From: Halostella limicola
Lineage (GTDB): Archaea > Halobacteriota > Halobacteria > Halobacteriales > Natronoarchaeaceae
Direction of reading: 5' to 3'
NCBI RefSeq assembly: GCF_003675875.1
Contig: NZ_RCDI01000007.1
Span: forward strand, 1 to 64,000
Length of the DNA: 64,000 nucleotides
The notes under the pieces were generated by a model that worked only from the letters and a program-made list of their open reading frames with translations, was not told the origin of the DNA and did no database searches. Position 1 is the stretch's first letter; every line of letters begins with the position of its first letter. Below are positions 1 through 64,000 of this stretch, one piece after another. The translations under genes and the position numbers were made by a program.

Positions 1-3
1 ATT

Positions 4-59
4 GCGTTCCGGGACGAGGGGGAAGCGTTCCGGGACGAGGGGGAAGCGTTCCGGAACGC
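4..59. repeat. 21-bp tandem repeat ending in a palindrome
   Basis: A 21-base unit (GCGTTCCGGGACGAGGGGGAA) is present twice in a row, followed by a partial third copy that becomes the perfect palindrome GCGTTCCGGAACGC at 46-59. It lies downstream of the HalOD1 gene on the minus strand and touches the window edge, so its full length is unknown. No function can be assigned. Confidence 0.8.
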
Positions 60-143
60 GGGAGTGGGGTGCCGCTGAACTGGGGTGCCGTGGGAGGGCG
101 TCGGGGGAAGCGGGGCAGGGGAACCGGACGAGACGTCGCCGCC

Positions 144-452
144 TCAGTCCTGCGAGACCGCGGTCGCGGTCGCGGCGGCCGTCGCGTCGTTGGGGGGTCG
201 AACGACGACGGTGCGGTCGCCGCGAATCACGACGTCGCAGTCCGCGAGCGTGAACGTGAGCCGAGCGTCGAACTGCGGAGAGTCCTCCCCGAACAGGCGC
301 TCCAGCGCGTCCGGGTCGACACTGTCGTAGAGGGGCACGTCGATGTCCATGGGATCTACGCCCTTGGCGTCGGCGACGGCCCAGACGACGGTCTCCGGGA
401 GGGACTCGTTTTCCGCACTGCGTTCGACGGTGGTCGGTAGGTTCACGCTCAT
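144..452 (-). CDS. HalOD1 output domain protein
   Basis: This 102-residue protein is essentially one HalOD1 domain, a haloarchaeal output module usually linked to signalling proteins. Recognisable features are the DVPLYDSVDPDALERLF block near residues 39-55 and the C-terminal beta hairpin ending DVVIRGDRTVVVRPP. The ATG at 452 fits the usual length. Two more HalOD1 proteins occur in the window (18201-18605 and 57691-58002), both on the minus strand and both stand-alone. Ligand and partner are unknown. The neighbouring gene is a PAS/GAF BAT-type regulator, which would be a natural signalling partner, but this is only inference. Confidence 0.85.
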   Translation of the reverse strand: MSVNLPTTVERSAENESLPETVVWAVADAKGVDPMDIDVPLYDSVDPDALERLFGEDSPQFDARLTFTLADCDVVIRGDRTVVVRPPNDATAAATATAVSQD

Positions 453-547
453 GTTCCATCCCTTCGTAGTACATCCGGCCCCATGGGTACCGTGGCTACA
501 GTGATACGGGAGCCGATCGGATCGGGGCTATATGCATAACACGGGGG

Positions 548-2974
548 TCACTCCTCGTCGAAGAGGAGCGTGAGGAGTTTGCGCTCCGCGGCCCGCAGAT
601 GCCTGTTGACGGTCGGCTGCGAGACGCCGAGCGTGTCGGCGATCTCCTGCCCGGTCCGCTCGCGGGGCCAGTCGAAGTAGCCACCGTAGAACGCCGCCTC
701 CAGCACCTCGTTCTGCCGGTCGGTGAGCGACGACTCCACCATCGACCGGAACCGACGCCTCGACCGCACCGGCCGGTCGAGTTCGCGGCGGGCGACCGGC
801 GCCGCGTCGTACCGCTGCCGGAGCCACCGGACGAACGAGTCGACGTCGATCGGAGACGGGAGTTCGACGACGAGGCGAAGCCCGTCGCCGTCGGTGGTCC
901 CGTCGCGGGGGAGCGCGTTCCGTTCCAGCAGCTCGCCGAAGAAGCCGTCCTCGTCGAAGACGACCTCGATCCGGACGGAGCCGTCGGACCGGTCGACGAC
1001 TGACGACCCGCGGACGTCCGCGCGGTCGTCCGTGGCCGCGAGCAGGTCGTCCGCTGCACCGTCGGGCACGAGCACGATCGTCCGGACCCCGTCGTCATCG
1101 AGGCAGACGCGCTCGAACTCCAACTCCGTGCCGGCGGCGCCCGCGAGCGCGACGGGCGGGACGTCGTCGCCGACCCTGAGTTCCAGTTCGGTCGACGAGT
1201 CGCTTGCGATAGCGCGCCTGCGCTCGACGTTTCCGAGCGCGTACCCGGTTAGGTCGCCGACCGCGCCGAACGCCCGCCGCTCGCGCTCGCCGAACGCGTC
1301 CGGTTCGGTCGCGTAGACGACCAGCACGCGGCGGGGAACGTCGTAGCCGCGGATCGGAACGGCGATGACCGAGCGGAACTCGCGTTCCAGCGCGGCCTGC
1401 CGCCAGGGATCGAACGGAGGGTCTCCGAGTACGTCGTTCTGCGTCTGCACCGTCCCCTCCTGAAGTGCTCGGCCGGCCGGACCCTGCCCGTGCGGGCTCT
1501 CGTCGACGGTTACCGATATCTGCTCCAGGTACCCCTCGCCCTCGCCGGCCGAGACCGTCGGGATCACGTCCTCGGTGGCAGGGTCGTCCTCGCCGACCCA
1601 GGCGAACGCGAATGGCTCCGCAGCGGTGATCCGCTCGCAGACGCCGCGGAGGACCTCGCGCTCGGAATCCGCGCTCACGGCGACGTCGACGCTGCCGCCG
1701 AGCACGTCGGCGACCGCCGCCGTTCGGTCGAGCGAGGCGGTCCGGGCCTCCAGCGCGGAGGTCCGTTCGCGCAGCGATTCCTCCCGGTCCGCCCGGTCGA
1801 GGGCTGCTCGGACGCCCTCGGCGAGGATGCGGACGGTGTCGCGCTCCCGGGGGGTGAAGTCGTCGCCGGTCGCCGTCCAGACGACGACGCCGTGCTTGCC
1901 GAGCGGAACGCAGAACCCCCGGAATCCCTCGCCGACCGCGAACTCCGTCGGTTCGTACGTGGCGAACGTCTCCCAGAGCGGGTTCTCGACCGAGTCGCCG
2001 AGCAATTCGTCGGAGAGCGCGCCCTCCGGTGATTCCGCGACCGGCCGGAGTTCGCCGCCGCTCTCGTCGTAGAGGGCGACCATCGCCGCGGGCGCGTCGA
2101 ACTTCGCCTCGGCCGCGTCGACGACCGCCTCGCAGATCTCTGTCCGGGTCTCGGCGGCCGACAGCCCCTGCGTCACCTCCGCGACGGCAGCGAGTTCCCG
2201 CTGGTGCTCGACCTGCTCGGTGACGTCGCGGATGATCCCCGTGAAGAGCCGGTCGCCGTCGTACCGGAACTCGCTGAACGAGACGCCGAGTTCGATCGTC
2301 GATCCGTCGCGGCGTCGGCCGGGGAGTTCGAGGTAGTCCCAGTTCAACGCTCGCTCCCCCGACCGGAGGTAGCGGTCCATCCCCTCGCGGTGGCGCTCGG
2401 CCATCTCGTCGGACATGAGGAGGGAGAGCGATTCGCCGATCAGCTCCTCGGGCGCGTAGCCGAACACCTCCTCGACCGCCGGGTTGACGTACCGGATCTC
2501 GCTGTTCGCGTCGATCGTGACGATCGCGTCGGACGCGGCGTCGGCGAGCGCCTGCAGGTGCGCCTCGCTCCGCGTCGCGGCCGTCGCCTCGGCGTCGGCA
2601 CCGTCGTCCGACGGGCGCTCGTCACCCCGCACCGCGCGTTCGATCGCGTGCACGAGGAGACGGTCGCTCGCCGCGCTCTCCCGGTCGACGAACTCGGCGC
2701 TGGCGTCGAACACGTCGTCGACGGCAGCCTCCTCCGCCGCCGCGTAGACGACCGCAGCGACGTCGGGAAAGCGCTCGCGGAGCGCGTCGAGAACGGCCGC
2801 GTCCGCGCAGACGAGGCAGTCGATCTCGTCCGGATCGAGGCCGCGCGAGCCGCGGCCGGTCTCGAAGAACTCGATCGAGATGCCCGTGTCGCGGACGGCG
2901 TCGGCGACGGCGTCCGCGGTCGCCCCGTCGGCCACGACGGCGACCGACGCGGCGGAGAGGGATTTCCGTCTCAT
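548..2974 (-). CDS. PAS/GAF sensor with BAT-type HTH output (bacterio-opsin activator family)
   Basis: An 808-residue soluble transcription regulator. Domains in order are: a receiver-like N-terminal domain that looks degenerate (about 1-125), a PAS domain (about 140-265, with the RYVNPAVEEVFGYAPEELIG signature), two GAF-like domains (about 270-410 and 425-600), the BAT inter-domain region, and a C-terminal HTH_10 (about 750-808, LTDRQNEVLEAAFYGGYFDWPRE). This is the architecture of haloarchaeal Bat-like regulators, which sense redox, light or small ligands and control transcription directly. It is transcribed divergently from a shorter paralogue at 3135, and the two share the 2975-3134 promoter region. 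The target genes are not evident. Confidence 0.9.
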   Translation of the reverse strand: MRRKSLSAASVAVVADGATADAVADAVRDTGISIEFFETGRGSRGLDPDEIDCLVCADAAVLDALRERFPDVAAVVYAAAEEAAVDDVFDASAEFVDRESAASDRLLVHAIERAVRGDERPSDDGADAEATAATRSEAHLQALADAASDAIVTIDANSEIRYVNPAVEEVFGYAPEELIGESLSLLMSDEMAERHREGMDRYLRSGERALNWDYLELPGRRRDGSTIELGVSFSEFRYDGDRLFTGIIRDVTEQVEHQRELAAVAEVTQGLSAAETRTEICEAVVDAAEAKFDAPAAMVALYDESGGELRPVAESPEGALSDELLGDSVENPLWETFATYEPTEFAVGEGFRGFCVPLGKHGVVVWTATGDDFTPRERDTVRILAEGVRAALDRADREESLRERTSALEARTASLDRTAAVADVLGGSVDVAVSADSEREVLRGVCERITAAEPFAFAWVGEDDPATEDVIPTVSAGEGEGYLEQISVTVDESPHGQGPAGRALQEGTVQTQNDVLGDPPFDPWRQAALEREFRSVIAVPIRGYDVPRRVLVVYATEPDAFGERERRAFGAVGDLTGYALGNVERRRAIASDSSTELELRVGDDVPPVALAGAAGTELEFERVCLDDDGVRTIVLVPDGAADDLLAATDDRADVRGSSVVDRSDGSVRIEVVFDEDGFFGELLERNALPRDGTTDGDGLRLVVELPSPIDVDSFVRWLRQRYDAAPVARRELDRPVRSRRRFRSMVESSLTDRQNEVLEAAFYGGYFDWPRERTGQEIADTLGVSQPTVNRHLRAAERKLLTLLFDEE

Positions 2975-3134
2975 CGGCAGTCGTCCCCCCTCGTACGACA
3001 GATCATATAGTCGTCCCCAGTTACATTCAAACTTCTAGCTGTGAAATCGTTAAGCCGCAGATTCCAAAAAGACCTCCACCCAAAGAGTGGGGTATGTGCC
3101 GAGGAACCGAATGCCACACAGATGGTCAAACGCG

Positions 3135-4709
3135 ATGAGCGAGCCGAAGTCAGCGGAGCAGGGCGATAGCGCCGTTTCCGTCGCCGAACCCATCGCGGTC
3201 AGCGGCGCGGAGACGTACTTCCGCTCCGTCGTCGAGAACACGTCGGACGGCGTCGTCGGCGTCGACGAGAGCGGCGACGTGGTGGTCGCTAACCCGGCGG
3301 TCGAGCGGCTGTTCGGCTACGCGCCCGAGGAACTGATCGGCGAACCGGTGACCGCGCTGATGCCCGAACGACTCCAGTCGGACCACGTCGCCGCGTTCGA
3401 GCGATACCTGTCGACGGGTGAGCGCACTGTGGACTGGGACTACCTCGAGTTCCCCGGCCAGCACCGAGACGGGCACGAGCTCCAGTTGAGTATCGCGTTC
3501 CGAGAGTCGGAACACGGCGGAGAGCGGGTGTTCACCGGGTTCATCCGCGACGTCACCCCGCGGAAGGAGCGGGAACGAGAACTCGAGCGCCAGCGCGACG
3601 AGCTGGAGCGGTTGAACCGGATCAACGGCGTGATCCGCGACATTAACCGGAGCCTCGTCGGGGCCGCGGACCGTGACGCGATGCTGACCGCCGTCTGCGA
3701 GCACCTGGCCGCCGCCGATCGGTACCGCTCCGCCTGGATCGGCGAGCGGGACCCGGCAACCGACCGTCTCCAGCCGACCGCGTGGGCGGGCATCGAGCTG
3801 AGCGAGATCGATCGCGCGTCCGCGTCGGCGGGCGACAGCGACAACCCTGATCCGGTCGCTGCGGCCGCGCGGACGAGAGAGTCGCAGGTGAAGAACGGCG
3901 TCGCCGCCGTACCGATCGTCTACGACGGCACGCCTTACGGGGCGTTGGCGATCCGCGGCGAGCAGCCGGGACTGTTCGACGAGCGCGAGCGCAGCGTCCT
4001 GACGGAACTCGGCGAGACCGTCGGTTACGCGATCAACGCGCTCGAACAGCGGCGGATGATCATGAGCGACGCGCGCCTGGAGGTCACGCTTCGCGTGAAC
4101 GACGCCATCGACGAGTGCAACGCGCTCGTCGGCCGCGAGCTGGCCGTCCTTCGGACCGTCGCCGGTAAGGGCGACCGAGTCGTCATCTTCGTCTCGACCG
4201 ATCCGGACGTCGAGGCGGCCGACCTGACCGCCGCGTTCGGCGACGTCGTCACCGTCGAGAACGTCCGGCGGGTACGCGACGGACTGTTCGAGGTCGTCGC
4301 CGAGGACCTGCCGGTGACCCGGGCGCTCTCGGGCCGCGGCGGGCGACTCAGGTCGGCGAGTATCGAGGGAACGAGTATGCACTTCGTCACTGAACTCCCA
4401 CAGGACGCAGACGTGCGGGCGCTCGTCGAGACGGTCCGAGAGGCGTTCCCTGACACTCGGCTCGTCGCACAGCGGTCGGTAACGAGGGACGAGCGGTCGG
4501 TCGAGGAGTTCCGCGCGACCGCGGACGCCGAGGTCACCGAGAAACAGCGGACGGCGCTCGAAGCCGCGTACTTCGGCGGCTACTTCGACAGGCCCCGCGA
4601 GAGCACCGGCGAGGAGCTGGCGGCGTCGCTCGGCGTGTCGCCGTCCACCTTCCACCAGCACCTGCAGGCGGGGCTGCGGAAATCGCTCGCGGCGCTGTTC
4701 GAGCAGTAA
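3135..4709 (+). CDS. PAS/GAF regulator with BAT-type HTH, shorter paralogue
   Basis: A 524-residue paralogue of the divergent neighbour at 548-2974. It has a PAS domain (about 30-150, with VVANPAVERLFGYAPEELIG), a short coiled-coil linker, a GAF domain (about 175-325), the BAT domain and an HTH_10 at the C-terminus (VTEKQRTALEAAYFGGYFDRP). It lacks the receiver-like N-terminus and one GAF domain. I chose the ATG at 3135; an in-frame start at 3087 would add 16 unconserved residues. The PAS domains of the two proteins are nearly identical over the FGYAPEELIGE and DWDYLE segments, so they arose by duplication and may read the same cue. Confidence 0.88.
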   Translation: MSEPKSAEQGDSAVSVAEPIAVSGAETYFRSVVENTSDGVVGVDESGDVVVANPAVERLFGYAPEELIGEPVTALMPERLQSDHVAAFERYLSTGERTVDWDYLEFPGQHRDGHELQLSIAFRESEHGGERVFTGFIRDVTPRKERERELERQRDELERLNRINGVIRDINRSLVGAADRDAMLTAVCEHLAAADRYRSAWIGERDPATDRLQPTAWAGIELSEIDRASASAGDSDNPDPVAAAARTRESQVKNGVAAVPIVYDGTPYGALAIRGEQPGLFDERERSVLTELGETVGYAINALEQRRMIMSDARLEVTLRVNDAIDECNALVGRELAVLRTVAGKGDRVVIFVSTDPDVEAADLTAAFGDVVTVENVRRVRDGLFEVVAEDLPVTRALSGRGGRLRSASIEGTSMHFVTELPQDADVRALVETVREAFPDTRLVAQRSVTRDERSVEEFRATADAEVTEKQRTALEAAYFGGYFDRPRESTGEELAASLGVSPSTFHQHLQAGLRKSLAALFEQ

Positions 4710-4773
4710 GTGAAGCGATTCGCACATCGAACGGAACTCGGCGCCGTTCGAGTGCGTCGTTGCGTGTAGTCCG

Positions 4774-4908
4774 CTAGCTTCGACCGACGATCGGCGACTC
4801 GCCGCAGTCGATACACACGTACTCGTCGCCGGCCGTCTCGACGATCGGAGCGTTACACTCGACGCACTTCATCTTCGCATTCCGTGCTGCGCGCGGATAG
4901 CGTCCCAT
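4774..4908 (-). CDS. Small zinc-ribbon protein
   Basis: A 44-residue protein below normal ORF-calling length. It holds two CxxC knuckles (CVEC and CIDC) 17 residues apart, the spacing of a single zinc ribbon, preceded by a basic segment (MGRYPRAARNAKMK). The start at 4908 is favoured over an ATG at 4914 because a TATA-like box at 4931-4940 places transcription at about that base. Such mini zinc-finger proteins are abundant in haloarchaea and mostly uncharacterised; nucleic acid or protein binding is a guess. Confidence 0.75.
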   Translation of the reverse strand: MGRYPRAARNAKMKCVECNAPIVETAGDEYVCIDCGESPIVGRS

Positions 4909-4930
4909 GTCCATGCAACGTCGGCGGCGA

Positions 4931-4940
4931 GGTATAAACC
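4931..4940 (-). promoter_or_regulatory. TATA-like box of the zinc-ribbon gene
   Basis: The minus strand reads GGTTTATACC, centred about 27 bases before the ATG at 4908. This agrees with leaderless transcription. Confidence 0.6.
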
Positions 4941-5116
4941 GGCGCGACCGTTGCCGTCGGTTGTCCGGCGTTGCGCCGAATAGTACCGCCCTTCGCGGGA
5001 CACGACGACGCGCTTGCGCCGGGCGCTTGACTAAGACCGCCCTAGGTCGGGGTGAACCGCGCCTTACTCGCGCAACGTCGCCCGAAGTTTAACACCCGGC
5101 GTCGTGACCGACGAGT

Positions 5117-5545
5117 ATGTACGACCGAGTGCTACTGCCGACCGACGGGAGCGAGGCCTCCCTGACGGCGGGCGAACACGCGTTCGACATCGCGTCGACG
5201 TACGGCGCGGATCTCCACGCGATCTTCGCCGTCGACGAGACGGTGTTCGCCGCCGACGCCTACTCCGGCACCACCCCGGACCAGTACGAGCAGGTGGGGG
5301 AAGAGGCAGTCGAAGAGGTGGCGGAGCGCGCCGCCGACCGCGGCGTGGGGCCCGTCACGCGCGAGGTCGTGTACGGGCCGCCCCATCGGGCGATCGCGGA
5401 CTACGCGGCGGAGAACGACGTGGACCTCGTGGTGATGGGGACGCACGGTCGGAGCGGCGTCGAGCGCTATCTGCTCGGCAGCGTCACCGAAAAAGTCGTC
5501 CGGACGGCCGACGCCCCCGTCCTCACGGTGCGCCCGGAAGCATGA
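5117..5545 (+). CDS. Universal stress protein (UspA family)
   Basis: A single 142-residue Usp domain. It starts with the typical MYDRVLLPTDGSEAS strand-loop and ends with the ATP-binding signature G-x2-G-x9-G-S (GTHGRSGVERYLLGSVTE), so it belongs to the ATP-binding Usp class. A TATA-like GTTTAACA at 5087-5094 lies 24-31 bases before the ATG. Its TGA overlaps the ATG of the next gene (ATGA), implying translational coupling with the winged-helix protein at 5542. The specific stress is not indicated. Confidence 0.93.
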   Translation: MYDRVLLPTDGSEASLTAGEHAFDIASTYGADLHAIFAVDETVFAADAYSGTTPDQYEQVGEEAVEEVAERAADRGVGPVTREVVYGPPHRAIADYAAENDVDLVVMGTHGRSGVERYLLGSVTEKVVRTADAPVLTVRPEA

Positions 5546-6357
5546 GCACGCCGACCATCACCGAGGAGGACGAAGCGATCCTCGACTACCTCGCCGAGAA
5601 CGCCGCCGGGCGCGCGGACGTCGCCGACGCGGTGGGACTGAGCGACGACGAGACGGCGGACCGCCTCGACGGCCTCGTCGAGGGCGGCCTCGTCCGCGAA
5701 TCGACGGGCACCTACGAGATCACCGACAGCGGCGAGCGACTGCTCGCCTCGCCCGGCGACGGCACGGCGGACGCCGGGGTCGACACGCCGCCGGCGGTCG
5801 GCGAGGCGATAGCCGAGATGGACCTCGCGCCTGACCACGCGGAGGCCCTGGAGGAGGCGTTCGCGTTCCTGCGGCACTGGGGCGCGGCGTCGTCGGCCGA
5901 GGTGATCGACGCGGTGTACAGCGAGAACCCCCTCGGCTACGCCTCGGCGGACGACTGGTGGGCGGAGGCGATCCGCGACCCGCTCGCGGAACTGCCCGAG
6001 ATAGAGCGCGACGGCGACGCGTGGCGCCACGCCGGCGGCGGGGCGGTCGACGACGGCGACGGCCGGCGGGCGTTCACGTCGACCGGTGAGGAGACGTACG
6101 GCAGCGTCAAGCACGCGTTCGAATCGCTGGACGTGGACGCGCAACAGCGCGAGGCCGTCACCGCGGTGTTCGAGCACCTGCAGAGCCACGGCGGCGCGTC
6201 CGAGGACGAACTGCAAGAACTCGCGCGCGACGCCGCCGATGTGGAGGCGTCCGCGGGCACCTGGTGGCGCGACGCGGTCGCCCCCGTCCTGCGGGAGTTG
6301 CCCGGTATCGACCGGGGTGACGGCCGCTGGCAGTACTCCGGAGACCATCCAGAGTAG
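5542..6357 (+). CDS. Winged-helix protein with two copies of a WW-containing repeat
   Basis: A 271-residue acidic protein coupled to the Usp gene through an ATGA overlap. Residues 1-75 resemble a winged helix (ILDYLAENAAGRADVADAVGLS followed by a wing and ITDSGERLL). Two homologous segments follow, about 95-165 and 190-262. Each has a helical HWGAASS or SHGGASE turn, then a DWW-x-EAI or TWWRDAV motif and an ELPxIxR...W ending. The duplication is clear by eye, but I do not recognise the domain. The winged helix suggests DNA binding; the repeats could be oligomerisation or ligand modules. Co-translation with Usp implies a shared stress role. Confidence 0.75.
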   Translation: MSTPTITEEDEAILDYLAENAAGRADVADAVGLSDDETADRLDGLVEGGLVRESTGTYEITDSGERLLASPGDGTADAGVDTPPAVGEAIAEMDLAPDHAEALEEAFAFLRHWGAASSAEVIDAVYSENPLGYASADDWWAEAIRDPLAELPEIERDGDAWRHAGGGAVDDGDGRRAFTSTGEETYGSVKHAFESLDVDAQQREAVTAVFEHLQSHGGASEDELQELARDAADVEASAGTWWRDAVAPVLRELPGIDRGDGRWQYSGDHPE

Positions 6358-6397
6358 CTCCGGCGGCGCGTCGGCACGCCCGGTCAGTTCGCCCGAG

Positions 6398-6760
6398 CTA
6401 CCGACCCGCTTCCTCGTCGTCGAGGCCCGACAGCGCGCGCTCGTCGTTGTACTCCTCGGCGCCGCTGGCCTCGCCCGTCAGTTCGTTGTACACCGCCTCC
6501 CGGACCTCGTCGGCGGACTCGAAGCGCTCGTCGACCAGTCGGTCGAACACGTCGCCGACCGTCTCGGTCTCGTTGGCGAGGTCGATCTCCTCGTCGCCGT
6601 ACTCCGTCGCCAGTTCCTCGCTCGTCGCGGGATACTTGTACTCGTCGAAGAAGTCGGCCCCCAGGTCGGCCGACATCCGCTCGGCGCTTTTCGCCCGCTC
6701 GCGCCGGCGCTCGTTCGCGCGGTCGGTCACCTCGCTGGCGTCCGGCTGGTCGTCCGTCAT
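6398..6760 (-). CDS. Conserved acidic haloarchaeal protein (DUF5789-like)
   Basis: A 120-residue acidic protein. The central segment contains YPATSEELATEYGDEEIDLANETETVGDVFDRL, followed by ESADEVREAVYNELTG, which resembles small haloarchaeal DUF5789 proteins; I recall this family only approximately. The start at 6760 is supported by a TATA-like GGCTTATCC (minus strand, 6784-6792) 24-32 bases upstream. It is divergent from nuoB and converges on the Usp operon. The function is unknown. Confidence 0.65.
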   Translation of the reverse strand: MTDDQPDASEVTDRANERRRERAKSAERMSADLGADFFDEYKYPATSEELATEYGDEEIDLANETETVGDVFDRLVDERFESADEVREAVYNELTGEASGAEEYNDERALSGLDDEEAGR

Positions 6761-6783
6761 GGTCGGACGTTCCCGCGTGACGC

Positions 6784-6792
6784 GGATAAGCC
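6784..6792 (-). promoter_or_regulatory. TATA-like box of the 6398-6760 gene
   Basis: The minus strand reads GGCTTATCC at the distance expected for leaderless initiation at the ATG at 6760. Confidence 0.5.
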
Positions 6793-6926
6793 TGAATCCC
6801 AGGTCGGTTCCGAGTGGTTGCCAGATGTCGTCGTCGTACTGCACTCGTGCGGTTATCAGTACTATGACACGGCCTAACATACTTCTCTCTGCTCCACTTA
6901 CGCCACGACACCCTCGGGTGGGGACA

Positions 6927-7628
6927 ATGAGTGATTCTAACGAGCAATACATGGAGAAGCGGTCGCCGGGACGGGGAGCGAGCACGGAAGGGAGCCGACT
7001 GGGCAATCGGTTCAACTCGCGGCTGCGTGAGGCGTTCGGCTCGTCGCCGTTCATCCTCACGAAGTTCGACAAGTTCATGAACTGGGTGCGGGGGTCCTCC
7101 ATGTTCATGCTCCAGTTCGGCATCGCCTGCTGTAGCCTGGAGATGATGCACAGCTACTCGACGAAACACGACCTGGACCGCTTCGGCGCGGGCGTCCCGC
7201 GCGCCTCGCCGCGACAGGCCGACGTGATCATCGTGCCGGGGACGATCGTCTCGAAGTTCGCCCCCCGGATGAAGCGCGTCTACGACCAGATGCCCGAGCC
7301 GAAGTTCGTCGTCGGCATGGGCAACTGCACGGCCTCGGGCGGCCCGTTCCAGAAGGGGTACAACGTCGTGAAGGGCGCGGAGGAGGTCATCCCGGTCGAC
7401 ATCCAGATCCCGGGGTGTCCGCCGCGACCGGAAGCGCTCATCTACGGCGTCGCCAAGCTGCAGGAGCGCGTCGCCAACGGCGAGTCCGCGCCGGTCGTCG
7501 TCAAACCGTACGAACTGGAGCGGTTCGGCGACCTCGACCGCGGCGAGGTCGTCGACGAGCTGTCCGACCGCATCGACGAGGAGACGCTCGTCATGGAGTA
7601 CAACTGGGTCGAGGGGAACACGCCATGA
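6927..7628 (+). CDS. nuoB: NADH-quinone oxidoreductase subunit B (NuoB)
   Basis: A 233-residue complex I subunit that carries the terminal iron-sulfur cluster N2 at the quinone end of the peripheral arm. All four expected cysteines are visible: the tandem pair C68-C69 (GIACCSLEMM), C134 (GNCTASGGPF) and C164 (PGCPPRPEA). The start at 6927 gives a variable N-terminal tail before the conserved REAFGSSPFI region. It overlaps nuoCD by ATGA. The usual haloarchaeal order is nuoA, B, CD, H, I, J, K, L, M, N; here neither nuoA upstream nor nuoH downstream is present, so the pair is separated from the membrane arm genes. Confidence 0.95.
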   Translation: MSDSNEQYMEKRSPGRGASTEGSRLGNRFNSRLREAFGSSPFILTKFDKFMNWVRGSSMFMLQFGIACCSLEMMHSYSTKHDLDRFGAGVPRASPRQADVIIVPGTIVSKFAPRMKRVYDQMPEPKFVVGMGNCTASGGPFQKGYNVVKGAEEVIPVDIQIPGCPPRPEALIYGVAKLQERVANGESAPVVVKPYELERFGDLDRGEVVDELSDRIDEETLVMEYNWVEGNTP

Positions 7629-9292
7629 GCACGCCAGAGGAAGAGAAACGAGAGCTCGAAGCGGGGGCAACGACCGTCGACTACGACGCGATCGAGGACC
7701 TGCTCGGCGACCGCGTGCTGGACCGGGAAACCCACAGCAACGCCGAGGCGTTCGTGATCCGGCCCGACGAGGTGCAGGCGGTCCTCGAACTGCTCAGGCG
7801 GGAGGCGGGGTTCGACCACCTCTCCTGTCTCACGGCGCAGGAGTACGAGGACCGCTACGAGTCGATCTACCACCTCCGGAAGTACGACGACCCGACCCAG
7901 GAGGTGGGCGTCGTCGTGCCGACGCCGCGCGACGATCCGGTCAGCGAGTCCGCGGAGCCGGTGTTCCGGACCGCCGACTGGCACGAGCGCGAGGCGTACG
8001 ACCTCGTCGGCATCGAGTACGAGGACCACCCGAACCTCCGCCGCATCCTCCTGCCGGAGACGTGGGTCGGCCACCCCCTGAGCAAGGACTACGACCAGCA
8101 GCAGCCGCAGGTCGTCACGCTCGAAGAGCACCGGAACCCGCTGGAGGACGACCACCGGGACGAAGAGTCGGATACGATGATGCTGAACATCGGCCCGCAC
8201 CACCCGGCGACCCACGGCGTCCTCCACCTGGAGACCGTGCTCGACGGCGAGCAGGTTGTCGACGTCAAACCGGACGTCGGCTACCTCCACCGCTGCGAGG
8301 AGCAGATGGCCCAGAACGGCCACTACCGCCACGAGATCATGCCGTACCCGGACCGCTGGGACTACTCCTCGCACTACCCCAACGAGCACGCCTACGCGCG
8401 GGCGGTCGAGGACCTGGCGGACCTGGAGGTCCCGGAGTACGCGCAGGTACTCCGGACGATGACCTCCGAGTTCGGCCGCATTCTCGGCCACATGCTCGCC
8501 GTCGGGACGTTCTGTCTCGACATCTACGGCGACTTCACGGCCATCTTCATGTACTCGATGATGGAGCGGGACCGCGTGTTCGACATCTGCGAGGACCTCG
8601 CCGGCGCGCGGATGATGCCGAACTACTTCCGCGTCGGCGGCGTCGCCTGGGACCTGCCGGAGCCCCGCGAGGAGTGGATCGAGAAGGTCCGGAACTACCT
8701 CGACGGCCTGCCGGGGCGCCTGGAGGAGCTGCACGACCTCATCTCCGGCAACGAGATCCTGCAGGAGCGGACGGTCAACGTCGGCATCATCGAACCGGAG
8801 GTCGCGAAGCAGTACGGCTGTACGGGGCCGGTCGCCCGCGCGTCGGGGATCGACTACGACATCCGCCGGGACGACCCCTACAGCTACTACCCCGAACTCG
8901 ACTGGAACGTCGTCACCCGCGACGGCTGCGACAACTACGCCCGGACCATCGCCCGCATGGAGGAGGTCGAGGAGTCCGCGAAGATCATCGAGCAGTGCGT
9001 CGACCTGCTCGAGGACTGGCCGGAAGAGGAGCGCACCATCCAGAGCAACGTGCCGCGGACGCTGAAGCCGCCGAAGGGCAAGGAGACGTACAAGACCGTG
9101 GAGGCGTCGAAGGGCGAGCTCGGCATCTACATGCGCAGCGACGGCACCGCCAAGCCCGCTCGCTTCAAGATCCGGAGCCCCGACTACCACAACCTCCACG
9201 CGCTCCCCGAGATGGCGGAGGGCGAGTACGTCCCCGACCTGGTCGCCGCGCTCGGCAGTCTGGACGTCGTCCTCGGCAGCGTCGACCGTTGA
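7625..9292 (+). CDS. nuoCD: NADH-quinone oxidoreductase fused subunits C and D (NuoCD)
   Basis: A 555-residue fusion of the NuoC (30 kDa) and NuoD (49 kDa) subunits of complex I. The NuoC part ends with the family block around WHEREAYDLVGI (119-130) and LLPETWVGHPL. NuoD begins near residue 185 with MMLNIGPHHPATHGVLHL, including the His residues that line the quinone cavity. The fusion is the normal haloarchaeal state. The sequence appears intact to the C-terminal LGSVDR typical of NuoD. Electron input probably does not use a NuoEFG module, as these are absent in haloarchaea. The gene ends 30 bases from a convergent gene, so the operon stops here. Confidence 0.95.
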   Translation: MSTPEEEKRELEAGATTVDYDAIEDLLGDRVLDRETHSNAEAFVIRPDEVQAVLELLRREAGFDHLSCLTAQEYEDRYESIYHLRKYDDPTQEVGVVVPTPRDDPVSESAEPVFRTADWHEREAYDLVGIEYEDHPNLRRILLPETWVGHPLSKDYDQQQPQVVTLEEHRNPLEDDHRDEESDTMMLNIGPHHPATHGVLHLETVLDGEQVVDVKPDVGYLHRCEEQMAQNGHYRHEIMPYPDRWDYSSHYPNEHAYARAVEDLADLEVPEYAQVLRTMTSEFGRILGHMLAVGTFCLDIYGDFTAIFMYSMMERDRVFDICEDLAGARMMPNYFRVGGVAWDLPEPREEWIEKVRNYLDGLPGRLEELHDLISGNEILQERTVNVGIIEPEVAKQYGCTGPVARASGIDYDIRRDDPYSYYPELDWNVVTRDGCDNYARTIARMEEVEESAKIIEQCVDLLEDWPEEERTIQSNVPRTLKPPKGKETYKTVEASKGELGIYMRSDGTAKPARFKIRSPDYHNLHALPEMAEGEYVPDLVAALGSLDVVLGSVDR

Positions 9293-9322
9293 AAAAACGA
9301 GGAGATCAGCGTCGAGGGCGCG

Positions 9323-10033
9323 TCACCACTGCTGGGGCTGCTGACCGCCCATCCCCATCTGACCCCCGCCCATCTGCTCCTGCGGCATGGGTTCCATCGG
9401 CTGTCCCATGCCGCCCTGCTGGCTCATCTGTCCGCCACCCATCTGGCCGCCGCCCATCTGCCCCTGCCCGGCCGGCGGCATCTCCTGCGCCTGCTCGAAC
9501 TGCTCGTGGGCGCGGTGGAGCTGCTGCTGGACCTGCTGGATGAGCTGCGGCTGGCCGAACGACTCCAGGAGGTTGTACGTGCTGTCGAGCGCGCGGCGGA
9601 TCGTCGCCGCCGTCTCCTGACAGTGCGGGTTCTGGTGGCGCTCGATCTCCTGCAGCGCGTCCTCGGCGACCGACGCGAACAGCATCGCCGCTTCGAGGCC
9701 GTAGATCGAGTCGCGAGCGATCAGCCGGTCGTTGAGCTCCGCGAGGTCGCCGACGTCCTGACAGACGCGGATACACGTCGACATGTGTGGCCCCTCGTCG
9801 ATCATGTTGTCGATGCACCATCTGGTGACGTCCGCGACCTTCTCGAAGTCCTCCAGCGCGGCGTGCAGTTCGCCAGTGAGGTCACCGTCGAAGCTCCGGC
9901 CCGTCTGCGGGATGAGCTGGGCGTGCTGGCCCTGCCCGCCCATCTGCTGTTGGCCCATGCCGCCCTGCTGGCCCATCTGCCCTGTCATCTGTCCCTGCTG
10001 TGCACCCGTCCGAGGAGGTTGTTGTTGCGACAT
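9323..10033 (-). CDS. Csp/DUF326-like four-helix protein with Met/Gln-rich tails
   Basis: A 236-residue protein with low-complexity Q/M/G tails (residues 1-45 and about 170-236, with repeated GGGQM units) flanking a helical core. The core resembles cysteine-rich four-helix copper-storage proteins (Csp, DUF326): C73, C87, C91 (MSTCIRVCQDVGDL) and C128 (ERHQNPHCQETA) sit where that family has conserved cysteines. Most other family cysteines are replaced by small residues (for example FASVAEDALQEIERH). The methionines of the tails could bind Cu(I), which is inference. No signal peptide is seen. A 14-bp palindrome (10080-10093) and a TATA-like sequence (about 10118-10126) lie upstream. Confidence 0.65.
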   Translation of the reverse strand: MSQQQPPRTGAQQGQMTGQMGQQGGMGQQQMGGQGQHAQLIPQTGRSFDGDLTGELHAALEDFEKVADVTRWCIDNMIDEGPHMSTCIRVCQDVGDLAELNDRLIARDSIYGLEAAMLFASVAEDALQEIERHQNPHCQETAATIRRALDSTYNLLESFGQPQLIQQVQQQLHRAHEQFEQAQEMPPAGQGQMGGGQMGGGQMSQQGGMGQPMEPMPQEQMGGGQMGMGGQQPQQW

Positions 10034-10079
10034 TGGAATCACTCCCAGACGCTGGGATGGTTTCGGTCGTCCCCCGGGA

Positions 10080-10093
10080 ACTCCCGCGGGAGT
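10080..10093. promoter_or_regulatory. Perfect palindrome upstream of the Csp-like gene
   Basis: ACTCCCGCGGGAGT is a perfect inverted repeat located 47-60 bases before the start codon of the minus-strand Csp-like gene. It could be an operator or just a GC-rich hairpin in the leader. Confidence 0.35.
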
Positions 10094-10284
10094 CACGCGA
10101 CGCTACGCGGGAGACGTGGATAAACCGGCGCGGTCGTTTCCATAGTTTTGCGTCGGATAACGGGAAATTTCCCCCGACGGCGGCCTCGAACGGCCGTTGG
10201 ACGGCCGCTGTGTCGGGGTTTCGTCGCTGTCGCCGACGCCGGTTCGGGCCGACAAAGAGACCGTTACTCGGGTGGCCCGATGCG

Positions 10285-10830
10285 TCATCCGCCGCTCTCG
10301 GTGAGCGCCCGCTCCAGGTCCTCGGTGATCTGCGGCAGTTTGCTCCGGTCGTACAGCGCGGCCGCGGGGTGAAACGTCGGCCGGACGAGGCGGCCACCGC
10401 GCTCGAACGTCTCGCCGCGGAGGTCGGTTATCGTCTCATCCGTGTCGAGGATCTCCTGAGTCGCGAACGAGCCGAGCGGGACGACGACGTCCGGGTCGAC
10501 GCGGTCGAGTTCGGCCTCCATCACGGGCCGCCAGGCGTCTATCTCCTCGACGTACGGGTCGCGGTTCTCCGGCGGGCGGACCTTCACCAGGTTCGTGACG
10601 TACAGGTCCTCCCGGGCGATCCCGATGTCCTCCAGGATGCGGTCTAACTGCTGACCCGCCTGCCCGACGAACGGTTCGCCCTGCTTCACCTCGTTCCCGC
10701 CGGGGGCTTCCCCGACGAGCATCACGTCCGCGTCGAACTCACCGGCGCCCGGGACGAACCGCTCGCGGTCGAAGTGTTCGTCCGGGACCTCGTCGAGAAC
10801 GGCCGCGAACTCGTCGTCGAACGCGCTCAT
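10285..10830 (-). CDS. Family-4-type uracil-DNA glycosylase lacking Fe-S cysteines
   Basis: A 181-residue uracil-DNA glycosylase-fold protein. It shows the family 4 active-site block GEAPGGNEVKQGEPFVGQAG (residues about 41-60) and the C-terminal HPAAALY motif. In iron-sulfur family 4 enzymes the middle motif contains K-C-R-P-P-x-N-R, with a further Cys about 15 residues on. Here the motif reads KVRPPENRDP with Trp at the second site, and there is no cysteine in the whole protein. It therefore cannot bind the usual 4Fe-4S cluster. The start codon overlaps the stop of the upstream YHS gene. The likely role is base-excision repair of deaminated cytosine; activity without the cluster is untested. 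Confidence 0.85.
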   Translation of the reverse strand: MSAFDDEFAAVLDEVPDEHFDRERFVPGAGEFDADVMLVGEAPGGNEVKQGEPFVGQAGQQLDRILEDIGIAREDLYVTNLVKVRPPENRDPYVEEIDAWRPVMEAELDRVDPDVVVPLGSFATQEILDTDETITDLRGETFERGGRLVRPTFHPAAALYDRSKLPQITEDLERALTESGG

Positions 10831-11000
10831 GCGTACTGGGCGGGGTCGCTCTCGAAGCGCTGCTTGCAGTCCTCGCTGCAGAACCTGTACGTCTCGCCCT
10901 CGTATTCGGTCTGCGCGGGGGCGAACTCCGAGCCCCCGTAGTCGGTCTCGGCCGGGTTCTGCGCCTCGACGTCGCGGTCGCAGACGGGACAGGTCGTCAT
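10827..11000 (-). CDS. YHS-domain small metal-binding protein
   Basis: A 57-residue protein not reached by normal ORF length cut-offs. An N-terminal CPVC knuckle and a C-terminal YRFCSEDCKQRFESDPAQYA segment match the YHS domain, a Cys-containing metal-binding module often found with copper or heavy-metal proteins. Its TGA overlaps the ATG of the uracil-DNA glycosylase gene, so the two are probably translated from one message. The Csp-like gene lies further downstream on the same strand. Confidence 0.8.
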   Translation of the reverse strand: MTTCPVCDRDVEAQNPAETDYGGSEFAPAQTEYEGETYRFCSEDCKQRFESDPAQYA

Positions 11001-11038
11001 GCCCGCGGTTCGACGGCCGCGCAGTAGAGTCTTTGCCC

Positions 11039-11617
11039 CTACGCGGTCGGCGCGTCCTCGGCGTCGACGACCGTGACGGTGTAGCCGTCGGCGCCCTCGG
11101 GCACCATCGCGGTCACCGAGACGGTCCGCTGGTCGTTCTCGCCGAGTTCGACGGGCGACCCCGTCACCGACTTGAGCTCGTCGCCGTCGTCGAGAAAGCG
11201 GACGACGGGCACGACCTCGCGGGGCGCGGCCTCGTTCAGCACGGTCGCCTCGACCGTCGCCTCCTCGTTCCTGACGTCGGCGGGGACCGCGCCCGGCCTC
11301 GCGTCGCCGCTCTGGAACTCCGTGTCGATGACCGCCAGGTGCTCGCTCGACTCGCCCATCGCGTGCCGGTAGATCCGGAGTCGGTTGCGGGCCGCGCCGA
11401 TCCGGCGGGCGGGGTCGCCGTCCAGTTGCTCCTCCAGACGGAGGAGTTCGTTGTCGATCTCGTCGATCATGGCGTCCTGACCGCCCGGGTCCCGCTCGGG
11501 CACCTCCTCCAGTCGCTCGATGACGGCGTCGACGTCGTCGTTCACGTCGGCGTCGCTCTCCCGGCGAGCGGTCCGCAGGTCGTCGCGCACGTCTAGCAGC
11601 GGCGGAAGCGATGACAT
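11039..11617 (-). CDS. DUF7553-like helical domain joined to a beta-sandwich domain
   Basis: A 192-residue acidic protein. Residues 1-90 form a helical domain (ending ARRIGAARNRLRIYRHA) that is similar by eye to the separate 97-residue protein at 12372-12665 and to 62767-63042. Residues about 95-192 look like a CARDB or immunoglobulin-like beta domain (EEATVEATVLNEAAPREVVPVV, then TVSVTAMVPEGADGYTVTVV). There is no signal peptide or membrane segment. The function is unknown. Confidence 0.65.
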   Translation of the reverse strand: MSSLPPLLDVRDDLRTARRESDADVNDDVDAVIERLEEVPERDPGGQDAMIDEIDNELLRLEEQLDGDPARRIGAARNRLRIYRHAMGESSEHLAVIDTEFQSGDARPGAVPADVRNEEATVEATVLNEAAPREVVPVVRFLDDGDELKSVTGSPVELGENDQRTVSVTAMVPEGADGYTVTVVDAEDAPTA

Positions 11618-11742
11618 GGACGAACGTTCGACGCCGCGCCGGATGGGTCTAGGGGCGCGATCGCGTTCCGGTCCGGGACGCGCCGACGCAGATACGACTG
11701 CGCACGTCGGCGGGACCGCTCCCGACCGGGCGTGTCCGGGCT

Positions 11743-12120
11743 CTACGAGGAGGGGCCGCCGTCGTCCCGAGCGGCCTCCCGCGTCCGCTCGACGTCGACC
11801 GCGAACGCGTCGGGCAGTTGCTCGAACGCTTTGAGCGCGATCACGTCGGGGTCGTTCTTGAACGAGCCGTACGCCTCGCCGACCGGTTCGAGGTCGCGCT
11901 CGGCCTCCACGTCGTCGAAGTACGACTCCGCGACATCGGCGAGGTAGACGAACTTGCCGTCGTCGCCCGCGCCGAACGACGCGCCGAGCAGGCGGTTAGC
12001 GTACGCGGCCGCGCGGACGTGATCCGGCGCGTCCGAGAGATCCCCCTCGTCGGGGTCGCGCTCTAGCGTGAACTCGGGCAGGCCGTCCCAGTCGATCGGC
12101 GCGGTTCCTGACGAAGCCAT
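11743..12120 (-). CDS. Conserved acidic hypothetical protein
   Basis: A 125-residue acidic protein I do not recognise. It begins MASSGTAPIDWDGLPEFTLE and has helical stretches around DHVRAAAYANRLLGASFG and KFVYLADVAESYFDDVEAERDL. No membrane segment, cysteine or signal is present. Codon use and amino-acid content match its neighbours, which supports it as a real gene. It is in a run of small minus-strand genes from 12665 down to 9323. Confidence 0.6.
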   Translation of the reverse strand: MASSGTAPIDWDGLPEFTLERDPDEGDLSDAPDHVRAAAYANRLLGASFGAGDDGKFVYLADVAESYFDDVEAERDLEPVGEAYGSFKNDPDVIALKAFEQLPDAFAVDVERTREAARDDGGPSS

Positions 12121-12161
12121 GGATCGTCCGACGGCGCGAGGCTACGAAACGGTACGGGTCG

Positions 12162-12332
12162 TCACTCCGACTCGTCGTCTGGGTCGTCGTCCGGATCGTC
12201 CTCTGTCTCGACGTCGTCCTCGCGGCGTTCGGTCTGCTCGACCGCGTCCATGTCCTCGTCGCCGCCGCCGTACTGGTTCACGTCCTGTTCCTCGTCCTGA
12301 TCGCCGGCGTCGCTGTCAGTTTCGTCTGCCAT
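12162..12332 (-). CDS. Very acidic 56-residue protein
   Basis: A 56-residue protein made mainly of Asp and Glu (ending DDPDDDPDDESE) with a short QYGGGDEDMDAVEQTERRE centre. A TATA-like TTTATC on the minus strand (12355-12366) sits 23-34 bases before the ATG, supporting leaderless expression. Tiny acidic proteins of this type are common in haloarchaea; no function can be given. Confidence 0.6.
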   Translation of the reverse strand: MADETDSDAGDQDEEQDVNQYGGGDEDMDAVEQTERREDDVETEDDPDDDPDDESE

Positions 12333-12371
12333 GGATAAGCCTACGGCGTGCAGCGGGATAAACGGCCGTCG

Positions 12372-12665
12372 CTACTCGTCGCCGGCGTCTTCCCGCGCCC
12401 GGGCATCCCGGTACTTGGCGATGTTGTCCGTCGCGGCGTCGACGCGCTCCCGCACGACCTCGTTCTCGATCTCGTCTTCCAGCCCGAGCAGCTTCTGTTC
12501 CAGTTCGCGCAATCGGTCGAGGTGCGGCTCGTCCTCGCCCGTCGTCTCACCGTCGACGAGCTCGGCGAGTCCCTCGTCGACCGAGTGCAGTTGTTCGCGA
12601 ACGGGCGCCGCCGCGTCGTCGGACGCCGCCTGAAGCTCCGTCCGCGCCGCGGAGAGGTCTGACAT
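12372..12665 (-). CDS. DUF7553-like small helical protein
   Basis: A 97-residue, predicted all-helical acidic protein (MSDLSAARTELQAASDDAA to the NIAKYRDARAREDAGDE tail). It resembles the N-terminal half of 11039-11617 and the protein at 62767-63042. I equate the group with haloarchaeal DUF7553, from memory. The ATG at 12665 is preferred to a start 19 residues upstream, because the extra N-terminus is Pro/Ser/Arg-rich and unlike the family. No known function. Confidence 0.65.
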   Translation of the reverse strand: MSDLSAARTELQAASDDAAAPVREQLHSVDEGLAELVDGETTGEDEPHLDRLRELEQKLLGLEDEIENEVVRERVDAATDNIAKYRDARAREDAGDE

Positions 12666-12708
12666 GCGCGGACCGTACGACGGCGAGCGTAAAGGAAGTG
12701 AGGGCGAG

Positions 12709-12729
12709 CCCGGCGGTGACACCGCCGGG
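12709..12729. promoter_or_regulatory. 21-base perfect inverted repeat in a divergent intergenic region
   Basis: CCCGGCGGTG and CACCGCCGGG form a perfect 10-bp palindrome around one A. It lies in the 308-base gap (12666-12973) between the DUF7553-like gene (minus) and the low-complexity gene (plus). With a 1-base centre it is more likely a protein-binding operator than an RNA hairpin. Apart from this and the TATA box at 12937, I see nothing in the gap. Confidence 0.4.
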
Positions 12730-12936
12730 AAAGAGTGTAGAAGCGCCGCCGGCGCAGTGATCAGCGAGGTAACGCCGGCTTAGTCATCTTCGCGCCCGAA
12801 CGGCGCGTCGACGTCGTCGGACGTGGCGAGACGAGCGACTGCTGTTTCCCGTCGAAACCCGTGCTACGGGGCATAACCCCTCCTTTCCCGGCGGCGACCC
12901 GTCCCCGGTCGTGAAACGGGACCGAACAGTCGAACC

Positions 12937-12946
12937 GGTTTATTCG
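12937..12946 (+). promoter_or_regulatory. TATA-like box of the Gln/Gly/His/Arg-rich gene
   Basis: GGTTTATTCG lies 28-37 bases before the ATG at 12974. This spacing supports the plus-strand reading of the locus over the long antisense frame. Confidence 0.55.
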
Positions 12947-12973
12947 CCGCCGCAGCGAAGCGGACGACGAGCC

Positions 12974-13807
12974 ATGACCCACCATCAGCACCACCAGCAG
13001 GGCGAGAGCGACCGCGAGACGAACGAGTACCGCCCGACCGGTCAGGGTCGAACCGGGAGGCAGGGCGACCGACAGCGCGGACGGGACGAGAGCAGTACCA
13101 GCCAGCAGGGACAGCACGGCCAGCGCGATGTCACCGACCGCGGTCGGGAGCAGGGCGACCAGCACCGGCGACAGCAGCGGCGGGGGCAGCAACACCGCGG
13201 ACAGAGCGATCGCGGCGGACAGCAGGAGACGCAGCGAGACCAGCAGAGCGCCTTCAGTCGTGGCGGCCACCGGAGCGGCGGTCAGGGCGCCGGCGATCGG
13301 AGTAGCGGCAGCAACAGGCGGTACGGGCAGGGCCTCGGCGGTAGCCGGCACGGCGGGAAGCGAAGCGGCGAGGACCCGAGCGACCCGTTCCAGGGTGGCC
13401 AGCAGCAGCACGGCGATCAGGGCGGCCGCCGGTTTCAGGGCGGCCAGCAGGAGCACGACGAGCACGCCCACGGCCTGCAGCGACAGGACAGCGGGCAGCA
13501 GACCGGACACCACAACGACCGGCAGCACGCCGGACAGCAGCGGACCGACCGCCACCAGCAGACCGGCCGCGGACGAGGGACGAGCCAGTACCAAGGTCAG
13601 AGCGGCAGCGAGCATCAGCACTCGGGGCAGCACCAGCAGTCCGGGCGTCAGCACGGGCAGCACTCGAGCCATCAGAGCGGCCGGCAGCAGGGCGGCGAAC
13701 GCGAAGGCCTGAAAGAGCGCGGTCTCAGCCAGGACCACGGCGGAACGACGGGGGAGTACGACGAGGAGACCCAGCAGCGCGGCCGGCGGACCGGCGGTCG
13801 CCACTGA
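12974..13807 (+). CDS. Gln/Gly/His/Arg-rich low-complexity protein
   Basis: A 277-residue protein composed mostly of Q, G, R, H, S and D, starting MTHHQHHQQGESDRE and running to the end without a recognisable domain. Short motifs recur, such as FQGGQQ (twice), RGQQHRGQ, QHSGQHQQSG and HQSGRQQGG. It is Arg/His-rich and probably basic, whereas nearly every other protein here is acidic. It should be intrinsically disordered and could bind RNA, DNA or metals (His clusters), or phase-separate; these are guesses. The start is fixed by a TATA-like box 28-37 bases upstream. The opposite strand has a long open frame, rejected as a compositional shadow. Confidence 0.6.
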   Translation: MTHHQHHQQGESDRETNEYRPTGQGRTGRQGDRQRGRDESSTSQQGQHGQRDVTDRGREQGDQHRRQQRRGQQHRGQSDRGGQQETQRDQQSAFSRGGHRSGGQGAGDRSSGSNRRYGQGLGGSRHGGKRSGEDPSDPFQGGQQQHGDQGGRRFQGGQQEHDEHAHGLQRQDSGQQTGHHNDRQHAGQQRTDRHQQTGRGRGTSQYQGQSGSEHQHSGQHQQSGRQHGQHSSHQSGRQQGGEREGLKERGLSQDHGGTTGEYDEETQQRGRRTGGRH

Positions 13808-13891
13808 TCGCCGCCGACCCGTCCGGGCGGACCAACGCGTTCCGGGAGAACGCCCGATATTCAAGTCTTTTCCCCACGTACACGCCGACGC

Positions 13892-15175
13892 ATGGTCGAC
13901 CAGTATCACGTGACGTTGGTCATTATTAGCGTCGCCATTTTCGGCGCCGTCGTGTTGCCGAAGCTCCTCTCCGACAAGCCGATGTCCTTTCCGCTCCTCT
14001 ACATCGCCTTCGGGGCGGTGGCGTTCTCGCTCCCTATCGGAATGCCCACCATCGACCCGGTCGGCAGCGCCGAGCTCACGGAACGGCTGACGGAACTGGT
14101 CGTCATCATCGCGCTGATGGGCGCGGGGCTGAAACTCGACCGGCCCTTCGACTGGCGCGCCTGGATGTCCGCCTGGAGGCTGCTCGGTATCACGATGGTG
14201 ATCACTATCTTCGTCACCGCCGTGATAGGGTGGTGGTTCCTGGGGATGCTCCCCGCGCTGGCGATCCTGTTCGGGGCGGTCATCGCGCCGACCGACCCAG
14301 TGCTGGCCGCCGACGTACAGGTCGGCGAGCCGCAGGCGGACCAGGACGAGGAGATAGATCCGGAACGCCAGGAGGGCCAGATCCGCTTCGCGCTCACCTC
14401 GGAGGCCGGCCTCAACGACGGCCTCGCGTTCCCGTTCACGTACGCCGCCATCCTCGCGGCGGCGGGGCCGGGCGTGCTCGCCGTCGACTGGCTCGGGGAG
14501 TGGCTAGCGTTCTACGTCGTCTACAAGATCGTCGTCGGCGTGATCATGGGGTACGTCATCGGGAAGGTCGTCGCGTGGCTGGTGTTCGGCGCGCCGAGCA
14601 CCACGACGCTGGCCCGCGTGATGGAGGGGTCCGAGGCGCTCGCCGCGACGCTGCTTTCCTACGGACTGACGGAGATCGTCGAGGGGTACGGGTTCATCGC
14701 CGTGTTCGTCACGGCGCTGGTGCTCCGCCACTACGAGTGGACCCACGACTACCACGAGACCCTGCACGACTTCGCGGTCGTCGTCGAGCGGCTCCTGATG
14801 GCCGCGGTGCTCATCCTGTTCGGCGGCGCGCTGGTGAGCGGGCTCCTGGCACCGCTCTCGATGGCGGGCGCCATCGTCGCCGTCGTCCTCGTCCTCGTCG
14901 TTCGGCCGGTCGCCGGGCTGATAGGGATGCTCGGCTCGTCGGCCGATTGGAGCGAGCGCGCCGTCATCTCCTTTTTCGGCATACGGGGGATCGGTTCGTT
15001 CTACTACCTGGCGTACGCACTGAACAGCGCGCGCTTCGGCGCTCACGAGGAGATATGGGCGATCGTGGCGGCTATCGTCCTGTTCTCGGCGGTGTTACAC
15101 GGGGTCCTGGCCAATCCGGTGATGGCCAAAGTCGACGCGGTGCGGGAGACGCGGCGACCGTCCCCCGCCGACTGA
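13892..15175 (+). CDS. Na+/H+ antiporter, CPA1 (NhaP) type
   Basis: A 427-residue polytopic membrane protein with about 11-12 hydrophobic segments. Family signatures are APTDPVLA (about residue 131), SEAGLNDGLAFPF (about 171-183), which carries the ion-binding Asp, and the late FFGIRGIGSFYYLAY segment. It exchanges cytoplasmic Na+ for H+ to hold pH and sodium balance, an expected housekeeping need in a halophile. A short charged loop (DQDEEIDPERQEGQ) separates the two catalytic motifs. It is transcribed alone. Confidence 0.92.
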   Translation: MVDQYHVTLVIISVAIFGAVVLPKLLSDKPMSFPLLYIAFGAVAFSLPIGMPTIDPVGSAELTERLTELVVIIALMGAGLKLDRPFDWRAWMSAWRLLGITMVITIFVTAVIGWWFLGMLPALAILFGAVIAPTDPVLAADVQVGEPQADQDEEIDPERQEGQIRFALTSEAGLNDGLAFPFTYAAILAAAGPGVLAVDWLGEWLAFYVVYKIVVGVIMGYVIGKVVAWLVFGAPSTTTLARVMEGSEALAATLLSYGLTEIVEGYGFIAVFVTALVLRHYEWTHDYHETLHDFAVVVERLLMAAVLILFGGALVSGLLAPLSMAGAIVAVVLVLVVRPVAGLIGMLGSSADWSERAVISFFGIRGIGSFYYLAYALNSARFGAHEEIWAIVAAIVLFSAVLHGVLANPVMAKVDAVRETRRPSPAD

Positions 15176-15210
15176 GAACGGGCCGTACGTTGCCACCGGT
15201 CGGAGCGCCG

Positions 15211-16452
15211 TCACTTCGGGTTTTTCGGTTTGGAACCCCCCACGCGCGAGAAGAATTCTCGGATCCCGTACGCGAACGTGACCGGGTCGTCGGGACGGAG
15301 ATAATCGAAGTTCGGGTCCTGGTAGCACGAGGCGAGTACCTCCCGGATAGACTCCCAGAGGGATGGACGAGTCTCGAAGGGAGAGTCGTCCTGAACGATG
15401 CTCAAGAGATGACTGAACTCGCCGATCAGGAGATGGCTGCCGACGCCGAGGTCGTACTGAGGGTCGATCTCCGCCTGTCGACCCTGGGACTGGAGCCAGT
15501 AGTAGTACGGAAAGTCCGCGTTGGCTCTGACAGTCGCGGGGAGCGACTGCCACATCCGAGGATTGATCTCGGTCAGCATGAGTTCGCCGGTCTCCGCGTG
15601 TTCCATGTACTCGATGCAGGCCAGGCCGTGCCACTCGAGGTGGTCGAGGAGCCGCCGGGCGACGTCTTCGAGGTCCTGCCGATAGATCGATTTCCGGTAC
15701 ACGCCTCCCCCGCCGACGTAGGAGTTACCGCGGATCTGCTCGTGCTGAAACGTCGCTAACGGTTCGCCGTGGTCGTAAATACCGGCGAACATGAACTCGT
15801 TGGACTTCGGAACGTGCTCTTGAACGATCGGCTCGTGACCCATCTCGTCGACGATTTCGGCCTCGTCGGGCGTCTCGCCCGCTCGAACGTACTGCACGCC
15901 CTTCACCTCCTCGACCTCGTTTCGGGGTTGATCGTCGTGATAATCGTTCGTGAGGAGGTTGTACCGGGACTTGACGATCACGTCTTCGTCCCACCGGTCG
16001 ACGTCGCTGAGGAGTCGCGTATCCGGTGCCGGGACGCCGGCCGCTTCGGCGGCGTCGAAGAGTTCGATCCGGTCGTGGACCGTCCGGAGCTTGTCTAACG
16101 GCGGTGCCACGAGTGAGACGTGTTCCGCGAACTCGGCTTCGTACTTCGAGAAGACGTAGATATCGTGCTCGCGAATGGGAACGATCGTCTCGACGTCGGA
16201 GCGAGCAGCGACGTCCAACAGGCTCTCCTTGTAAGCGGACAGGTTCTTCTGGGGGGAGGGGAGAGTCACTGTCTCGTCGCAGTAGCGGGACCCGAATTCG
16301 GGCACCCTGTCGCGTTCAGAGGCGACGATCGTGTAGATATTCCGCCGAGAGAGCGAACGGATACACGGATAGCTTGCCGGGTCCCACCCAGTCGGGATGA
16401 GGACCGACCTGTCTCTGTTTTCGCTGGCGGTCATATTTCTACTGAACTTCAC
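15211..16452 (-). CDS. ATP-grasp carboxylate-amine ligase
   Basis: A 413-residue cytoplasmic ATP-grasp enzyme that would join a carboxylate to an amine using ATP. Visible features are the N-terminal Rossmann-like domain, the central VIVKSRYN strand with an ATP-binding Lys (about residue 160), PIVQEHVPKSNEFMF (about 207-221) and the metal-binding MLTEINPRMWQSL (about 305-317). It starts with GTG at 16452. A TATA-like run at 16472-16483 puts transcription at that base, so I prefer it over the ATG at 16434. The substrate is unknown; such ligases often act in polysaccharide or peptide-conjugate pathways. Confidence 0.82.
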   Translation of the reverse strand: MKFSRNMTASENRDRSVLIPTGWDPASYPCIRSLSRRNIYTIVASERDRVPEFGSRYCDETVTLPSPQKNLSAYKESLLDVAARSDVETIVPIREHDIYVFSKYEAEFAEHVSLVAPPLDKLRTVHDRIELFDAAEAAGVPAPDTRLLSDVDRWDEDVIVKSRYNLLTNDYHDDQPRNEVEEVKGVQYVRAGETPDEAEIVDEMGHEPIVQEHVPKSNEFMFAGIYDHGEPLATFQHEQIRGNSYVGGGGVYRKSIYRQDLEDVARRLLDHLEWHGLACIEYMEHAETGELMLTEINPRMWQSLPATVRANADFPYYYWLQSQGRQAEIDPQYDLGVGSHLLIGEFSHLLSIVQDDSPFETRPSLWESIREVLASCYQDPNFDYLRPDDPVTFAYGIREFFSRVGGSKPKNPK

Positions 16453-16471
16453 GAAACCATAGGTATACGGC

Positions 16472-16483
16472 GGTTAAATATAT
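16472..16483 (-). promoter_or_regulatory. TATA-like box of the ATP-grasp gene
   Basis: ATATATTTAACC on the minus strand is centred about 26 bases before the GTG at 16452, deciding the start codon. Confidence 0.6.
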
Positions 16484-16656
16484 CTCGCGTTTATTACTTG
16501 TGTCCTACGAGTTTCCAACCGGGGTCAGGAACGACGGTCCAGAGCGATCCCAGCACCGATTTTGAGGATAGTAAACATTCCACGCGATCGAGATCCGGAG
16601 TCGGTAGCCCCCGGGAGGACGGGGACTTATTGCCGTCGCAGCCCTGCACGAGGACG

Positions 16657-17199
16657 ATGGTCGAGTTAAACGAGCACGTCCTCGACGAGTTCGGACACCG
16701 CGGAGACTCGCTGATAGCGGAGGAGTTCCTCTCGCTCATCGAGCGCTACCACTCGAGCGACGGGCCCGGCGTCGACCGGTCCGTCGTCAGAGCGTACGCG
16801 GAGGCGCTCGACGAGCGGGGGATGAGCCAGCTTGACAGCGACGAGATCGAAGCGGAACTCGACCGGAAGACGGTCGAAAGCGAGACGTGGGCGGGCGACG
16901 GCGTGTACGAGGTCGGCGACGACAGGCTGAGCAACTACCCCGCCGCGTGGCACGACCGCCTCGGGGGGTCGACGGATATCGTGGAGTTCGTGGAGACGCT
17001 GACGGGCGTCGACCCGCCGATCGGCCAGACCGGAGCGGGCAGTAGCGTCCCCGAAGACGTCCTGATCGACATCGTCGCCGTCGTCGGCGGGCTCGACCGC
17101 GAGGAGGCGAAGGTGCGGCTGGAAGAGCTCCGCCGCGACGGCCCGCTCGTCGAGGACGCCGACCAGCACCCGCAGGCGGGCGTGCGACTGGAAGAGTAG
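16657..17199 (+). CDS. Conserved haloarchaeal hypothetical protein
   Basis: A 180-residue acidic, soluble protein that I do not recognise. The N-terminal half is helical (VLDEFGHRGDSLIAEEFLSLIERYH), the centre has SETWAGDGVYEVGDDRLSNYP, and the C-terminal part (EDVLIDIVAVVGGLDREEAKVRLEELRRDG) resembles a small helix-turn-helix or UBA-like bundle. GACTTATTG at 16624-16632, 25-33 bases upstream, supports the ATG at 16657. It precedes rdfA on the same strand by 63 bases. Confidence 0.6.
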   Translation: MVELNEHVLDEFGHRGDSLIAEEFLSLIERYHSSDGPGVDRSVVRAYAEALDERGMSQLDSDEIEAELDRKTVESETWAGDGVYEVGDDRLSNYPAAWHDRLGGSTDIVEFVETLTGVDPPIGQTGAGSSVPEDVLIDIVAVVGGLDREEAKVRLEELRRDGPLVEDADQHPQAGVRLEE

Positions 17200-17230
17200 C
17201 GTCGCCAGTATAGTGTCGCCGTGAGGTAAG

Positions 17231-17270
17231 GTTTAAACGAGCGAGATGCGTTGTTTCCACTGATGGAAAC
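17231..17270 (+). promoter_or_regulatory. rdfA promoter and inverted repeat over the start codon
   Basis: A TATA-like GTTTAAAC at 17231-17238 lies 25-32 bases before the ATG at 17263. The arms GTTTCC and GGAAAC (17253-17258 and 17265-17270) flank the start codon and could hide it in a hairpin or serve as an operator. Confidence 0.45.
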
Positions 17271-17871
17271 GGCAGAGACGGTGACCGTCGACTGCAACTG
17301 TAAGGTCGGCCGGGTCATCGACCGGTACGACGTTCCGGAGCTACACGAGGAGCTCGCCGACCGCTGGGGCGAGGACAGTCTCCGGGACCTGGAGGAGTAC
17401 GTCAATCAGAACCTGCTCCGGGCCGCCATGCGCCGTTCGGGGATGGAAGTGCTCGACGGCGAGGTGGAGAACTTCTACGAACTCCTCGTCGGCGACGACA
17501 CGAGCGAGGGCGTTCGCGTCGAGGCCCGAAAGCGGCTCGAACGGGCCTCCGTCGACGTCGACGCGGTGCGGGACGACTTCGTCTCCCACCAGTCGATCCA
17601 CACCCACCTCCGGGAGTGTCTCGACACCACGTACGAGGACGAGCGGAGCGACGAGGACCGGATCGAGTCGGCGACGGACACCGTGTTCGCCCTCCAGAAC
17701 CGGACGGCCGCCGTGACCGACGGGACGCTCTCGCAACTCAGGGACGCCGACGTCATGGCGCTCGGGGAGTTCGACGTGTTCGTCGACGTGAACGTCACCT
17801 GCAACGAGTGCGGCCGCCACCACGAGGTCGGCGCCCTCCTCGAACGCGGCGGCTGCGAGTGTCAGCAGTAG
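17263..17871 (+). CDS. rdfA: Rod-determining factor RdfA family protein
   Basis: A 202-residue protein matching the haloarchaeal RdfA family, known from work on Haloferax volcanii cell-shape transitions (needed for rod formation). Conserved blocks are CKVGRVIDRYDVPELHEELADRW, SLRDLEEYVNQNLLRAAM, DGEVENFYELLVGDDTSEGVR, a long central FVSHQSIHTHLR helix and RTAAVTDGTLSQLRDADVMALGEFDV. The C-terminus holds a zinc ribbon (CNECGRHHEVGALLERGGCEC). The start at 17263 is set by the TATA box. It probably acts in the cytoplasm as a regulator; partners are unknown. Confidence 0.85.
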   Translation: METAETVTVDCNCKVGRVIDRYDVPELHEELADRWGEDSLRDLEEYVNQNLLRAAMRRSGMEVLDGEVENFYELLVGDDTSEGVRVEARKRLERASVDVDAVRDDFVSHQSIHTHLRECLDTTYEDERSDEDRIESATDTVFALQNRTAAVTDGTLSQLRDADVMALGEFDVFVDVNVTCNECGRHHEVGALLERGGCECQQ

Positions 17872-18200
17872 CGTTACACACATATACTTGTAAACATATA
17901 TATTGACGTACTCTACTGCGGAATTATCATTTCAAATTACAGTCTGGACGGGGTCGCACCTGTTCGCTCCGGGGCGGCGAAAATCGCCCGCCAGACGGGC
18001 ATCGACGCGAGGCGGACGGGGATCGGACAGCGTGCGATGCCGACCGGTCGAACCGGCGATCCAATGGCTGTTTCCGGCGGCGTCTCGGACGAGCCACTAT
18101 TCACGGGATCGATGAACCGTCTCCGGTTAGGTTCCAGTCTATCTGCGGACTTCTAGAAAAGTAAGATATAGCTTCGAACGGATACGACGTTCGGCCGCGA
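17872..18200. other. Intergenic region, no gene seen
   Basis: This 329-base region between convergent rdfA and a HalOD1 gene begins with an AT-rich stretch (about 17880-17945), then GC-rich DNA without a credible reading frame. The AT-rich part probably contains the rdfA terminator. Confidence 0.5.
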
Positions 18201-18605
18201 TTACGGACGGATGACGATCTCACCGTCCGCGTAGACGGTGACGTGATAGTCGTCGACGGGGAGTTCGAGTCGGCCAGCGGACCGAGACTCGCCGTCGGTC
18301 CGCGGTTCGAAGAGGGTATCGAGCGCGTCGGGATTGACGTGGGCCCCCAGCCGCCGCATCTCCGTCGGATCGGCGTCCGCGATCTCCGCGAGCGCGGTGA
18401 TCAGCGTCACGCTCAACGATCCCTGATCCGACCAGTCGTGGTGTGCGTAGTACGCGTTCGCTTCTGGATCGTACGTCACTACGTCCGACGATCGGGAGAG
18501 CCCTGAACGGGTCATCTCGTCGAGTACCCTCCTCGACTGTCGGCGCCGTTCGGCCGCGACCGGTTCGCGATCAGTGCCATCACTAACTACGGCCGTTGTT
18601 CTCAA
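18201..18605 (-). CDS. HalOD1 output domain protein
   Basis: A HalOD1 domain protein. The domain runs from VTYDPEANAYYAHHDWSD through SLSVTLITALAEIADADPTEM and NPDALDTLFEP to the terminal hairpin VTVYADGEIVIRP. The frame opens with a TTG at 18605, giving 134 residues; an ATG at 18515 would give 104 residues and still include the domain, so the start is uncertain. It is followed upstream by a DUF7344-like gene on the same strand 36 bases away. Confidence 0.8.
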   Translation of the reverse strand: MRTTAVVSDGTDREPVAAERRRQSRRVLDEMTRSGLSRSSDVVTYDPEANAYYAHHDWSDQGSLSVTLITALAEIADADPTEMRRLGAHVNPDALDTLFEPRTDGESRSAGRLELPVDDYHVTVYADGEIVIRP

Positions 18606-18641
18606 CGAACTAAAGGGTTTGGAACTTGATACGGATCCGAG

Positions 18642-19010
18642 TTACTGGCTCGCCGGCCGTTCATGCTCGGCGGCGTGGTCGAGAAACCGGTCCACGATCG
18701 GGTCGCCGCGGTGGACGACGTAGCGGTCCTGTGGGTCGAAGTCGACGACGCCGGCGTCGTCTAACTTCGGGAGGTGAACCTGGCCGAGCGAGATAGCGAC
18801 GCGTTCGCGGGCGTCCGACGGCGACTCATCCTCCCGGTCTGCGACCCGGTCGGCGAGTTCCAGCAGTGGGACCGGGTCGTCCGCCTCGCGGAGGCAGTAC
18901 AGCGCGTTCCGCCGTCGTTCGGTCGCGAGCAGATCGAACGCGGCGTCGAGAGCGCTCGAAACGTCGTCACGGTCGGCCAACACGTTGCGGGGACCTGTGT
19001 CGTTCGTCAT
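18642..19010 (-). CDS. DUF7344-like winged-helix protein
   Basis: A 122-residue haloarchaeal winged helix. The family blocks are AFDLLATERRRNALYCLREADDPVPLLELADRVADRE, RVAISLGQVHLPKLDDAGVVDFD and a short wing ending in YVVHRGD. Unlike two paralogues in this window (21608 and 50548), it has no membrane segments. A TATA-like TATACTTATG (minus strand, 19037-19046) stands 27-36 bases before the ATG. It probably binds DNA as a small regulator. Confidence 0.82.
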   Translation of the reverse strand: MTNDTGPRNVLADRDDVSSALDAAFDLLATERRRNALYCLREADDPVPLLELADRVADREDESPSDARERVAISLGQVHLPKLDDAGVVDFDPQDRYVVHRGDPIVDRFLDHAAEHERPASQ

Positions 19011-19036
19011 CGGGAGATGACACGAACGCCAGTCCG

Positions 19037-19046
19037 CATAAGTATA
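19037..19046 (-). promoter_or_regulatory. TATA-like box of the DUF7344-like gene
   Basis: TATACTTATG on the minus strand is positioned for leaderless transcription from the ATG at 19010. Confidence 0.55.
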
Positions 19047-19234
19047 GCCAGGTTACGAGAGAGTACGAACCATCTACGCGTCGGATCGGGCGGATCGGAC
19101 CGGGCGACGGGTATCTGCGTGTTAGCGTTTTTGAAGCCGGTTACCGGCAGTAATGACCACCTATGATACTGGCGGTCGGCTGTATCAGACGTTTACTTAT
19201 CCCGGGCAGGGTGGTAGACCGACCGAGCCACCGG

Positions 19235-19687
19235 ATGAGCAACCAGACCGCCGGGTTCGAGTACGACGCGGTCGATCCGCGGAGTCGGAGAACCTTCGGA
19301 GCGGCCTACGCGGCGGCGTTCGCGGGCTGTCTCGTCAGCTCCGCGCTGACGTACGCGTACGTGGGCGGACCGGCGAGGGAACTCAACCCTGTGCTCCGGT
19401 CCGTCATCGGCGCAGTGGGCCTGGAGTGGATGATCGTCGTCAGGGTCGCCGTCGCCGTCGGCGGCTACTGGGGATACTACCTGCTGGGTCGACTCTCGGG
19501 CCGGGAGCGGACGGCAGTCGCTCTCGGCTGGGTGACCGCGCTGGTGTACGTCGCCGACGGCCTCCACGACCTCCGGGTCGCGCTCGCCGCGGGGCCGGTA
19601 GTGCCCGTCGAGATCGCTATCGGCGTCGCGCTGGCGGCGCTCGCGGGGTGGGTCGGCGTCGTCTTCCGACCGCCCGAGGTCATCTAG
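19235..19687 (+). CDS. Small four-helix membrane protein (DUF5658-like)
   Basis: A 150-residue membrane protein with about four hydrophobic segments. The GPARELNPVLRSVIGAVGLEWMI segment carries the E-x-NP-x-x-R signature of DUF5658-type proteins. The ATG at 19235 is preferred to one at 19163 because the latter would add a charged, unconserved leader. The function is unknown. Confidence 0.65.
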   Translation: MSNQTAGFEYDAVDPRSRRTFGAAYAAAFAGCLVSSALTYAYVGGPARELNPVLRSVIGAVGLEWMIVVRVAVAVGGYWGYYLLGRLSGRERTAVALGWVTALVYVADGLHDLRVALAAGPVVPVEIAIGVALAALAGWVGVVFRPPEVI

Positions 19688-19815
19688 TGGGGACATTACA
19701 ATGATCGAACCGATCGTTTTCGATGCCCTAAGCCGGGCAAACGCATGAAACGAACGCATACCGCGGAACGAACGCAGTCCGAGCGGCGCGTCGCCGCCGC
19801 TCGCACCCGAGACCG

Positions 19816-20964
19816 ATGACGTGGACGGTCATCGAGGGGGCACGCATCGTGACGCCGACCGGCGTCGAACGGGGAAGCCTCGTCGTCGACGGGGACCGCA
19901 TCGCCGCTATCGCGCCGCCCGTCCCGCCGTCGAACCCCGACCGCCGGATCGACGCGGACGGGAAGTTCCTGCTTCCGGGCCTCGTCGACCTCCACGGAGA
20001 CGACGTCGAACAGCACGTCTTCCCGCGGTCTGAGGCGCGCGTCCCGGTGGAGATGGCGCTCGACGCGTGTGACAGGGTCACCCTCGCAGCGGGGATCACG
20101 ACGAAGTTCCACGCCGTCGCCTTCGAGGAGACGCCGTCGGAGAACCGGTCGCTCCACCTAGCGCGCGAGCTCCGCGACGCGCTCGCTGACTCGGACGAGT
20201 TGCTGGCTCGACACCGCTTTCACGCGCGGTGCGAGGTGAGCGACGCGGACTGCGTCGCGGCCGTCCGCGACGCGATCGAGGACGGCGGCGTCTCGCTGGT
20301 GTCGCTCATGAACCACGCCCCCGGGACCGGACAGTTCGACGACGCGGAGTCGTTCGAGCGCCGGTACGCGGACGGAAGCGGGAGCGCGGAGTGGGATGCG
20401 GAGTCGTTCGCGGAGCGGCGGGACTGCGACGATTCGGTACTCACCGCGCGCGTGAAGCGCCTTGTCGACAGCGCTCGCGACGCTGCGGTTCCGGTGGCCT
20501 CGCACGACGACGAGCGTCCGGCGACGGTCGACCGAATGCGGCGCCGCGGTGTGTCGATAAGCGAGTTCCCGGTGACGGAGGCCGCCGCCGAAGCCGCGAC
20601 CGACCGGGGAATGACGACCGTAATGGGCGCACCGAACCTCGTCCGGGGCGGGAGCCTCTGGGGGAACCTCGGCGTCGAAACGGCGATAGCGGCCGACGCG
20701 GTCGACGTGCTCTGCAGCGACTACCACCCGCACTCGCTGCTCCGCGCGCCGTTCGTCGACACAGGCGAACCCCTCCACCGGCGGGTCGCCCGGGTGACGA
20801 GCGCCCCGGCCGACGCGGTCGGGCTAGACGACAGGGGCCGGATCGAACCAGGAGCGGTCGCCGACCTCGTGCTCGTGGATCCCGATCCGCGACCCGCGGT
20901 CAGCCGCGTACTCGTCGGCGGGGACCCCGTCTATCGATGCGGGAACGGCGAAACTGTCCCTTAA
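19816..20964 (+). CDS. phnM: Ribose 1-methylphosphonate 5-triphosphate diphosphatase (PhnM)
   Basis: A 382-residue amidohydrolase-fold enzyme of the C-P lyase pathway. In that pathway PhnM removes pyrophosphate from alpha-D-ribose 1-methylphosphonate 5-triphosphate. Motifs seen are LPGLVDLHGDDVEQHVFPR (metal ligands, about 55-73), TKFHAVAFEE, LVSLMNHAPGTGQF, PVASHDDE (about 233-240), TVMGAPNLVRGGSLWGN and DVLCSDYHPHSLL. All match PhnM more closely than dihydroorotase. It stands alone: no phnG, H, I, J, K, L or transporter genes flank it, so either the rest is elsewhere or the enzyme has another role. Confidence 0.87.
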   Translation: MTWTVIEGARIVTPTGVERGSLVVDGDRIAAIAPPVPPSNPDRRIDADGKFLLPGLVDLHGDDVEQHVFPRSEARVPVEMALDACDRVTLAAGITTKFHAVAFEETPSENRSLHLARELRDALADSDELLARHRFHARCEVSDADCVAAVRDAIEDGGVSLVSLMNHAPGTGQFDDAESFERRYADGSGSAEWDAESFAERRDCDDSVLTARVKRLVDSARDAAVPVASHDDERPATVDRMRRRGVSISEFPVTEAAAEAATDRGMTTVMGAPNLVRGGSLWGNLGVETAIAADAVDVLCSDYHPHSLLRAPFVDTGEPLHRRVARVTSAPADAVGLDDRGRIEPGAVADLVLVDPDPRPAVSRVLVGGDPVYRCGNGETVP

Positions 20965-21607
20965 CCGCCGTTTCGACATGAAACACCGTCGAACAGTAAC
21001 GCCGTTTTATTCCTCTCTCGTCCGATGATTCACTCGCTGGTGACGGTACGATCTACGACGGGGGACCGGGGCTCGAAACCGCGGACGCGAACGCGACACC
21101 GTCCCGCGTCGGCCGGGGGACCGACGGGGGACGCTTGGCCGGTCGCGATAGGGGGCGCGACCGGCTGTTAGCCGTCACCAGCGAGGATCGTCGTCTCTTC
21201 GGAGCGGTTTCCAGCGGCCGTTCGCGGCCGCGAGCCGCCTCGAATTTTGGGTTCGTAGCGTTCCGATACCGGTTCTGTGGGAGGACTTATTGATCGTTAT
21301 GGACCTGGGAAAGAATCTGAGGTTGACGCTACTGTTTCAAAGTTCAACCTACCCTGATCACAGGGTCATCCTGACACAACTACCATTTTAAGAACATGTA
21401 TAATTATATATTAGTTAACTTTATACAATCCCGTGTCATCTTATCGGGTGCTACAAACCGAAGTGACGACACGGCGCCCCTAGGGGGGTGGGGAACAGGC
21501 TTTCAACCACCGAAAAATTGGACACGCATGTCACGAATTGGGGAACGCAGCAGTCGGGGTGCATGGTTTACGAACGCGGCGGGTTACCGAACGGGAACGC
21601 GATCACA
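20965..21607. other. Long intergenic region, AT-rich in its second half
   Basis: A 643-base region without a credible gene. The first half is GC-rich; 21260-21440 is markedly AT-rich, with TATA-like runs around 21396-21425. The distance from those runs to the ATG at 21608 is about 190 bases, so the following gene may have an unusually long leader or an upstream start. Confidence 0.45.
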
Positions 21608-22195
21608 ATGAGCGTCACTCAGGAATCGGTACCGCCGGAAGGGGAAGAGGAGATCCAAGAGACAGCCGAAGAACAGCAGACGGCCGAGGGGGAGGAACAG
21701 ACGAAGGAACTCTCGCTCGACGTGATGTTCGAGGTGCTCAAGAACGAACGGCGTCGGTTCGTTCTGAAGTACTTCGACGAGAACGAGGGGCCCGTCGCGC
21801 TCGGCGACCTCGCCGAACACGTCGCCGCCCGTGAGAACGACAAACCGGTGCGCGAACTGACCTCCGGGGAGCGCAAGCGCGTGTACGTCGGTCTCTACCA
21901 GTGCCATCTGCCGAAGATGGACGACGCCGGCATCGTCGACTTCAACCGGAACCGGGGACGGATCGAGCTCGGTCCGAACGCCGACCTCCTCGACGAGTAC
22001 CTCGAAACCGAGACCGAGACCGAGCGGCCCTGGCCCCGCTACTATCTGGGTATCGCCGCCGTCGGCAGCGTCCTGTTCACCGCCGGCCAGGTCGGGCTAT
22101 ACCCGTTCGAGTGGGTCACCGGACTCGTCGTCGCGCTCGTCATCGCGGCGTTCGCCGGCTGCGCGCTCGTCCACGACCAGTTCGCGGACGCGTAG
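21608..22195 (+). CDS. DUF7344-like winged helix with two C-terminal membrane segments
   Basis: A 195-residue predicted membrane-anchored DNA-binding protein. An acidic tail (EEEIQETAEEQQTAEGEEQ) precedes the winged helix (VMFEVLKNERRRFVLKYFDENEGPVALGDLAEHVAARE, then RVYVGLYQCHLPKMDDAGIVDF). Two hydrophobic segments close the protein (YYLGIAAVGSVLFTAGQVG and VTGLVVALVIAAFAGCALV). It is a close paralogue of the protein at 50548. The two lie near the two ends of the glycan island, which makes them candidates for its regulators; this is inference. Confidence 0.85.
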   Translation: MSVTQESVPPEGEEEIQETAEEQQTAEGEEQTKELSLDVMFEVLKNERRRFVLKYFDENEGPVALGDLAEHVAARENDKPVRELTSGERKRVYVGLYQCHLPKMDDAGIVDFNRNRGRIELGPNADLLDEYLETETETERPWPRYYLGIAAVGSVLFTAGQVGLYPFEWVTGLVVALVIAAFAGCALVHDQFADA

Positions 22196-22276
22196 AGGGG
22201 CTCCTTTTCGTCGCTCTCGGCTTCGAAGTGCACTCCTACGACCGATAAGCCGCTTCTGAAAGCTCCGCAACACATC

Positions 22277-22286
22277 TATAACAAAG
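22277..22286 (+). promoter_or_regulatory. TATAACAAAG element before glmS
   Basis: TATAACAAAG lies 152 bases before the glmS ATG, further than at most other copies, so glmS may have a long leader. One of 13 similar elements in the island. Confidence 0.55.
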
Positions 22287-22428
22287 GCCGCAGCGACGCA
22301 ATCTCGTGTTACCACGTGACAATCCCGACCGTACCGGTCGGATGGATAGCACGAGGACCGATCATGACTGCAAAACGCGCGAGCCGCCCTGCGAGACGCT
22401 TCGCGGCGGCTCCGGACGAACGATAACG

Positions 22429-24246
22429 ATGTGTGGAATCACGGCTCACGTCGGAACGGACGAGACCGTCGAAGAACTGCTCGTCGGCCTGGAGAACCTG
22501 GAGTACCGGGGATACGACTCGGCCGGCGTCGCGGTGAAAAACGGCTGCGGGATCGAGGTGTGCAAACGCCGCGGCGAGATCTCGCAGCTCAAACAGCAGA
22601 TCCGGGCCGAGATCACCGGCTCGGGGGTCGGCATCGGCCACACCCGCTGGAGCACCCACGGCCCGCCGACCGACACCAACGCGCACCCCCACACCGACTG
22701 CACCGGCGAGGTCGCGGTCGTGCACAACGGCATCATCGAGAACCACGACGACCTGAGAGCCCGACTGGAGAAGCGCGGGCACGCGTTCGAGAGCGACACC
22801 GACACCGAGGTCGTCCCTCACCTCGTCGAGGAGTACCGCGAGGACGGCCTCTCCCCCGAGGCGGCCTTCCGCCAGGCGGTCCAGCAACTCGACGGGAGCT
22901 ACGCGGTCGCGATGATCGACGAGGACGACGACGCGGTGTACGCCACCCGCAGTGGGTCGCCGCTGGTGATGGGCGTTGACGACGGGAAGCGGTTCCTCGC
23001 GAGCGACGCGCCCGCGTTCCTCGAGTTCACCGACCGCGTCATCTATCTGGAGGACGGCGACGTCGCCGTGCTCACCGAGGACGGTCACCGGATCACGGAC
23101 ATCGACGGAGCGCCCGTCGAGCGGCCCCCGGAAACCGTCGACTGGGTCGCGGAGGACGCTGAGAAGGGCGGCTACGACCACTACATGCTCAAGGAGATCC
23201 ACGAGCAACCGACGGCGCTGTCCCAGACGCTCCAGGGCCGGACCAGGTCCGGCCACGACGAGGTGAACCTGGAGGACTTCGGTCCGGGGACGTTCGCCGA
23301 CGTCTCGGACGTTCAGTTCGTCGCCTGCGGCACGTCATATCACGCCGCGCTGTACGCCACGCGCTTCCTCTCCAGCCGCGGGATACAGGCGCAGGCGTTC
23401 CGCGCCGGCGAGTACGCGACCAGCCCCGCGCCGATCCGGGACGAAACGCTCGTCGTGGGCGTGACCCAGAGCGGTGAGACGGCGGATACGCTGGACTCGC
23501 TCCGCAACGCGGACGCACGCGGCGCGCGCACACTCGCGTTGACGAACGTCGTCGGAAGCACCGCGGCGCGCGAGGCCGACGACGCCCTGTTCATCCGCGC
23601 AGGGCCGGAGATAGGCGTCGCGGCAACGAAGACGTTCTCCTCGCAGATCGCGACGCTCGCGCTGCTCGGGGAGCGGATCGTGCGGGACGTGAGCGGCCTC
23701 GCGAGCGACGGGATCGCGGACCTGCTCGGCTCGCTCGAGACGCTGGACCGCGACGTCCAGCGCGTGATCGACGAGAGCCGCGCGGAGCGGATCGCGTCGA
23801 CGTACCTCGACGAGGAGTCGTACTTCTTCATCGGCCGCGACATCGCGTACCCGGTCGCGCTGGAGGGCGCGCTGAAGTTCAAGGAGATCACCTACGAGCA
23901 CGCCGAGGGGTTCGCCGCGGGCGAGCTGAAACACGGCCCGCTCGCGCTCGTGACGCCGGAGACGCCCGTGTTCGCGGTGTTCACCGGCCGCCACGACGAG
24001 AAGACGCTGAACAACGTCGAGCAGGTGCAGGCCCGCGGCGCGCCGGTGATCGCCGTCGCTGGGGAGTCCCACGAGGAGGTCCACAAGGTCGCCGACGAGG
24101 TGCTGACCTACCCCGACGCCGCGCCCGAGGTCGCCGCCGTGCTCGCGAACGTCCAGCTCCAGTTGCTGTCGTACCACGTCGCCGACCGGCTGGAACGGGC
24201 GATCGACAAGCCGCGGAACCTCGCAAAGAGCGTGACCGTCAAATGA
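22429..24246 (+). CDS. glmS: Glutamine-fructose-6-phosphate aminotransferase (GlmS)
   Basis: A 605-residue GlmS that converts fructose-6-phosphate and glutamine to glucosamine-6-phosphate, the entry to UDP-GlcNAc. The start at 22429 exposes the catalytic Cys2 (MCGITAHVGTDE) of the class II glutamine amidotransferase domain, followed by ENLEYRGYDSAGVA and GHTRWSTHGPPTDTNAHPH. Two SIS isomerase domains follow (CGTSYHAALYATRF near residue 302; FFIGRDIAYPVALEGALKFKE near 465) and the family terminus DKPRNLAKSVTV. It sits at the left end of the glycan island and supplies precursor for the diacetamido-sugar operon. Confidence 0.96.
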   Translation: MCGITAHVGTDETVEELLVGLENLEYRGYDSAGVAVKNGCGIEVCKRRGEISQLKQQIRAEITGSGVGIGHTRWSTHGPPTDTNAHPHTDCTGEVAVVHNGIIENHDDLRARLEKRGHAFESDTDTEVVPHLVEEYREDGLSPEAAFRQAVQQLDGSYAVAMIDEDDDAVYATRSGSPLVMGVDDGKRFLASDAPAFLEFTDRVIYLEDGDVAVLTEDGHRITDIDGAPVERPPETVDWVAEDAEKGGYDHYMLKEIHEQPTALSQTLQGRTRSGHDEVNLEDFGPGTFADVSDVQFVACGTSYHAALYATRFLSSRGIQAQAFRAGEYATSPAPIRDETLVVGVTQSGETADTLDSLRNADARGARTLALTNVVGSTAAREADDALFIRAGPEIGVAATKTFSSQIATLALLGERIVRDVSGLASDGIADLLGSLETLDRDVQRVIDESRAERIASTYLDEESYFFIGRDIAYPVALEGALKFKEITYEHAEGFAAGELKHGPLALVTPETPVFAVFTGRHDEKTLNNVEQVQARGAPVIAVAGESHEEVHKVADEVLTYPDAAPEVAAVLANVQLQLLSYHVADRLERAIDKPRNLAKSVTVK

Positions 24247-24280
24247 CCGCCGAAAACCGACCGCGCACCGGAGGCCGGAG

Positions 24281-24523
24281 ATGAGCGGGATCGATCCGAG
24301 CGAGGTGCAGATCGACTGGCACACGGACGGCTCCGACGAGCAGGTCGCAGTCGGCATCGACGCCGGCGACGTGAAGCTCGCGGTCGCGTTCCCGGTGTCC
24401 GCGTCGAAGTCGGAACTGGAGACGGTGCTGTCCGAGCGCGACCGCGAACTCGAACACTACTTCGAGGCGCTGGCCCGGGTCCGCGACCGGAGCGAGTTCC
24501 CGCCGCTCGAGCGACGGGAATGA
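24281..24523 (+). CDS. Small acidic hypothetical protein downstream of glmS
   Basis: An 80-residue acidic protein starting 34 bases after glmS and probably in the same transcript. It has an alternating strand pattern (VAVGIDAGDVKLAVAFPV) followed by a helix (SELETVLSERDRELEHYFEALARV). I do not recognise it. The position suggests a link to glmS expression or amino-sugar metabolism, which cannot be shown here. Confidence 0.6.
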   Translation: MSGIDPSEVQIDWHTDGSDEQVAVGIDAGDVKLAVAFPVSASKSELETVLSERDRELEHYFEALARVRDRSEFPPLERRE

Positions 24524-24561
24524 CGGGGAAAAGGAAAAGCCTACCTCCGCGGAACTAGCAG

Positions 24562-24571
24562 TATAACAAAT
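24562..24571 (+). promoter_or_regulatory. TATAACAAAT element before the beta-helix lipoprotein
   Basis: TATAACAAAT begins 49 bases before the ATG at 24611. One mismatch to the island motif. Confidence 0.55.
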
Positions 24572-24610
24572 ACCTCGTTTCCGCAAAGAAACGTAACGAC
24601 TGAGAGACAG

Positions 24611-26227
24611 ATGGAACGCCGAAGATACCTACGCCTCCTCGGAGCGGGCGCGATCGGAGCGGTCGCCGGCTGCCAGTCGTCTCCGGACGACGAGAGCGAC
24701 GGCACCGCGACGCGTGACCCCGACCGGACCACGTCCGCGCCCGCGACGGAACGAGAGGTAGAGGAGGAACGGGTCGAGAACCTCGAAGAGGAGTTCGACA
24801 CGGTCGTCAACGTGGTCGAGGACCTCGACTGCGACCCGTCCGGGGAGCGCCCCTGCAACGACGCCGTCGTCGAGGCCGCTGGGGACCGGACGCTGTTCCG
24901 GTTCCCCGAGGGGACGTACCAGTTCAGCGGCTACACGCCGCTGCGCGAGCTCGACCGAGTCGGCATCGTCGGCGACGGCGACGTGACGTTCCGGCCCCCG
25001 CGCGGCTTCAACGACAAACTCCTCGACATCGAGGCGAGCTGGGCCGTCTGTCGCAACTTCGATATCGACATCCGAGAGACGAACACGACGGCCGGCCTCC
25101 GCGTGGTGTCGGACGAGGGGTTCCACGTCGAGGACATCGAGTACATCGGACGGGGGATCCACCGCGACGACAGCGTCGTCGACGGGCTCTTCCCGGTCGT
25201 TCGGGACCCCGACGGCGTCGGCGTCGTGAAGAACCTCGTCTCGAAGAAAGGGTCCGCGTGGGGACACTACGGCGACGGCCGGGCCGGGATCTACGTGGGG
25301 AGCATGAACCGCGGCACGGTCAAGGTCGTCGACTGCCAGTTAGAAGAGTTCGGCGGTCCGGGCATCTACGCGACCGCGACGCCCGGGAACGTACAGGTGA
25401 TCGGCGGTACCTACCGCAACAACAACGTCGCCTCGATCCGCATCGGCGGCGAAGGGAGCTTCGTCGACGGCGCCTTCGTCGAAGCGAGTCTGGAGAAGTA
25501 CACCGGACCGCGCACACGCGAGGACCAGGCGTTCCGCCTGCGGGGCGTCGTCATCAACCAGAAGTCCGCGTACGTCGACAAGCCGCCCGGCGCAGAGATC
25601 CGCAACACGGAGATCCGGATCCGGGACGTACCGAGTCCGGGCGGCGGGATCGCGGTGTTCGGACCCGGGAAAACGGCGACGGTCCGCGACACCGTCGTCT
25701 CGAACGACAACGACGGCGCACCGGCCGTCTACCGCGAGGGACAGCAGGCGTTCGACCACCACCCGGCGTCCGAGGGCGAACGCTGGCTCCACATGGAGAA
25801 CGTCACCGTGGAGGGCTCGGCCCGGGACGGCACCGCGGTCGTCGTCAGGGACGCGCCGAACTCGATCCTGCGTAACTGCGACATCCAGGCCGATGGCGAG
25901 CAGCGCGACGGTGTCAAGTTCGTGACCTCGCCCACTTCGATGATCGACGGGGGGAGCGTGCTGACGACGGGGTTCCCGGTGAGCATCGAGAGCGGCCCGG
26001 TCCCCGACGACCACGACATCCTCCTGTACCTCCAGAACGGTCCGGAACTCGAATCGACCGGCGTCGCAGGCTCGGAGGAGAAACTCCTCGTCGACAACGT
26101 GATCACGGGGCCGATCGACTTCCGTGTCATCTCCGCGTTCGACACCACGACCGACCAGGTACGTATATCGATCACGGACGTCGGCACGGACGGCGTGTAC
26201 GGTAGGGTGCTCTCCGAAGAGGAGTGA
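24611..26227 (+). CDS. Tat-exported beta-helix lipoprotein
   Basis: A 538-residue secreted protein. The N-terminus has a twin-arginine signal (MERRRYLRLLGAG) and a lipobox ending at Cys20 (GAVAGC), so it is predicted to be lipid-anchored outside the cell. After a disordered acidic linker, residues about 60-480 form a right-handed parallel beta-helix like pectate lyases, with repeating strand-turn units (GTVKVVDCQLEEFGGPGIYATATPG and similar). It is paralogous to the next gene at 26553. It could cleave, modify or bind surface polysaccharide; no catalytic residues can be assigned by eye. Confidence 0.82.
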   Translation: MERRRYLRLLGAGAIGAVAGCQSSPDDESDGTATRDPDRTTSAPATEREVEEERVENLEEEFDTVVNVVEDLDCDPSGERPCNDAVVEAAGDRTLFRFPEGTYQFSGYTPLRELDRVGIVGDGDVTFRPPRGFNDKLLDIEASWAVCRNFDIDIRETNTTAGLRVVSDEGFHVEDIEYIGRGIHRDDSVVDGLFPVVRDPDGVGVVKNLVSKKGSAWGHYGDGRAGIYVGSMNRGTVKVVDCQLEEFGGPGIYATATPGNVQVIGGTYRNNNVASIRIGGEGSFVDGAFVEASLEKYTGPRTREDQAFRLRGVVINQKSAYVDKPPGAEIRNTEIRIRDVPSPGGGIAVFGPGKTATVRDTVVSNDNDGAPAVYREGQQAFDHHPASEGERWLHMENVTVEGSARDGTAVVVRDAPNSILRNCDIQADGEQRDGVKFVTSPTSMIDGGSVLTTGFPVSIESGPVPDDHDILLYLQNGPELESTGVAGSEEKLLVDNVITGPIDFRVISAFDTTTDQVRISITDVGTDGVYGRVLSEEE

Positions 26228-26552
26228 GCCAGCGTTAACCACCGCTTACCGTGGCAAAACAGCCGTTCTCAATGCGCGTCGGGACGGGAGAGAACCCGGC
26301 CTCGGGGCCCCGATTTCTCCCGGTAAGCTTCCCCAATCGAGCGGTAATAGCTCATTTCCCGAACCCGAAACAGCGCATCGGAGGGCGTGTTCCCTCGACT
26401 GCGTATAAGATTCTTTTACGGCTGAGTAATTGAATCCTACCGGGGTTGGTAAGTACCCGGTAAGTTAGAACTGTTAATACGGCCACTTTGCGGTGTGGTG
26501 TGGGCGGTAACTGGTGAAAATGGTTATTCAAGTAACCCCCAGTTAACCGGCC
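26228..26552. other. Intergenic region between the two beta-helix genes
   Basis: This 325-base gap contains several short GGTAA/GTTAA-type repeats between 26435 and 26545 and a TATA-like GGTTATTC at about 26522, roughly 31 bases before the next ATG. The second gene thus appears to have its own promoter. No gene is visible. Confidence 0.5.
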
Positions 26553-29324
26553 ATGGCAGAGCACCAAAACGACGGGCCTTCCGGGAAGGAAGGAGTTACT
26601 GGCACCGATGATGGGAAAGACGGCCTTATCGACCGGCGTTCATACCTCAAACTGAGCGGCGCGGCCGCGGCGAGCACAGTCGTCGCCGGCGTCGGATCCG
26701 CGTCGGAGACGGTACACGGTATCGGGTTCGACCGCGTGGTCAACATCGTCGACGACTACGGCGCTGACCCGAACGGGAACGAGCCGATCGACTCGGCGCT
26801 CGACAGTGCGATCAGCGACGGGACGCTCGTCCAGTTCCCCGAGGGCCGGTATCAGTTCGGCTCCGTCGATAAGGTCCTCACCGGCATGCAGAGCATCGGG
26901 TTCCAGGGCCTCGGCGACGTGAAGTGGGTCCCCCCGACGGGCGCGCCCGGCGACAAGCCGATCTTCAACGTCGGCGGCCGCAGCAACTCTGTTAACCACT
27001 TCTTACTGGAGGATATCGACATCGACATCCGGGCCGACAACACCACGGCCGGCTTCAAGCTCCTCGTTCAGGACGGCTTCCACGTGGAGAACGTCGAGTT
27101 CATCGGCCGCGGCGACTCCAACGACTATCAGGAGGGCGGCGGACCGAACATCGTCGACTGTTTCATCACGCGCATCGCCAGCAGCAGCGGCGAGGGCGTC
27201 CTCAAGAACGTCGTCGCGAAGAAGGGCTCGCACTGGGCCCGGTACGGCGGCGGCCGCGCGCCCATCTGGGCCGGCCCCGGCTTCAAGGGGACGCTCAAGG
27301 TCATCGACTGTCACTTCGAGGAGTTCGGCGGGTCCGGCATCTACGCGACCGCCATTCCCGGTAAGATACAGATCGAAGGCGGCGTGTTCCGAAACAACAA
27401 CGGGCAGGCCATGCGCTTCGGGGGCGACGGCAGCTACGTCGACGGCGCGCTGATCGAGATCGACGCCAGCAAGTACTCCGGCAAGCGCGAGTCCCAGTAC
27501 GAGGACCGCGCGTTCAAGCACCGCGGCATCGTCATCAACCAGAAGTCCGACTACATCGACAAGGCGCCCGGCGCCGAGATCCGGAACTGTGACATCGTCA
27601 TCAACAACCACCCGAACCCTGGCCCGGCGATCACCGCCCGCGGCCCGGCGAAGACGGTGAACGTCAAGAACACGCGCATCCAGGTCAACGCGAACGTCCC
27701 CGCCGTGCTCCGCGTCGGCCAGAAGGACTTCGGCCACCACCCCGCGTCCGGCACCCCGCGCTGGCTCCGCATGGAGAACGTCAGCATCACGGGCGACGCC
27801 GCCGGCGGCAACGCCGTGGTCGCACACGACGCACCCAACTCGGTCATCAAGAACTGCTGCATCCAGCAGACTGGTTCCAGCCGGTCGGGCGTGAAGCTGA
27901 ACAACGCCGACGGGAGCCGCGTCGAGGACAGCACGATCAACGTCAGCGGCGACGCCGTCGACTTCCAGAGCAGTTCCGTCGAGACCACCAACGTCGAACG
28001 GTCGGGCACGTGCCCGGTTCCCTCGGCCGAGGGTGATTCGGGAAACGGGAGTGAGACGGACGACTCGACGAACACCGAGGACTCCACGGACCAGCCCCAG
28101 GCCGACTACGAGGTCCGCATCGCCGGCAAGGGCACGGCGACGAACTACGAGTTCACCGCCAGCGACGGGCTTCGCGCCGCCGACAACTCCCTCGAAACGT
28201 GGGACACGATCAGCGGCACCTCCGCGTCCGGCTGGGTCACCGACTCGACCAACGAGGACGCCTTCGCCGTCGTCGGCAAAGTGACCGAATTCACCTTCGT
28301 CGAGGGCGACGCCGACGTCTACGTCGACGGCCAGCTCGTCGACGACCCCGTCGCCGCTACCGGGTCATCCGACTCCACGGACGGCTCGGGTGGCTCCACC
28401 GACGACACCTCCGACTCGACCAACGATACGTCCGACTCGACGGACGACACGTCGCAGGACCAGACGACCCAGCGCGAGCTCCGTATCGTCGGCAAGGGTA
28501 CGGCAACGAACTACGAGTTCACCGTCAGTGACACGCTCGAAAGCGCCGACGGCACCCTCGAGACGTGGGACGCCATCGACGGCACCACCGCGTCCGGCTG
28601 GGTCACCGACTCGACCAACGAGGACGCTTTCGCCTTCGTGGGCGAGATCACCGAATTCGCCTTCGTCGAGGGCGACGCCGACGTCTACGTCGACGGACAG
28701 CTCGTCGACGACCCCGTCGTCGCCACCCAGTCCACGGACGGCTCGGGCGACTCCACCGACGACACGTCGAGCCAGCCGACCGAGTACGAGCTCCGCATCG
28801 TCGGCAAGGGAACGTCGACGAACTACGAGTTCACCACCAGCGAGGACCTGCAGGTGGCCAACGACTCCCTCGAGACGTGGGACACCATCGACGGCACCAC
28901 CGCGTCCGGCTGGGTCACCGAGTCCAGTCACGAGGACGCGTTCACCGTCGTCGGCGAGGTCACCGAGTTCGCCTTCGTCGAGGGCGACGCCGACGTCTAC
29001 GTCGACGGCCAGCTCGTCGACGACCCCGTCGTCGCCACCCAGTCCGACACCTCCGACGGCAGCACCGGCGACACGAGCCTGCCCAACACCATCGTCATCG
29101 ACAACTCGACGGTGTCCGGGCAGAGCACGTACTCGTTCGGCGTGAGCGGCGACATAGAGAAGGACTCGAGCGCCGGCAGCGTCGAGGACGACGACGTCGT
29201 CAGCGGCAGTACCGTCGAAGGACAGGTCGAGGGCGACAAGGACGCCTACCGGTTCTCCGGCGACATCACGACGTTCAACCTCGACGGCTCCGCTGCGGTC
29301 TACTTCGAGGAAGACAATGCGTAA
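26553..29324 (+). CDS. Tat-exported beta-helix protein with four C-terminal surface repeats
   Basis: A 923-residue secreted protein. It has a twin-arginine signal (DRRSYLKLSGAAAAS, about residues 28-42) without a lipobox. A beta-helix domain follows (about 60-490), homologous to 24611-26227 (EEFGGSGIYATAIPGKIQIEGG matches the paralogue closely). The C-terminal part has three near-identical 87-residue domains (517-603, 640-726, 744-830), joined by Asp/Ser/Thr-rich linkers, and a divergent fourth (about 845-921). The linkers resemble O-glycosylated spacers. The domains are probably for attachment or glycan binding, and the helix may act on polysaccharide. A co-directional 71-residue protein follows. 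Confidence 0.83.
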   Translation: MAEHQNDGPSGKEGVTGTDDGKDGLIDRRSYLKLSGAAAASTVVAGVGSASETVHGIGFDRVVNIVDDYGADPNGNEPIDSALDSAISDGTLVQFPEGRYQFGSVDKVLTGMQSIGFQGLGDVKWVPPTGAPGDKPIFNVGGRSNSVNHFLLEDIDIDIRADNTTAGFKLLVQDGFHVENVEFIGRGDSNDYQEGGGPNIVDCFITRIASSSGEGVLKNVVAKKGSHWARYGGGRAPIWAGPGFKGTLKVIDCHFEEFGGSGIYATAIPGKIQIEGGVFRNNNGQAMRFGGDGSYVDGALIEIDASKYSGKRESQYEDRAFKHRGIVINQKSDYIDKAPGAEIRNCDIVINNHPNPGPAITARGPAKTVNVKNTRIQVNANVPAVLRVGQKDFGHHPASGTPRWLRMENVSITGDAAGGNAVVAHDAPNSVIKNCCIQQTGSSRSGVKLNNADGSRVEDSTINVSGDAVDFQSSSVETTNVERSGTCPVPSAEGDSGNGSETDDSTNTEDSTDQPQADYEVRIAGKGTATNYEFTASDGLRAADNSLETWDTISGTSASGWVTDSTNEDAFAVVGKVTEFTFVEGDADVYVDGQLVDDPVAATGSSDSTDGSGGSTDDTSDSTNDTSDSTDDTSQDQTTQRELRIVGKGTATNYEFTVSDTLESADGTLETWDAIDGTTASGWVTDSTNEDAFAFVGEITEFAFVEGDADVYVDGQLVDDPVVATQSTDGSGDSTDDTSSQPTEYELRIVGKGTSTNYEFTTSEDLQVANDSLETWDTIDGTTASGWVTESSHEDAFTVVGEVTEFAFVEGDADVYVDGQLVDDPVVATQSDTSDGSTGDTSLPNTIVIDNSTVSGQSTYSFGVSGDIEKDSSAGSVEDDDVVSGSTVEGQVEGDKDAYRFSGDITTFNLDGSAAVYFEEDNA
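28101..29321 (+). repeat. Three near-identical coding repeats plus one divergent copy
   Basis: The units lie at 28101-28361, 28470-28730 and 28782-29042, with a divergent fourth at about 29086-29321. Each encodes a domain with the order GKGTxTNYEF, LETWDxIxGT, SGWVT, EDAF and FVEGDADVYVDGQ. The DNA itself is highly similar between copies 2 and 3, which points to recent duplication or gene conversion. Confidence 0.85.
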
Positions 29325-29372
29325 CGACGTCCCCGCTCGCCGCTCGGCCCTCCGCGCGGAGGTGGTGGCGTA

Positions 29373-29588
29373 ATGTCCTCGGTCTCCCGCACCGAGTGGG
29401 CGCAGGTCTCGGACGACCCCGACTTAGAGGAGGACCTCGGCTACGAGATGATCGACCTGGAGATAATCCAGGCGAACAACAAGGCCGAGCAGTACATGTT
29501 CCTCCCCCAGGACGAGGAGATGCTGACCGAGGAGGCCTTCATCGTGGCCGAACCGGACTCCGTGGTCGACATCAACTCCCAGATCTAA
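29373..29588 (+). CDS. Small acidic protein downstream of the beta-helix gene
   Basis: A 71-residue acidic protein beginning 49 bases after the beta-helix gene and likely co-transcribed. It has no signal peptide or cysteine. The sequence WAQVSDDPDLEEDLGYEMIDLEIIQ and ending VVDINSQI is not one I recognise. It may be a cytoplasmic accessory of the exported protein. Confidence 0.6.
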   Translation: MSSVSRTEWAQVSDDPDLEEDLGYEMIDLEIIQANNKAEQYMFLPQDEEMLTEEAFIVAEPDSVVDINSQI

Positions 29589-29865
29589 CCCCACACGTAC
29601 TCGCCCTCTCGACGAACGCCCTCACCTCCACTCCGCTGACGCACCCCCTCTCCACCCCCTCTCGCTGCGCGTCTCTCCCCTCTACACCCCTCCGACTGCC
29701 CTCCCGGGCACCCCACTGGCGCACCCTCTCCCACGCTCTCCACTCCGCCCCCGCTGACGCTCACCCCGATGCAGCTACGGTCCCCTCCCCATGGTTCTCG
29801 GCGGTCACGTTCCGGTGCGGCCGCGTTTTTTCTCCTCGGATCGCCGCTAAATCGAGTAGGAGCGT
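29589..29865. other. Pyrimidine-rich intergenic tract
   Basis: From about 29590 to 29790 the plus strand is strongly enriched in C and T, with an imperfect repeat of a CTCCACTCCG...CGCTGACGC phrase (about 29626 and 29739). No coding frame is convincing. It could be a long terminator or untranslated region, or a decayed repeat; its strand asymmetry is unlike the rest of the window. Confidence 0.5.
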
Positions 29866-29875
29866 TATAACAAAG
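29866..29875 (+). promoter_or_regulatory. TATAACAAAG element before the flippase
   Basis: TATAACAAAG begins 39 bases before a small ORF (29905) and 170 bases before the flippase start, so the transcript should carry the small ORF as a leader. Confidence 0.6.
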
Positions 29876-29904
29876 CGGTCTGCGTGATCGGAGTTTCGTA
29901 GACA

Positions 29905-30045
29905 ATGGATAGCGGCGTCGGTGAACACGAGTGCGCTGCGCGGCGACGAAGACCGACCGATCCGGAGCCCGCGACCGTCCGGCGGACGACCGACCGCTCG
30001 ACCGCGGCGCGAACCGAGAGGGGTGGTGACGGGTCGTGGCCGTGA
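29905..30045 (+). CDS. Possible 46-residue leader ORF of the flippase gene
   Basis: An ATG at 29905 opens a 46-residue frame (starting MDSGVGEHECAARRRRP) whose TGA overlaps a GTG start of the flippase (GTGA at 30042). The peptide is Arg-rich and without a recognisable domain, so its product may not matter. The stop/start overlap and the promoter element 39 bases upstream suggest translational coupling. Confidence 0.3.
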   Translation: MDSGVGEHECAARRRRPTDPEPATVRRTTDRSTAARTERGGDGSWP

Positions 30046-31556
30046 AAGACAGCGACATCTCGACGTTGCTGTCGAGCGCCAGCCTCGTGTTCGCCGGCGC
30101 CGTCCTCGGGTCGGCGTCGAAGCTCATCGAGCGGATCATCGTCGCCCGGACGCTCTCGCCGGAGGCCTACGGCGAGGTGAGCATCGCTCTCACGGTGCTG
30201 ACGTTCAGCGTCACGATGGCGATGGTGGGGTTCAACCAGGGCGTCCCCCGCTACGTCTCGCGGTTCGACGACGAGAAGGACGTCCGCGGCGTCTGGGTGA
30301 CGGGGCTGCTCGTTCCGGGACTGGTCAGCCTCCTCGTCGTGGCGGGGCTGGTGCTCAACGCGGAGTGGATCGTCAGCCGGTTCTTCGAGGGGATGGGGTC
30401 GGTGGAACTGCTGATCCTGTTCGTCCTCGCGATCCCCTTCACCGTCGGGTCGCTGGTCGGGATCGGAACGATCCGCGGACTCGAGAACACGATCTACAAG
30501 ACGTACGCGCAGGACCTGTTCCACCCCGGCGTGCGGATCGCCCTGCTCGTCGCCCTGCTCGGCGTCGGGATGGGGATCGACGCCGTCGGCTACGCGTACC
30601 TCCTCACCGCTATCGGCTTCTTCGTCTTCACGCACGTCCTGTTGAACCGGCTCATACCGCTGGTCGGCGAATTCGAGACCCACGTGACGGAGATGGTGAA
30701 GTTCTCCGCGCCGCTGGTCATCTCGACCGTGCTCGCGCGCCTGTTGACGAAGACGGACACGCTGATGATGGGGTACTTCCGCACGTCGTTCGAGGTCGGG
30801 CAGTACAGCGCGGCGTTCCCGCTCGCGAACGGGATGGTGATCATCCTCTCGGCGTTCGGGTTCATCTACCTCCCGCTGGCGTCCCGCCTCGACGCCAACG
30901 GCGAGCGCGAGGAGATCGACGCGATCTACAAGCTCACGACGAAGTGGATCTTCGTCATCACCTTCCCGCTTTTCGTCACGCTCCTGCTGTTCCCGGCGGA
31001 CGTCCTCGGCGCCATCTTCGGGGCGGAGTACCGGCAGGCGGCGCTGCCGCTCGCCATCCTCTCGCTCGGCTTCTTCACCAACGCCGCGGGCGGGCGCAAC
31101 CGGGAGACGCTGTCGGCGCTCGGCTACACGGGCTTCATCCTGCTCACGAACGCCATCGCGTTCGCGCTCAACTTCGCGCTGAACCTCCTGCTCATCCCGC
31201 AGTACGGCGCTGAGGGCGCGGCGGTGGCGTCGGCGGCCTCGTACGTGACCCTGAACCTGACCGTCATCGTCATCCTCGCGGCGAAGTTCGACATCTCGCC
31301 GTTCTCCCCGTGGTCCGTCCGGACGTTCGTCGTCCTCCCGGCCGCCGTCCTCCCGGTCGCCGCGCTCCTCTCGCAGTGGGTGTCGCTGAGCGCGCTGACG
31401 CTGCTGCCGTTCATGGCCGTCGTCGGGATCGCCTCCGTCTACCTCGCCGCCGTCACCGGCTGTCTCCAGCCGGAGGACGAGATCCCTCTCGACCTCGTCG
31501 AAGATCGGCTCGGGATCACGCTCCCGTACCTGCGGCGGTTCATCCCCGACGAGTGA
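30036..31556 (+). CDS. Polysaccharide flippase (Wzx/MATE-like)
   Basis: A 506-residue membrane protein with about 14 hydrophobic segments. The N-terminus (SSASLVFAGAVLGSASKLIERIIVARTLSPEAYGEVSIA) and the LTKTDTLMMGYFRTSFEVGQYSAAFPLA segment match the polysaccharide biosynthesis/export family. It would move lipid-linked oligosaccharides or polysaccharide repeats across the membrane. The start is GTG at 30036 or GTG at 30042. Its location beside glycan-modifying enzymes supports the role. Confidence 0.9.
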   Translation: MAVKDSDISTLLSSASLVFAGAVLGSASKLIERIIVARTLSPEAYGEVSIALTVLTFSVTMAMVGFNQGVPRYVSRFDDEKDVRGVWVTGLLVPGLVSLLVVAGLVLNAEWIVSRFFEGMGSVELLILFVLAIPFTVGSLVGIGTIRGLENTIYKTYAQDLFHPGVRIALLVALLGVGMGIDAVGYAYLLTAIGFFVFTHVLLNRLIPLVGEFETHVTEMVKFSAPLVISTVLARLLTKTDTLMMGYFRTSFEVGQYSAAFPLANGMVIILSAFGFIYLPLASRLDANGEREEIDAIYKLTTKWIFVITFPLFVTLLLFPADVLGAIFGAEYRQAALPLAILSLGFFTNAAGGRNRETLSALGYTGFILLTNAIAFALNFALNLLLIPQYGAEGAAVASAASYVTLNLTVIVILAAKFDISPFSPWSVRTFVVLPAAVLPVAALLSQWVSLSALTLLPFMAVVGIASVYLAAVTGCLQPEDEIPLDLVEDRLGITLPYLRRFIPDE

Positions 31557-31662
31557 CCGACGGCGTGGGGGTTCGCGGTGTCGAACCCGACCACTTACCG
31601 ACGGCCGGGGAGGTTTAGGCGATTTATATTTATACTCCAGTGGGGCCCATGTCGGTTCGAGT

Positions 31663-33429
31663 ATGACTGGTGTGGCTGGCGGCCGTATCACTGGCGAGAG
31701 CCTGGACGAGATGGTCGACTCGATGTGCCACGAGGAGTGGTACGGCAGAGAGCAGTTCGAGGACGGCCGCTACGGTCTCGGATTACTGTATCACGGCGAG
31801 AAAGACCCCGGCGGACACACGGTCTGGCGGGACGACGGCAAGGCCGGGGTGATCCACGGTGCCGTATCGAACCTGGACGACCTCGGGATGAGCGAGGGCG
31901 ATCTCTTCGAAGCGCTGCTCGACCGCCCGGCCTCCGTCCTGCGAGAGGTCGACGGCCCCTTCGTGATCGCCGCCGTCGATCCCGACGCGGACGCGGCAGT
32001 CGTGGCGACGGACAAGATCGGAAGCCGGCAGTGTTACTACTCCACCGAGGACGGCTTCCTGTTCGGCTCCGAGGTGAAGTCGGTTCTCACGCAACTGGGC
32101 GAGGCGACCGTCGACGAGCAGGGGGTCAGCGACCTGCTGACGATCGGTCACATGTGGGGCGAGAAGACGCTCGTCGAGGAGGTCAGCGCGGTCCCGCCGG
32201 GGACGGTGCTCGAGTACCGCGACGGCAACGTCACCAGGGAGCGCTACTGGGAGTTCGACTTCGGCGAGTCGACGAGCGACCAGTACGTCGAGGAGATGGT
32301 GCGGAAGTACCGGGCGACCATCGACGACATGTCGAAGACGATGGACGGGACCGTCGGGCTGTGGCTCTCGGGCGGCCTCGACAGCCGGTCGATGGCCTCG
32401 GAACTGCGGCGCAACTCCGACTCCCTGGTGACGTTCACGTACGACGCCAACCCGGCCGGCGGCGGCAACCCCGAACTCGCGCGCCGCGTCGCCGGAAACC
32501 TCGGCGTCGAGAACGTCGAGATCGAGCTGACGCCGGAGCACTTCCTCGACACCGTCGAGAAGAGCGTCGGCATCGTCGACGGGATGGTCGCGTGGAACAT
32601 GTTCCTGAACCTCTCCTCCACGTACAACGTGCCGCCCGAGCGCGCCGACCTCCTGCTCGAGGCGTCGGGCCAGGGCGGCCTGCTCGGCTACGACGTGTGG
32701 GAGCCGTACCTCCAGCGGAGCGAGTCCCCAGAGGAGGCGCTGTACCAGAGCGACCACCTGACCGACAAGGAGACGGCCCAGCGCCTCCTCGACTTCGACG
32801 TCGATCCGCTCGACTCCTACCGGGACGAGGTCGCGAGAAGCACCGAGAGTTCCTTCCGGAACCGGGTGCTCGATAGCTACTACCGCAACTTCTACTCGCG
32901 CGGCGACTTCGCGAGCAACCGGATCGCACAGACCCAGTTCGGGACGCGCGTCCCCTTCGCCCACGGCGAGTTCCTCGACCACATCACGGACATGCCGTCG
33001 AAGTACCGGACCCGGGCGGTGCCGTTCACGGGCGGCAAGGTGCCGTACGGCACGGCCCCGCTGAAGCTCGAACTCCAGCGCGCGCTGAACCACGGCCTCG
33101 AAGACATCCCCTACGAGCGGACGAAGGTCGCCCCGTCGCGGCCGCTGTGGCAACACGCCGCCGGGTTCGTTATCTCGAAGTCCTACGACCGCCTCAAGTC
33201 CAAGACGACCTACGGCGGGAAGACGATGATCGGGGAGTGGTACCGCAACCACGACGAGTTCCGCGAGTACCTCGACGGCCTCATCGCCGACGCTGCCGAC
33301 CGGCCCTTCTTCGACGAGGACGTCCTCCGCGAGCTCCAGTACGACCTCCTGCGCGCCGAGGGGTCGATGAGCCCGCTCGCGTCGGTCACCACCCTGGAGA
33401 TCTGGCTCCAGGAGCACGTCGACGCCTGA
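31663..33429 (+). CDS. Asparagine-synthase-like amidotransferase, glutaminase Cys missing
   Basis: A 588-residue protein with a class II amidotransferase-like N-terminus (about 1-200) and an asparagine synthase domain with the ATP PP-loop WLSGGLDSRSMA (about 228-239). The sequence begins MTGVAGG rather than the MCG-x needed for glutamine hydrolysis, so the N-terminal domain probably cannot release ammonia. The PP-loop site looks intact, so it may adenylate a carboxylate and use free ammonia or another amine. In glycan clusters such enzymes can amidate uronic acids (as proposed for WbpS). TATA-like TTATATTTATA is at about 31623. Confidence 0.83.
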   Translation: MTGVAGGRITGESLDEMVDSMCHEEWYGREQFEDGRYGLGLLYHGEKDPGGHTVWRDDGKAGVIHGAVSNLDDLGMSEGDLFEALLDRPASVLREVDGPFVIAAVDPDADAAVVATDKIGSRQCYYSTEDGFLFGSEVKSVLTQLGEATVDEQGVSDLLTIGHMWGEKTLVEEVSAVPPGTVLEYRDGNVTRERYWEFDFGESTSDQYVEEMVRKYRATIDDMSKTMDGTVGLWLSGGLDSRSMASELRRNSDSLVTFTYDANPAGGGNPELARRVAGNLGVENVEIELTPEHFLDTVEKSVGIVDGMVAWNMFLNLSSTYNVPPERADLLLEASGQGGLLGYDVWEPYLQRSESPEEALYQSDHLTDKETAQRLLDFDVDPLDSYRDEVARSTESSFRNRVLDSYYRNFYSRGDFASNRIAQTQFGTRVPFAHGEFLDHITDMPSKYRTRAVPFTGGKVPYGTAPLKLELQRALNHGLEDIPYERTKVAPSRPLWQHAAGFVISKSYDRLKSKTTYGGKTMIGEWYRNHDEFREYLDGLIADAADRPFFDEDVLRELQYDLLRAEGSMSPLASVTTLEIWLQEHVDA

Positions 33430-33505
33430 CAGCGAGCGAAGCACCGCGAAGCAGGCCCCCGCCGCGGTGCTCGATTCTCACCGGCCGGCGGCGAGTTAGC
33501 ACGGC

Positions 33506-33515
33506 TATAACAATA
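33506..33515 (+). promoter_or_regulatory. TATAACAATA element before the 33541 gene
   Basis: TATAACAATA begins 35 bases before the ATG at 33541, the commonest spacing among the island elements. Confidence 0.6.
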
Positions 33516-33540
33516 CTCCTCAACCGCCTAGTACGGTTCG

Positions 33541-34497
33541 ATGTACTCCCTTGCGCAACTGCGTCGTGGGTTGAAGCGAGGCGCCTCCAATCCGAACCTC
33601 TTCCTCAGGGAGGCGAACAGACTCTATCACCGGAAGCTGTACCGGGAGCCGTACAACACGGACGGCGTCGACGTGTTCGCCGAGGACTGGGACAACCTGA
33701 TCGTGTTGGACGCCTGCCGGTACGACATGTTCGAGGCGACCCACGACCTCGACGGGCACCTCTCGTCGCGGATCTCCCGCGGTGCCCACACCTCCGAGTT
33801 CCTCATCGGTAACTTCCACCAGCGCGACCTGCTCGATACGGTGTACGTCACCGCCAGCCCGATCATGCACCGGGGCGAGGGCGAGAAGTACGAGACGAAC
33901 CTCCACGCCGTCGTGAACGTCTGGGAGCGCGACGGCTGGGACGAGGACCAGAAGACGGTCATGCCCGAGACGATGCTCGAGTACGCCAAAGAGGCCGCAG
34001 AGAAGTATCCGAACAAGCGCCTCGTCGTCCACATGATGCAGCCTCACTACCCCTTCATCGACTCCGGGATGGACGCGGACAAGGGGACGGTGCCCGACCC
34101 CGACGAGATCGAGAACGACATCTGGGAACAGCTGTTCACCGGCGAGCTCTCCGCCTCACAGGAGGACGTCTGGCGGGCGTACATCGGGAACCTCCAGCGG
34201 GCCTACCCCGCCGTCGAGGAGATGATCGAGGAACTGGAGGGCAAGACGGTCGTCACCGGCGACCACGGCAACATGATCGGCGAGCGCGCCTCGCCGTTCC
34301 CCATCCGCGAGTGGGGCCACCCGCCGGGGATCTACACCGAAGAGCTGACCAAGGTGCCGTGGCTGGCCGTCGAGGCCGAGACGCGCCGCGACATCGTCGC
34401 CGAGGAACCGACCGCGAGCGCCGAGGACGAGACCGAGGACGTGGAGGAAGACGTCGTCGAGGACCGCCTGAAGCACCTCGGCTACGCGGAGATGTGA
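33541..34497 (+). CDS. Alkaline-phosphatase-superfamily enzyme (sulfatase-like)
   Basis: A 318-residue protein of the alkaline phosphatase/sulfatase superfamily. Metal-site motifs are DNLIVLDACRYDMF (about 43-56), the presumed nucleophile region SRGAHTSEFL (about 79-88) with Thr/Ser and no Cys, HMMQPHYPF (about 162-170) and VVTGDHGNMIGE (about 237-248). The acidic tail ends EDRLKHLGYAEM, a motif shared with two other members here. It lacks the formylglycine signature CxPSR, so a phosphatase or phospho-transferase role is as likely as sulfatase. No signal peptide is seen. Confidence 0.78.
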   Translation: MYSLAQLRRGLKRGASNPNLFLREANRLYHRKLYREPYNTDGVDVFAEDWDNLIVLDACRYDMFEATHDLDGHLSSRISRGAHTSEFLIGNFHQRDLLDTVYVTASPIMHRGEGEKYETNLHAVVNVWERDGWDEDQKTVMPETMLEYAKEAAEKYPNKRLVVHMMQPHYPFIDSGMDADKGTVPDPDEIENDIWEQLFTGELSASQEDVWRAYIGNLQRAYPAVEEMIEELEGKTVVTGDHGNMIGERASPFPIREWGHPPGIYTEELTKVPWLAVEAETRRDIVAEEPTASAEDETEDVEEDVVEDRLKHLGYAEM

Positions 34498-34662
34498 CGC
34501 CGCGGAGCGCTCGGTAGTCGGGACCCTTCGCGGAGCGGAGATACCTGTTCTTCGGGCCGGATCAGGCGGTAGTCGTTTCTTCAGACCCTTCGTATCGAGA
34601 GAGCTTTCCCGGATCCGTTCGCGCCGGCAGCGAGAGAACCAGCGGGGCGGCCGACCGGTCAG

Positions 34663-36075
34663 TTATTCGACGAGGTAGCCCAGATCGGAGAGCTGGTCCT
34701 TCATCTCGTCGGTGAACTCGCCCTCCGTTCGGCCCGACTCGATCGGCTGGCCGTCCGTTTCGAGCCACTCGGAAAGTTCCGCGTCCATGTCGGCGGCGAC
34801 GTCCAGATGCTCGTCGGTCGCGTCGCGCTCCTCGTCTGGGAGCGCGTACAGCGCGCTCCCGTCATCCCCCCGGACGTACTTGAACTCGGGCGAGCGGAGC
34901 GCGTGGACGTGGCCGGTGCGGTAGGCGGACGCGTCGAAGGCGGGGTTGTTGCCGGCGATCCGTTCGAGGTTGTTCGCCGGGCGCTCCGCGCCGCGCTGGA
35001 CGATGCTGCGGTCCCGCGTCTCCTCGCGCAGGTCGATCCCCTGGAGGCTGTCGGCGTCCGCGCCGACCGACTCGAGGACCGTCCGCATCACGTCGGCGTG
35101 CTGGACCATCTCGCCGTCGTAGTCCTCGACGCCGTCCAGCCCGTGCACGACGAGCGGGACGTGCGTCACGGCGTCGTCGACGACGACCTGGTGTGCGAGC
35201 ATCCCCTGCTCGCCGAACAGTTCGCCGTGGTCCGCCGTCACGACGAAGACGGTGTCGCCGACGTCGTGCGACCGGACGAAGTCGAACAGGTCGCCGACGA
35301 GTTCGTCCGTGTGAGCGATCTCGGCGTCGTAGAGGGCCTTGATCGCGGCCCACTCGGCGTCGTCGAACTCGCAGCCGTCGGCGACGTGTTCGAACAGGTT
35401 CTCGTGGTGGTCGAAGGCGATCGCCTGGGCCTCGTCCGCGGACATCGGCAGGTCCTCCGTGAACGCCTCGCGGTACTGCTTCGGCGGCGAGTAGGGCCGG
35501 TGCGGGCCGCCGTGGTGGAGGTAGAGGAAGAAGGGGTCGTCCTCGTCGGCGAACTCGTCGACCCACTGCTTCGCCACCTCGTTCATCATGAACCCGAAGT
35601 TGTGCTTGCGGGCGTCGAGCGTCAGGCCGCCGCCGTTCGACCGGAGGTTTCGGAGGTAGCGCAACGCAGTGCGCACGTCGACGAGGTCGGGGAGCGTCGA
35701 CTTGCTGACCCAGGCGAAGCGGTCGAAGCCGCGGTCGAGGGCCGTCGCGGAACTGAGATGGGAGTTGGGGGAGAGACAGGCGGTGCGGTAGCCGGCGTCC
35801 CGCAGGAGTTCGGGCACCGTCGGCAGGGCGTCGGGGACGGCCTCGCTCCCCATCCCGACGCCGTGGTGGGAGGGGTAGGTCCCGGTGAGGATCGACGCGC
35901 TCGACGTGAGCGTCCAGACGCCGTGCGAGAAGCAGCCGTCGAACGCCGCCCCGTCCGAGCGGTTCGCTATCCGCCGGAGGTTCGGCGTCGTGTCGCGGTC
36001 GTGACCCCCCATCGACGTGTGGTCCGCCCGCGTGCTCTCCATCGTAACCCAGACGACGTTTGGCAAGGAACTCAT
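34663..36075 (-). CDS. Sulfatase-fold enzyme with Thr nucleophile
   Basis: A 470-residue sulfatase/phosphatase-fold enzyme. The N-terminus carries the metal site NVVWVTMESTRADHTSMGG. The position of the catalytic Cys of sulfatases is taken by Thr in WTLTSSASILTGTYPSHHG, as in phosphoglycerol transferases and related enzymes. HHGGPHRPY (about 187-195), VFVVTADHGELFGEQG (about 279-294) and the C-terminal DQLSDLGYLVE are also present. It lacks an export signal. It probably transfers or removes a phosphate or sulfate substituent of glycans. The promoter region reads TATAACTATC, only partly like the island element. Confidence 0.82.
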   Translation of the reverse strand: MSSLPNVVWVTMESTRADHTSMGGHDRDTTPNLRRIANRSDGAAFDGCFSHGVWTLTSSASILTGTYPSHHGVGMGSEAVPDALPTVPELLRDAGYRTACLSPNSHLSSATALDRGFDRFAWVSKSTLPDLVDVRTALRYLRNLRSNGGGLTLDARKHNFGFMMNEVAKQWVDEFADEDDPFFLYLHHGGPHRPYSPPKQYREAFTEDLPMSADEAQAIAFDHHENLFEHVADGCEFDDAEWAAIKALYDAEIAHTDELVGDLFDFVRSHDVGDTVFVVTADHGELFGEQGMLAHQVVVDDAVTHVPLVVHGLDGVEDYDGEMVQHADVMRTVLESVGADADSLQGIDLREETRDRSIVQRGAERPANNLERIAGNNPAFDASAYRTGHVHALRSPEFKYVRGDDGSALYALPDEERDATDEHLDVAADMDAELSEWLETDGQPIESGRTEGEFTDEMKDQLSDLGYLVE

Positions 36076-36164
36076 AGTCCGCGTTATCGAAAGCAGATCG
36101 GTGCGACGGGGATAGTTATAGCCTATTTACCGTCCGCCATCTGACATGAAAGCGAGGTGAGCGA

Positions 36165-37979
36165 TCAGTTCTCGTCCTCGGAGACGTAGTAGAGTTCCAC
36201 GTCGCCGTTGGAGCTCACCCTGTCGACGCGGGGCTGGGCTTCGAGCGACTCGAACCCGGCCCGGTCGAACCGGAGGCCGTCGTACGCGACCGTCTCGCGC
36301 TGCCTGTCGTACTGGGAGAGCAGCAGGTAGCCCGTGTCTGCTTCGTACTGACTCGGCAGGTCAGACAGCGACTGGTCCTCGACCGACGCCTTCAGGTCCT
36401 CACCCCGCTCCGTGCCGTAGATGGCGTCGCTGTACCGGTAGTGGCCGCCGCGGAGCCCGGCGATAGTGAGCGACTCGTTGCGGTCCTCGAACGCCGTCTG
36501 GTACCCGGACATCTCCGTCTCGGTCACGTGCTGTGTCGGCTTGTACATGAACGGCGACGGGAACACCGTCACGAGCGCGAGCGGGAGCAGGATGACGAAA
36601 AGCACTGCGACGGCCGTCGTCACCGTCCCGTTCCCGCTCCGGTCGAATAGGCCGGCGGTCGCCCTGGCGAGCGCGAACGAGCCCAGGATGGAGCCGACGA
36701 GCATGATGAACGCGAGTTCGCGGAAGTACAGCGACGAGACGTCGCCCGCGAAGAAGATCCCGGTCAACACGAACACCGGGACGAGGCCGACGCTCAGGTA
36801 GATGACGACCGACGGCACGTCGGACTGGACGTCGTCGTACCGCCCGAAGAACGTCGCCAGCACGATCAGCCCCGCGAGCACGGCGTAAACCGTACTCACG
36901 AGGAAGATCCTCGCGAATATCTCCGGCAGGCTCACGCCGATGGCCGTGAGCGACGCGCCCTGGGCGGCCACCGCGGTCCCCGCTGTCGGCGGAGTCCCCT
37001 GAACGTACATCGCGAGCGTCCCGCCGATCTGGAGCACCAGATCGCGGACCACCGCCTTCTGCAGCACCCAGGCGAAGAAGATGACGCCGACGATGAAAGT
37101 CTGAGCGTAGATCGGTCGGTGGATCTTGATGCGGTTGTGCGACGACCGGACGCGATAGAGGAACTGGACGGCCGAGACGGCAACGAGCAGGACGAGGACG
37201 TTCACCATCGCGAGCGGGTGGTAGAGCACGGCCGCCGCCGCCACCAGCGTGATGAGTACGGTCGTCGGGGCGACGAGCGACCCTTCGCCGTCGGCCGACG
37301 GCGCGAGCGCGTACTTCAGGACGAGAAAGAGCAACAGGGCAGAAAACAGCGTCGTCTGGCTGAAGGGGTGCGCGTGCGGGTGCGTGCTAAGGTTGTTGAT
37401 CGGGAGGAGGAGAAACGCCGAGAAGGCCGCGAGCGCCGCCGCCATCGCGCTCGGCGTGACGAGACGCACCGTGAGCGGGACGAACAGGAGCACGACCAGC
37501 GAGAGCAGCAGCACCACGACCATGAGCGACTGTCTGAGCGGGAACCCGGAGACGGCGCTCATCGCCACCGAGAAGAGGTGAAGCGCCGGATACAGCAGCA
37601 TCTCCGGCTCGATCGCCCCGTCGGCGATGTCTTTCACCCACCCGAGGTGCGTGAGCGCGTCGGCCGTGCCGTAGAAGTAGTAGCCCCTGACCAGCGGCAG
37701 GCCGAGGATCGCGGTGACCGCTCCGCCGCCGAGCGCGAGGGCGACGCCCCGGAGATATCCGGGCGATCGGAGGAGCGCGACGATCGCTGCGGCGACGAGC
37801 GCGACGCCGACGCCCGCCCAGAACGCCGCCGGGGTCGCCGCGTAGATCGACACCTCGTAGCCCGTCGGCGGTTCGTTCCACGCCGCGACCACCGCGCCGG
37901 CGAGGGCGAGGTAGCCGACGACGAGCGCTAGTTTCTCGCCTACTCGATTATCGGTAGTGGGTCCCGTATCACGTTGCAT
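36165..37979 (-). CDS. Polytopic membrane protein, possibly GT-C type
   Basis: A 604-residue membrane protein with about 12 hydrophobic segments and a C-terminal soluble domain of about 110 residues (after PLALVTVFPSPFMY). An extracytoplasmic loop after the third segment reads YYFYGTADALTHLGWVKDIADG. An acidic/His loop in this place is reminiscent of GT-C glycosyltransferases, but no clear catalytic signature is visible, so the assignment is tentative. It is the first gene after the CATAACAAAG element at 38024 and lies among glycan genes, fitting a role in lipid-linked sugar transfer or polymerisation. Confidence 0.6.
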   Translation of the reverse strand: MQRDTGPTTDNRVGEKLALVVGYLALAGAVVAAWNEPPTGYEVSIYAATPAAFWAGVGVALVAAAIVALLRSPGYLRGVALALGGGAVTAILGLPLVRGYYFYGTADALTHLGWVKDIADGAIEPEMLLYPALHLFSVAMSAVSGFPLRQSLMVVVLLLSLVVLLFVPLTVRLVTPSAMAAALAAFSAFLLLPINNLSTHPHAHPFSQTTLFSALLLFLVLKYALAPSADGEGSLVAPTTVLITLVAAAAVLYHPLAMVNVLVLLVAVSAVQFLYRVRSSHNRIKIHRPIYAQTFIVGVIFFAWVLQKAVVRDLVLQIGGTLAMYVQGTPPTAGTAVAAQGASLTAIGVSLPEIFARIFLVSTVYAVLAGLIVLATFFGRYDDVQSDVPSVVIYLSVGLVPVFVLTGIFFAGDVSSLYFRELAFIMLVGSILGSFALARATAGLFDRSGNGTVTTAVAVLFVILLPLALVTVFPSPFMYKPTQHVTETEMSGYQTAFEDRNESLTIAGLRGGHYRYSDAIYGTERGEDLKASVEDQSLSDLPSQYEADTGYLLLSQYDRQRETVAYDGLRFDRAGFESLEAQPRVDRVSSNGDVELYYVSEDEN

Positions 37980-38023
37980 CGTTACTGAGAGGATTGGCTG
38001 CTCTCCACTGGACTCGGAGGCAT

Positions 38024-38033
38024 CTTTGTTATG
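38024..38033 (-). promoter_or_regulatory. CATAACAAAG element before the 37979 gene
   Basis: The minus strand reads CATAACAAAG, beginning 54 bases before the ATG at 37979. Confidence 0.55.
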
Positions 38034-38086
38034 GGAGTCGTAACGCCGCGAGCGACGACCGGCGAGCCCGTTCGCGCCGTCGCGAC

Positions 38087-39133
38087 TCAGACCACCGACC
38101 GGTACACGTCGCCGAGGCGGTCGCTCGCCGTCGACCAGGCGTACTCCTCGGTGACCGTCTCGTAGTTCGTCTCTCCCATTCCTCTGGCGGCATCGTGGTC
38201 CTCGACCAGTTCGGCGAGGGCCGCTTCGAGGCCGTCCACGTCGCCGGGGGAGACGATCCGGCCGTTTTCCTCGTCGACGACCTCGGGGATGCTCCCCACG
38301 TCGGTCGTGACGACGGCGTTGCCGCCCGCCATCCCTTCGAGGAGGGCGATCGGGAGCCCCTCGGCGTAGGTGGGGAGGGCGTAGATCGACGCCTCTTCGA
38401 GCAGCTCCTGCTTTCGCTCCTCCGAGACGAACCCGAGGTACTCCGCGTCCTCGTACGACTCCGAGAGCGACTCGGCGTGGTCCGACAGGGGACCGCGGCC
38501 GGCAATAGACACCCGGAACGAGGGCGAGCCGTTGCGCTTGAGCCGGTCGACGGCGTCGGTCAGCTCGACGATCCCCTTCCGCTCGATGTGGTTGGAGATG
38601 AACACCAGATGTGGCTCGTCGTGGTCGAACGACGGCGAGAAGTCGGTCGCGTCGACGGCGTTGGGCAGGACGACGAGCTTCTCCGTGTCGGCGCGGTGCT
38701 CGAGCACCTCCCGCCAGTACTCCGAGAGGACGACGATCCGGTCGCTGGCGCCGAAGACGATCCGCTGGAGCGCGGCGACGGCGTAGGAGTCCGTGAGGAC
38801 GAACTCGTCGAACGAGGACCCGTGGACGTGCAACACGACCGGCCGACGCCAGACGTAGGCGGCGATGAGCACGTACAGCGAGTTCCGGTAGAACGAGAAC
38901 CGGTGGGAGGTGTGCACGTGGACGACGTCGGGACGGCGGCGGAACGGGAACCCGAGCACGGTGACGAGCGACAACAGCGCCGCGCGGACGTATTCGAGCG
39001 TCCCGCCCTCGACTTCCGTGTGGGTGTCGTAGAGGCGCGTGTCTATCTCGTCCAGGTGGCGCTGCTGTTCGGCGATGTACTGGGCGATCCCCCCGCCGCG
39101 CCGACTGGCGGGGCCGACGATGAGCACGTCCAT
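38087..39133 (-). CDS. Glycosyltransferase family 4
   Basis: A 348-residue GT-B glycosyltransferase. The N-terminal loop GPASRRGGGIAQYIAEQ and DVVHVHTSHR mark the acceptor domain. FISNHIERKGIVEL (about 201-214) starts the donor domain, and YAEGLPIALLEGMAGGNAVV (about 263-282) contains the E-x7-E retaining motif. It transfers a sugar from a nucleotide donor to a growing glycan at the cytoplasmic side. It has its own TATA-like TTATTTAATAAG at about 39164-39175 and not the island element. Confidence 0.93.
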   Translation of the reverse strand: MDVLIVGPASRRGGGIAQYIAEQQRHLDEIDTRLYDTHTEVEGGTLEYVRAALLSLVTVLGFPFRRRPDVVHVHTSHRFSFYRNSLYVLIAAYVWRRPVVLHVHGSSFDEFVLTDSYAVAALQRIVFGASDRIVVLSEYWREVLEHRADTEKLVVLPNAVDATDFSPSFDHDEPHLVFISNHIERKGIVELTDAVDRLKRNGSPSFRVSIAGRGPLSDHAESLSESYEDAEYLGFVSEERKQELLEEASIYALPTYAEGLPIALLEGMAGGNAVVTTDVGSIPEVVDEENGRIVSPGDVDGLEAALAELVEDHDAARGMGETNYETVTEEYAWSTASDRLGDVYRSVV

Positions 39134-39192
39134 AGCTTGCCCGGAGACAGGTCGCCGACCGCCTTATTAAATAAGCCCCTAACCGGGGGACG

Positions 39193-40476
39193 CTAACCGA
39201 TTTCGACGCCTAACTCCGGCGTTCCGGAGAGCCGCTGGGCGGTCAGGTACTCCGACATCGCGTAGGCCATCCAGGCCTGACACCAGCGCATGAGCGTGAT
39301 GCGTTTCGTGTAGAAGCGCTCCTCCCGGTAGTAGAACTGGCCGCCGCCCGCGTACAGGTTGTCGAGCGCCCACTGCAGGATCCGCTCGGCGAACTCCAGA
39401 TCGCCGGCGTACGAGAACACGAGGATGCCCTGGGCGGCCGCGTGGATGTCCCGCGGGTAGGCGCTCGACTCGTCGAAATGGGGCGCGCCGTCCGGGTCGA
39501 AGAGCCCGCGGTAGAACGCGAGCGCGTCGTCTATCGTCTCCTCGTAGCGCGATGTGCCCGTGATCGACTGGTACTGCTGGAAGCACTCGATGACGAAACC
39601 GTTGTGGTGGCTGTCCATCGAGAGGTGCGACGCATCGGACGGGTGCCGGTAGTGCCAGCCGCCGACGTCGGTCTGGAGCTGCGCGACGTGGTCGAGGATC
39701 TTCGTCGCGCGCTCGCGGTACTCCTCGTCGCCGAAGTAATCGTACAGTTCGATGAAAAGACGCGCCCCGAGGGCACCGGCGTTAATCGTGTAGTACTCCT
39801 CGGAGTGGTTCATGTGGTAGTTGATGATCGCCCCGTCGCCGCCGTCGACCTCGCGGTAGTTGAGGTCCTCGACGACGAAGTCGGCGGCGGTGCGGGCCAT
39901 CTCCGGGTACCGCGAATCGAGGTCGGCGCCGGACAGCAGGGCCTTGACGGCGTAGGAGGTGGAGACGACGTCGGGGTCGTTGGGGTGTCCCCGGCCGTCG
40001 AGGTGCTGGAGCTGGTGCTTGTGTCCGCCGCAGAACCCGCTGTAGCCCTCGGACTGGTTGTCGACGAGCCACCGGAGCAGTCGGCGGGCCTCGTCGAGGT
40101 AGTCCGTTTCCCCGCCCACGTCGCGTCCGTAGTCGATGTCCGTCTTGAGGCGGTGGAAGTTCAGGTTCGTCATCGCGAACAGCGCCGCCCCCTGATAGTT
40201 GCGGCGCTGCTCGACGAGAAAGAGCGGCCGGACGTTCACCGGGGCGCGCTTTATCGTCTCCTGAAAGGCGATGTTTACCCACTTGTTGTCCACCGGGAGC
40301 CGCTGCAGTATCTTGCTCGACATCCCGTCCCCGTAGTCCCAGCCGGTGTAGTCGCGTCGGCGCGAGTACGCGAGGGTGTCCCGGAGGACTCTGAGGATCG
40401 TGGGCTGGTTCCCCCGCGCGGGCGGGGGGCCGGTACGTCGCTGTTCGTGCGCGCTGTCGGGTTGGTCCAACGTCAT
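39193..40476 (-). CDS. Six-hairpin (alpha/alpha) barrel glycan enzyme-like protein
   Basis: A 427-residue protein with many Trp/Tyr/His-rich helices (GFCGGHKHQLQHLDGRGH, VSTSYAVKALL, INYHMNHSEEYYTINAGA, VGGWHYRHPSDASHLSMDSH). This pattern is typical of (alpha/alpha)6 barrels such as uronyl epimerases, hydrolases and lyases. Haloarchaeal homologues are often annotated misleadingly, for example as transporters; there is no membrane segment here. Position between a GT4 and a DUF354 enzyme suggests it epimerises, trims or binds the glycan. The exact reaction is not predictable. Confidence 0.65.
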   Translation of the reverse strand: MTLDQPDSAHEQRRTGPPPARGNQPTILRVLRDTLAYSRRRDYTGWDYGDGMSSKILQRLPVDNKWVNIAFQETIKRAPVNVRPLFLVEQRRNYQGAALFAMTNLNFHRLKTDIDYGRDVGGETDYLDEARRLLRWLVDNQSEGYSGFCGGHKHQLQHLDGRGHPNDPDVVSTSYAVKALLSGADLDSRYPEMARTAADFVVEDLNYREVDGGDGAIINYHMNHSEEYYTINAGALGARLFIELYDYFGDEEYRERATKILDHVAQLQTDVGGWHYRHPSDASHLSMDSHHNGFVIECFQQYQSITGTSRYEETIDDALAFYRGLFDPDGAPHFDESSAYPRDIHAAAQGILVFSYAGDLEFAERILQWALDNLYAGGGQFYYREERFYTKRITLMRWCQAWMAYAMSEYLTAQRLSGTPELGVEIG

Positions 40477-40562
40477 GTAAGGTTCATCGGGCGTCTCGTC
40501 CGGGAACTCCCGGTTCGAAAACCGCGTCCCCGAGTGGTGGCACCTGCTACCGCCGCTATCCG

Positions 40563-40572
40563 CTTTGTAATA
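40563..40572 (-). promoter_or_regulatory. TATTACAAAG element before the 40476 gene
   Basis: The minus strand reads TATTACAAAG, about 96 bases before the ATG at 40476. It departs from the consensus in one base (T for A at the fourth position) and is the weakest copy by position. Confidence 0.35.
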
Positions 40573-40714
40573 GACAGCCTATGTTAGCCCGCCGATAGTT
40601 TCCGAGAGGAACAGTTAGAAAGAAGCCGGACTGCGCGGGCGTCGGACCGTCTAGATCGCGATCGTAGGGGAGCGGAGCGGCGGGAAACGCCGGCCAGCGC
40701 GGAATCAAGGCCCA

Positions 40715-40724
40715 CCTAACAAAG
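40715..40724 (+). promoter_or_regulatory. CCTAACAAAG element before the DUF354 gene
   Basis: CCTAACAAAG begins 36 bases before the ATG at 40751. Confidence 0.6.
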
Positions 40725-40750
40725 TTGTACTGCCACGGATCTACGGCCAG

Positions 40751-41860
40751 ATGAGGTACCTGTTTTTTACAAACACTCCGGCGCACGTTCACCTCTACAA
40801 ACACGCCGTGCGCGAGCTCCGACGGCGCGGGCACGACGCTCGGATCCTCGCGCGCGACTACGGGTGCACGATCGACCTCCTGGAGTGGTACGACCTCCCC
40901 TACGAGACGTACGGTCGCTGCGAGACGAGCAAGTACTCGCTGCTGCGCAACCTCCCCAACCACTACCGGAACATCCTCTCGTACGCCGTCCGGTTCGATC
41001 CGGACCTGGTGTTCGGGATGGGGGCGTACTCCGCCCACGCCGGTGCGCTCACGCGAACGCCGGTCGTCCTCGTCCTCGATTCGGAACCCACGACGATCGA
41101 CCACAAGATCTCGCGGCCGTTCGCCGACGCGATGCTGACGCCGGCCGCCTTCCAGAAGGATCTGGGCGAACACCACTACGAGTTCCCCGGCTTCAAGGAG
41201 TGCGCCTACCTCCACCCCGACGTGTTCGAGTCGGAGGGCGACGTGCGCGAGCGCCTCGGCCTCGGCCCCGACGAGCGCTACGTCCTCCTCCGGTTCAACG
41301 CCTTCGGCTCCCACCACGACGTGGGCGAGGGAGGGTTCACTCCCCAGCAGCGCCGAGAGCTGATCGAGGCGCTCTCCGAGGAGGCCACGGTGTTGCTCTC
41401 CGACGAGGGCGGGGAGATGGACGTCGACAGCCTGCCGGCCCGGGAGTTCGACCTCCACCCCGCGCTGTTGCACGACGCGCTCGCGGAGGCGGACCTCCTC
41501 GTCGCCGACACGCAGACGATGGTCACCGAGGCCGCGCTGCTTGGGACGCCCGCGATCCGGTCGAACTCCTTCGTCGGCGACGGCGACATGGGGAACTTCC
41601 TCGAACTCGAGGACCGCGGTCTCGTCCGCAACCTGCGGGCGTTCGACGACGTCCTCGCGACCGCGACGGAACTGCTGGCCGACGAAGACGCCACCGACCG
41701 CTGGGAGCGCCGCCGCGAGCAGTTCATGGGTGAGACCGTCAATCTCACTGAAGCGATCGTCGACGTCGCCATGGATCCGTCGTCGATCGACGCGATCCCG
41801 TCGCTCTCGCGGCGGCGGATGAAGGACGCCTCGCCGCTGACGACTGGAACCCACACGTAG
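40751..41860 (+). CDS. DUF354 glycosyltransferase-like protein
   Basis: A 369-residue GT-B-fold protein of the DUF354 family. MRYLFFTNTPAHVHLYKHAVRELRRRG is the family start, followed by DPDLVFGMGAYSAHAGAL, VLVLDSEPT, LLRFNAFGSHHDVGE and LLVADTQTMVTEAALLGTPAIR, which resembles the nucleotide-binding side of UDP-GlcNAc epimerases. It is likely a glycosyltransferase acting on an amino- or uronic-sugar donor. It is transcribed on the plus strand, opposite to most of the island, and ends at a strong hairpin (41925-41970). Confidence 0.85.
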   Translation: MRYLFFTNTPAHVHLYKHAVRELRRRGHDARILARDYGCTIDLLEWYDLPYETYGRCETSKYSLLRNLPNHYRNILSYAVRFDPDLVFGMGAYSAHAGALTRTPVVLVLDSEPTTIDHKISRPFADAMLTPAAFQKDLGEHHYEFPGFKECAYLHPDVFESEGDVRERLGLGPDERYVLLRFNAFGSHHDVGEGGFTPQQRRELIEALSEEATVLLSDEGGEMDVDSLPAREFDLHPALLHDALAEADLLVADTQTMVTEAALLGTPAIRSNSFVGDGDMGNFLELEDRGLVRNLRAFDDVLATATELLADEDATDRWERRREQFMGETVNLTEAIVDVAMDPSSIDAIPSLSRRRMKDASPLTTGTHT

Positions 41861-41924
41861 GACGGCCGACGGTCCGACCGCCCCCACGTCGCACCCTTCT
41901 CCGACGCTCCAGACACCTTTTCGA

Positions 41925-41970
41925 GGCGAGTTGCGCGGCGCTGCTCTCGTGCAGCGCCGCGCGACTCGCC
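41925..41970. terminator. Long inverted repeat between convergent genes
   Basis: Arms of 20 bases (GGCGAGT, one mismatch, GCGCGGCGCTGC and their complement) enclose a 6-base loop TCTCGT. It lies 65 bases past the DUF354 stop and 100 bases past the end of the convergent FemAB-like gene. It can act for both strands as a terminator or 3'-end stabiliser. Confidence 0.65.
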
Positions 41971-42069
41971 GGTAGCGACGCGACGGGACGAGGCCGCGAG
42001 AACGCGGCGATACTGCGATATCGCGCGAGAAGAGCGGGGCGGCGGCCGAGCGAGACGGGAAAAGCGGCG

Positions 42070-43071
42070 TCAGTTGCTGACGAGCTGGTACGCCCGCTTC
42101 GCGATCTCCATGCTCGGGCCGCCGGACTCGACGAGGAAATACGGCCGGAGCTGCGCGCCGAACTTCGCCTTGTACTTGCAGAGCCGCTCCGTGTTCGCGC
42201 CGACGAGGTCGTACTGGTGGACCGACTCCAGTTCCGGGTCCTCGACGATGTCGGCGATTATCTCCCAGTGTAGCAGGCTGTTGACGCTGGTCCCCTGATA
42301 GTCCGCGCGCGCGCCGCCCTGCCAGAAGTACGCGGCGTCGTTCGAGTAGAGCGTGATAATGCCGCTCAGGAACTCCCCGTCGCCGGAGCGGACGGTGTAG
42401 ACCCGGCAGCGGTCGTCGAGCGCGTCGACCAGATCGCGTACGAACGGCCAGGTGACACCGAGCGTGTCGTCGTTGTCCTCGTATCGCTCGACCATGCGGT
42501 CGAACACTGCCCGGGCCGCGGTCACCCCCTCGATCGAAACCGTCGCGTCCGTCTCCTCGGCGTCGCGGATGTCCCGTCGCAGGCTACTGCTGAACGAACT
42601 CCGCACGTCGTCGAGGTCGGCCCCGTCGAGGTCGAGGCGGTAGGTGAACGACGGTTCGACGGAGAGGTCCGCCCACTCGAAGGGGCGCGGGTCGAACTCC
42701 GGCGTCGTGATCGTCCGGAACAGCGTCTGGGAGGCCGTCGCGTCCAGTTCGTCGAGGACCCCCTCGGTGAACGTCCGGTTCAGCTTCTCCTGTTTCCGCC
42801 GTTTCGGGGAGTTGGGCATCAGGAGCGGCCCCATGTGCGGGATGTTCTTCGACGGCGGCGGGGACGTTATCATGCGGCCGACGCCGCAGTCGCGGACGAA
42901 CGCCGGAAAGAGCGCGACCGCCTGTTGACCCTTGAAACCGCCGAGGAGAGTTAAATCGGCGGAAGTGTGGACGTCGAGAACGCGGAGCGCTTCGGGCGTG
43001 TGAAACACGTCGAATCCATCCGACGGAAGGGCGTCTGCCCACTCGTCTATTGACAGATGTTCGATATTCAT
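42070..43071 (-). CDS. FemAB/GNAT-like acyltransferase
   Basis: A 333-residue protein with two GNAT-type halves as in FemAB aminoacyltransferases. Shared blocks with the paralogue at 52890 are GGFKGQQAVALFPAF (about 44-58), VEPSFTYRLDLDGADLDDVRSSFSSSLRRDIRDAE, and the C-terminal HQYDLVGANTERLCKYKAKFG. These enzymes transfer an amino acid or acyl group to amines of cell-wall or surface sugars. In this context it may decorate the amino groups of the diacetamido uronic acid; the donor is unknown. Preceded by a GATAACAAAG element. Confidence 0.78.
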   Translation of the reverse strand: MNIEHLSIDEWADALPSDGFDVFHTPEALRVLDVHTSADLTLLGGFKGQQAVALFPAFVRDCGVGRMITSPPPSKNIPHMGPLLMPNSPKRRKQEKLNRTFTEGVLDELDATASQTLFRTITTPEFDPRPFEWADLSVEPSFTYRLDLDGADLDDVRSSFSSSLRRDIRDAEETDATVSIEGVTAARAVFDRMVERYEDNDDTLGVTWPFVRDLVDALDDRCRVYTVRSGDGEFLSGIITLYSNDAAYFWQGGARADYQGTSVNSLLHWEIIADIVEDPELESVHQYDLVGANTERLCKYKAKFGAQLRPYFLVESGGPSMEIAKRAYQLVSN

Positions 43072-43096
43072 CGAGCTCGTTGTACCATGAGATAGG

Positions 43097-44017
43097 TTAT
43101 AACTTTGTTATCCTCTCTCTACCCCGCTGGCTGGCTTCCCGGGAGATCTCGAGTCGCCGGTAGAGATCCCCGGGCGGACCGACCCACGCGTCGAGGTCGA
43201 GCGCCCGCTCGATCAGGCGGAAGTAGAGACGGCGGTAGCCGGGAAACTCGTCCTCGTTGAAGTATCGAGGGTGCCACAGCACCGTCATCACCGCCTCGTT
43301 TCTGGCCGCCTCGATCAGGAGGTCCTCGCAGACCTCGAACGCGCGGTCGAAGTCCTTTCCGGGGTCGGGAAGCGCCTCCTCCATCGCCGTCAGGGGAAAG
43401 ACGACGAAGTCGTCGTCGAACGGGCGGAGCGGGTCGTACCCGTGCTGAAAGCCGTACTCGACGGACGATCCGAGGCTCGCGTCGTACCGGAGGCCGATAT
43501 CCGCGTGGTACCGCCAGGTCTCGGGCACGTCGAGGTGGAGGTAGTGCTGCCGCCCGCCGACGACCGGATGACCGAGCAGGTCCTCCAGCACGTTCTTCTC
43601 GTAGCCCAGTCGGTCCTTGTCGCCGTAGGAACCGTACGAGCCGTGGAGGCCGATCTCCCAGCCGTCGGCGTCGAGCCGGCGGATGACGTCCGCGATCTTC
43701 GGTGATTCGACATCGTACCCGCCGAGGTGCTGGACCCAGCGCGACGGCCGCAGCCACTCCCGGGGGCTCGTCTCCCTGAACAGGTGGGGTTCGTTCAGGA
43801 AGTAGAAGGCGGACCGGACGCCCAGCTCCGACTCCAGCGACCGTATCTCGTCGAACTGCCAGTAGGGGTTGTTCCCGGGGAGCGCCGTCTTCAGATGGTA
43901 CAGCGGCCGCTCCTGAACCGCGTAGTACAGCGACTGGTACGTCTTGAACGGCCTGTCGACGTCGTGGGTCAGACAAAGGGCGAACGAGTCGTCCTCGAAC
44001 GGGTTGTCGTCAGGCAT
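43097..44017 (-). CDS. Polysaccharide deacetylase-like protein
   Basis: A 306-residue NodB-fold protein. The divergent metal motif LTHDVDRPFK near residue 14 (in place of TFDDG), GWEIGLHGSYGSYGDKDRLG (about 145-164) with the catalytic-site His, and MTVLWHPRYFNEDEFPGYR (about 243-261) are recognisable. It would remove N-acetyl groups from a glycan or lipid-linked sugar. The start at 44017 overlaps the end of the 2-epimerase gene by 8 bases, so it belongs to the same operon. Its stop codon region contains the promoter element of the next gene. Confidence 0.83.
   Translation of the reverse strand: MPDDNPFEDDSFALCLTHDVDRPFKTYQSLYYAVQERPLYHLKTALPGNNPYWQFDEIRSLESELGVRSAFYFLNEPHLFRETSPREWLRPSRWVQHLGGYDVESPKIADVIRRLDADGWEIGLHGSYGSYGDKDRLGYEKNVLEDLLGHPVVGGRQHYLHLDVPETWRYHADIGLRYDASLGSSVEYGFQHGYDPLRPFDDDFVVFPLTAMEEALPDPGKDFDRAFEVCEDLLIEAARNEAVMTVLWHPRYFNEDEFPGYRRLYFRLIERALDLDAWVGPPGDLYRRLEISREASQRGRERITKL
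43103..43112 (-). promoter_or_regulatory. GATAACAAAG element inside the deacetylase 3' end
   Basis: The minus strand reads GATAACAAAG, beginning 41 bases before the ATG at 43071 and overlapping the last codons of the deacetylase gene. It may give the FemAB-like gene an internal promoter within the operon. Confidence 0.55.
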
Positions 44018-45074
44018 CGTCCAGCACGTCGCGTATCGTCTCCGCGGCGGTGCCGTCCCCGTAGAGGGGAGGGTTCGATACCGGCTCGAACGAACCGGAA
44101 AGCGCCCCGCGGATGGCCGCTTCGTCGGCCCCCACGAGGACGTTCCACCCGGCCTCGACGGTTTCGGTCCACTCCGTCTCGTCGCGGAGCGTGACGCAGG
44201 GGGTGTCCAGGTAGAACGCCTCCTTCTGGACGCCGCCGGAGTCGGTGGCCACGCGCTCCGCGCCGTCGATCAGCCGGACGAAGTCCAAGTAACCGACCGG
44301 TTCGATGAACCGCAGTTCGTCGGCGTAGCGGTCCCAGAGACCGTGTTCTTGGAGTGCCGCGACCGTCCGCGGATGGGCGGGGAACACGACCGGTTTGGGG
44401 GACGCCGCCAGCCCCGACAGGATCGCGTCGAGGCGGTCGGGGTCGTCGGTGTTGCCCGCCCGGTGGACCGTGGCGAGCACGTACTCGCCGTCGCTCAGGT
44501 TCAGTTCGTCCGGCATCCCGGAGTGCTCCGCGGCCCGGTCCCGGGCGTGCAGGATGGCGTCCTGCATCACGTCACCGGTGACGTGGACGCCCTCGGTGAT
44601 CCCCTCCGCCCGGAGGTTCCGGGCGGCGTCCTCGCTCGTGGCGAACAGGAGGTCGGACGAGTGGTCCGTGAGGACGCGGTTGACCTCCTCCGGCATCGAC
44701 CAGTTGCGGCTCCGGAGGCCGGCCTCGACGTGCGCGAGGGTGACGTCCTCCTTCGCCGCGACGATGGCTCCGGCGAGCGTGGAGTTCGTGTCGCCGTACA
44801 CGAGGACGACGTCGGGGGACTCCTCCTCGATCAGCGCCTCGATGCCGGTCATCATCTCCGCGGTCTGGGTCGCGTGCGACGCGGAGCCGACCCCGAGGTG
44901 GTGGTCCGGTTCGGGGATGGCGAGCTCCTCGAAGAACACGTCCGAGAGCCCCTCGTCGTAGTGCTGTCCGGTGTGGACGAGCACCTCCTCGTGGGTCCCT
45001 CGGAGCGCCTCCGAGATGGGGAACGCCTTGATGAACTGCGGTCGAGCGCCGACGATCGTCAGTACCTTGCCCAT
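44010..45074 (-). CDS. UDP-N-acetylglucosamine 2-epimerase family (WecB/WbpI-like)
   Basis: A 354-residue non-hydrolysing 2-epimerase. Motifs are GARPQFIKAFPISEAL (about 8-23), VLVHTGQHYDEGLSDVFFEEL (about 31-51), VYGDTNSTLAGAI, HVEAGLRSRNWSMPEEVNR, FIEPVGYLDFVRLI and ATDSGGVQKEAFYLDTPCVT. It could act on UDP-GlcNAc (WecB) or, given the linked genes, on UDP-GlcNAc3NAcA to give UDP-ManNAc3NAcA (WbpI). It is 2 bases from the GT2 gene and overlaps the deacetylase. Which substrate it uses cannot be read from the sequence alone. Confidence 0.9.
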   Translation of the reverse strand: MGKVLTIVGARPQFIKAFPISEALRGTHEEVLVHTGQHYDEGLSDVFFEELAIPEPDHHLGVGSASHATQTAEMMTGIEALIEEESPDVVLVYGDTNSTLAGAIVAAKEDVTLAHVEAGLRSRNWSMPEEVNRVLTDHSSDLLFATSEDAARNLRAEGITEGVHVTGDVMQDAILHARDRAAEHSGMPDELNLSDGEYVLATVHRAGNTDDPDRLDAILSGLAASPKPVVFPAHPRTVAALQEHGLWDRYADELRFIEPVGYLDFVRLIDGAERVATDSGGVQKEAFYLDTPCVTLRDETEWTETVEAGWNVLVGADEAAIRGALSGSFEPVSNPPLYGDGTAAETIRDVLDDA

Positions 45075-45076
45075 TG

Positions 45077-46156
45077 TCAGTTACTCCAGTTTCCGCGTTC
45101 GAGTTTGTCGTTGTGCTGCTTGTCGAAGATCATCGCCAGCGTGCAGAGGGTGCCGCCGAACAGCATGAGCAGTACCGACATCGCACCGCCCGTCACTACG
45201 GCGTCCAGGACCGTCAACGTGAGGCCCGCGAGGACGAGGCCGGCGAATCCGCCGACGACGCCGAGCGCGTACAGGAGCACGAGCGGGTGGAAGTCGTAAA
45301 CGAGGTACTTCATCTTCAGCCGCCACAGGAAGTCTCGAAACAGCAGCGCCGAGAGGCGAGGGATGAAATCCGCGTACCGGATGTCGCTCTGCTCGTCGCC
45401 GTACACCGCCTCCATGGGGACGTCGGCGATGCGCATGCCGTGGGCGTTGAGCTTGACGAGCATGTCGTTACAAAACCCGTACTCGTCGTACACGGCGTCG
45501 AAGTCGAGCCGGTCGAGCGCGCGCAGGGAGACCGCCGTGTACCCGTTCTGGGGGTCGACCATCCGCCAGTAGCCGCTCGCGACCTTCGTGAGGAAGGTCA
45601 GCACGGAGTTGCCGAACAGCCGCCACCGGGACATCCCGTCCCAGTGGTCGGGGGAGATCAGGCGATTGCCCTTCGCGTAGTCGGCCTCGTCGTTGACGAT
45701 GGGTTCGATGATCCGGTCCAGGATGTCGGGGTCCATCTGGCCGTCGCCGTTCATCACGGCCGTCACGTCCAGGCCGTCGTCGACGGCGCGGGCGTAGCCG
45801 GTCTTTATCGCCGCGCCGACGCCGCTGTTCTCCTCGTGGCGGATCGTCACGACGCGGGGGTGAAACTCCATGCCGCCGTCGGTCTCGACGTCGGTGTCGA
45901 GCGCGACCTCGCCGTCGACCGTCCGACCGGTGTCTCTATCGCCGCCCGCGCCGCCGTCGGGGAACGGCGTCTCGCGGCGGCGCGCGTTGGCCTTGGCGGC
46001 GTGGCGCTGGATCTCCGCCCACGTTCCGTCGGTCGAACAGTCGTCGACCACGTACGCGCGGTCGACGAACTCCGGAAGGGTGTCTATCACCTCTCCGACG
46101 AACCCCTCCTCGTTGTACGCCGGCACGACGACGCCGACGGTTTTTCCTCTGTACAT
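45077..46156 (-). CDS. Glycosyltransferase family 2 with two C-terminal membrane segments
   Basis: A 359-residue GT-A glycosyltransferase resembling dolichyl-phosphate sugar synthases. VVVPAYNEEGFVGEVI (about 9-24), VVDDCSTDGTW (about 36-46) and the DXD-type MNGDGQMDPD (about 142-151) are present. FFDP-like metal and acceptor regions follow, and two hydrophobic helices end the protein (about 290-340). It contains an unusual extra acidic/Gly-rich loop (PFPDGGAGGDRDTGRTVDGE) after the first strand. It probably charges a dolichol-type lipid with a sugar from the operon's nucleotide product. Confidence 0.9.
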   Translation of the reverse strand: MYRGKTVGVVVPAYNEEGFVGEVIDTLPEFVDRAYVVDDCSTDGTWAEIQRHAAKANARRRETPFPDGGAGGDRDTGRTVDGEVALDTDVETDGGMEFHPRVVTIRHEENSGVGAAIKTGYARAVDDGLDVTAVMNGDGQMDPDILDRIIEPIVNDEADYAKGNRLISPDHWDGMSRWRLFGNSVLTFLTKVASGYWRMVDPQNGYTAVSLRALDRLDFDAVYDEYGFCNDMLVKLNAHGMRIADVPMEAVYGDEQSDIRYADFIPRLSALLFRDFLWRLKMKYLVYDFHPLVLLYALGVVGGFAGLVLAGLTLTVLDAVVTGGAMSVLLMLFGGTLCTLAMIFDKQHNDKLERGNWSN

Positions 46157-46158
46157 GG

Positions 46159-47523
46159 CTATCCACTACCGATCGTGTAGACGTGGTGATGGGTGCGGTC
46201 GAGGTCCAGTGCGTCGCGGCCGTCGACGACGACGAGGTCGTCGTCGAACGCGTTCCAGTCGAGGTCGTCGAACTCCTCGTGGGCCGTCACGAGGATGGCG
46301 CCGTCCAGGTCGAGGTCGGTCACCGAGTCCAGCGACGCTCCGTACATGTCGAACTCCGAGAAGTCGTCGATCATCGGGTCGACGCCGACGACGGTCGCGC
46401 CGAACTGGTTCAGCTTCTCGGCGATGGGGAGCGCGGGCGTCTTCCTGGTCTCCGCGACGCCGGCGCGGTAGGTGACACCGAGGACGAGCACCGCGGAGTC
46501 CTCGACGTGCTTGCCGGCGCGCTGGAGCCCCTCGACGAGCTTGCGGACCGCGAAGATCGGCATCTCGTCGTTGACCTCCCGCGCCGTCCGCAGCAGGGGC
46601 GCGTCGCTCGCCAGCTCGTTGATGAGGAAGTAGGGGTAGTAGGGGATGCAGTGCCCGCCGACCCCGACCCCCGGGTCGTGGATGTCGCAGAACGGCTGGG
46701 TGTTGGCGACCTCGATCGCCTCGTTGACGTCGACGCCCAGCTCGTCCGTGAAGCTGCCCAGCTCGTTCGCGAGCGCGATGTTGACGTCGCGGTAGACGCC
46801 CTCGAACACCTTCACGCACTCCGCGGTCGTGGCGTCGCTGACCGGGACGACGTCGTTGACCGTCAGCTCGCCGTAGATCATCTCCGCGACGGCCGTGCTC
46901 TCGTCGTCGATACCGCCGACGACCTTGGGGTACGCCCCACGGATGTCCTTCAGCGCGCGGCCGCTGGACGTCCGCTCGGGGCAAAAGGCCAGCCCGAACT
47001 GGTCCGCGGCGAGGCCACTCTCCTCGACGAGGAGGGGTTTCACGACGTCCTCGCAGGTGCGCGGCGGCACCGTCGACTCGATGACGACCATGTCGCCCTC
47101 GTCGAGACCGGCGGCGATGTCCCGGACCGCCGTCCGGAGGTTCGAGAGGTCGGGGTGCCGGTCGTTGCGGAGCGTCGTGGGAACGATGACCACGTGCACG
47201 CTCGCGTCCCCGGCCGTCGTCGGCGGGTCGGCCGACGCGCGGAACGCGCCGGCGTTGACGGCGGCGGAGGTGAGCTCCGGGAGACGGGGTTCGCCCTCGA
47301 CCGGGCAGTCGCCGTCGTTGATCCGGCCGACCACGTCCTCGTCGATGTCGACGCCGGTCACGTTGCCCGTCACGCCGGCGTACACGACCGCGAGGGGGAG
47401 GCCCATCTTCCCGAGGCCGTACACGGCGACCGGCACGTCGCCGTCGACGAACGCGTCGCGGCGCTCGTCGATCGAGCCGTCGACGCCGTACAGCTTCGTC
47501 GCCTCGTCCCTGCTCAGCTTCAT
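46159..47523 (-). CDS. UDP-N-acetylhexosamine 6-dehydrogenase (WecC/WbpA-like)
   Basis: A 454-residue UDP-sugar 6-dehydrogenase. The Rossmann motif AVYGLGKMGLPLAVVYAG (about 31-48), VIESTVPPRTCEDVV and the catalytic GVGGHCIPYYPYFL (Cys about 295) are intact. It makes the uronic acid from UDP-GlcNAc (WbpA) or UDP-ManNAc (WecC), using two NAD+. The true start at 47523 is set by overlap with the upstream oxidoreductase stop (ATGA); longer upstream frames are spurious. It is within the five-enzyme diacetamido-uronic acid operon. Confidence 0.92.
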   Translation of the reverse strand: MKLSRDEATKLYGVDGSIDERRDAFVDGDVPVAVYGLGKMGLPLAVVYAGVTGNVTGVDIDEDVVGRINDGDCPVEGEPRLPELTSAAVNAGAFRASADPPTTAGDASVHVVIVPTTLRNDRHPDLSNLRTAVRDIAAGLDEGDMVVIESTVPPRTCEDVVKPLLVEESGLAADQFGLAFCPERTSSGRALKDIRGAYPKVVGGIDDESTAVAEMIYGELTVNDVVPVSDATTAECVKVFEGVYRDVNIALANELGSFTDELGVDVNEAIEVANTQPFCDIHDPGVGVGGHCIPYYPYFLINELASDAPLLRTAREVNDEMPIFAVRKLVEGLQRAGKHVEDSAVLVLGVTYRAGVAETRKTPALPIAEKLNQFGATVVGVDPMIDDFSEFDMYGASLDSVTDLDLDGAILVTAHEEFDDLDWNAFDDDLVVVDGRDALDLDRTHHHVYTIGSG

Positions 47524-48494
47524 CAGTGACGCACCTCCGTCGGCGCCGCGCGGCGCCCGTTCGCCTTCCGGTCGATCTTCCGGGCGATCTCGAGCGCGCG
47601 GAGCCCGTCCTCGCCGCTGACCTCGGGCTCCTCGTCCGTCGTCGCCGCCTCGACGAACGAGGCGAGTTCCTTCTTGAGGGGCTCGCCGTTGTCGACGGTC
47701 GGGCGCTCGATGACGTTCTCGTTCCGGTAGCGGACGTCGCCGTCGTTCTCGACGTACTCCGGGAGCGAGTGGCGGTGAATCTGGACCGTCCGCTCCATGT
47801 AGTCGACGTTGACCTGACACTCCCGAGCGGTGATCGAGAGCTGGCGGACCCGCTCCTGGGTGACGCGACTTGCCGTCAGCGTGCCGACGACGTCCTCGAA
47901 CTGGAGCGACGCCGTCACGTAGGGGTCGTCCTCGGCGCGGAACGCCTCGATCGCTTCCAGTTCGTCGTCGACGAGCGACCGCACGATGTCGATGTCGTGG
48001 ATCATCAGGTCCTGAACGACGCTGTCGCCGAGATCGCGGTCGAGCGGGGGACCGAGCCGCCGGGCGTCGACCGCGATGATGTCCAGATCCGGGACGATGT
48101 CCTGCAGCGTCCGAACCGCGGGGTTGAACCGTTCGACGTGTCCCACCTGTAGGGTCAGGTCGGCGTCGCGAGCGCTCTGGATGAGGTCGCGGCCCGCCTC
48201 GGGGTCGTCGACGAACGGCTTCTCGACCAGCACGTGGGTGTCGTGGTCGATGGCATCCTGCGCGACGGCGTAGTGGTACTCTGTCGGCACCGTCACGGAC
48301 ACCGCGTCGACGGCGTTCAGCACGCCCTCGGTCGACAGGACCCGCGCGTCGTAATCGTCCGCGACCTCCTCGGCGCGGTCCGTGTCCGCGTCGGAGATCG
48401 CGAACAGTTCGACGTTCGGTAGCTCGCGATACACCCGCGCGTGGTGCCGGCCCATGCTTCCGACACCGATAACTCCTGCTCTGATCTCAGTCAT
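47523..48494 (-). CDS. Gfo/Idh/MocA oxidoreductase (WbpB/WlbA-like)
   Basis: A 323-residue NAD(P)-dependent oxidoreductase. GVGSMGRHHARVYREL (about 10-25) is the dinucleotide fold; VLVEKPFVDDPEAG (about 89-102) contains the catalytic EKP; LQVGHVERFNPAV and DLMIHDIDIVRSLV carry active-site His/Asp. In the Wbp pathway this enzyme oxidises C3 of UDP-GlcNAcA to the 3-keto sugar for transamination by the next gene. It overlaps both neighbours by a few bases, so the genes are translationally coupled. Confidence 0.9.
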   Translation of the reverse strand: MTEIRAGVIGVGSMGRHHARVYRELPNVELFAISDADTDRAEEVADDYDARVLSTEGVLNAVDAVSVTVPTEYHYAVAQDAIDHDTHVLVEKPFVDDPEAGRDLIQSARDADLTLQVGHVERFNPAVRTLQDIVPDLDIIAVDARRLGPPLDRDLGDSVVQDLMIHDIDIVRSLVDDELEAIEAFRAEDDPYVTASLQFEDVVGTLTASRVTQERVRQLSITARECQVNVDYMERTVQIHRHSLPEYVENDGDVRYRNENVIERPTVDNGEPLKKELASFVEAATTDEEPEVSGEDGLRALEIARKIDRKANGRRAAPTEVRH

Positions 48495-49572
48495 GGTTGT
48501 ACGTGTGAATGCTGTCAGTCATGCGTCGTAGGTCGTCCTCGTCGAGGTCCTGATGCACCGGGAGCGAGAGGACCTCGTCGGCGGCTCGCTCGGCTTCGGG
48601 GGCGCTCGCGGTCGCGTCCGCGTAGGCCGGTTGCTGGTGGATCGGCAGGGGGTAGTAGACGCCGGTGCCGATCCCCCGCTCATCGAGGTGGGCGCGCAAC
48701 GCGTCCCGGTCCTCGCAGCGGACCGTGTACTGATGATACGCGTGCTCGCGACCCGCCGGTTCCGTCGGAGCCGTCACCGACGGGACCCCCTCGATGGCGT
48801 CGGTGAGCGTCGCCGCGTTGGAGCGGCGGGCTTCGACGTTGTCCGGGAGCTTCTCCAGCTGCGCCCGCCCGATGGCGGCCGCGATGCTTGTCATGCGGAA
48901 GTTGTGGCCCACCTCCGCGTGCTCGTACGTCTCCGTCCGCCCGTGGTTGATAAAGCGGGCGGCGCGCTCGGCGACGTCCTCCCGGTCGGTCGTGATCATC
49001 CCCCCTTCCCCGGTCGTCATGTTCTTCGTCGGGTAGAAGGAAAAACAGGCGGCATCGCCGAGCGAGCCGACGGGCTGCCCGCCGTACTCGGCGCCGTGAG
49101 CCTGTGCGGCGTCCTCTACGAGCGCCAGGTCGTGGTCGTCGGCGACTTCCCTGAGGTGGTCCATCGCCGCGGGGAGCCCGTAGAGGTGGACCGCGAGGAT
49201 CGCGTCGACGTCGCGCTCCCGAGCGACCGCTTCCACCGCGTGGGGGTCGAGGTTGTACGTCTCGGGGTCGACGTCGACGAACACGGGCTCCGCGCCCGCG
49301 AACCTGATCGCGTTCGCGCTGGCGATGAAGGAAAACGGCGTCGTGACGACGCGGTCTCCCTCGCCGATCCCCAGCGCCTCGAACGCGGTGTGAAGCGCCG
49401 TGGTTCCGTTGGAGGTGGCGACGGCGTGGTCCGTCCCGCAGTACTCGGCGTACTCGGACTCGAACTGCCGGACCAGGGGGCCGTCCGCGACGTGGCCGTC
49501 CTCTATTACCTCCGCGACGCGGCGCTGTTCCTCCTCTCCGAGGTCGGGGGACGCGATCGGAATCGAACTCAT
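48487..49572 (-). CDS. DegT/DnrJ/EryC1 sugar aminotransferase (WbpE-like)
   Basis: A 361-residue PLP aminotransferase. YCGTDHAVATSNGTTALHTAF, LVEDAAQAHGAEYGGQPVGS, the PLP-Lys motif FSFYPTKNMTTGEGGMI (Lys near 186) and NFRMTSIAAAIGRAQLEKLP are all present. In context it aminates the 3-keto sugar from the WbpB-like enzyme to give UDP-GlcNAc3NA. It overlaps the next gene upstream by 4 bases. Confidence 0.94.
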   Translation of the reverse strand: MSSIPIASPDLGEEEQRRVAEVIEDGHVADGPLVRQFESEYAEYCGTDHAVATSNGTTALHTAFEALGIGEGDRVVTTPFSFIASANAIRFAGAEPVFVDVDPETYNLDPHAVEAVARERDVDAILAVHLYGLPAAMDHLREVADDHDLALVEDAAQAHGAEYGGQPVGSLGDAACFSFYPTKNMTTGEGGMITTDREDVAERAARFINHGRTETYEHAEVGHNFRMTSIAAAIGRAQLEKLPDNVEARRSNAATLTDAIEGVPSVTAPTEPAGREHAYHQYTVRCEDRDALRAHLDERGIGTGVYYPLPIHQQPAYADATASAPEAERAADEVLSLPVHQDLDEDDLRRMTDSIHTYNHD

Positions 49573-50153
49573 GCGATCTCGTTCCCTCCTTCGAGGTCGT
49601 CCGGGAGCGGACCGAACTCCGCGGGCACTCCCATCGCCAGCGTGTCCGGCGGGACGTCCCGGTCGACGACGGCGCCGGCGGCGACGAACGACCCCTTCCC
49701 GACCGTGACGTCGGGGAGGACGGTCGCGTTCGCGCCGATCGAGGCGCCGTCCTCGATGGTCGGCCCCTGCAGCGGAACGTCCTTCCGAACGGGATACGGG
49801 TCGTTCGTCAGCACCGCCCGCGGCCCGAGGAAGACGTTGTCGCCGACGGTGGTCTCCGGCGGCACGTACACCCCGGTCTGGATGCTGACGTGGGACCCCA
49901 CGTCGACCCGGCCGTCGATCACGGTGTCGGTTCCGACGACCACGTCGTCGCCGAACGTCGACTCCTCACGCACGAGGACGCCGTGTCCGGTGACGAACTC
50001 GTCGCCCGTCCGGACGTCCGCGTAGACGATCGAGCCCTGCCGGACCGTGGAGTCGTCGCCGAGCACCGTCGGACCGCAGTCGTCGGCGTACTCGTAGGCG
50101 ACGGTTGCGCCGTCGTCGACGTGCACGCCGTCGCCGGTTACGAGCTCGGCCAT
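49569..50153 (-). CDS. Left-handed beta-helix N-acetyltransferase (WbpD-like)
   Basis: A 194-residue hexapeptide-repeat acetyltransferase. Repeats run from about residue 25 to 160 (for example VGTDTVIDGRVDVGSHVSIQTGV and GASIGANATVLPDVTVGKGS), with ASIGANATVLP and AAGAVVDRDVPP typical of WbpD/WlbB enzymes. It would acetylate the 3-amino group of UDP-GlcNAc3NA using acetyl-CoA. It is the first gene of the operon; the island element at 50308-50317 is 164 bases upstream. Confidence 0.92.
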   Translation of the reverse strand: MAELVTGDGVHVDDGATVAYEYADDCGPTVLGDDSTVRQGSIVYADVRTGDEFVTGHGVLVREESTFGDDVVVGTDTVIDGRVDVGSHVSIQTGVYVPPETTVGDNVFLGPRAVLTNDPYPVRKDVPLQGPTIEDGASIGANATVLPDVTVGKGSFVAAGAVVDRDVPPDTLAMGVPAEFGPLPDDLEGGNEIA

Positions 50154-50307
50154 GCGGTCACCTCCGTCGGCGCCGGCGGTCCCGGCGGCGGCGATCTCGT
50201 TACTCGTCGATCGATGCGTGTCGTTCGTGTATGGCGGGTTCCGCTTCCCCAGCCGTACCCCAGTGCAAGCGGCATGAAAGGCTACTCCCTGCTTATGATG
50301 CAGATGC

Positions 50308-50317
50308 CTTTGTTATT
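50308..50317 (-). promoter_or_regulatory. AATAACAAAG element before the Wbp-type operon
   Basis: The minus strand reads AATAACAAAG, 164 bases before the ATG at 50153. The distance is like that at glmS. Confidence 0.5.
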
Positions 50318-50457
50318 GAGCGCCTTTAGTACGGGTATGAAGGTCCTTCAAGGGGAAAGCGGGTGGACAACGTCACGTCTGCACTGGATCTCGGGATTTC
50401 AGCGCGTTGACGCCGTCTGATCGGGTATAACCTAGTTACCGTGACTGTAATCGGTAT

Positions 50458-50467
50458 GTAACAAAGT
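50458..50467 (+). promoter_or_regulatory. TGTAACAAAG element before the DUF7344-like gene
   Basis: TGTAACAAAG begins 90 bases before the ATG at 50548. Confidence 0.5.
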
Positions 50468-50547
50468 GGTGATACCGGGATACCACGGTCTAGAAGTCCA
50501 CGTACGGGTAGGTAGAGATACCGAAGTTGACACACCGCGTCCAATTA

Positions 50548-51099
50548 ATGTCTCAATCCGACACCAGCGCGCTATCGCAGGACGTCGTGTTCGATCTCCT
50601 CAGCAGCCCCAGACGCCGGTTCGTGCTGTACTACCTGCGTCAGGAAAACGAGCCAGTAGAACTGCGGGAACTGGCCGACGAAGTCGCTGCCTGGGAGAAC
50701 GACATGGACGTCGAGGAACTCACAAGCCAACAGCGAAAACGAGTGTACGTCTCGCTGTATCAAACACACGTACCGAAGCTCGACGAAGCGGGGATCATCG
50801 AATACGACCAAGACAGCGGTATGGTCTCGTTGGCCGACCGCGCAGACGACCTGGGATCGTATCTCAGCAGCGAAGAGGAGACGCTCCCGTGGCAGATGTA
50901 CTACCTCGCGGTCGCCGTCGCCGGCGCGATACTGTACTCGCTCGTCGCGTTCGACGTCGCCTTCTTCGCGGCGGTTCCGGAGTTCGTCGCGGGCATCGCG
51001 ATCATCATCGCGTTCGGCCTCTCGGCGGTCGCTCACTACCTCTACAACCGGTATCACGAACCGGAGATCGACGCCGATCTGGTGAGTACGAACCGATAG
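50548..51099 (+). CDS. DUF7344-like winged helix with two C-terminal membrane segments
   Basis: A 183-residue paralogue of 21608-22195. The winged helix reads VVFDLLSSPRRRFVLYYLRQENEPVELRELADEVAAWE then KRVYVSLYQTHVPKLDEAGIIEYD. Two hydrophobic helices follow (MYYLAVAVAGAILYSLVAF and FVAGIAIIIAFGLSAVAHYLY). It is divergent from the Wbp-type operon and preceded by a TAACAAAG element, so it may regulate, and be part of, the glycan regulon. The ATG at 50548 is preferred over one at 50527. Confidence 0.87.
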   Translation: MSQSDTSALSQDVVFDLLSSPRRRFVLYYLRQENEPVELRELADEVAAWENDMDVEELTSQQRKRVYVSLYQTHVPKLDEAGIIEYDQDSGMVSLADRADDLGSYLSSEEETLPWQMYYLAVAVAGAILYSLVAFDVAFFAAVPEFVAGIAIIIAFGLSAVAHYLYNRYHEPEIDADLVSTNR

Positions 51100-51214
51100 C
51101 GGCGCTCAAAGGCGACGGCTCCGAAGCGGTGACGGCGGGCAGACTGTTCCTCCGGGCAGCAGACAAGCGCAGAGTACCGACCGCCTAGCACATCGGTTCC
51201 CCCGATATACCGTT

Positions 51215-51224
51215 CATAACAAAG
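51215..51224 (+). promoter_or_regulatory. CATAACAAAG element before the 51249 gene
   Basis: CATAACAAAG begins 34 bases before the ATG at 51249. Confidence 0.6.
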
Positions 51225-51248
51225 GGAAAATCGCATCATTAAACCGAT

Positions 51249-52871
51249 ATGGAGAGTCGGGAAACGACCGGACCATCCACGATCCTCGTCGGGATCGACG
51301 CGGCGTGTCGAGGGGTCCTCGACCCGCTGATCGACGACGGGGTCGTGCCGAACCTCGCCGGGCTGCTCGCGGACGGCGCGAGCGGCCCGCTGGAGTCGCA
51401 GATCCCGCCGTGGACGGCCAGCGCCTGGCCGTCGATGTACACGGGCACGAACCCGGGGAAACACGGCGTGTTCGATTTCCTCTCGTTCGACGGGTACGAC
51501 TGGGGGGTAGTCAACGCGACCCACGTCGACGAGCGGCCGCTGTGGAGCCTGCTCGACCGACAGGACCGCACGAGCGTCGTCGTGAACGTCCCGGTGACGC
51601 ATCCGCCGGAGGAGTTCGACGGCGCGCTCGTCCCCGGGTACGTCGCGCCGGAAGATCCCGACTGTCACCCCGCCGGCGTCCTCGACGACGTGCGGGAGGC
51701 GATCGGGGAGTACCGCGTCTACCCGAAGAACGCTGACAGCGCGGAGGGAAAGCGCGAGGCGTTCGCCGACGCCGCGCGGTCCCGCGGCGAGGCGTTCCGC
51801 TACCTCGTCGACCGGTTCGACCCGGAGTTCGGCTTCGTCGAGTTCCAGTCGACCGACACCGTGTTCCACGACCTCCCGGGCGACCAGGAGGCCGTCCGGG
51901 CGGTGTACGAAGCCGTCGATGAACAGCTCGGCGCGATCCTCGCGGAGTGCGATCCGGACACCGTGGTCGTCGCGAGCGACCACGGCATGGGGCCGTACCG
52001 CGGCCACGAGTTCCGCGTGAACGAGTTCCTCCGCGAGAGCGACGACGTGACCGCGGTGAAAGGCGGGGAGGGGATGCCGACCTGGGCCACCGTCCGCGAC
52101 GGTCAGCTCAAGGAGGGTCAGGCCGAGACCGATCCCGACAGCGGCGCGATGGAGCGCGTCATGGCGGCGCTCGCCGGCGTCGGCCTCACGAGCCAGCGCA
52201 TCGGGAAAGCGCTGGATGCGGTCGGCCTCGCGGACGCCGTCGCCGCTCGCGTGCCGACGTCGATGGTCAGCGCCGGGACGGAACAGGTCGACTTCCCGTC
52301 CTCCCGGGCGTACATGCGCTCCCGCATCGAGTGCGGCGTCCGGATCAACCTCGAAGGGCGGGAGCCGGACGGCGTCGTCCCCGCCGACCGGTACGAGGCC
52401 GTCCGCGACGACCTCATCGACCGACTCTCCAGCGTCCGGACGCCCGACGGGGACCCCCTGTTCGACGACGTGGCGCGCCGCGAGAAGTACTTCGAGGGGC
52501 CTCACGCCGACGACGCCGTCGACGTGGTGACGGTGCCGTCGAAGTTCGACCACTTCCTCTCCGCGAAGCTCCGCGGGTCGCAGTGGGGCGAGCCGTCGGA
52601 GCCCTGGAATCACAAGCGCGACGGCATCGTCGCCCTCGCCGGCGAGGGCGTCGACGAGTCGGCCGCGCTCGGGGACGCCCACCTGTTCGACGTGGCGCCG
52701 ACGGTGCTCGCCACCATGGGCGTGCCCGCAGACGAGCGGATGGACGGGACGGTCCTCCCGGCGGTGGAGTCGGCCGGAGAGCGCAGCTATCCGGAGTACA
52801 GCAGACGATCGACGGCGACGGACGACGAGGCCGTCGAAGACCGCCTCAGCAATCTCGGATACATCGAATAG
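51249..52871 (+). CDS. Type I phosphodiesterase/nucleotide pyrophosphatase family enzyme
   Basis: A 540-residue alkaline-phosphatase-superfamily enzyme of the phosphodiesterase branch. LVGIDAACRGVLDPLIDDG (metal Asp), the nucleophile motif PPWTASAWPSMYTGTNPGKHG (Thr near residue 58), FQSTDTVFHDLPGD (about 199-212) and VVVASDHGMGPYRGHEF (about 239-255) are intact. It hydrolyses or transfers phospho-groups from nucleotide sugars or lipid-linked intermediates; the exact substrate is open. The C-terminus EDRLSNLGYIE matches the other two family members in this window. It forms an operon with the FemAB-like gene 18 bases downstream. Confidence 0.87.
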   Translation: MESRETTGPSTILVGIDAACRGVLDPLIDDGVVPNLAGLLADGASGPLESQIPPWTASAWPSMYTGTNPGKHGVFDFLSFDGYDWGVVNATHVDERPLWSLLDRQDRTSVVVNVPVTHPPEEFDGALVPGYVAPEDPDCHPAGVLDDVREAIGEYRVYPKNADSAEGKREAFADAARSRGEAFRYLVDRFDPEFGFVEFQSTDTVFHDLPGDQEAVRAVYEAVDEQLGAILAECDPDTVVVASDHGMGPYRGHEFRVNEFLRESDDVTAVKGGEGMPTWATVRDGQLKEGQAETDPDSGAMERVMAALAGVGLTSQRIGKALDAVGLADAVAARVPTSMVSAGTEQVDFPSSRAYMRSRIECGVRINLEGREPDGVVPADRYEAVRDDLIDRLSSVRTPDGDPLFDDVARREKYFEGPHADDAVDVVTVPSKFDHFLSAKLRGSQWGEPSEPWNHKRDGIVALAGEGVDESAALGDAHLFDVAPTVLATMGVPADERMDGTVLPAVESAGERSYPEYSRRSTATDDEAVEDRLSNLGYIE

Positions 52872-52889
52872 TTCGGAGTAATCTGACGC

Positions 52890-53894
52890 ATGAGCATCGA
52901 CATCCGTATTCTCGACGACGAAGACGAGTGGGATCGATACGTCGACCGATCTGACGGCACGAACCTGTTTCACCGGTACGCCGCGCTGGAGGTACAGGCG
53001 CAGTACACGAACGCTGAACTGTATCCCCTCGCCGGGTTCAAGGGCCAGGAGGCTGTCGGGCTCTTCCCGGTGTTCGAGATCCGCAAGGGACCGGTGTCAG
53101 CCGCGTTCTCGCCACCTCCCGAGATCCGGGTGCCGTATCTCGGTCCCGCCCTCCTGAACGTCGACAAGCTGAAGCGGCGCAAGCGCGACCGCCGCGAGAA
53201 GCGCTTCGTCGAGAACTGCCTCGACGTGGTCGACGAGGAGATCGGGCCGAAGTACACGCACTTCAGGACCGACGAGCGCTTCGACGACCTCCGGCCGTTC
53301 ATCTGGAACGACCACGACGTCACGCCGACGTACACCTACATGGTAGATCTGGACGCGGACGAGGAGACGCTCCAGGCGCGGTTCAGCTCCGACGCGCGGA
53401 GCAACATCCGCGACGGCGAGGACGCCGACTACGTCATCGAGGAGGAAGGCTACGAGGCGATTGAGAAGATCCTGGAGCAGGTTCGCGCCCGCTACGAGGC
53501 ACAGGACGTCTCCTTTCACCTGCCGACCGCCCTCGTCGGCGACCTGTTCGACCGGCTCCCCGACGGCTACGTCCGGCCGTACGCGCTGTACGTCGACGGC
53601 GACTTCGTCGGCGGGATCCTCGCGCTCGACGACGGCGAGCGCGTCTACCGCTGGCAGGGCGGCGTCCGGACCGACGCCGACGTCGACATCGCGCCCAACG
53701 ACCTGCTCGACTGGCGGGTCATGTCGGACGCCAGAGAGCGCGGCCGTTCGCACTACGACCTCGTCGGCGCGGACGACCCGCGGATCAACCGCTACAAGGC
53801 GAAGTTCGGCCCGGACGTCGAGGCCTACCACAGCGTCGAGAAGGGGACGCCCGTGATGAACAAGATGGCGCAGCTCTACCGACAGCTGCGGTAG
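52890..53894 (+). CDS. FemAB/GNAT-like acyltransferase, second copy
   Basis: A 334-residue paralogue of 42070-43071, with the same blocks: GFKGQEAVGLFPVF, TPTYTYMVDLDADEETLQARFSSDARSNIRDGED and HYDLVGADDPRINRYKAKFG. It is translated from the same message as the phosphodiesterase-like gene. Two copies in one island suggest two distinct amino-acyl or acyl decorations, or two acceptor sugars. The gene is followed by T-rich tracts (53934-53959) suited to termination. Confidence 0.8.
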   Translation: MSIDIRILDDEDEWDRYVDRSDGTNLFHRYAALEVQAQYTNAELYPLAGFKGQEAVGLFPVFEIRKGPVSAAFSPPPEIRVPYLGPALLNVDKLKRRKRDRREKRFVENCLDVVDEEIGPKYTHFRTDERFDDLRPFIWNDHDVTPTYTYMVDLDADEETLQARFSSDARSNIRDGEDADYVIEEEGYEAIEKILEQVRARYEAQDVSFHLPTALVGDLFDRLPDGYVRPYALYVDGDFVGGILALDDGERVYRWQGGVRTDADVDIAPNDLLDWRVMSDARERGRSHYDLVGADDPRINRYKAKFGPDVEAYHSVEKGTPVMNKMAQLYRQLR

Positions 53895-53933
53895 TCCGGC
53901 GCGGCGCGCACGCTCCTGCTTCGAGTCGGTGCT

Positions 53934-53959
53934 CCTTTTTCCGTCGGGACTCCTTTTTC
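53934..53959 (+). terminator. Two oligo-T tracts after the FemAB-like gene
   Basis: CCTTTTTCC and CCTTTTTCGG follow each other about 40-65 bases past the stop at 53894. Archaeal transcription typically ends at such T runs. Confidence 0.55.
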
Positions 53960-54121
53960 GGCCGGCGCTCGTTGCCTTCCACCGACGCTTTTCGTCCGGA
54001 CGCTCGCCGGGGGATCGATGTCCGGTCAGCGGCGCTGCACCGACGGTCACGGAGTGCCAGCGGAGTACCTGCTGTGAAGTTCAACGGGAGACGGGGAGAA
54101 CCGTACCGCGGAGAGCGAGGG

Positions 54122-54703
54122 TCAGTCGCTCGCTCGGCGCGGTCGAACCGCCGACACCACGTCGGACAGGACGGGCGCCCCGTCGACGATCCACGCGACC
54201 AGGGCGGTCAAGAGGAGTGCGAGTTCGAGCCCGAGGTAGAACTGTCCGCGGGGCGTCGCGAGGAACTCGACGAAGGCCGCGAAGAGCGTCCGGAACTCGA
54301 AGAGGAACCCCTGCGGTTCGCTGGTCGGGCCGACGACGACCGGCCACAGCAGGATCGAGAACGGAAGCTCCCCTTTCGTCAGTAGCGGGTACAGCACGTC
54401 ACCAGGGAGATGGCTGACGTGGCCGAACGCGAGCGCCGTCCCCCAGCGGGGGACGCCGGCACGTCGCGCCAGAAGCATCACCGTCGGGACGAAAGCGGCC
54501 GCGACGAACACGGAGTGTGCGACGGACGTGCCGCTCGGCAGGACGCCGAAGGTCCACGCCAGCGGCTTGTCGACCAGGTCAGGTAGCTGGGTGCCGAGCG
54601 CGAGCAGCAACGCCTCGGCCCCGCCCGGAGGCTCGTCGTAGCGCACTCGGGAGTACACCGAGTACGCGACGTACCCCACCGCGAGGTGCTCCCAAGGCCA
54701 CAT
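54122..54703 (-). CDS. YdjM-like membrane metal-dependent hydrolase family protein
   Basis: A 193-residue membrane protein with about four hydrophobic segments. MWPWEHLAVGYVAYSVYSR, GTQLPDLVDKPLAWTFGVLPSGTSVAHSVF and HVSHLPGDVLYPL include the His and Asp residues conserved in this membrane hydrolase family. Its start overlaps the stop of the DUF1616-like gene by one base, so the pair is an operon. The substrate is not known. Confidence 0.8.
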   Translation of the reverse strand: MWPWEHLAVGYVAYSVYSRVRYDEPPGGAEALLLALGTQLPDLVDKPLAWTFGVLPSGTSVAHSVFVAAAFVPTVMLLARRAGVPRWGTALAFGHVSHLPGDVLYPLLTKGELPFSILLWPVVVGPTSEPQGFLFEFRTLFAAFVEFLATPRGQFYLGLELALLLTALVAWIVDGAPVLSDVVSAVRPRRASD

Positions 54704-55746
54704 CAGGACTCGGAGACCGAGATCCAGACGTGCGTGGTCCTGTACGCGTCCGCCGAGGTCGGGTCTTCGGGCGGCGTGCCGCGGTAGAGCTGGTACTGGA
54801 GCCGCAGGTCGTCCCCGAGCATCTCCGGCGCGACCCCGTGCTGTTCCGTCCAGCGCTCGCCCGGATCGACCGTGTTCTGGAACCGCGTCACTTCCTGCTG
54901 CTCCAGCACGGTCGCCCCGCTCTCGTCGGCGTCCACGCGCTGGATGACCACCACGACTGTGTAGGTCGTGCGTTCGCCCTCGTCGTTGGACACCCTGACC
55001 GTCATGTCGCGCTCCTCGCCAGCCGTGAACTCCGACGGATACCCTTCCGTCACCAGGTCGCCCGACTCGTTTTCGGTCAGCAGCGTCATCGAGGACGACG
55101 ACTGGCCGTCGGCGGGGGAGACGATCGCGCCGCCGAGCGCCGCGAACGCGACGAGGACGCTCAGGGCGAGCGCTACGTTCACGAGCGCCACGCCGGCCGA
55201 GTCAGCGCCGAAAACGCCCTCGTGGACCTTACCGGTCCAGCGCCGCACCGGAAGCCGGAAGCGCCGGGCGGGCGACAGCCGGAACCGACGTACCGCCGCG
55301 ACGAGGACGCCGGCCGCGGCGAACAGCGACAGACCGCCGAGCACGGACAGCGCCGTGATCTCGAAGCCGGCCAGCGTGATCGCGAAGACGACCAGCGGAA
55401 CCACCGCCAGACTCATGCCGAACGCCAGCGCCGCCCGCTCGACGAGGTCGACCCGACGAGCGGTTCCGCCGTTCGTCGCGACCGACCGCTCGCCGACCGA
55501 TCGAAACCCCTCGTCGCGTCCCGCGCGACCCGGATACAGCGCCGAGACGAGCGCGTACCCGGGGACAAACGCCAACAGCGGCGCGGCGACCGCTGCACGG
55601 AGCGCCGTCGGCGCCGACGGGAAAGCGAGCAATAGCAGGTCGGCCAGTAGCAGATAGCCGGCGACGAGCGAGAGATCCACCGGGACGCCTCTCGCCGACA
55701 GCAGCAACTGGACCCAGAACGGCCGGTTCGACGTCTCGTGTTTCAT
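54703..55746 (-). CDS. DUF1616-like membrane protein
   Basis: A 347-residue protein. Four N-terminal hydrophobic segments (from LSLVAGYLLLADLLLLAF to VLGGLSLFAAAGVLVA), with the LRAAVAAPLLAFVPGYALVSALYP block that marks DUF1616, are followed by a further segment and a C-terminal extracytoplasmic beta domain (SNDEGERTTYTVVVVIQRV). I chose the ATG at 55746; a frame extending to 55803 adds unconserved residues. It is part of the glycan island by position and by the AATAACAATG element upstream. The function is unknown. Confidence 0.78.
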   Translation of the reverse strand: MKHETSNRPFWVQLLLSARGVPVDLSLVAGYLLLADLLLLAFPSAPTALRAAVAAPLLAFVPGYALVSALYPGRAGRDEGFRSVGERSVATNGGTARRVDLVERAALAFGMSLAVVPLVVFAITLAGFEITALSVLGGLSLFAAAGVLVAAVRRFRLSPARRFRLPVRRWTGKVHEGVFGADSAGVALVNVALALSVLVAFAALGGAIVSPADGQSSSSMTLLTENESGDLVTEGYPSEFTAGEERDMTVRVSNDEGERTTYTVVVVIQRVDADESGATVLEQQEVTRFQNTVDPGERWTEQHGVAPEMLGDDLRLQYQLYRGTPPEDPTSADAYRTTHVWISVSES

Positions 55747-56139
55747 TTGAGTCGTTGCCAGTGCGGGATCGGTACGGTTCGTTCGCCCACGACAGTGGGG
55801 CAACTGCCACCAGACATAGGACTATCGTTGCCCGAGGATAGACGGCTTCGGGGCATTGTTATTCAGCACCTACGTCTCCTGGCGCGCCGTCGGGACGAAC
55901 GCTTTGATAGAGTGAAAGAGCCACACGGATGGCGGTGCCGTCGCTTTCGACCGGAGTCGGGAGACCCGGTTCGCGGTCTCTCGGCGCTCGACGTGTGGAT
56001 CGGCGGAAGTGACGCTGCGAGAGCGATCCCACTGGATCGGATTCGCGTCGGAAGCTGGCACGGGGTCTTCGAGTTCTCTGCTGTCAGCGAACTCCTTGCT
56101 GTCAGTGAGCGGCTGTACCGGGCGCCGGAAGGGAACCGC
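55747..56139. other. Intergenic region with an island-type element, no gene
   Basis: A 393-base region between two minus-strand genes. It has an AATAACAATG element (55854-55863, minus) and a short direct repeat (GCTGTCAG-x-GA, near 56085 and 56098). Frames through it have no conserved features. It may include remains of a gene, but I cannot show that. Confidence 0.4.
55854..55863 (-). promoter_or_regulatory. AATAACAATG element before the DUF1616-like gene
   Basis: The minus strand reads AATAACAATG, about 110 bases before the ATG at 55746. Confidence 0.45.
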
Positions 56140-56328
56140 TCACTGGTCCGTCGCGACGCCCTCTCGAAGGGCCCGCGTCGTCGAACAGTCCAGACAGGCG
56201 TACACCCGGTTCTCGTTGTTACCGAAGACCTTCGCGAACTGGTAGGTGACGTACGCCCCGCAGTTCCGGCACTGACGGTTCGTTGCCGATCCGCGGCTTC
56301 GAGTCGACCGCTCTGGTTGCGACGCCAT
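56140..56328 (-). CDS. Small zinc-finger protein (DUF7563-like)
   Basis: A 62-residue protein with one zinc ribbon: CRNCGAYVTYQFAKVFGNNENRVYACLDC, two CxxC pairs 22 residues apart. This matches haloarchaeal DUF7563, as I recall that family. The ATG at 56328 is preferred over one at 56337 because the TATAACAAAG element lies 25-34 bases before it. It may be a small regulator tied to the glycan island. Confidence 0.82.
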   Translation of the reverse strand: MASQPERSTRSRGSATNRQCRNCGAYVTYQFAKVFGNNENRVYACLDCSTTRALREGVATDQ

Positions 56329-56352
56329 GACAGACACACCCTCTGTGAGTCG

Positions 56353-56362
56353 CTTTGTTATA
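56353..56362 (-). promoter_or_regulatory. TATAACAAAG element before the zinc-finger gene
   Basis: The minus strand reads TATAACAAAG, a perfect copy beginning 34 bases before the ATG at 56328. It is the last copy at the right end of the island. Confidence 0.6.
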
Positions 56363-56385
56363 CGCCACTTAGCGAAATCGGGGCT

Positions 56386-56409
56386 GAAACGGCCGTTTTC
56401 GGCCGTTTC
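56386..56409. repeat. Perfect 10-bp hairpin with TTTT loop
   Basis: GAAACGGCCG and CGGCCGTTTC flank TTTT. It lies 23 bases upstream of the TATAACAAAG element of the zinc-finger gene and could be an operator. Confidence 0.45.
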
Positions 56410-56727
56410 GCAACGCCGCGTTTCTCAGCGACCGCGAAAGCGAGTGTCGGATACCGTCTGCTTTCCGCGACGAAACTCGGCGAAAGTCGGGCGCGACGAT
56501 GGGTTCCTCGTGGGATGGTCCCTTCAGTAGTATCCTGAGTCACCTCGAACAGCGTATCTCCAAAGCGACCTCGGCACCAAAGCGTACCTCGTGGTAAACA
56601 AATGGTGTCGAGTAACAGTAGTACGATAATCGTATCGTAGTTATGTTTGGGTTAAACTGAAAGAAAGAGGGTAATTCTAGGACGACTATGGACACGAGTT
56701 AAGAGCGGCAGGCCCTAGGAAAGCGAT

Positions 56728-57009
56728 ATGACTGAGGTGTGGGACGAGATCGGGTTCGTCATCAGCTCGCGGTATCGGGTTGCCGTCCTCGAACGGCTCG
56801 CCGAGGGGCCGGCGACCCCGTCACAGATCGCTACCGATTCCGAGCTCTCCATCGCGCACATATCGCGGAGCCTCCGTCGGCTTCGCGACCGCGACCTCGT
56901 GGAACTGCTCGTTTCGGAGGACCGGAAGAAGGGACGGGTGTACGGCATCACCGATAGGGGCGACCAGATATGGAACCAGATCCAGGCCGAGAACATGCTC
57001 GAGGAGTAG
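56728..57009 (+). CDS. Winged-helix transcription regulator (MarR/ArsR-like)
   Basis: A 93-residue single winged helix: SRYRVAVLERLAEGPATPSQIATDSELSIAHISRSLRRLRDRDLVELL, then the wing KKGRVYGITDRG. The length and layout are those of haloarchaeal ArsR/MarR-like DNA-binding proteins. A TATA-like GAGTTAAGAG lies about 30 bases before the ATG. There are no cysteines, so metal sensing is unlikely. The target is unknown. Confidence 0.83.
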   Translation: MTEVWDEIGFVISSRYRVAVLERLAEGPATPSQIATDSELSIAHISRSLRRLRDRDLVELLVSEDRKKGRVYGITDRGDQIWNQIQAENMLEE

Positions 57010-57404
57010 TCCGCGACGGAGGATCAACGCGCTCGTCCGAGCCAGCGGTTTTTTGTACGGTGTCTGTACGGCACCTGGACCGACAGCCGCGTCGCTGGGT
57101 CGTCGGGGACGGAACGACGACCCGCACGAGAGTCGACGGAGGGCGTGACCGGTAGGAACGATACCGACGAGAACTGGAGACGCGAGAAGGGCCTGTGGAG
57201 GCAGCGGGCGACTGTTACCGGGTAGAGAAACTACGGCCGCTGGTCGTACTACTGCTCACCGCGATGGCGTTTCGACCGATGACCGCCGGTCCAACGACCG
57301 GAACCCGTTATCTGGGTCCCCCCGATCCATAGGTAGAGAAACTGATGATTTCTGACTTTCAGGTGGTGTTTCCGCTCAATTCAGTCACGTCGCGCAGACT
57401 GATA
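57010..57404. other. Intergenic region, no gene seen
   Basis: A 395-base region. A GGTAGAGAAACT sequence occurs twice (about 57222 and 57333). No frame has coding character, and there is no structured RNA that I recognise. Confidence 0.45.
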
Positions 57405-57527
57405 CTACTCCTGTCCGTCGTCCTCATCGCCATCCGGGATGAGCATCTCCGGTTCCCGTTTGTAGGTAGGGGTCTCTGCGAACTGACGGATTCGTTCCCA
57501 ATCGCTTCGTGACAATCGACCTGTCAT
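57405..57527 (-). CDS. Possible 40-residue protein
   Basis: A 40-residue frame starting MTGRLSRSDWERIRQFAETP and ending in an acidic tail (PDGDEDDGQE). The mixed helical composition and acidic end look like a true small haloarchaeal protein, but I cannot name a family. It has a slightly lower GC content than nearby genes. Confidence 0.4.
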   Translation of the reverse strand: MTGRLSRSDWERIRQFAETPTYKREPEMLIPDGDEDDGQE

Positions 57528-57690
57528 TAACACTCGGTTTCGTGGGAGGTAGCATTAAGGGTGTTGGTGGTTTACCCGAGTAGACGGTACAAACTACGCG
57601 AAGGAGCCGTTTACCGGCGCGTTTTGTCGTTGCTACGATGCGGGGGAGTGTGCGGATCGGTGTCTCGAACGCGCGGTCAGGACCGAGGAG

Positions 57691-58002
57691 TCAGTCTTCG
57701 ACGTCAACGAGGACGCGGCCGTCCGCGAAGACGGTGACCGTACATCCCCACTCGCGGATCGTGAGGTACACGTCGCTACCGTCGCCGGCCGAGTCGAAGA
57801 GCGCGTCGAGCGCGTCCGGGTCAATGTGGTCGTAGAGGGACGGAGTCAGGTTGACCGGGTCCGTATCGAGCGCCTCGGCGACTTCCATGATGATGGTGGT
57901 ACTCAGATCTTCCCTTCGTCCGCCGGCGCGCGCCGCAGTTTCGATTCGATCCGGGGATCTGTCCGATACCGAGGTCGTATCACAGTTAATATTGCTAGTC
58001 AT
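57691..58002 (-). CDS. HalOD1 output domain protein
   Basis: A 103-residue HalOD1 protein: TTIIMEVAEALDTDPVNLTPSLYDHIDPDALDALFDS, then a hairpin ending VTVFADGRVLVDV. The ATG at 58002 is preferred to an upstream one at 58038. It is the nearest gene on the left side of the replication origin. Confidence 0.86.
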   Translation of the reverse strand: MTSNINCDTTSVSDRSPDRIETAARAGGRREDLSTTIIMEVAEALDTDPVNLTPSLYDHIDPDALDALFDSAGDGSDVYLTIREWGCTVTVFADGRVLVDVED

Positions 58003-58406
58003 AGCAGCCAGGTCGTGTCTGCTTCTCACTGATATCAAGCGTGGTGATAAGCTTTTCTCATGCCCGATGTAACACTACAATGATTTATATTAGTATATTA
58101 GACCGGAGCCGATACCACTGCAGTGGTTTTTGATCCAAGCAGTGTATTTTATTATAATTTTACCGTCTGATGTTCACCTGATTGGTGCTCAGTCTCTACG
58201 TGGCAGCCGCGTCGATCCAGTATAGACGGGAAACTGTTCAGTGGGGCGAGTAACCTGCAAACACGGTGGACAGCGCATCTAAACCGTTATTAATAGACCC
58301 TTAACCGAAGTAATCCGTTATTAACCACAGCCTATACAACCTGAAGAGACACGGATGCAGGTCGAACCAAATTACATACATATATCTGTAAACTAGGGAA
58401 GGGAGG

Positions 58407-58430
58407 CACACACCCGGTTTCCGGTGAAAC
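58407..58430 (+). repeat. ORB element 1
   Basis: Forward-facing: CACACCC, then GGTTTCCGGTGAAAC. Left group. Confidence 0.85.
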
Positions 58431-58455
58431 GCGGGGGATGCCATTCAGGAAGAAG

Positions 58456-58478
58456 CACACACCGGGTTTCCGGTGAAC
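58456..58478 (+). repeat. ORB element 2
   Basis: Forward-facing: CACACACCGG, then GTTTCCGGTGAAC. Left group. Confidence 0.85.
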
Positions 58479-58504
58479 GATCAGGCAGTAGATCCCGAGA
58501 CACG

Positions 58505-58524
58505 CACACCACGTTTCCGGTGAA
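58505..58524 (+). repeat. ORB element 3
   Basis: Forward-facing: CACACCACGTTTCCGGTGAA. Left group; elements 1 to 3 are spaced about 48-49 bases apart. Confidence 0.85.
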
Positions 58525-58691
58525 TGCTCGATGAGAAGGGGTTGGGAGGATAGCCGAGTCGGTAGCTGAGAGAACGCGAGCAACAGACCGTGGAAATAGA
58601 GCACGGAAGAGACGGGTACGGAAGGAACAGAGCAAATGAACAGGTACAGCTCGGGAAAGTACAGACGGGATGAAATCAGAGCCCCTTTAGA

Positions 58692-58717
58692 CACACACAC
58701 CACGTTTCCGGTGAAAC
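58692..58717 (+). repeat. ORB element 4
   Basis: Forward-facing: CACACACCAC followed by GTTTCCGGTGAAAC. It borders the AT-rich unwinding region on the left. Confidence 0.87.
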
Positions 58718-58770
58718 GAGTGAGAATGCAGGGGTAGGAAGCCAGTCAGAAGGAAAGGAGCGGAAGTGGT

Positions 58771-58870
58771 CGTTTTGTTTATACACGTATCCTATTGGTA
58801 GCGAAATAGCTACTGCTCTGCTCTATACAGTATCTCTCCACAGCATATCGGTAACTATAATACAACAACT
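58771..58870. other. Putative duplex-unwinding element
   Basis: An AT-rich stretch between the left, forward-facing and right, reverse-facing ORBs. It includes runs such as GTTTATACACGTATCC and AACTATAATACAAC. Confidence 0.7.
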
Positions 58871-58937
58871 GGAGTACAGTCCACTAAGTGAATCGCAAGC
58901 CTATGAAGAGCGATAGTATCGCTCGACGACGGGAAGA

Positions 58938-58955
58938 TTCCACCGGAAACAGTGC
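58938..58955 (-). repeat. ORB element 5
   Basis: Reverse-facing: TTCCACCGGAAACAGTGC, with one changed base in the core. It borders the unwinding region on the right. Confidence 0.75.
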
Positions 58956-59018
58956 ACGACGAAAGAGAGCGGCTCCGGTAGGTGATTCTGTATTCACCGG
59001 GGAGATAATTGGCTCGGA

Positions 59019-59040
59019 ATTCACCGGAAACGTCGTGTGT
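59019..59040 (-). repeat. ORB element 6
   Basis: Reverse-facing: ATTCACCGGAAACGTCG followed by TGTGT. Confidence 0.85.
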
Positions 59041-59225
59041 TCTGCAGTCGGTGTTCGTATTCCCTCGCTCCTCGATGAGCAAGCAACCACACTACGTCAT
59101 CTCTTTCTATCAGTCTCTTTTTAACTGATCGGGAGTGTTTGCCCTGTCTCCCGCCTCTTTTCGAGATCGCAGTAAGAACGACATCAGGACCCGACATTGG
59201 ACTCTCTCGCCTGGTTCTAGAGGGG

Positions 59226-59245
59226 ACACCGTGTTTCCGGTGAAG
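59226..59245 (+). repeat. ORB element 7
   Basis: Forward-facing: ACACCGTGTTTCCGGTGAAG. It is the only forward copy in the right group. Confidence 0.8.
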
Positions 59246-59289
59246 CAATACCCCCGTTTCAACTCCACCCTCCCCCACCCTTCCCCGCG

Positions 59290-59314
59290 TTTCACCGGAA
59301 ACGTGGTGTGTGTG
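59290..59314 (-). repeat. ORB element 8
   Basis: Reverse-facing: TTTCACCGGAAACGTGG followed by TGTGTGTG and, a few bases later, a GGGGG string. It precedes the orc1 TATA-like box. Confidence 0.87.
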
Positions 59315-59324
59315 TCTCCGGGGG

Positions 59325-59335
59325 TAAGTATAAAG
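59325..59335 (+). promoter_or_regulatory. TATA-like box of orc1 between two ORBs
   Basis: TAAGTATAAAG lies between ORB 8 and ORB 9, 35-45 bases before the orc1 ATG. Orc1 bound to these elements could block its own promoter. Confidence 0.6.
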
Positions 59336-59337
59336 GC

Positions 59338-59360
59338 ATTTCACCGGAAACGTGGTGTGT
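59338..59360 (-). repeat. ORB element 9
   Basis: Reverse-facing: ATTTCACCGGAAACGTGG followed by TGTGT. It ends 9 bases before the orc1 start codon. Confidence 0.87.
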
Positions 59361-59369
59361 AACCGAACC

Positions 59370-60581
59370 ATGTCAGAATCCGCAGACGACCTCTTTACGC
59401 GGGAGGACCCGATATTCGCCAACAAGGAACTGCTGGAGATCAACCACCTCCCGGAAGAGGGTCGGATCGTCGGTCGCGACGACGAGATCGCGGATCTGGC
59501 GAACGCCGTCAATCCCGCTATCTTCGGCCAGAGCCCGAGCAACGTCCTCATCTACGGGAAGACGGGGACCGGGAAATCCCTCTGTGCCAAGCACATCTCG
59601 CAGCGTCTGGTCCGCGTCGCGGGGGAAGAGGGGGTCGACGCGGCCTTCGCCTACGTCGACTGCGCGCAGGACAGCACGGAAACGCAAGCCGTCCAGACTA
59701 TCGCCAGCACGCTCAACGAACCCGAGGTAACGGACGTTCGGATCCCCGACAAGGGGTTGAGTACGTCGACGTACTACAAGCGACTCTGGAACGTCCTCGA
59801 CGAGCGGTACGACGTCGTCCTCATCATCCTCGACGAGGTCGACAAACTGGACGACGACGACATCCTCATGCAGCTCTCGCGGGCGGGAGAGGCGGGCAAG
59901 CTCGACAACTGTAAGCTCGGAGTCATCGGCATCAGCAACAAGATCAAGTACAAGGACCGGATGGACGAGCGGGTTAAAAGCAGCCTCTGCGAGCGCGAGT
60001 TCGTGTTCCCGCCGTACGACGCGACGCAACTGCGCTCCATCATGGAGGCCCGGAGCGACGCGTTCCGCGACGGCGTCCTCGACACGTCCACGATTCCTCG
60101 AGCGGCCGCCCTCGCCGCCCGCGAGCACGGCGACGCGCGGAAGGCGATCGACATCCTCCGGTACGCGGGCGAGATCGCGCAGTCGAGCGGGGCCGAGACG
60201 GTTCGAGAGGACTTCGTCGTCCAGGCCCGCGAGCGCGCCGAGACCGACCGGTTCCGGGAGCTGATCCGCGGTTCGACGCCTCACTCGCGGTACGTCCTCC
60301 AGGCGCTGGCCGTGCTCTCGCTCAACCAGCCCGAAACCGACGGGTTCCGAACCACGATGATCTACGACGTGTACGAGGAGGTCTGCCGGCAGGAAGGGTC
60401 CGAACCGCTCTCGCTCCGGCGCGTTCGCGACCTCTTGAAGGAGCACGCGTTCCTCGACATCCTCGAACAGTCCCGCCGCTCTGGCGGCAGCGCAGAGGGC
60501 AGTTACACGGAGCACCAACTCCTCGAGGACCCCGACGTCGTGAAGAAGGTCCTCGTCGAAACCGACGACGACGAGGACTGA
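59370..60581 (+). CDS. orc1: Orc1/Cdc6 replication initiator
   Basis: A 403-residue AAA+ initiator that binds ORBs and opens the origin. The Walker A motif is GKTGTGKS (63-70), Walker B LIILDE (151-156), sensor region LGVIGISNK, and a C-terminal winged helix (about 300-390, SLRRVRDLLKEHAFLDILEQSRRSG). The start at 59370 is preferred to 59352 because it leaves ORB 9 and the TATA-like box outside the coding region. Its position next to nine ORBs identifies it as the initiator of this origin. Confidence 0.96.
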   Translation: MSESADDLFTREDPIFANKELLEINHLPEEGRIVGRDDEIADLANAVNPAIFGQSPSNVLIYGKTGTGKSLCAKHISQRLVRVAGEEGVDAAFAYVDCAQDSTETQAVQTIASTLNEPEVTDVRIPDKGLSTSTYYKRLWNVLDERYDVVLIILDEVDKLDDDDILMQLSRAGEAGKLDNCKLGVIGISNKIKYKDRMDERVKSSLCEREFVFPPYDATQLRSIMEARSDAFRDGVLDTSTIPRAAALAAREHGDARKAIDILRYAGEIAQSSGAETVREDFVVQARERAETDRFRELIRGSTPHSRYVLQALAVLSLNQPETDGFRTTMIYDVYEEVCRQEGSEPLSLRRVRDLLKEHAFLDILEQSRRSGGSAEGSYTEHQLLEDPDVVKKVLVETDDDED

Positions 60582-60694
60582 ACGGACGACGAAGGATGGC
60601 GAGTTAGTTCGGAATACCTGTCTGAGTTCGCTCGGCACGCCTGCCGAACGTGTCCGGGACAGATCTGGTCGAACGTAGCTGGGGCAGACATGGG

Positions 60695-60706
60695 CGAACA
60701 TGTTCG
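60695..60706. promoter_or_regulatory. Perfect palindrome CGAACATGTTCG
   Basis: This 12-base palindrome lies 38-49 bases before the ATG at 60744. Similar CGAAC/GTTCG half-sites occur several times from 60625 to 60710, and a related palindrome precedes nirK (62740). Confidence 0.45.
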
Positions 60707-60743
60707 GAACTACACCGAGGGCGTCCGCGGCCGTACTGCCGGT

Positions 60744-61370
60744 ATGCCCGGATTCTCGACGCCGTTCTCCGGCGACGACGAAGAGACGTTCGATGAGTAC
60801 GACGCGTTCGGCCCAGAACACGTCCCGGAGCCGGGGGCGTTCCTCGACGGGCACGACGTGCTCGACGGCGAGGACCATCTCGCGTTCCACGACCTCACGC
60901 GGGAACTGTTCGAGGAACGCGGCGTGTACGACATGACGTTCGGGTACAACCTCGCGCGTCTGAACCTCGACCGCCGCCACCCGGACGCGGGCTACCGCTA
61001 CGCCATAGAGGACTCCGCAAGCATCGGCGGGGAGTCGCTGGTCGCCGACGACAGGACGGTGCTCCGCGCGGAGTTCACGCCGACGACGGAGTTCTGCCCC
61101 CAGAGCGACACGCTCGCTCGCGGCTCGTACCGGGCGTGGAACGGGCTCTCGGAGCGTCACGACTACGACCTGGTCCGCGTTCGCGTCGACGGGATGCACC
61201 ACAAGAGCGAGTCCATCAACGAGGACATGCGCGACCTCGAACGGTCGTACCTCGACGACGGATCCGTCGCAGACGCCTCGGTCTCTCCCGACGCGGCGGC
61301 TTCGACGGGCGGCGAACCGTCGTCGCGCGACGGTAACGAGTCGGGTCGGGGCCCCACGTCGCCGTTCTGA
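60744..61370 (+). CDS. Conserved hypothetical protein downstream of orc1
   Basis: A 208-residue acidic protein. The conserved-looking centre is DLTRELFEERGVYDMTFGYNLARLNLDRRHPDAG, then AEFTPTTEFCPQSDTLARGSYRAWN and a C-terminal DLVRVRVDGMHHKSESIN with an acidic, Ser-rich tail. The single Cys in a TEFCPQS context recalls iron-sulfur maturation proteins, but I cannot confirm it. Haloarchaea carry origin-associated genes (oap) beside orc1; this may be one. An alternative ATG at 60690 would add 18 basic residues covering a palindrome, so I prefer 60744. Confidence 0.68.
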   Translation: MPGFSTPFSGDDEETFDEYDAFGPEHVPEPGAFLDGHDVLDGEDHLAFHDLTRELFEERGVYDMTFGYNLARLNLDRRHPDAGYRYAIEDSASIGGESLVADDRTVLRAEFTPTTEFCPQSDTLARGSYRAWNGLSERHDYDLVRVRVDGMHHKSESINEDMRDLERSYLDDGSVADASVSPDAAASTGGEPSSRDGNESGRGPTSPF

Positions 61371-61588
61371 CGCGGGAACTGGTCTTCACTCCGTCATTCT
61401 GACGCAGGGGACTCGTCACTGCGACGTCTCACGCCGGGTTCTATCTCGTCGCGCCAGTCCCTCACGCTAGATCGCCTTCGTCTCGAAAAAGGAGACCGAC
61501 GGCTGGGGAACCGCGCTTCAGGTCGTCGGTGGCCGCGGCTCCCGCGACCGCGGAAGCCGCTCACCGGTCAGTTCCGTCGAGGGGTCTC

Positions 61589-62656
61589 TCAGTTCGGGTC
61601 CGGGTCGAATACCTCGGGGTTCTCCTCGCCCTCGGCGCGGACGACGCTCATGCAGCCGCGGCGCGCGACGCGGCTCAGCGCGTGGTCGACCAGCTTGTAG
61701 TCGCCGGGGACGTCGAAGCCCATCGTCGCGACCGTCGTGCTCCCGGGGGCGACCGGCTTGGTCTGGATGTGGGTCTGCGGCTCGGTGCTCAGTGACCCCT
61801 CGGGGTAGAGCTCCTCCCAGACGTTGCCGATGGGGTGGTAGCTGCTGGTGAGGTTCGGGCCGCCGGTGACGAAGTACGTCCGGACGGTGTCGCCCGTCTC
61901 GACGGTCGCCGCCGGGCCGTACCTGTTGGGGGTCGTGGCGTATGCCTCGCCGTTCATCACCACGTAGGTGGGGTCCTCGGCGGCCATCGCCTGCATGTCG
62001 AACCCGTGGTGGCCCTCCTCGCCGGCGTCCTTGTCGGTGTAGATCTCGTGCTGGCCGAGGTACACTTCCTCGTCGACCTCCGGCATGCCGTCCTCGGGCT
62101 CGACGAGGATGATGCCGAACATGCCCGCGCTGATGTGCATGTCCAGGTTCGCCACGGCGCAGTGGTAGATGTACGCGCCGGGGTAGGTCGCCTTGAAGCG
62201 GAGGTGCTCCGTCTCGCCCGGCGCCGTCATCGTCGCCTCCGCGCCGCCGCCGGGGCCGGCCACGGCGTGGAAGTCGACGTTGTGGGGCATCGAGTTCTCT
62301 TCGGGATTGCGGAACGTCACGTTGACCGTGTCGCCCCGACGGACCCGGATGAACGGTCCCGGGACCTGCCCGTTGTAGGTCATGTAGTCGAAGGTGACGC
62401 CGTCCTCGACCTCGGCGGTCACCTCTCGGGGGACGAGTTCGACGTCGACCTCGGCGGGTTCGTCACGCTCGATGGGTCCCGGGATGTCGGTGGGATCCGC
62501 GGCGACCCGGTCGACGGTGGGCGTGTTCGCCCGTTCCATCTGCTCGCGCTGTTCCGTGCGTTCCTCCTCCGTGGGAGTGTTCGCACAACCGGCGACGGCC
62601 GTCGCGCCGCCGACTCCGGCCGCCTGTAGCACGCGTCGCCGCGAGGTTTCGAACAT
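61589..62656 (-). CDS. nirK: Copper-containing nitrite reductase (NirK), Tat lipoprotein
   Basis: A 355-residue multicopper enzyme that reduces nitrite to nitric oxide in denitrification. It has a twin-arginine signal (SRRRVLQAAGVGG) and a lipobox ending at Cys24, so it is anchored outside the membrane. Type 1 copper ligands are H125, C166, H174 and M179; type 2 copper ligands are H130, H165 and H274 (MPHNVDFHA, YHCAVANLDMHISAGM, SSYHPIGNVW). All seven are present, so it should be active. A CGAACACGTTCG palindrome lies 84-95 bases upstream. Confidence 0.94.
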   Translation of the reverse strand: MFETSRRRVLQAAGVGGATAVAGCANTPTEEERTEQREQMERANTPTVDRVAADPTDIPGPIERDEPAEVDVELVPREVTAEVEDGVTFDYMTYNGQVPGPFIRVRRGDTVNVTFRNPEENSMPHNVDFHAVAGPGGGAEATMTAPGETEHLRFKATYPGAYIYHCAVANLDMHISAGMFGIILVEPEDGMPEVDEEVYLGQHEIYTDKDAGEEGHHGFDMQAMAAEDPTYVVMNGEAYATTPNRYGPAATVETGDTVRTYFVTGGPNLTSSYHPIGNVWEELYPEGSLSTEPQTHIQTKPVAPGSTTVATMGFDVPGDYKLVDHALSRVARRGCMSVVRAEGEENPEVFDPDPN

Positions 62657-62739
62657 TGTCTTGTTCCTCCTTACATGAGGACGTTGGACCCTCTACACTA
62701 TCAAACAGTTTCATAATTCCCACACGTCGGGAACGTCGG

Positions 62740-62751
62740 CGAACACGTTCG
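62740..62751. promoter_or_regulatory. Near-palindrome CGAACACGTTCG upstream of nirK
   Basis: CGAAC and GTTCG half-sites are separated by two bases, 84-95 bases before the nirK ATG. These half-sites resemble those of the denitrification regulator NarO of Haloferax, whose published spacer, as I recall it, is longer (four bases). Confidence 0.45.
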
Positions 62752-62766
62752 CATCGAGAAAGCCGT

Positions 62767-63042
62767 TCAGACGGGTTCAACCCTTGATCGGTACGCCGCG
62801 AGGTGGTCGCGGGCAGCCGACAGGTGGCGGGTTCGCGGTTCCGGCGCGTCTCGAATGGCTTCCGCGAGGGCGAACTCCACCCGGGCGAGCCGGCCCTGAT
62901 CCGGTCGCCGCTCCTTCTCTTCGGCGAGGAACCAGCACTCGGCCGCGATGTCGTCGAGTCGCCGTTCGATCCCGGTGTCCGGCGGCGTCTCTATCGCGCG
63001 GAGTACCGCCCGGTTCGCGGCGCGCAACTGCTCGCGCGACAT
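62767..63042 (-). CDS. DUF7553-like helical protein
   Basis: A 91-residue helical protein (MSREQLRAANRAVLRAIETP to RTRHLSAARDHLAAYRSRVEPV). The C-terminal helix is similar to those of 12372-12665 and the N-terminal half of 11039-11617, so I place it in the same family. It precedes nirK by 110 bases on the same strand. Its function is unknown. Confidence 0.68.
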   Translation of the reverse strand: MSREQLRAANRAVLRAIETPPDTGIERRLDDIAAECWFLAEEKERRPDQGRLARVEFALAEAIRDAPEPRTRHLSAARDHLAAYRSRVEPV

Positions 63043-63132
63043 TCGTGGCGTGATAGTGCGGTATCCGACAAGTCGATATGCCCGAACCGGTTCGGGTCAA
63101 CCGGTACCGTCGTCCCTCACGCACGCGTACGC

Positions 63133-64000
63133 ATGTCGCAGTCAGAGGGCTCCGCGGAGGCAACGTCGCAGTCGGGCGGCTCTGGACAGAAGTCCACGAC
63201 CTCGAAGGGGTCCCGCCGGGCGTCGACCGCGTCCCGCGGGTCCCGCAGGTTCGTCGCCGCCGGGGTCTGCTTTCTTGTCGCGTGGCAGGTCGCGGCGCTC
63301 GTCGGCGTCCCGCGGCGGACGACCGTCGCACTCGGCGCGTTCGGGTTCGTGCTCCACGTCGTCTTCGGCAAGGCGTACGCGCTCGTCCCGACGTACTTCG
63401 ACCGCTCGCTCGCCGTCGAGCGGGCGCCCGCGGTCCACCTCCCGCTCTCCGTCGCCGGCGTCACCGGCCTCGCGCTCGGCCCGCTCTCGGGCGTTCCGCG
63501 GGCCGCCGCGACGGTCGGGACTCTCGCCTGGTGTGCCGGCGCGGCCGTCTTCGTCGGCGTTCTCGCGCTCTCTCTCCGGGGCAACCTCACCGGCGGCGAG
63601 ACGGGGACGGGGTCGGCGAACGCGCACCGTCGCCGCGTCGACAGGGCGGCGAACGCCGCCGCGCCGTTCGCGGTCGGATACGTCGGGCTTGGGAGCGTCG
63701 CCCTCCTCCCCTCGCTCCGCGTCGGTTCCGCGCTCCCGTTCACCGTCACATCCGCCGCGGCGTCGCACCTCCTGGTCGCCGGCGGTGCGGCGGTGCTGCT
63801 GTTCGCCGTGGGGTTCCGCCTGCTTCCGCGACTCCTCGGCGCGTCGCCGCCCGCGGCGCTCGTCGCCGTCGTCCTCCCGGCGGGCGCGGTCGGCCCGGCG
63901 CTGCTTGCCTCGGGACTGACCGGCGTCCTGCCGACGGTCGCGGGCGTCCCGACGCTCCGCGTCGGCGCGGCGCTGGTCGCGGCGGCGGTCGTCGGTTTCG
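63133..64000 (+). CDS. Polytopic membrane protein, truncated by the window edge
   Basis: At least 289 residues; the frame is still open at the right edge. A Ser/Thr/Arg-rich leader (about 45 residues, MSQSEGSAEATSQSGGSGQK) precedes about seven hydrophobic segments. HVVFGKAYALVPTYFDRSL (about 76-94) and HLPLS contain His residues that could bind haem, and the layout is loosely like NnrS or haem-copper-related membrane proteins found near nitrite and nitric oxide genes. The link to nirK next door is therefore plausible but unproven. Divergent from 62767-63042. Confidence 0.65.
   Translation, partial: MSQSEGSAEATSQSGGSGQKSTTSKGSRRASTASRGSRRFVAAGVCFLVAWQVAALVGVPRRTTVALGAFGFVLHVVFGKAYALVPTYFDRSLAVERAPAVHLPLSVAGVTGLALGPLSGVPRAAATVGTLAWCAGAAVFVGVLALSLRGNLTGGETGTGSANAHRRRVDRAANAAAPFAVGYVGLGSVALLPSLRVGSALPFTVTSAAASHLLVAGGAAVLLFAVGFRLLPRLLGASPPAALVAVVLPAGAVGPALLASGLTGVLPTVAGVPTLRVGAALVAAAVVGF

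Follow-up and report, generated by a model that had tools for sequence, protein, structure and literature searches.

A lipobox-bearing and a repeat-bearing beta-helix protein encoded side by side in a haloarchaeal glycan locus

Two neighbouring genes of Halostella limicola encode homologous right-handed beta-helix proteins that differ in what could hold them at the cell surface: one, P1, carries a Tat signal with a lipobox, and the other, P2, carries a Tat signal without a lipobox and ends in four repeat domains. The observation reaches far beyond the window (the whole stretch of 64,000 nucleotides analysed here). None of the 95 helix proteins compared has both a lipobox and repeats, and pairs made of one protein of each kind have originated repeatedly. 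The reading that I favour, and to which I give an even chance, is that P1 and P2 are Tat-exported enzymes, one being lipid-anchored and the other held by its repeats, and that they remodel an exopolysaccharide, probably one with uronate, which the genes around them produce. The new elements are a repeat family that the searched libraries do not contain, the mutual exclusion of this repeat and the lipobox, the emergence of the pair more than once, and a small partner protein.

The features on which the comparison of the two proteins turns are the following.

24611–26227, + strand: P1, predicted Tat-exported lipobox beta-helix protein, 538 aa, without repeat domains (sequence, PF13229)
24611–24673, + strand: Tat signal and lipobox of P1, RRRYLRLLGAGAIGAVAGC, Cys21 (sequence; lipidation predicted)
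26553–29324, + strand: P2, 923 aa, predicted Tat-exported beta-helix protein that ends in four domains and lacks a lipobox
26634–26705, + strand: Tat signal of P2, RRSYLKLSGAAAASTVVAGVGSAS, no lipobox (sequence)
26703–28022, + strand: beta-helix domain of P2, residues 51–490 (AlphaFold2 model, VIA match)

Anchoring of P1, P2 and their relatives

On inspection, the N-terminus of P1 (RRRYLRLLGAGAIGAVAGC) contains a Tat motif and then a lipobox with Cys21 (RRRYL...VAGC), followed by a linker and the helix. Haloarchaeal Tat lipoproteins are recognised by a lipobox cysteine behind the Tat motif, and P1 is predicted to be one of them. In the N-terminus of P2 (DRRSYLKLSGAAAASTVVAGVGSASE) the Tat motif is present and the lipobox absent. 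The other end of P2 (...AAVYFEEDNA) has no transmembrane segment by hydropathy and lacks the PGF-CTERM signal of archaeosortase substrates, and a PGF motif is found in the last 40 residues of none of 58 array proteins. Both reading frames lie exactly where the first-pass annotation had placed them, and the difference in anchoring that it described holds. It had also called the genes tandem duplicates. Their homology is borne out (43% identity across 480 columns, E 2e-119), while the duplication itself is older than the species, since P1 joins a lipobox helix of Salinigranum marinum in the helix tree and P2 joins array helices of S. marinum. The closest relatives of P1 (54% identity) and P2 (65%) are on an S. 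marinum plasmid (9643–17240 of locus L174). That relatives on the plasmid of another genus are nearer than those of the own genus suggests plasmid–plasmid exchange.

A census of 95 non-redundant helix proteins counted 52 with repeats only, 28 with a lipobox only, 15 with neither feature and none with both, which gives a Fisher p of 1.6e-13 when relatedness is ignored. A test restricted to related pairs yielded nine independent pairs, with a mean of 5.4 in the expected direction and none against (median p 0.0625, short of significance). The census drew on loci with a high helix-model score, 20 loci partly picked for two close matches, five loci of the window's own genus, 30 named loci and two plasmid records; rows below 200 bits were dropped, as were proteins duplicated in their last 120 residues, the replicon's other pair was left uncounted, and one of the lipobox calls is doubtful (locus L157, GLAC). 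Genes in the loci were called by a simple script and their starts are possibly off. The simplest reading of the census is that the array does the job of the lipid, keeping the protein at the surface, because lipobox and repeats are mutually exclusive and because repeat-bearing proteins from other helix families, and some with no helix, likewise have Tat signals and no lipobox.

The first-pass annotation had staked its proposal on the two genes occurring together in other genomes, and they do: of 26 neighbouring helix pairs (at most 4 kb apart), 22 combine a lipobox protein with an array protein, two are array/array, one is neither/neither and one is an apparent split gene. The lipobox gene comes first in 14 of the one-of-each pairs (same strand) and the array gene in six, the remaining two being on opposite strands. 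Haloferax mediterranei, too, has a lipobox helix and an array helix on pHME505 (locus L173). At locus L201 (6399–9424), the site of the apparent split gene, which scores as a neither/array pair, an array gene is seemingly split into frames of 273 and 735 aa beside an intact lipobox helix. Two ancient orthologous classes, one anchored and one arrayed, are ruled out by the helix tree and the AU test. On the tree of 94 helices, the lipobox label needs 12 changes, at least nine of which are forced by well-supported branches, and a single clade of all lipobox helices is rejected (AU p 1.6e-7). The lipobox class is not monophyletic, and the anchored-plus-arrayed arrangement has therefore arisen or been rebuilt several times.

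At E 1e-20, the helix model has matches in 253 of 391 genomes in the class (66 of 86 genera), in a search that scored only four candidates per genome and in which absence is weak evidence. Among 72,556 plasmid records, tblastn detected relatives of P2 in 77; the 40 of these 77 that were listed are all haloarchaeal, and the annotated matches among the 40 are mostly hypothetical, right-handed beta-helix or GH28-related. Nothing on the pair was found in the open-access library that was consulted for literature.

Folds of the helix and of the repeat

PF13229 matches P1 at 27.2 bits and the P2 helix alone at 27.5 bits (cut-off 25.9), and NCBIfam gives no useful match for the pair; a sub-cut-off match of P2 to a viral-nucleoprotein Pfam model (E 0.014) is put down to chance. 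The AlphaFold2 model of the P2 helix, built from 48 sequences, has a pLDDT of 94.5 and a pTM of 0.93. Foldseek matches it, at E 1e-5 to 1e-3, to PfbA (first), an exo-polygalacturonase, tailspikes, AlgE4 and RbmB. With VIA, which re-aligns Foldseek's own matches so that families outside those lists stay possible, the A-modules of AlgE6 (Z 31.8, rmsd 2.7, 338 aligned) and AlgE4 (Z 31.6, rmsd 2.6–2.7, about 337 aligned) come out on top, followed by tailspikes (about 29–30), the RbmB lyase (28.5) and PL6 lyases (27.5); PfbA, titled a surface adhesin, is also among these structural matches. The Pfam matches of both proteins and the model of the P2 helix place P1 and P2 in the pectate-lyase-like right-handed beta-helix superfamily.

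Classification as an alginate (mannuronan C5-) epimerase by fold alone was rejected. The DPH[DEQ] motif occurs in 0 of 94 family helices, and HHalign against AlgE4 aligns 101 N-terminal columns only, at a probability of 33%; because DPHD/E is missing in all of these relatives, the pair is not filed as an epimerase. No histidine column is kept in more than 39 of the 94 helices, and no lysine column in more than 45. In GH28 polygalacturonases the GHG and RIK motifs are conserved; here they are found in 7 and 5 of 94, respectively. The columns that are kept (P2 numbering, out of 94) are N281 and R288 (94 each), N282 and S294 (91), Y264 and D72 (90), D158 (87), D304 (84), and Y231 and R324 (80). 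They are common to lipobox and array members, R288 being present in 28/28 and 52/52, respectively. According to the secondary-structure strings of the helix model, which were used for this purpose instead of 3D coordinates, Y264 and R288 lie on successive turns of the same sheet and R324 starts the strand of the next turn. This placement suggests a groove with Tyr/Arg chemistry, like that of arginine-using lyases. Alginate epimerases use the histidine of DPHD/E together with a tyrosine, as stated in a passage of PMC4444821, and a passage of PMC8824271 gives Y149, H154, D152 and D178 as the corresponding residues of AlgE7.

The C-terminal part of P2 is organized as follows.

28101–28355, + strand: repeat d1, residues 517–601
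28356–28466, + strand: linker d1–d2, 37 residues, 89% D/S/T/G
28467–28721, + strand: repeat d2, residues 639–723, the copy modelled (all-beta, pLDDT 95.9)
28722–28778, + strand: linker d2–d3, 19 residues, 79% D/S/T/G
28779–29033, + strand: repeat d3, residues 743–827
29034–29084, + strand: linker d3–d4, 17 residues, 76% D/S/T/G
29085–29321, + strand: repeat d4, residues 843–923, divergent member of the same family

Pairwise identities among d1, d2 and d3 are 66/85, 64/85 and 67/85 (75–79%), and d4 has 20–24 identities out of 87 with the others. The three alike domains and divergent fourth of the first-pass annotation are therefore there, near-identical being a slightly strong word for 75–79%, and so are its Asp/Ser/Thr-rich linkers (76–89% D/S/T/G). 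The domain, which it had found unfamiliar, matches no Pfam or NCBIfam model, neither a known family nor a described one of unrelated function; its best match among PDB sequences has an E-value of 0.67. The model obtained from 28 aligned copies is all-beta (pTM 0.86), and Foldseek retrieves nothing for it from the PDB at E 0.001 or better. The best VIA match, which is also the highest carbohydrate-binding one, is 2cwr, the chitin-binding domain of Pyrococcus furiosus (Z 5.1). As modelled, the repeat resembles archaeal chitin-binding domains and other carbohydrate-binding beta-sandwiches in being all-beta; a Z of 5, however, is a level that unrelated sandwiches reach, and the resemblance may be only that of a common sandwich.

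Within the class, 283 of 391 genomes (75 of 86 genera) contain a match to the repeat model, and each of its 36 matches across 294 genomes of the phylum falls inside the window's own order. The repeat thus appears to be a widespread haloarchaeal extracellular module, unmodelled in both general family libraries searched. It is also found behind a von Willebrand A domain (locus L078) and in Tat proteins without a recognised helix (loci L006 and L007). One PHROG of unknown function matches the repetitive C-terminus of P2 (E 1.8e-4), a link to phages that was judged weak.

The glycan locus and the small acidic gene

The contig carrying the window is 153,260 bp long and its final 7,673 bases match its start at 7,673/7,673 positions (window 1–7673 = 145588–153260). 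This exact terminal repeat identifies a circular replicon of 145,587 bp, in a genome of 4.1 Mb. A second, distant pair is found on the same replicon at 100672–104719. It consists of a lipobox helix (LAAC; locus L009, 16672–18069) and a 797-aa helix with three repeats (locus L003, 1486–3879). The window's own pair is surrounded by the following genes.

22306–24246, + strand: GlmS, glutamine--fructose-6-phosphate transaminase
29373–29588, + strand: acidic protein of only 71 aa, from a conserved family with linkage to array genes
30036–31556, + strand: polysaccharide flippase, about 12 TM segments
31663–33429, + strand: asparagine-synthase-like protein
34663–36075, − strand: sulfatase, above Pfam cut-off
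36165–37979, − strand: membrane protein with 13 TM segments, unmatched in Pfam and NCBIfam, candidate polymerase
38087–39133, − strand: glycosyltransferase group 1
44010–45074, − strand: WecB, UDP-GlcNAc 2-epimerase, TIGR00236 above cut-off
45077–46156, − strand: glycosyltransferase family 2
46159–47820, − strand: nucleotide-sugar dehydrogenase, TIGR03026 above cut-off

The locus also holds an aminotransferase, a hexapeptide acetyltransferase and, at 33541, a sulfatase-like gene that scores below the Pfam cut-off. Between GlmS and P1 there is an 80-aa ORF (24281–24523) for which NCBIfam gives no match and Pfam none that reaches the cut-off; its homologues adjoin GlmS in loci L041 and L042. For the dehydrogenase at 46159 the best equivalog is the archaeal UDP-ManNAc dehydrogenase, below the cut-off of that model. 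WecB and a UDP-ManNAc-type dehydrogenase constitute the route to a sugar of the N-acetylmannosaminuronic type. Since WecB and a nucleotide-sugar dehydrogenase are both encoded here, the polymer of the locus probably contains uronic acid, and the flippase and the 13-TM protein imply that a polymer is exported. For Haloarcula hispanica, a passage of PMC9943897 documents an acidic exopolysaccharide that contains glucuronate.

The glycan setting is not peculiar to the window. At least one homologue of 16 glycan genes of the window was found at 18 of 20 loci of the pair family versus 4 of 20 control loci (p 1.7e-5), and at least two homologues at 13 versus 2 loci (20 each, p 8e-4). The author placed the control loci at other sites in 20 genomes, and 18 of these genomes contain a test locus as well.

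The small acidic ORF starts 48 bases after P2 and encodes 19 D/E versus 2 K/R. That it is spurious is ruled out by its distribution and linkage, and the first-pass annotation was right to count it as a gene: the family, usually in single copy, is present in 116 of 391 genomes in the class (32 of 86 genera), and most of its sampled members follow helix or array genes. Twenty of its loci were sampled at about every third rank of the family list, those already covered being swapped for the next. In 13 of them a helix or array gene lies immediately upstream on the same strand, within 100 nt in 12 cases and with repeats in the upstream gene in 11, and in several loci the called genes are separated by 0–5 nt. 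The other seven have no helix or array neighbour, several of them lying amid glycan genes. In S. marinum the unit of array gene and small gene occurs twice in succession; next to the second pair of the H. limicola replicon, a small acidic gene is not adjacent within the stretch seen. Because the copy in the window has neither a signal nor a TM segment, a cytoplasmic role on behalf of the array protein is likely: the small protein, made right behind P2, would probably assist P2 while it is still inside the cell, one such task being to escort it to Tat export.

Possible functions of the pair

If the favoured reading is correct, the helices would act as lyases or C5-epimerases, hydrolysis being less likely. 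P1 would be fixed to the membrane by its lipid and act on the chain as it leaves the cell. P2, predicted to be unlipidated, would be retained in the polysaccharide matrix or the S-layer by its four putative beta-sandwich repeats on flexible acidic linkers and would act on the finished polymer, the repeats substituting for the lipid.

There is a precedent for such a division of labour in alginate synthesis, where, according to passages of PMC4444821, AlgG is part of the export complex and AlgE is secreted and carries substrate-binding R-modules. The likeness extends to the helix fold (AlgE6 A-module Z 31.8), to an architecture in which the helix is followed by one to several C-terminal modules, and, by the same source, to the presence of one cell-held enzyme beside secreted ones. 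The differences are as clear. The DPHD/E motif is missing here in 94/94 family helices; the R-modules are Ca-binding RTX beta-rolls, whereas the domains of P2 are modelled as all-beta and have 85 residues; GGxGxD, the sign of the Ca-binding nonapeptide, does not occur in P2 and is found behind the helix in 9 of 58 array proteins. Moreover, the partner presumed to stay on the cell is itself a member of the helix family and a predicted Tat lipoprotein, and the hosts are archaea. The pair can be regarded as kin to pectate-lyase-like polysaccharide enzymes with binding modules, working in the manner of the AlgG/AlgE division while lying outside those families.

Two other systems share the fold. 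The tailspikes of phages Sf6, CBA120 (TSP3) and HK620 do so with Z 25–30; tailspikes are trimeric virion proteins, whereas the P1 and P2 genes sit in a cellular glycan locus, and a phage origin is ruled out, tblastn with P2 finding no match in 50,697 phage records. RbmB, the exopolysaccharide lyase of Vibrio cholerae, matches with Z 28.5; it is a single protein, not known to have an anchoring partner or repeats. The title of PMC11637428 describes RbmB as a lyase with biofilm-disrupting activity on the species' own polysaccharide.

The first-pass annotation had left polysaccharide processing and adhesion side by side. Processing has gained from the fold, from the glycan setting (18/20 versus 4/20) and from the uronate-sugar genes, while adhesion keeps the PfbA match. 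That PfbA comes first in Foldseek counts against the favoured reading, as do the missing AlgE motif, the lack of a well-kept histidine or lysine column, the unconserved GH28 motifs, the short HHalign match to AlgE4, a repeat Z that does not exceed 5.1, the two array/array pairs and the one neither/neither pair among the 26, and the median p of 0.0625 in the related-pairs test. The helices might instead be non-catalytic, glycan-binding adhesins or matrix organisers, P1 tethering polysaccharide to the membrane and P2 cross-linking it through its repeats. None of the catalytic sets of the superfamily that were looked for is conserved, an adhesin is among the top structural matches, and repeats on acidic linkers resemble display or cross-linking modules. 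However, N281, R288 and Y264, on helix strands, are kept in 90–94 of 94 helices and in both members of the pair, which is beyond what a scaffold would be expected to need, and most of the closest folds that have been solved with a ligand belong to enzymes. I consider this alternative unlikely, if one to be reckoned with.

Two further alternatives accept catalysis and change the substrate. That the pair trims or transfers the N-glycans of S-layer proteins, and does not act on free exopolysaccharide, agrees with the fact that, in haloarchaea, N-glycosylation genes can reside in the same cluster as other glycan genes, an example being the aglB-containing cluster of H. hispanica, which includes an acidic-exopolysaccharide gene according to a passage of PMC9943897; it is distinctly improbable all the same, since the long open groove of the helix suits long chains and the flippase with its adjoining 13-TM protein suggests a polymer. 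The other idea is that the pair degrades foreign polysaccharide for food, as a two-stage depolymerase with P1 on the cell and P2 in the environment. The fold is indeed common to polysaccharide lyases, exo-polygalacturonases and tailspike depolymerases, and sulfatases lie nearby, but the genes around the pair are those of biosynthesis (GlmS, WecB, nucleotide-sugar dehydrogenase, flippase, glycosyltransferases), the conserved linkage is to homologues of glycan-synthesis genes, and none of the scanned genes of the window was recognised as serving uptake or catabolism; such a role is improbable as well.

Should the remodelling of the locus's own exopolysaccharide be the correct reading, one of two sister enzymes would be fixed in the matrix or S-layer by an unmodelled beta-sandwich repeat. 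It is conceivable, though I hold it only tentatively and think it rather less than probable, that haloarchaea have repeatedly evolved a two-compartment remodelling of their own acidic polysaccharide, in which a class-specific repeat replaces the lipid and a small acidic protein of the cytoplasm, dedicated to the arrayed partner, takes part. How haloarchaeal enzymes are placed between membrane, S-layer and matrix is poorly known, and a module that excludes the lipobox in these helix proteins gives a direct handle on this question; the pair is a natural experiment repeated across several lineages. The system also points to where haloarchaeal polysaccharides may be altered once they have been made, and it supplies candidates for salt-tolerant lyases or epimerases.

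A glycoproteomics table of PMC8241124 lists HVO_2081 of Haloferax volcanii as a 'pectin lyase domain protein'. Further along the window, between 56001 and 60000, G+C drops from about 0.67 to 0.60 and 0.54, which may mark an insertion, and a copper-containing nitrite reductase (TIGR02376 above cut-off) is encoded on the same replicon at 61589–62656.
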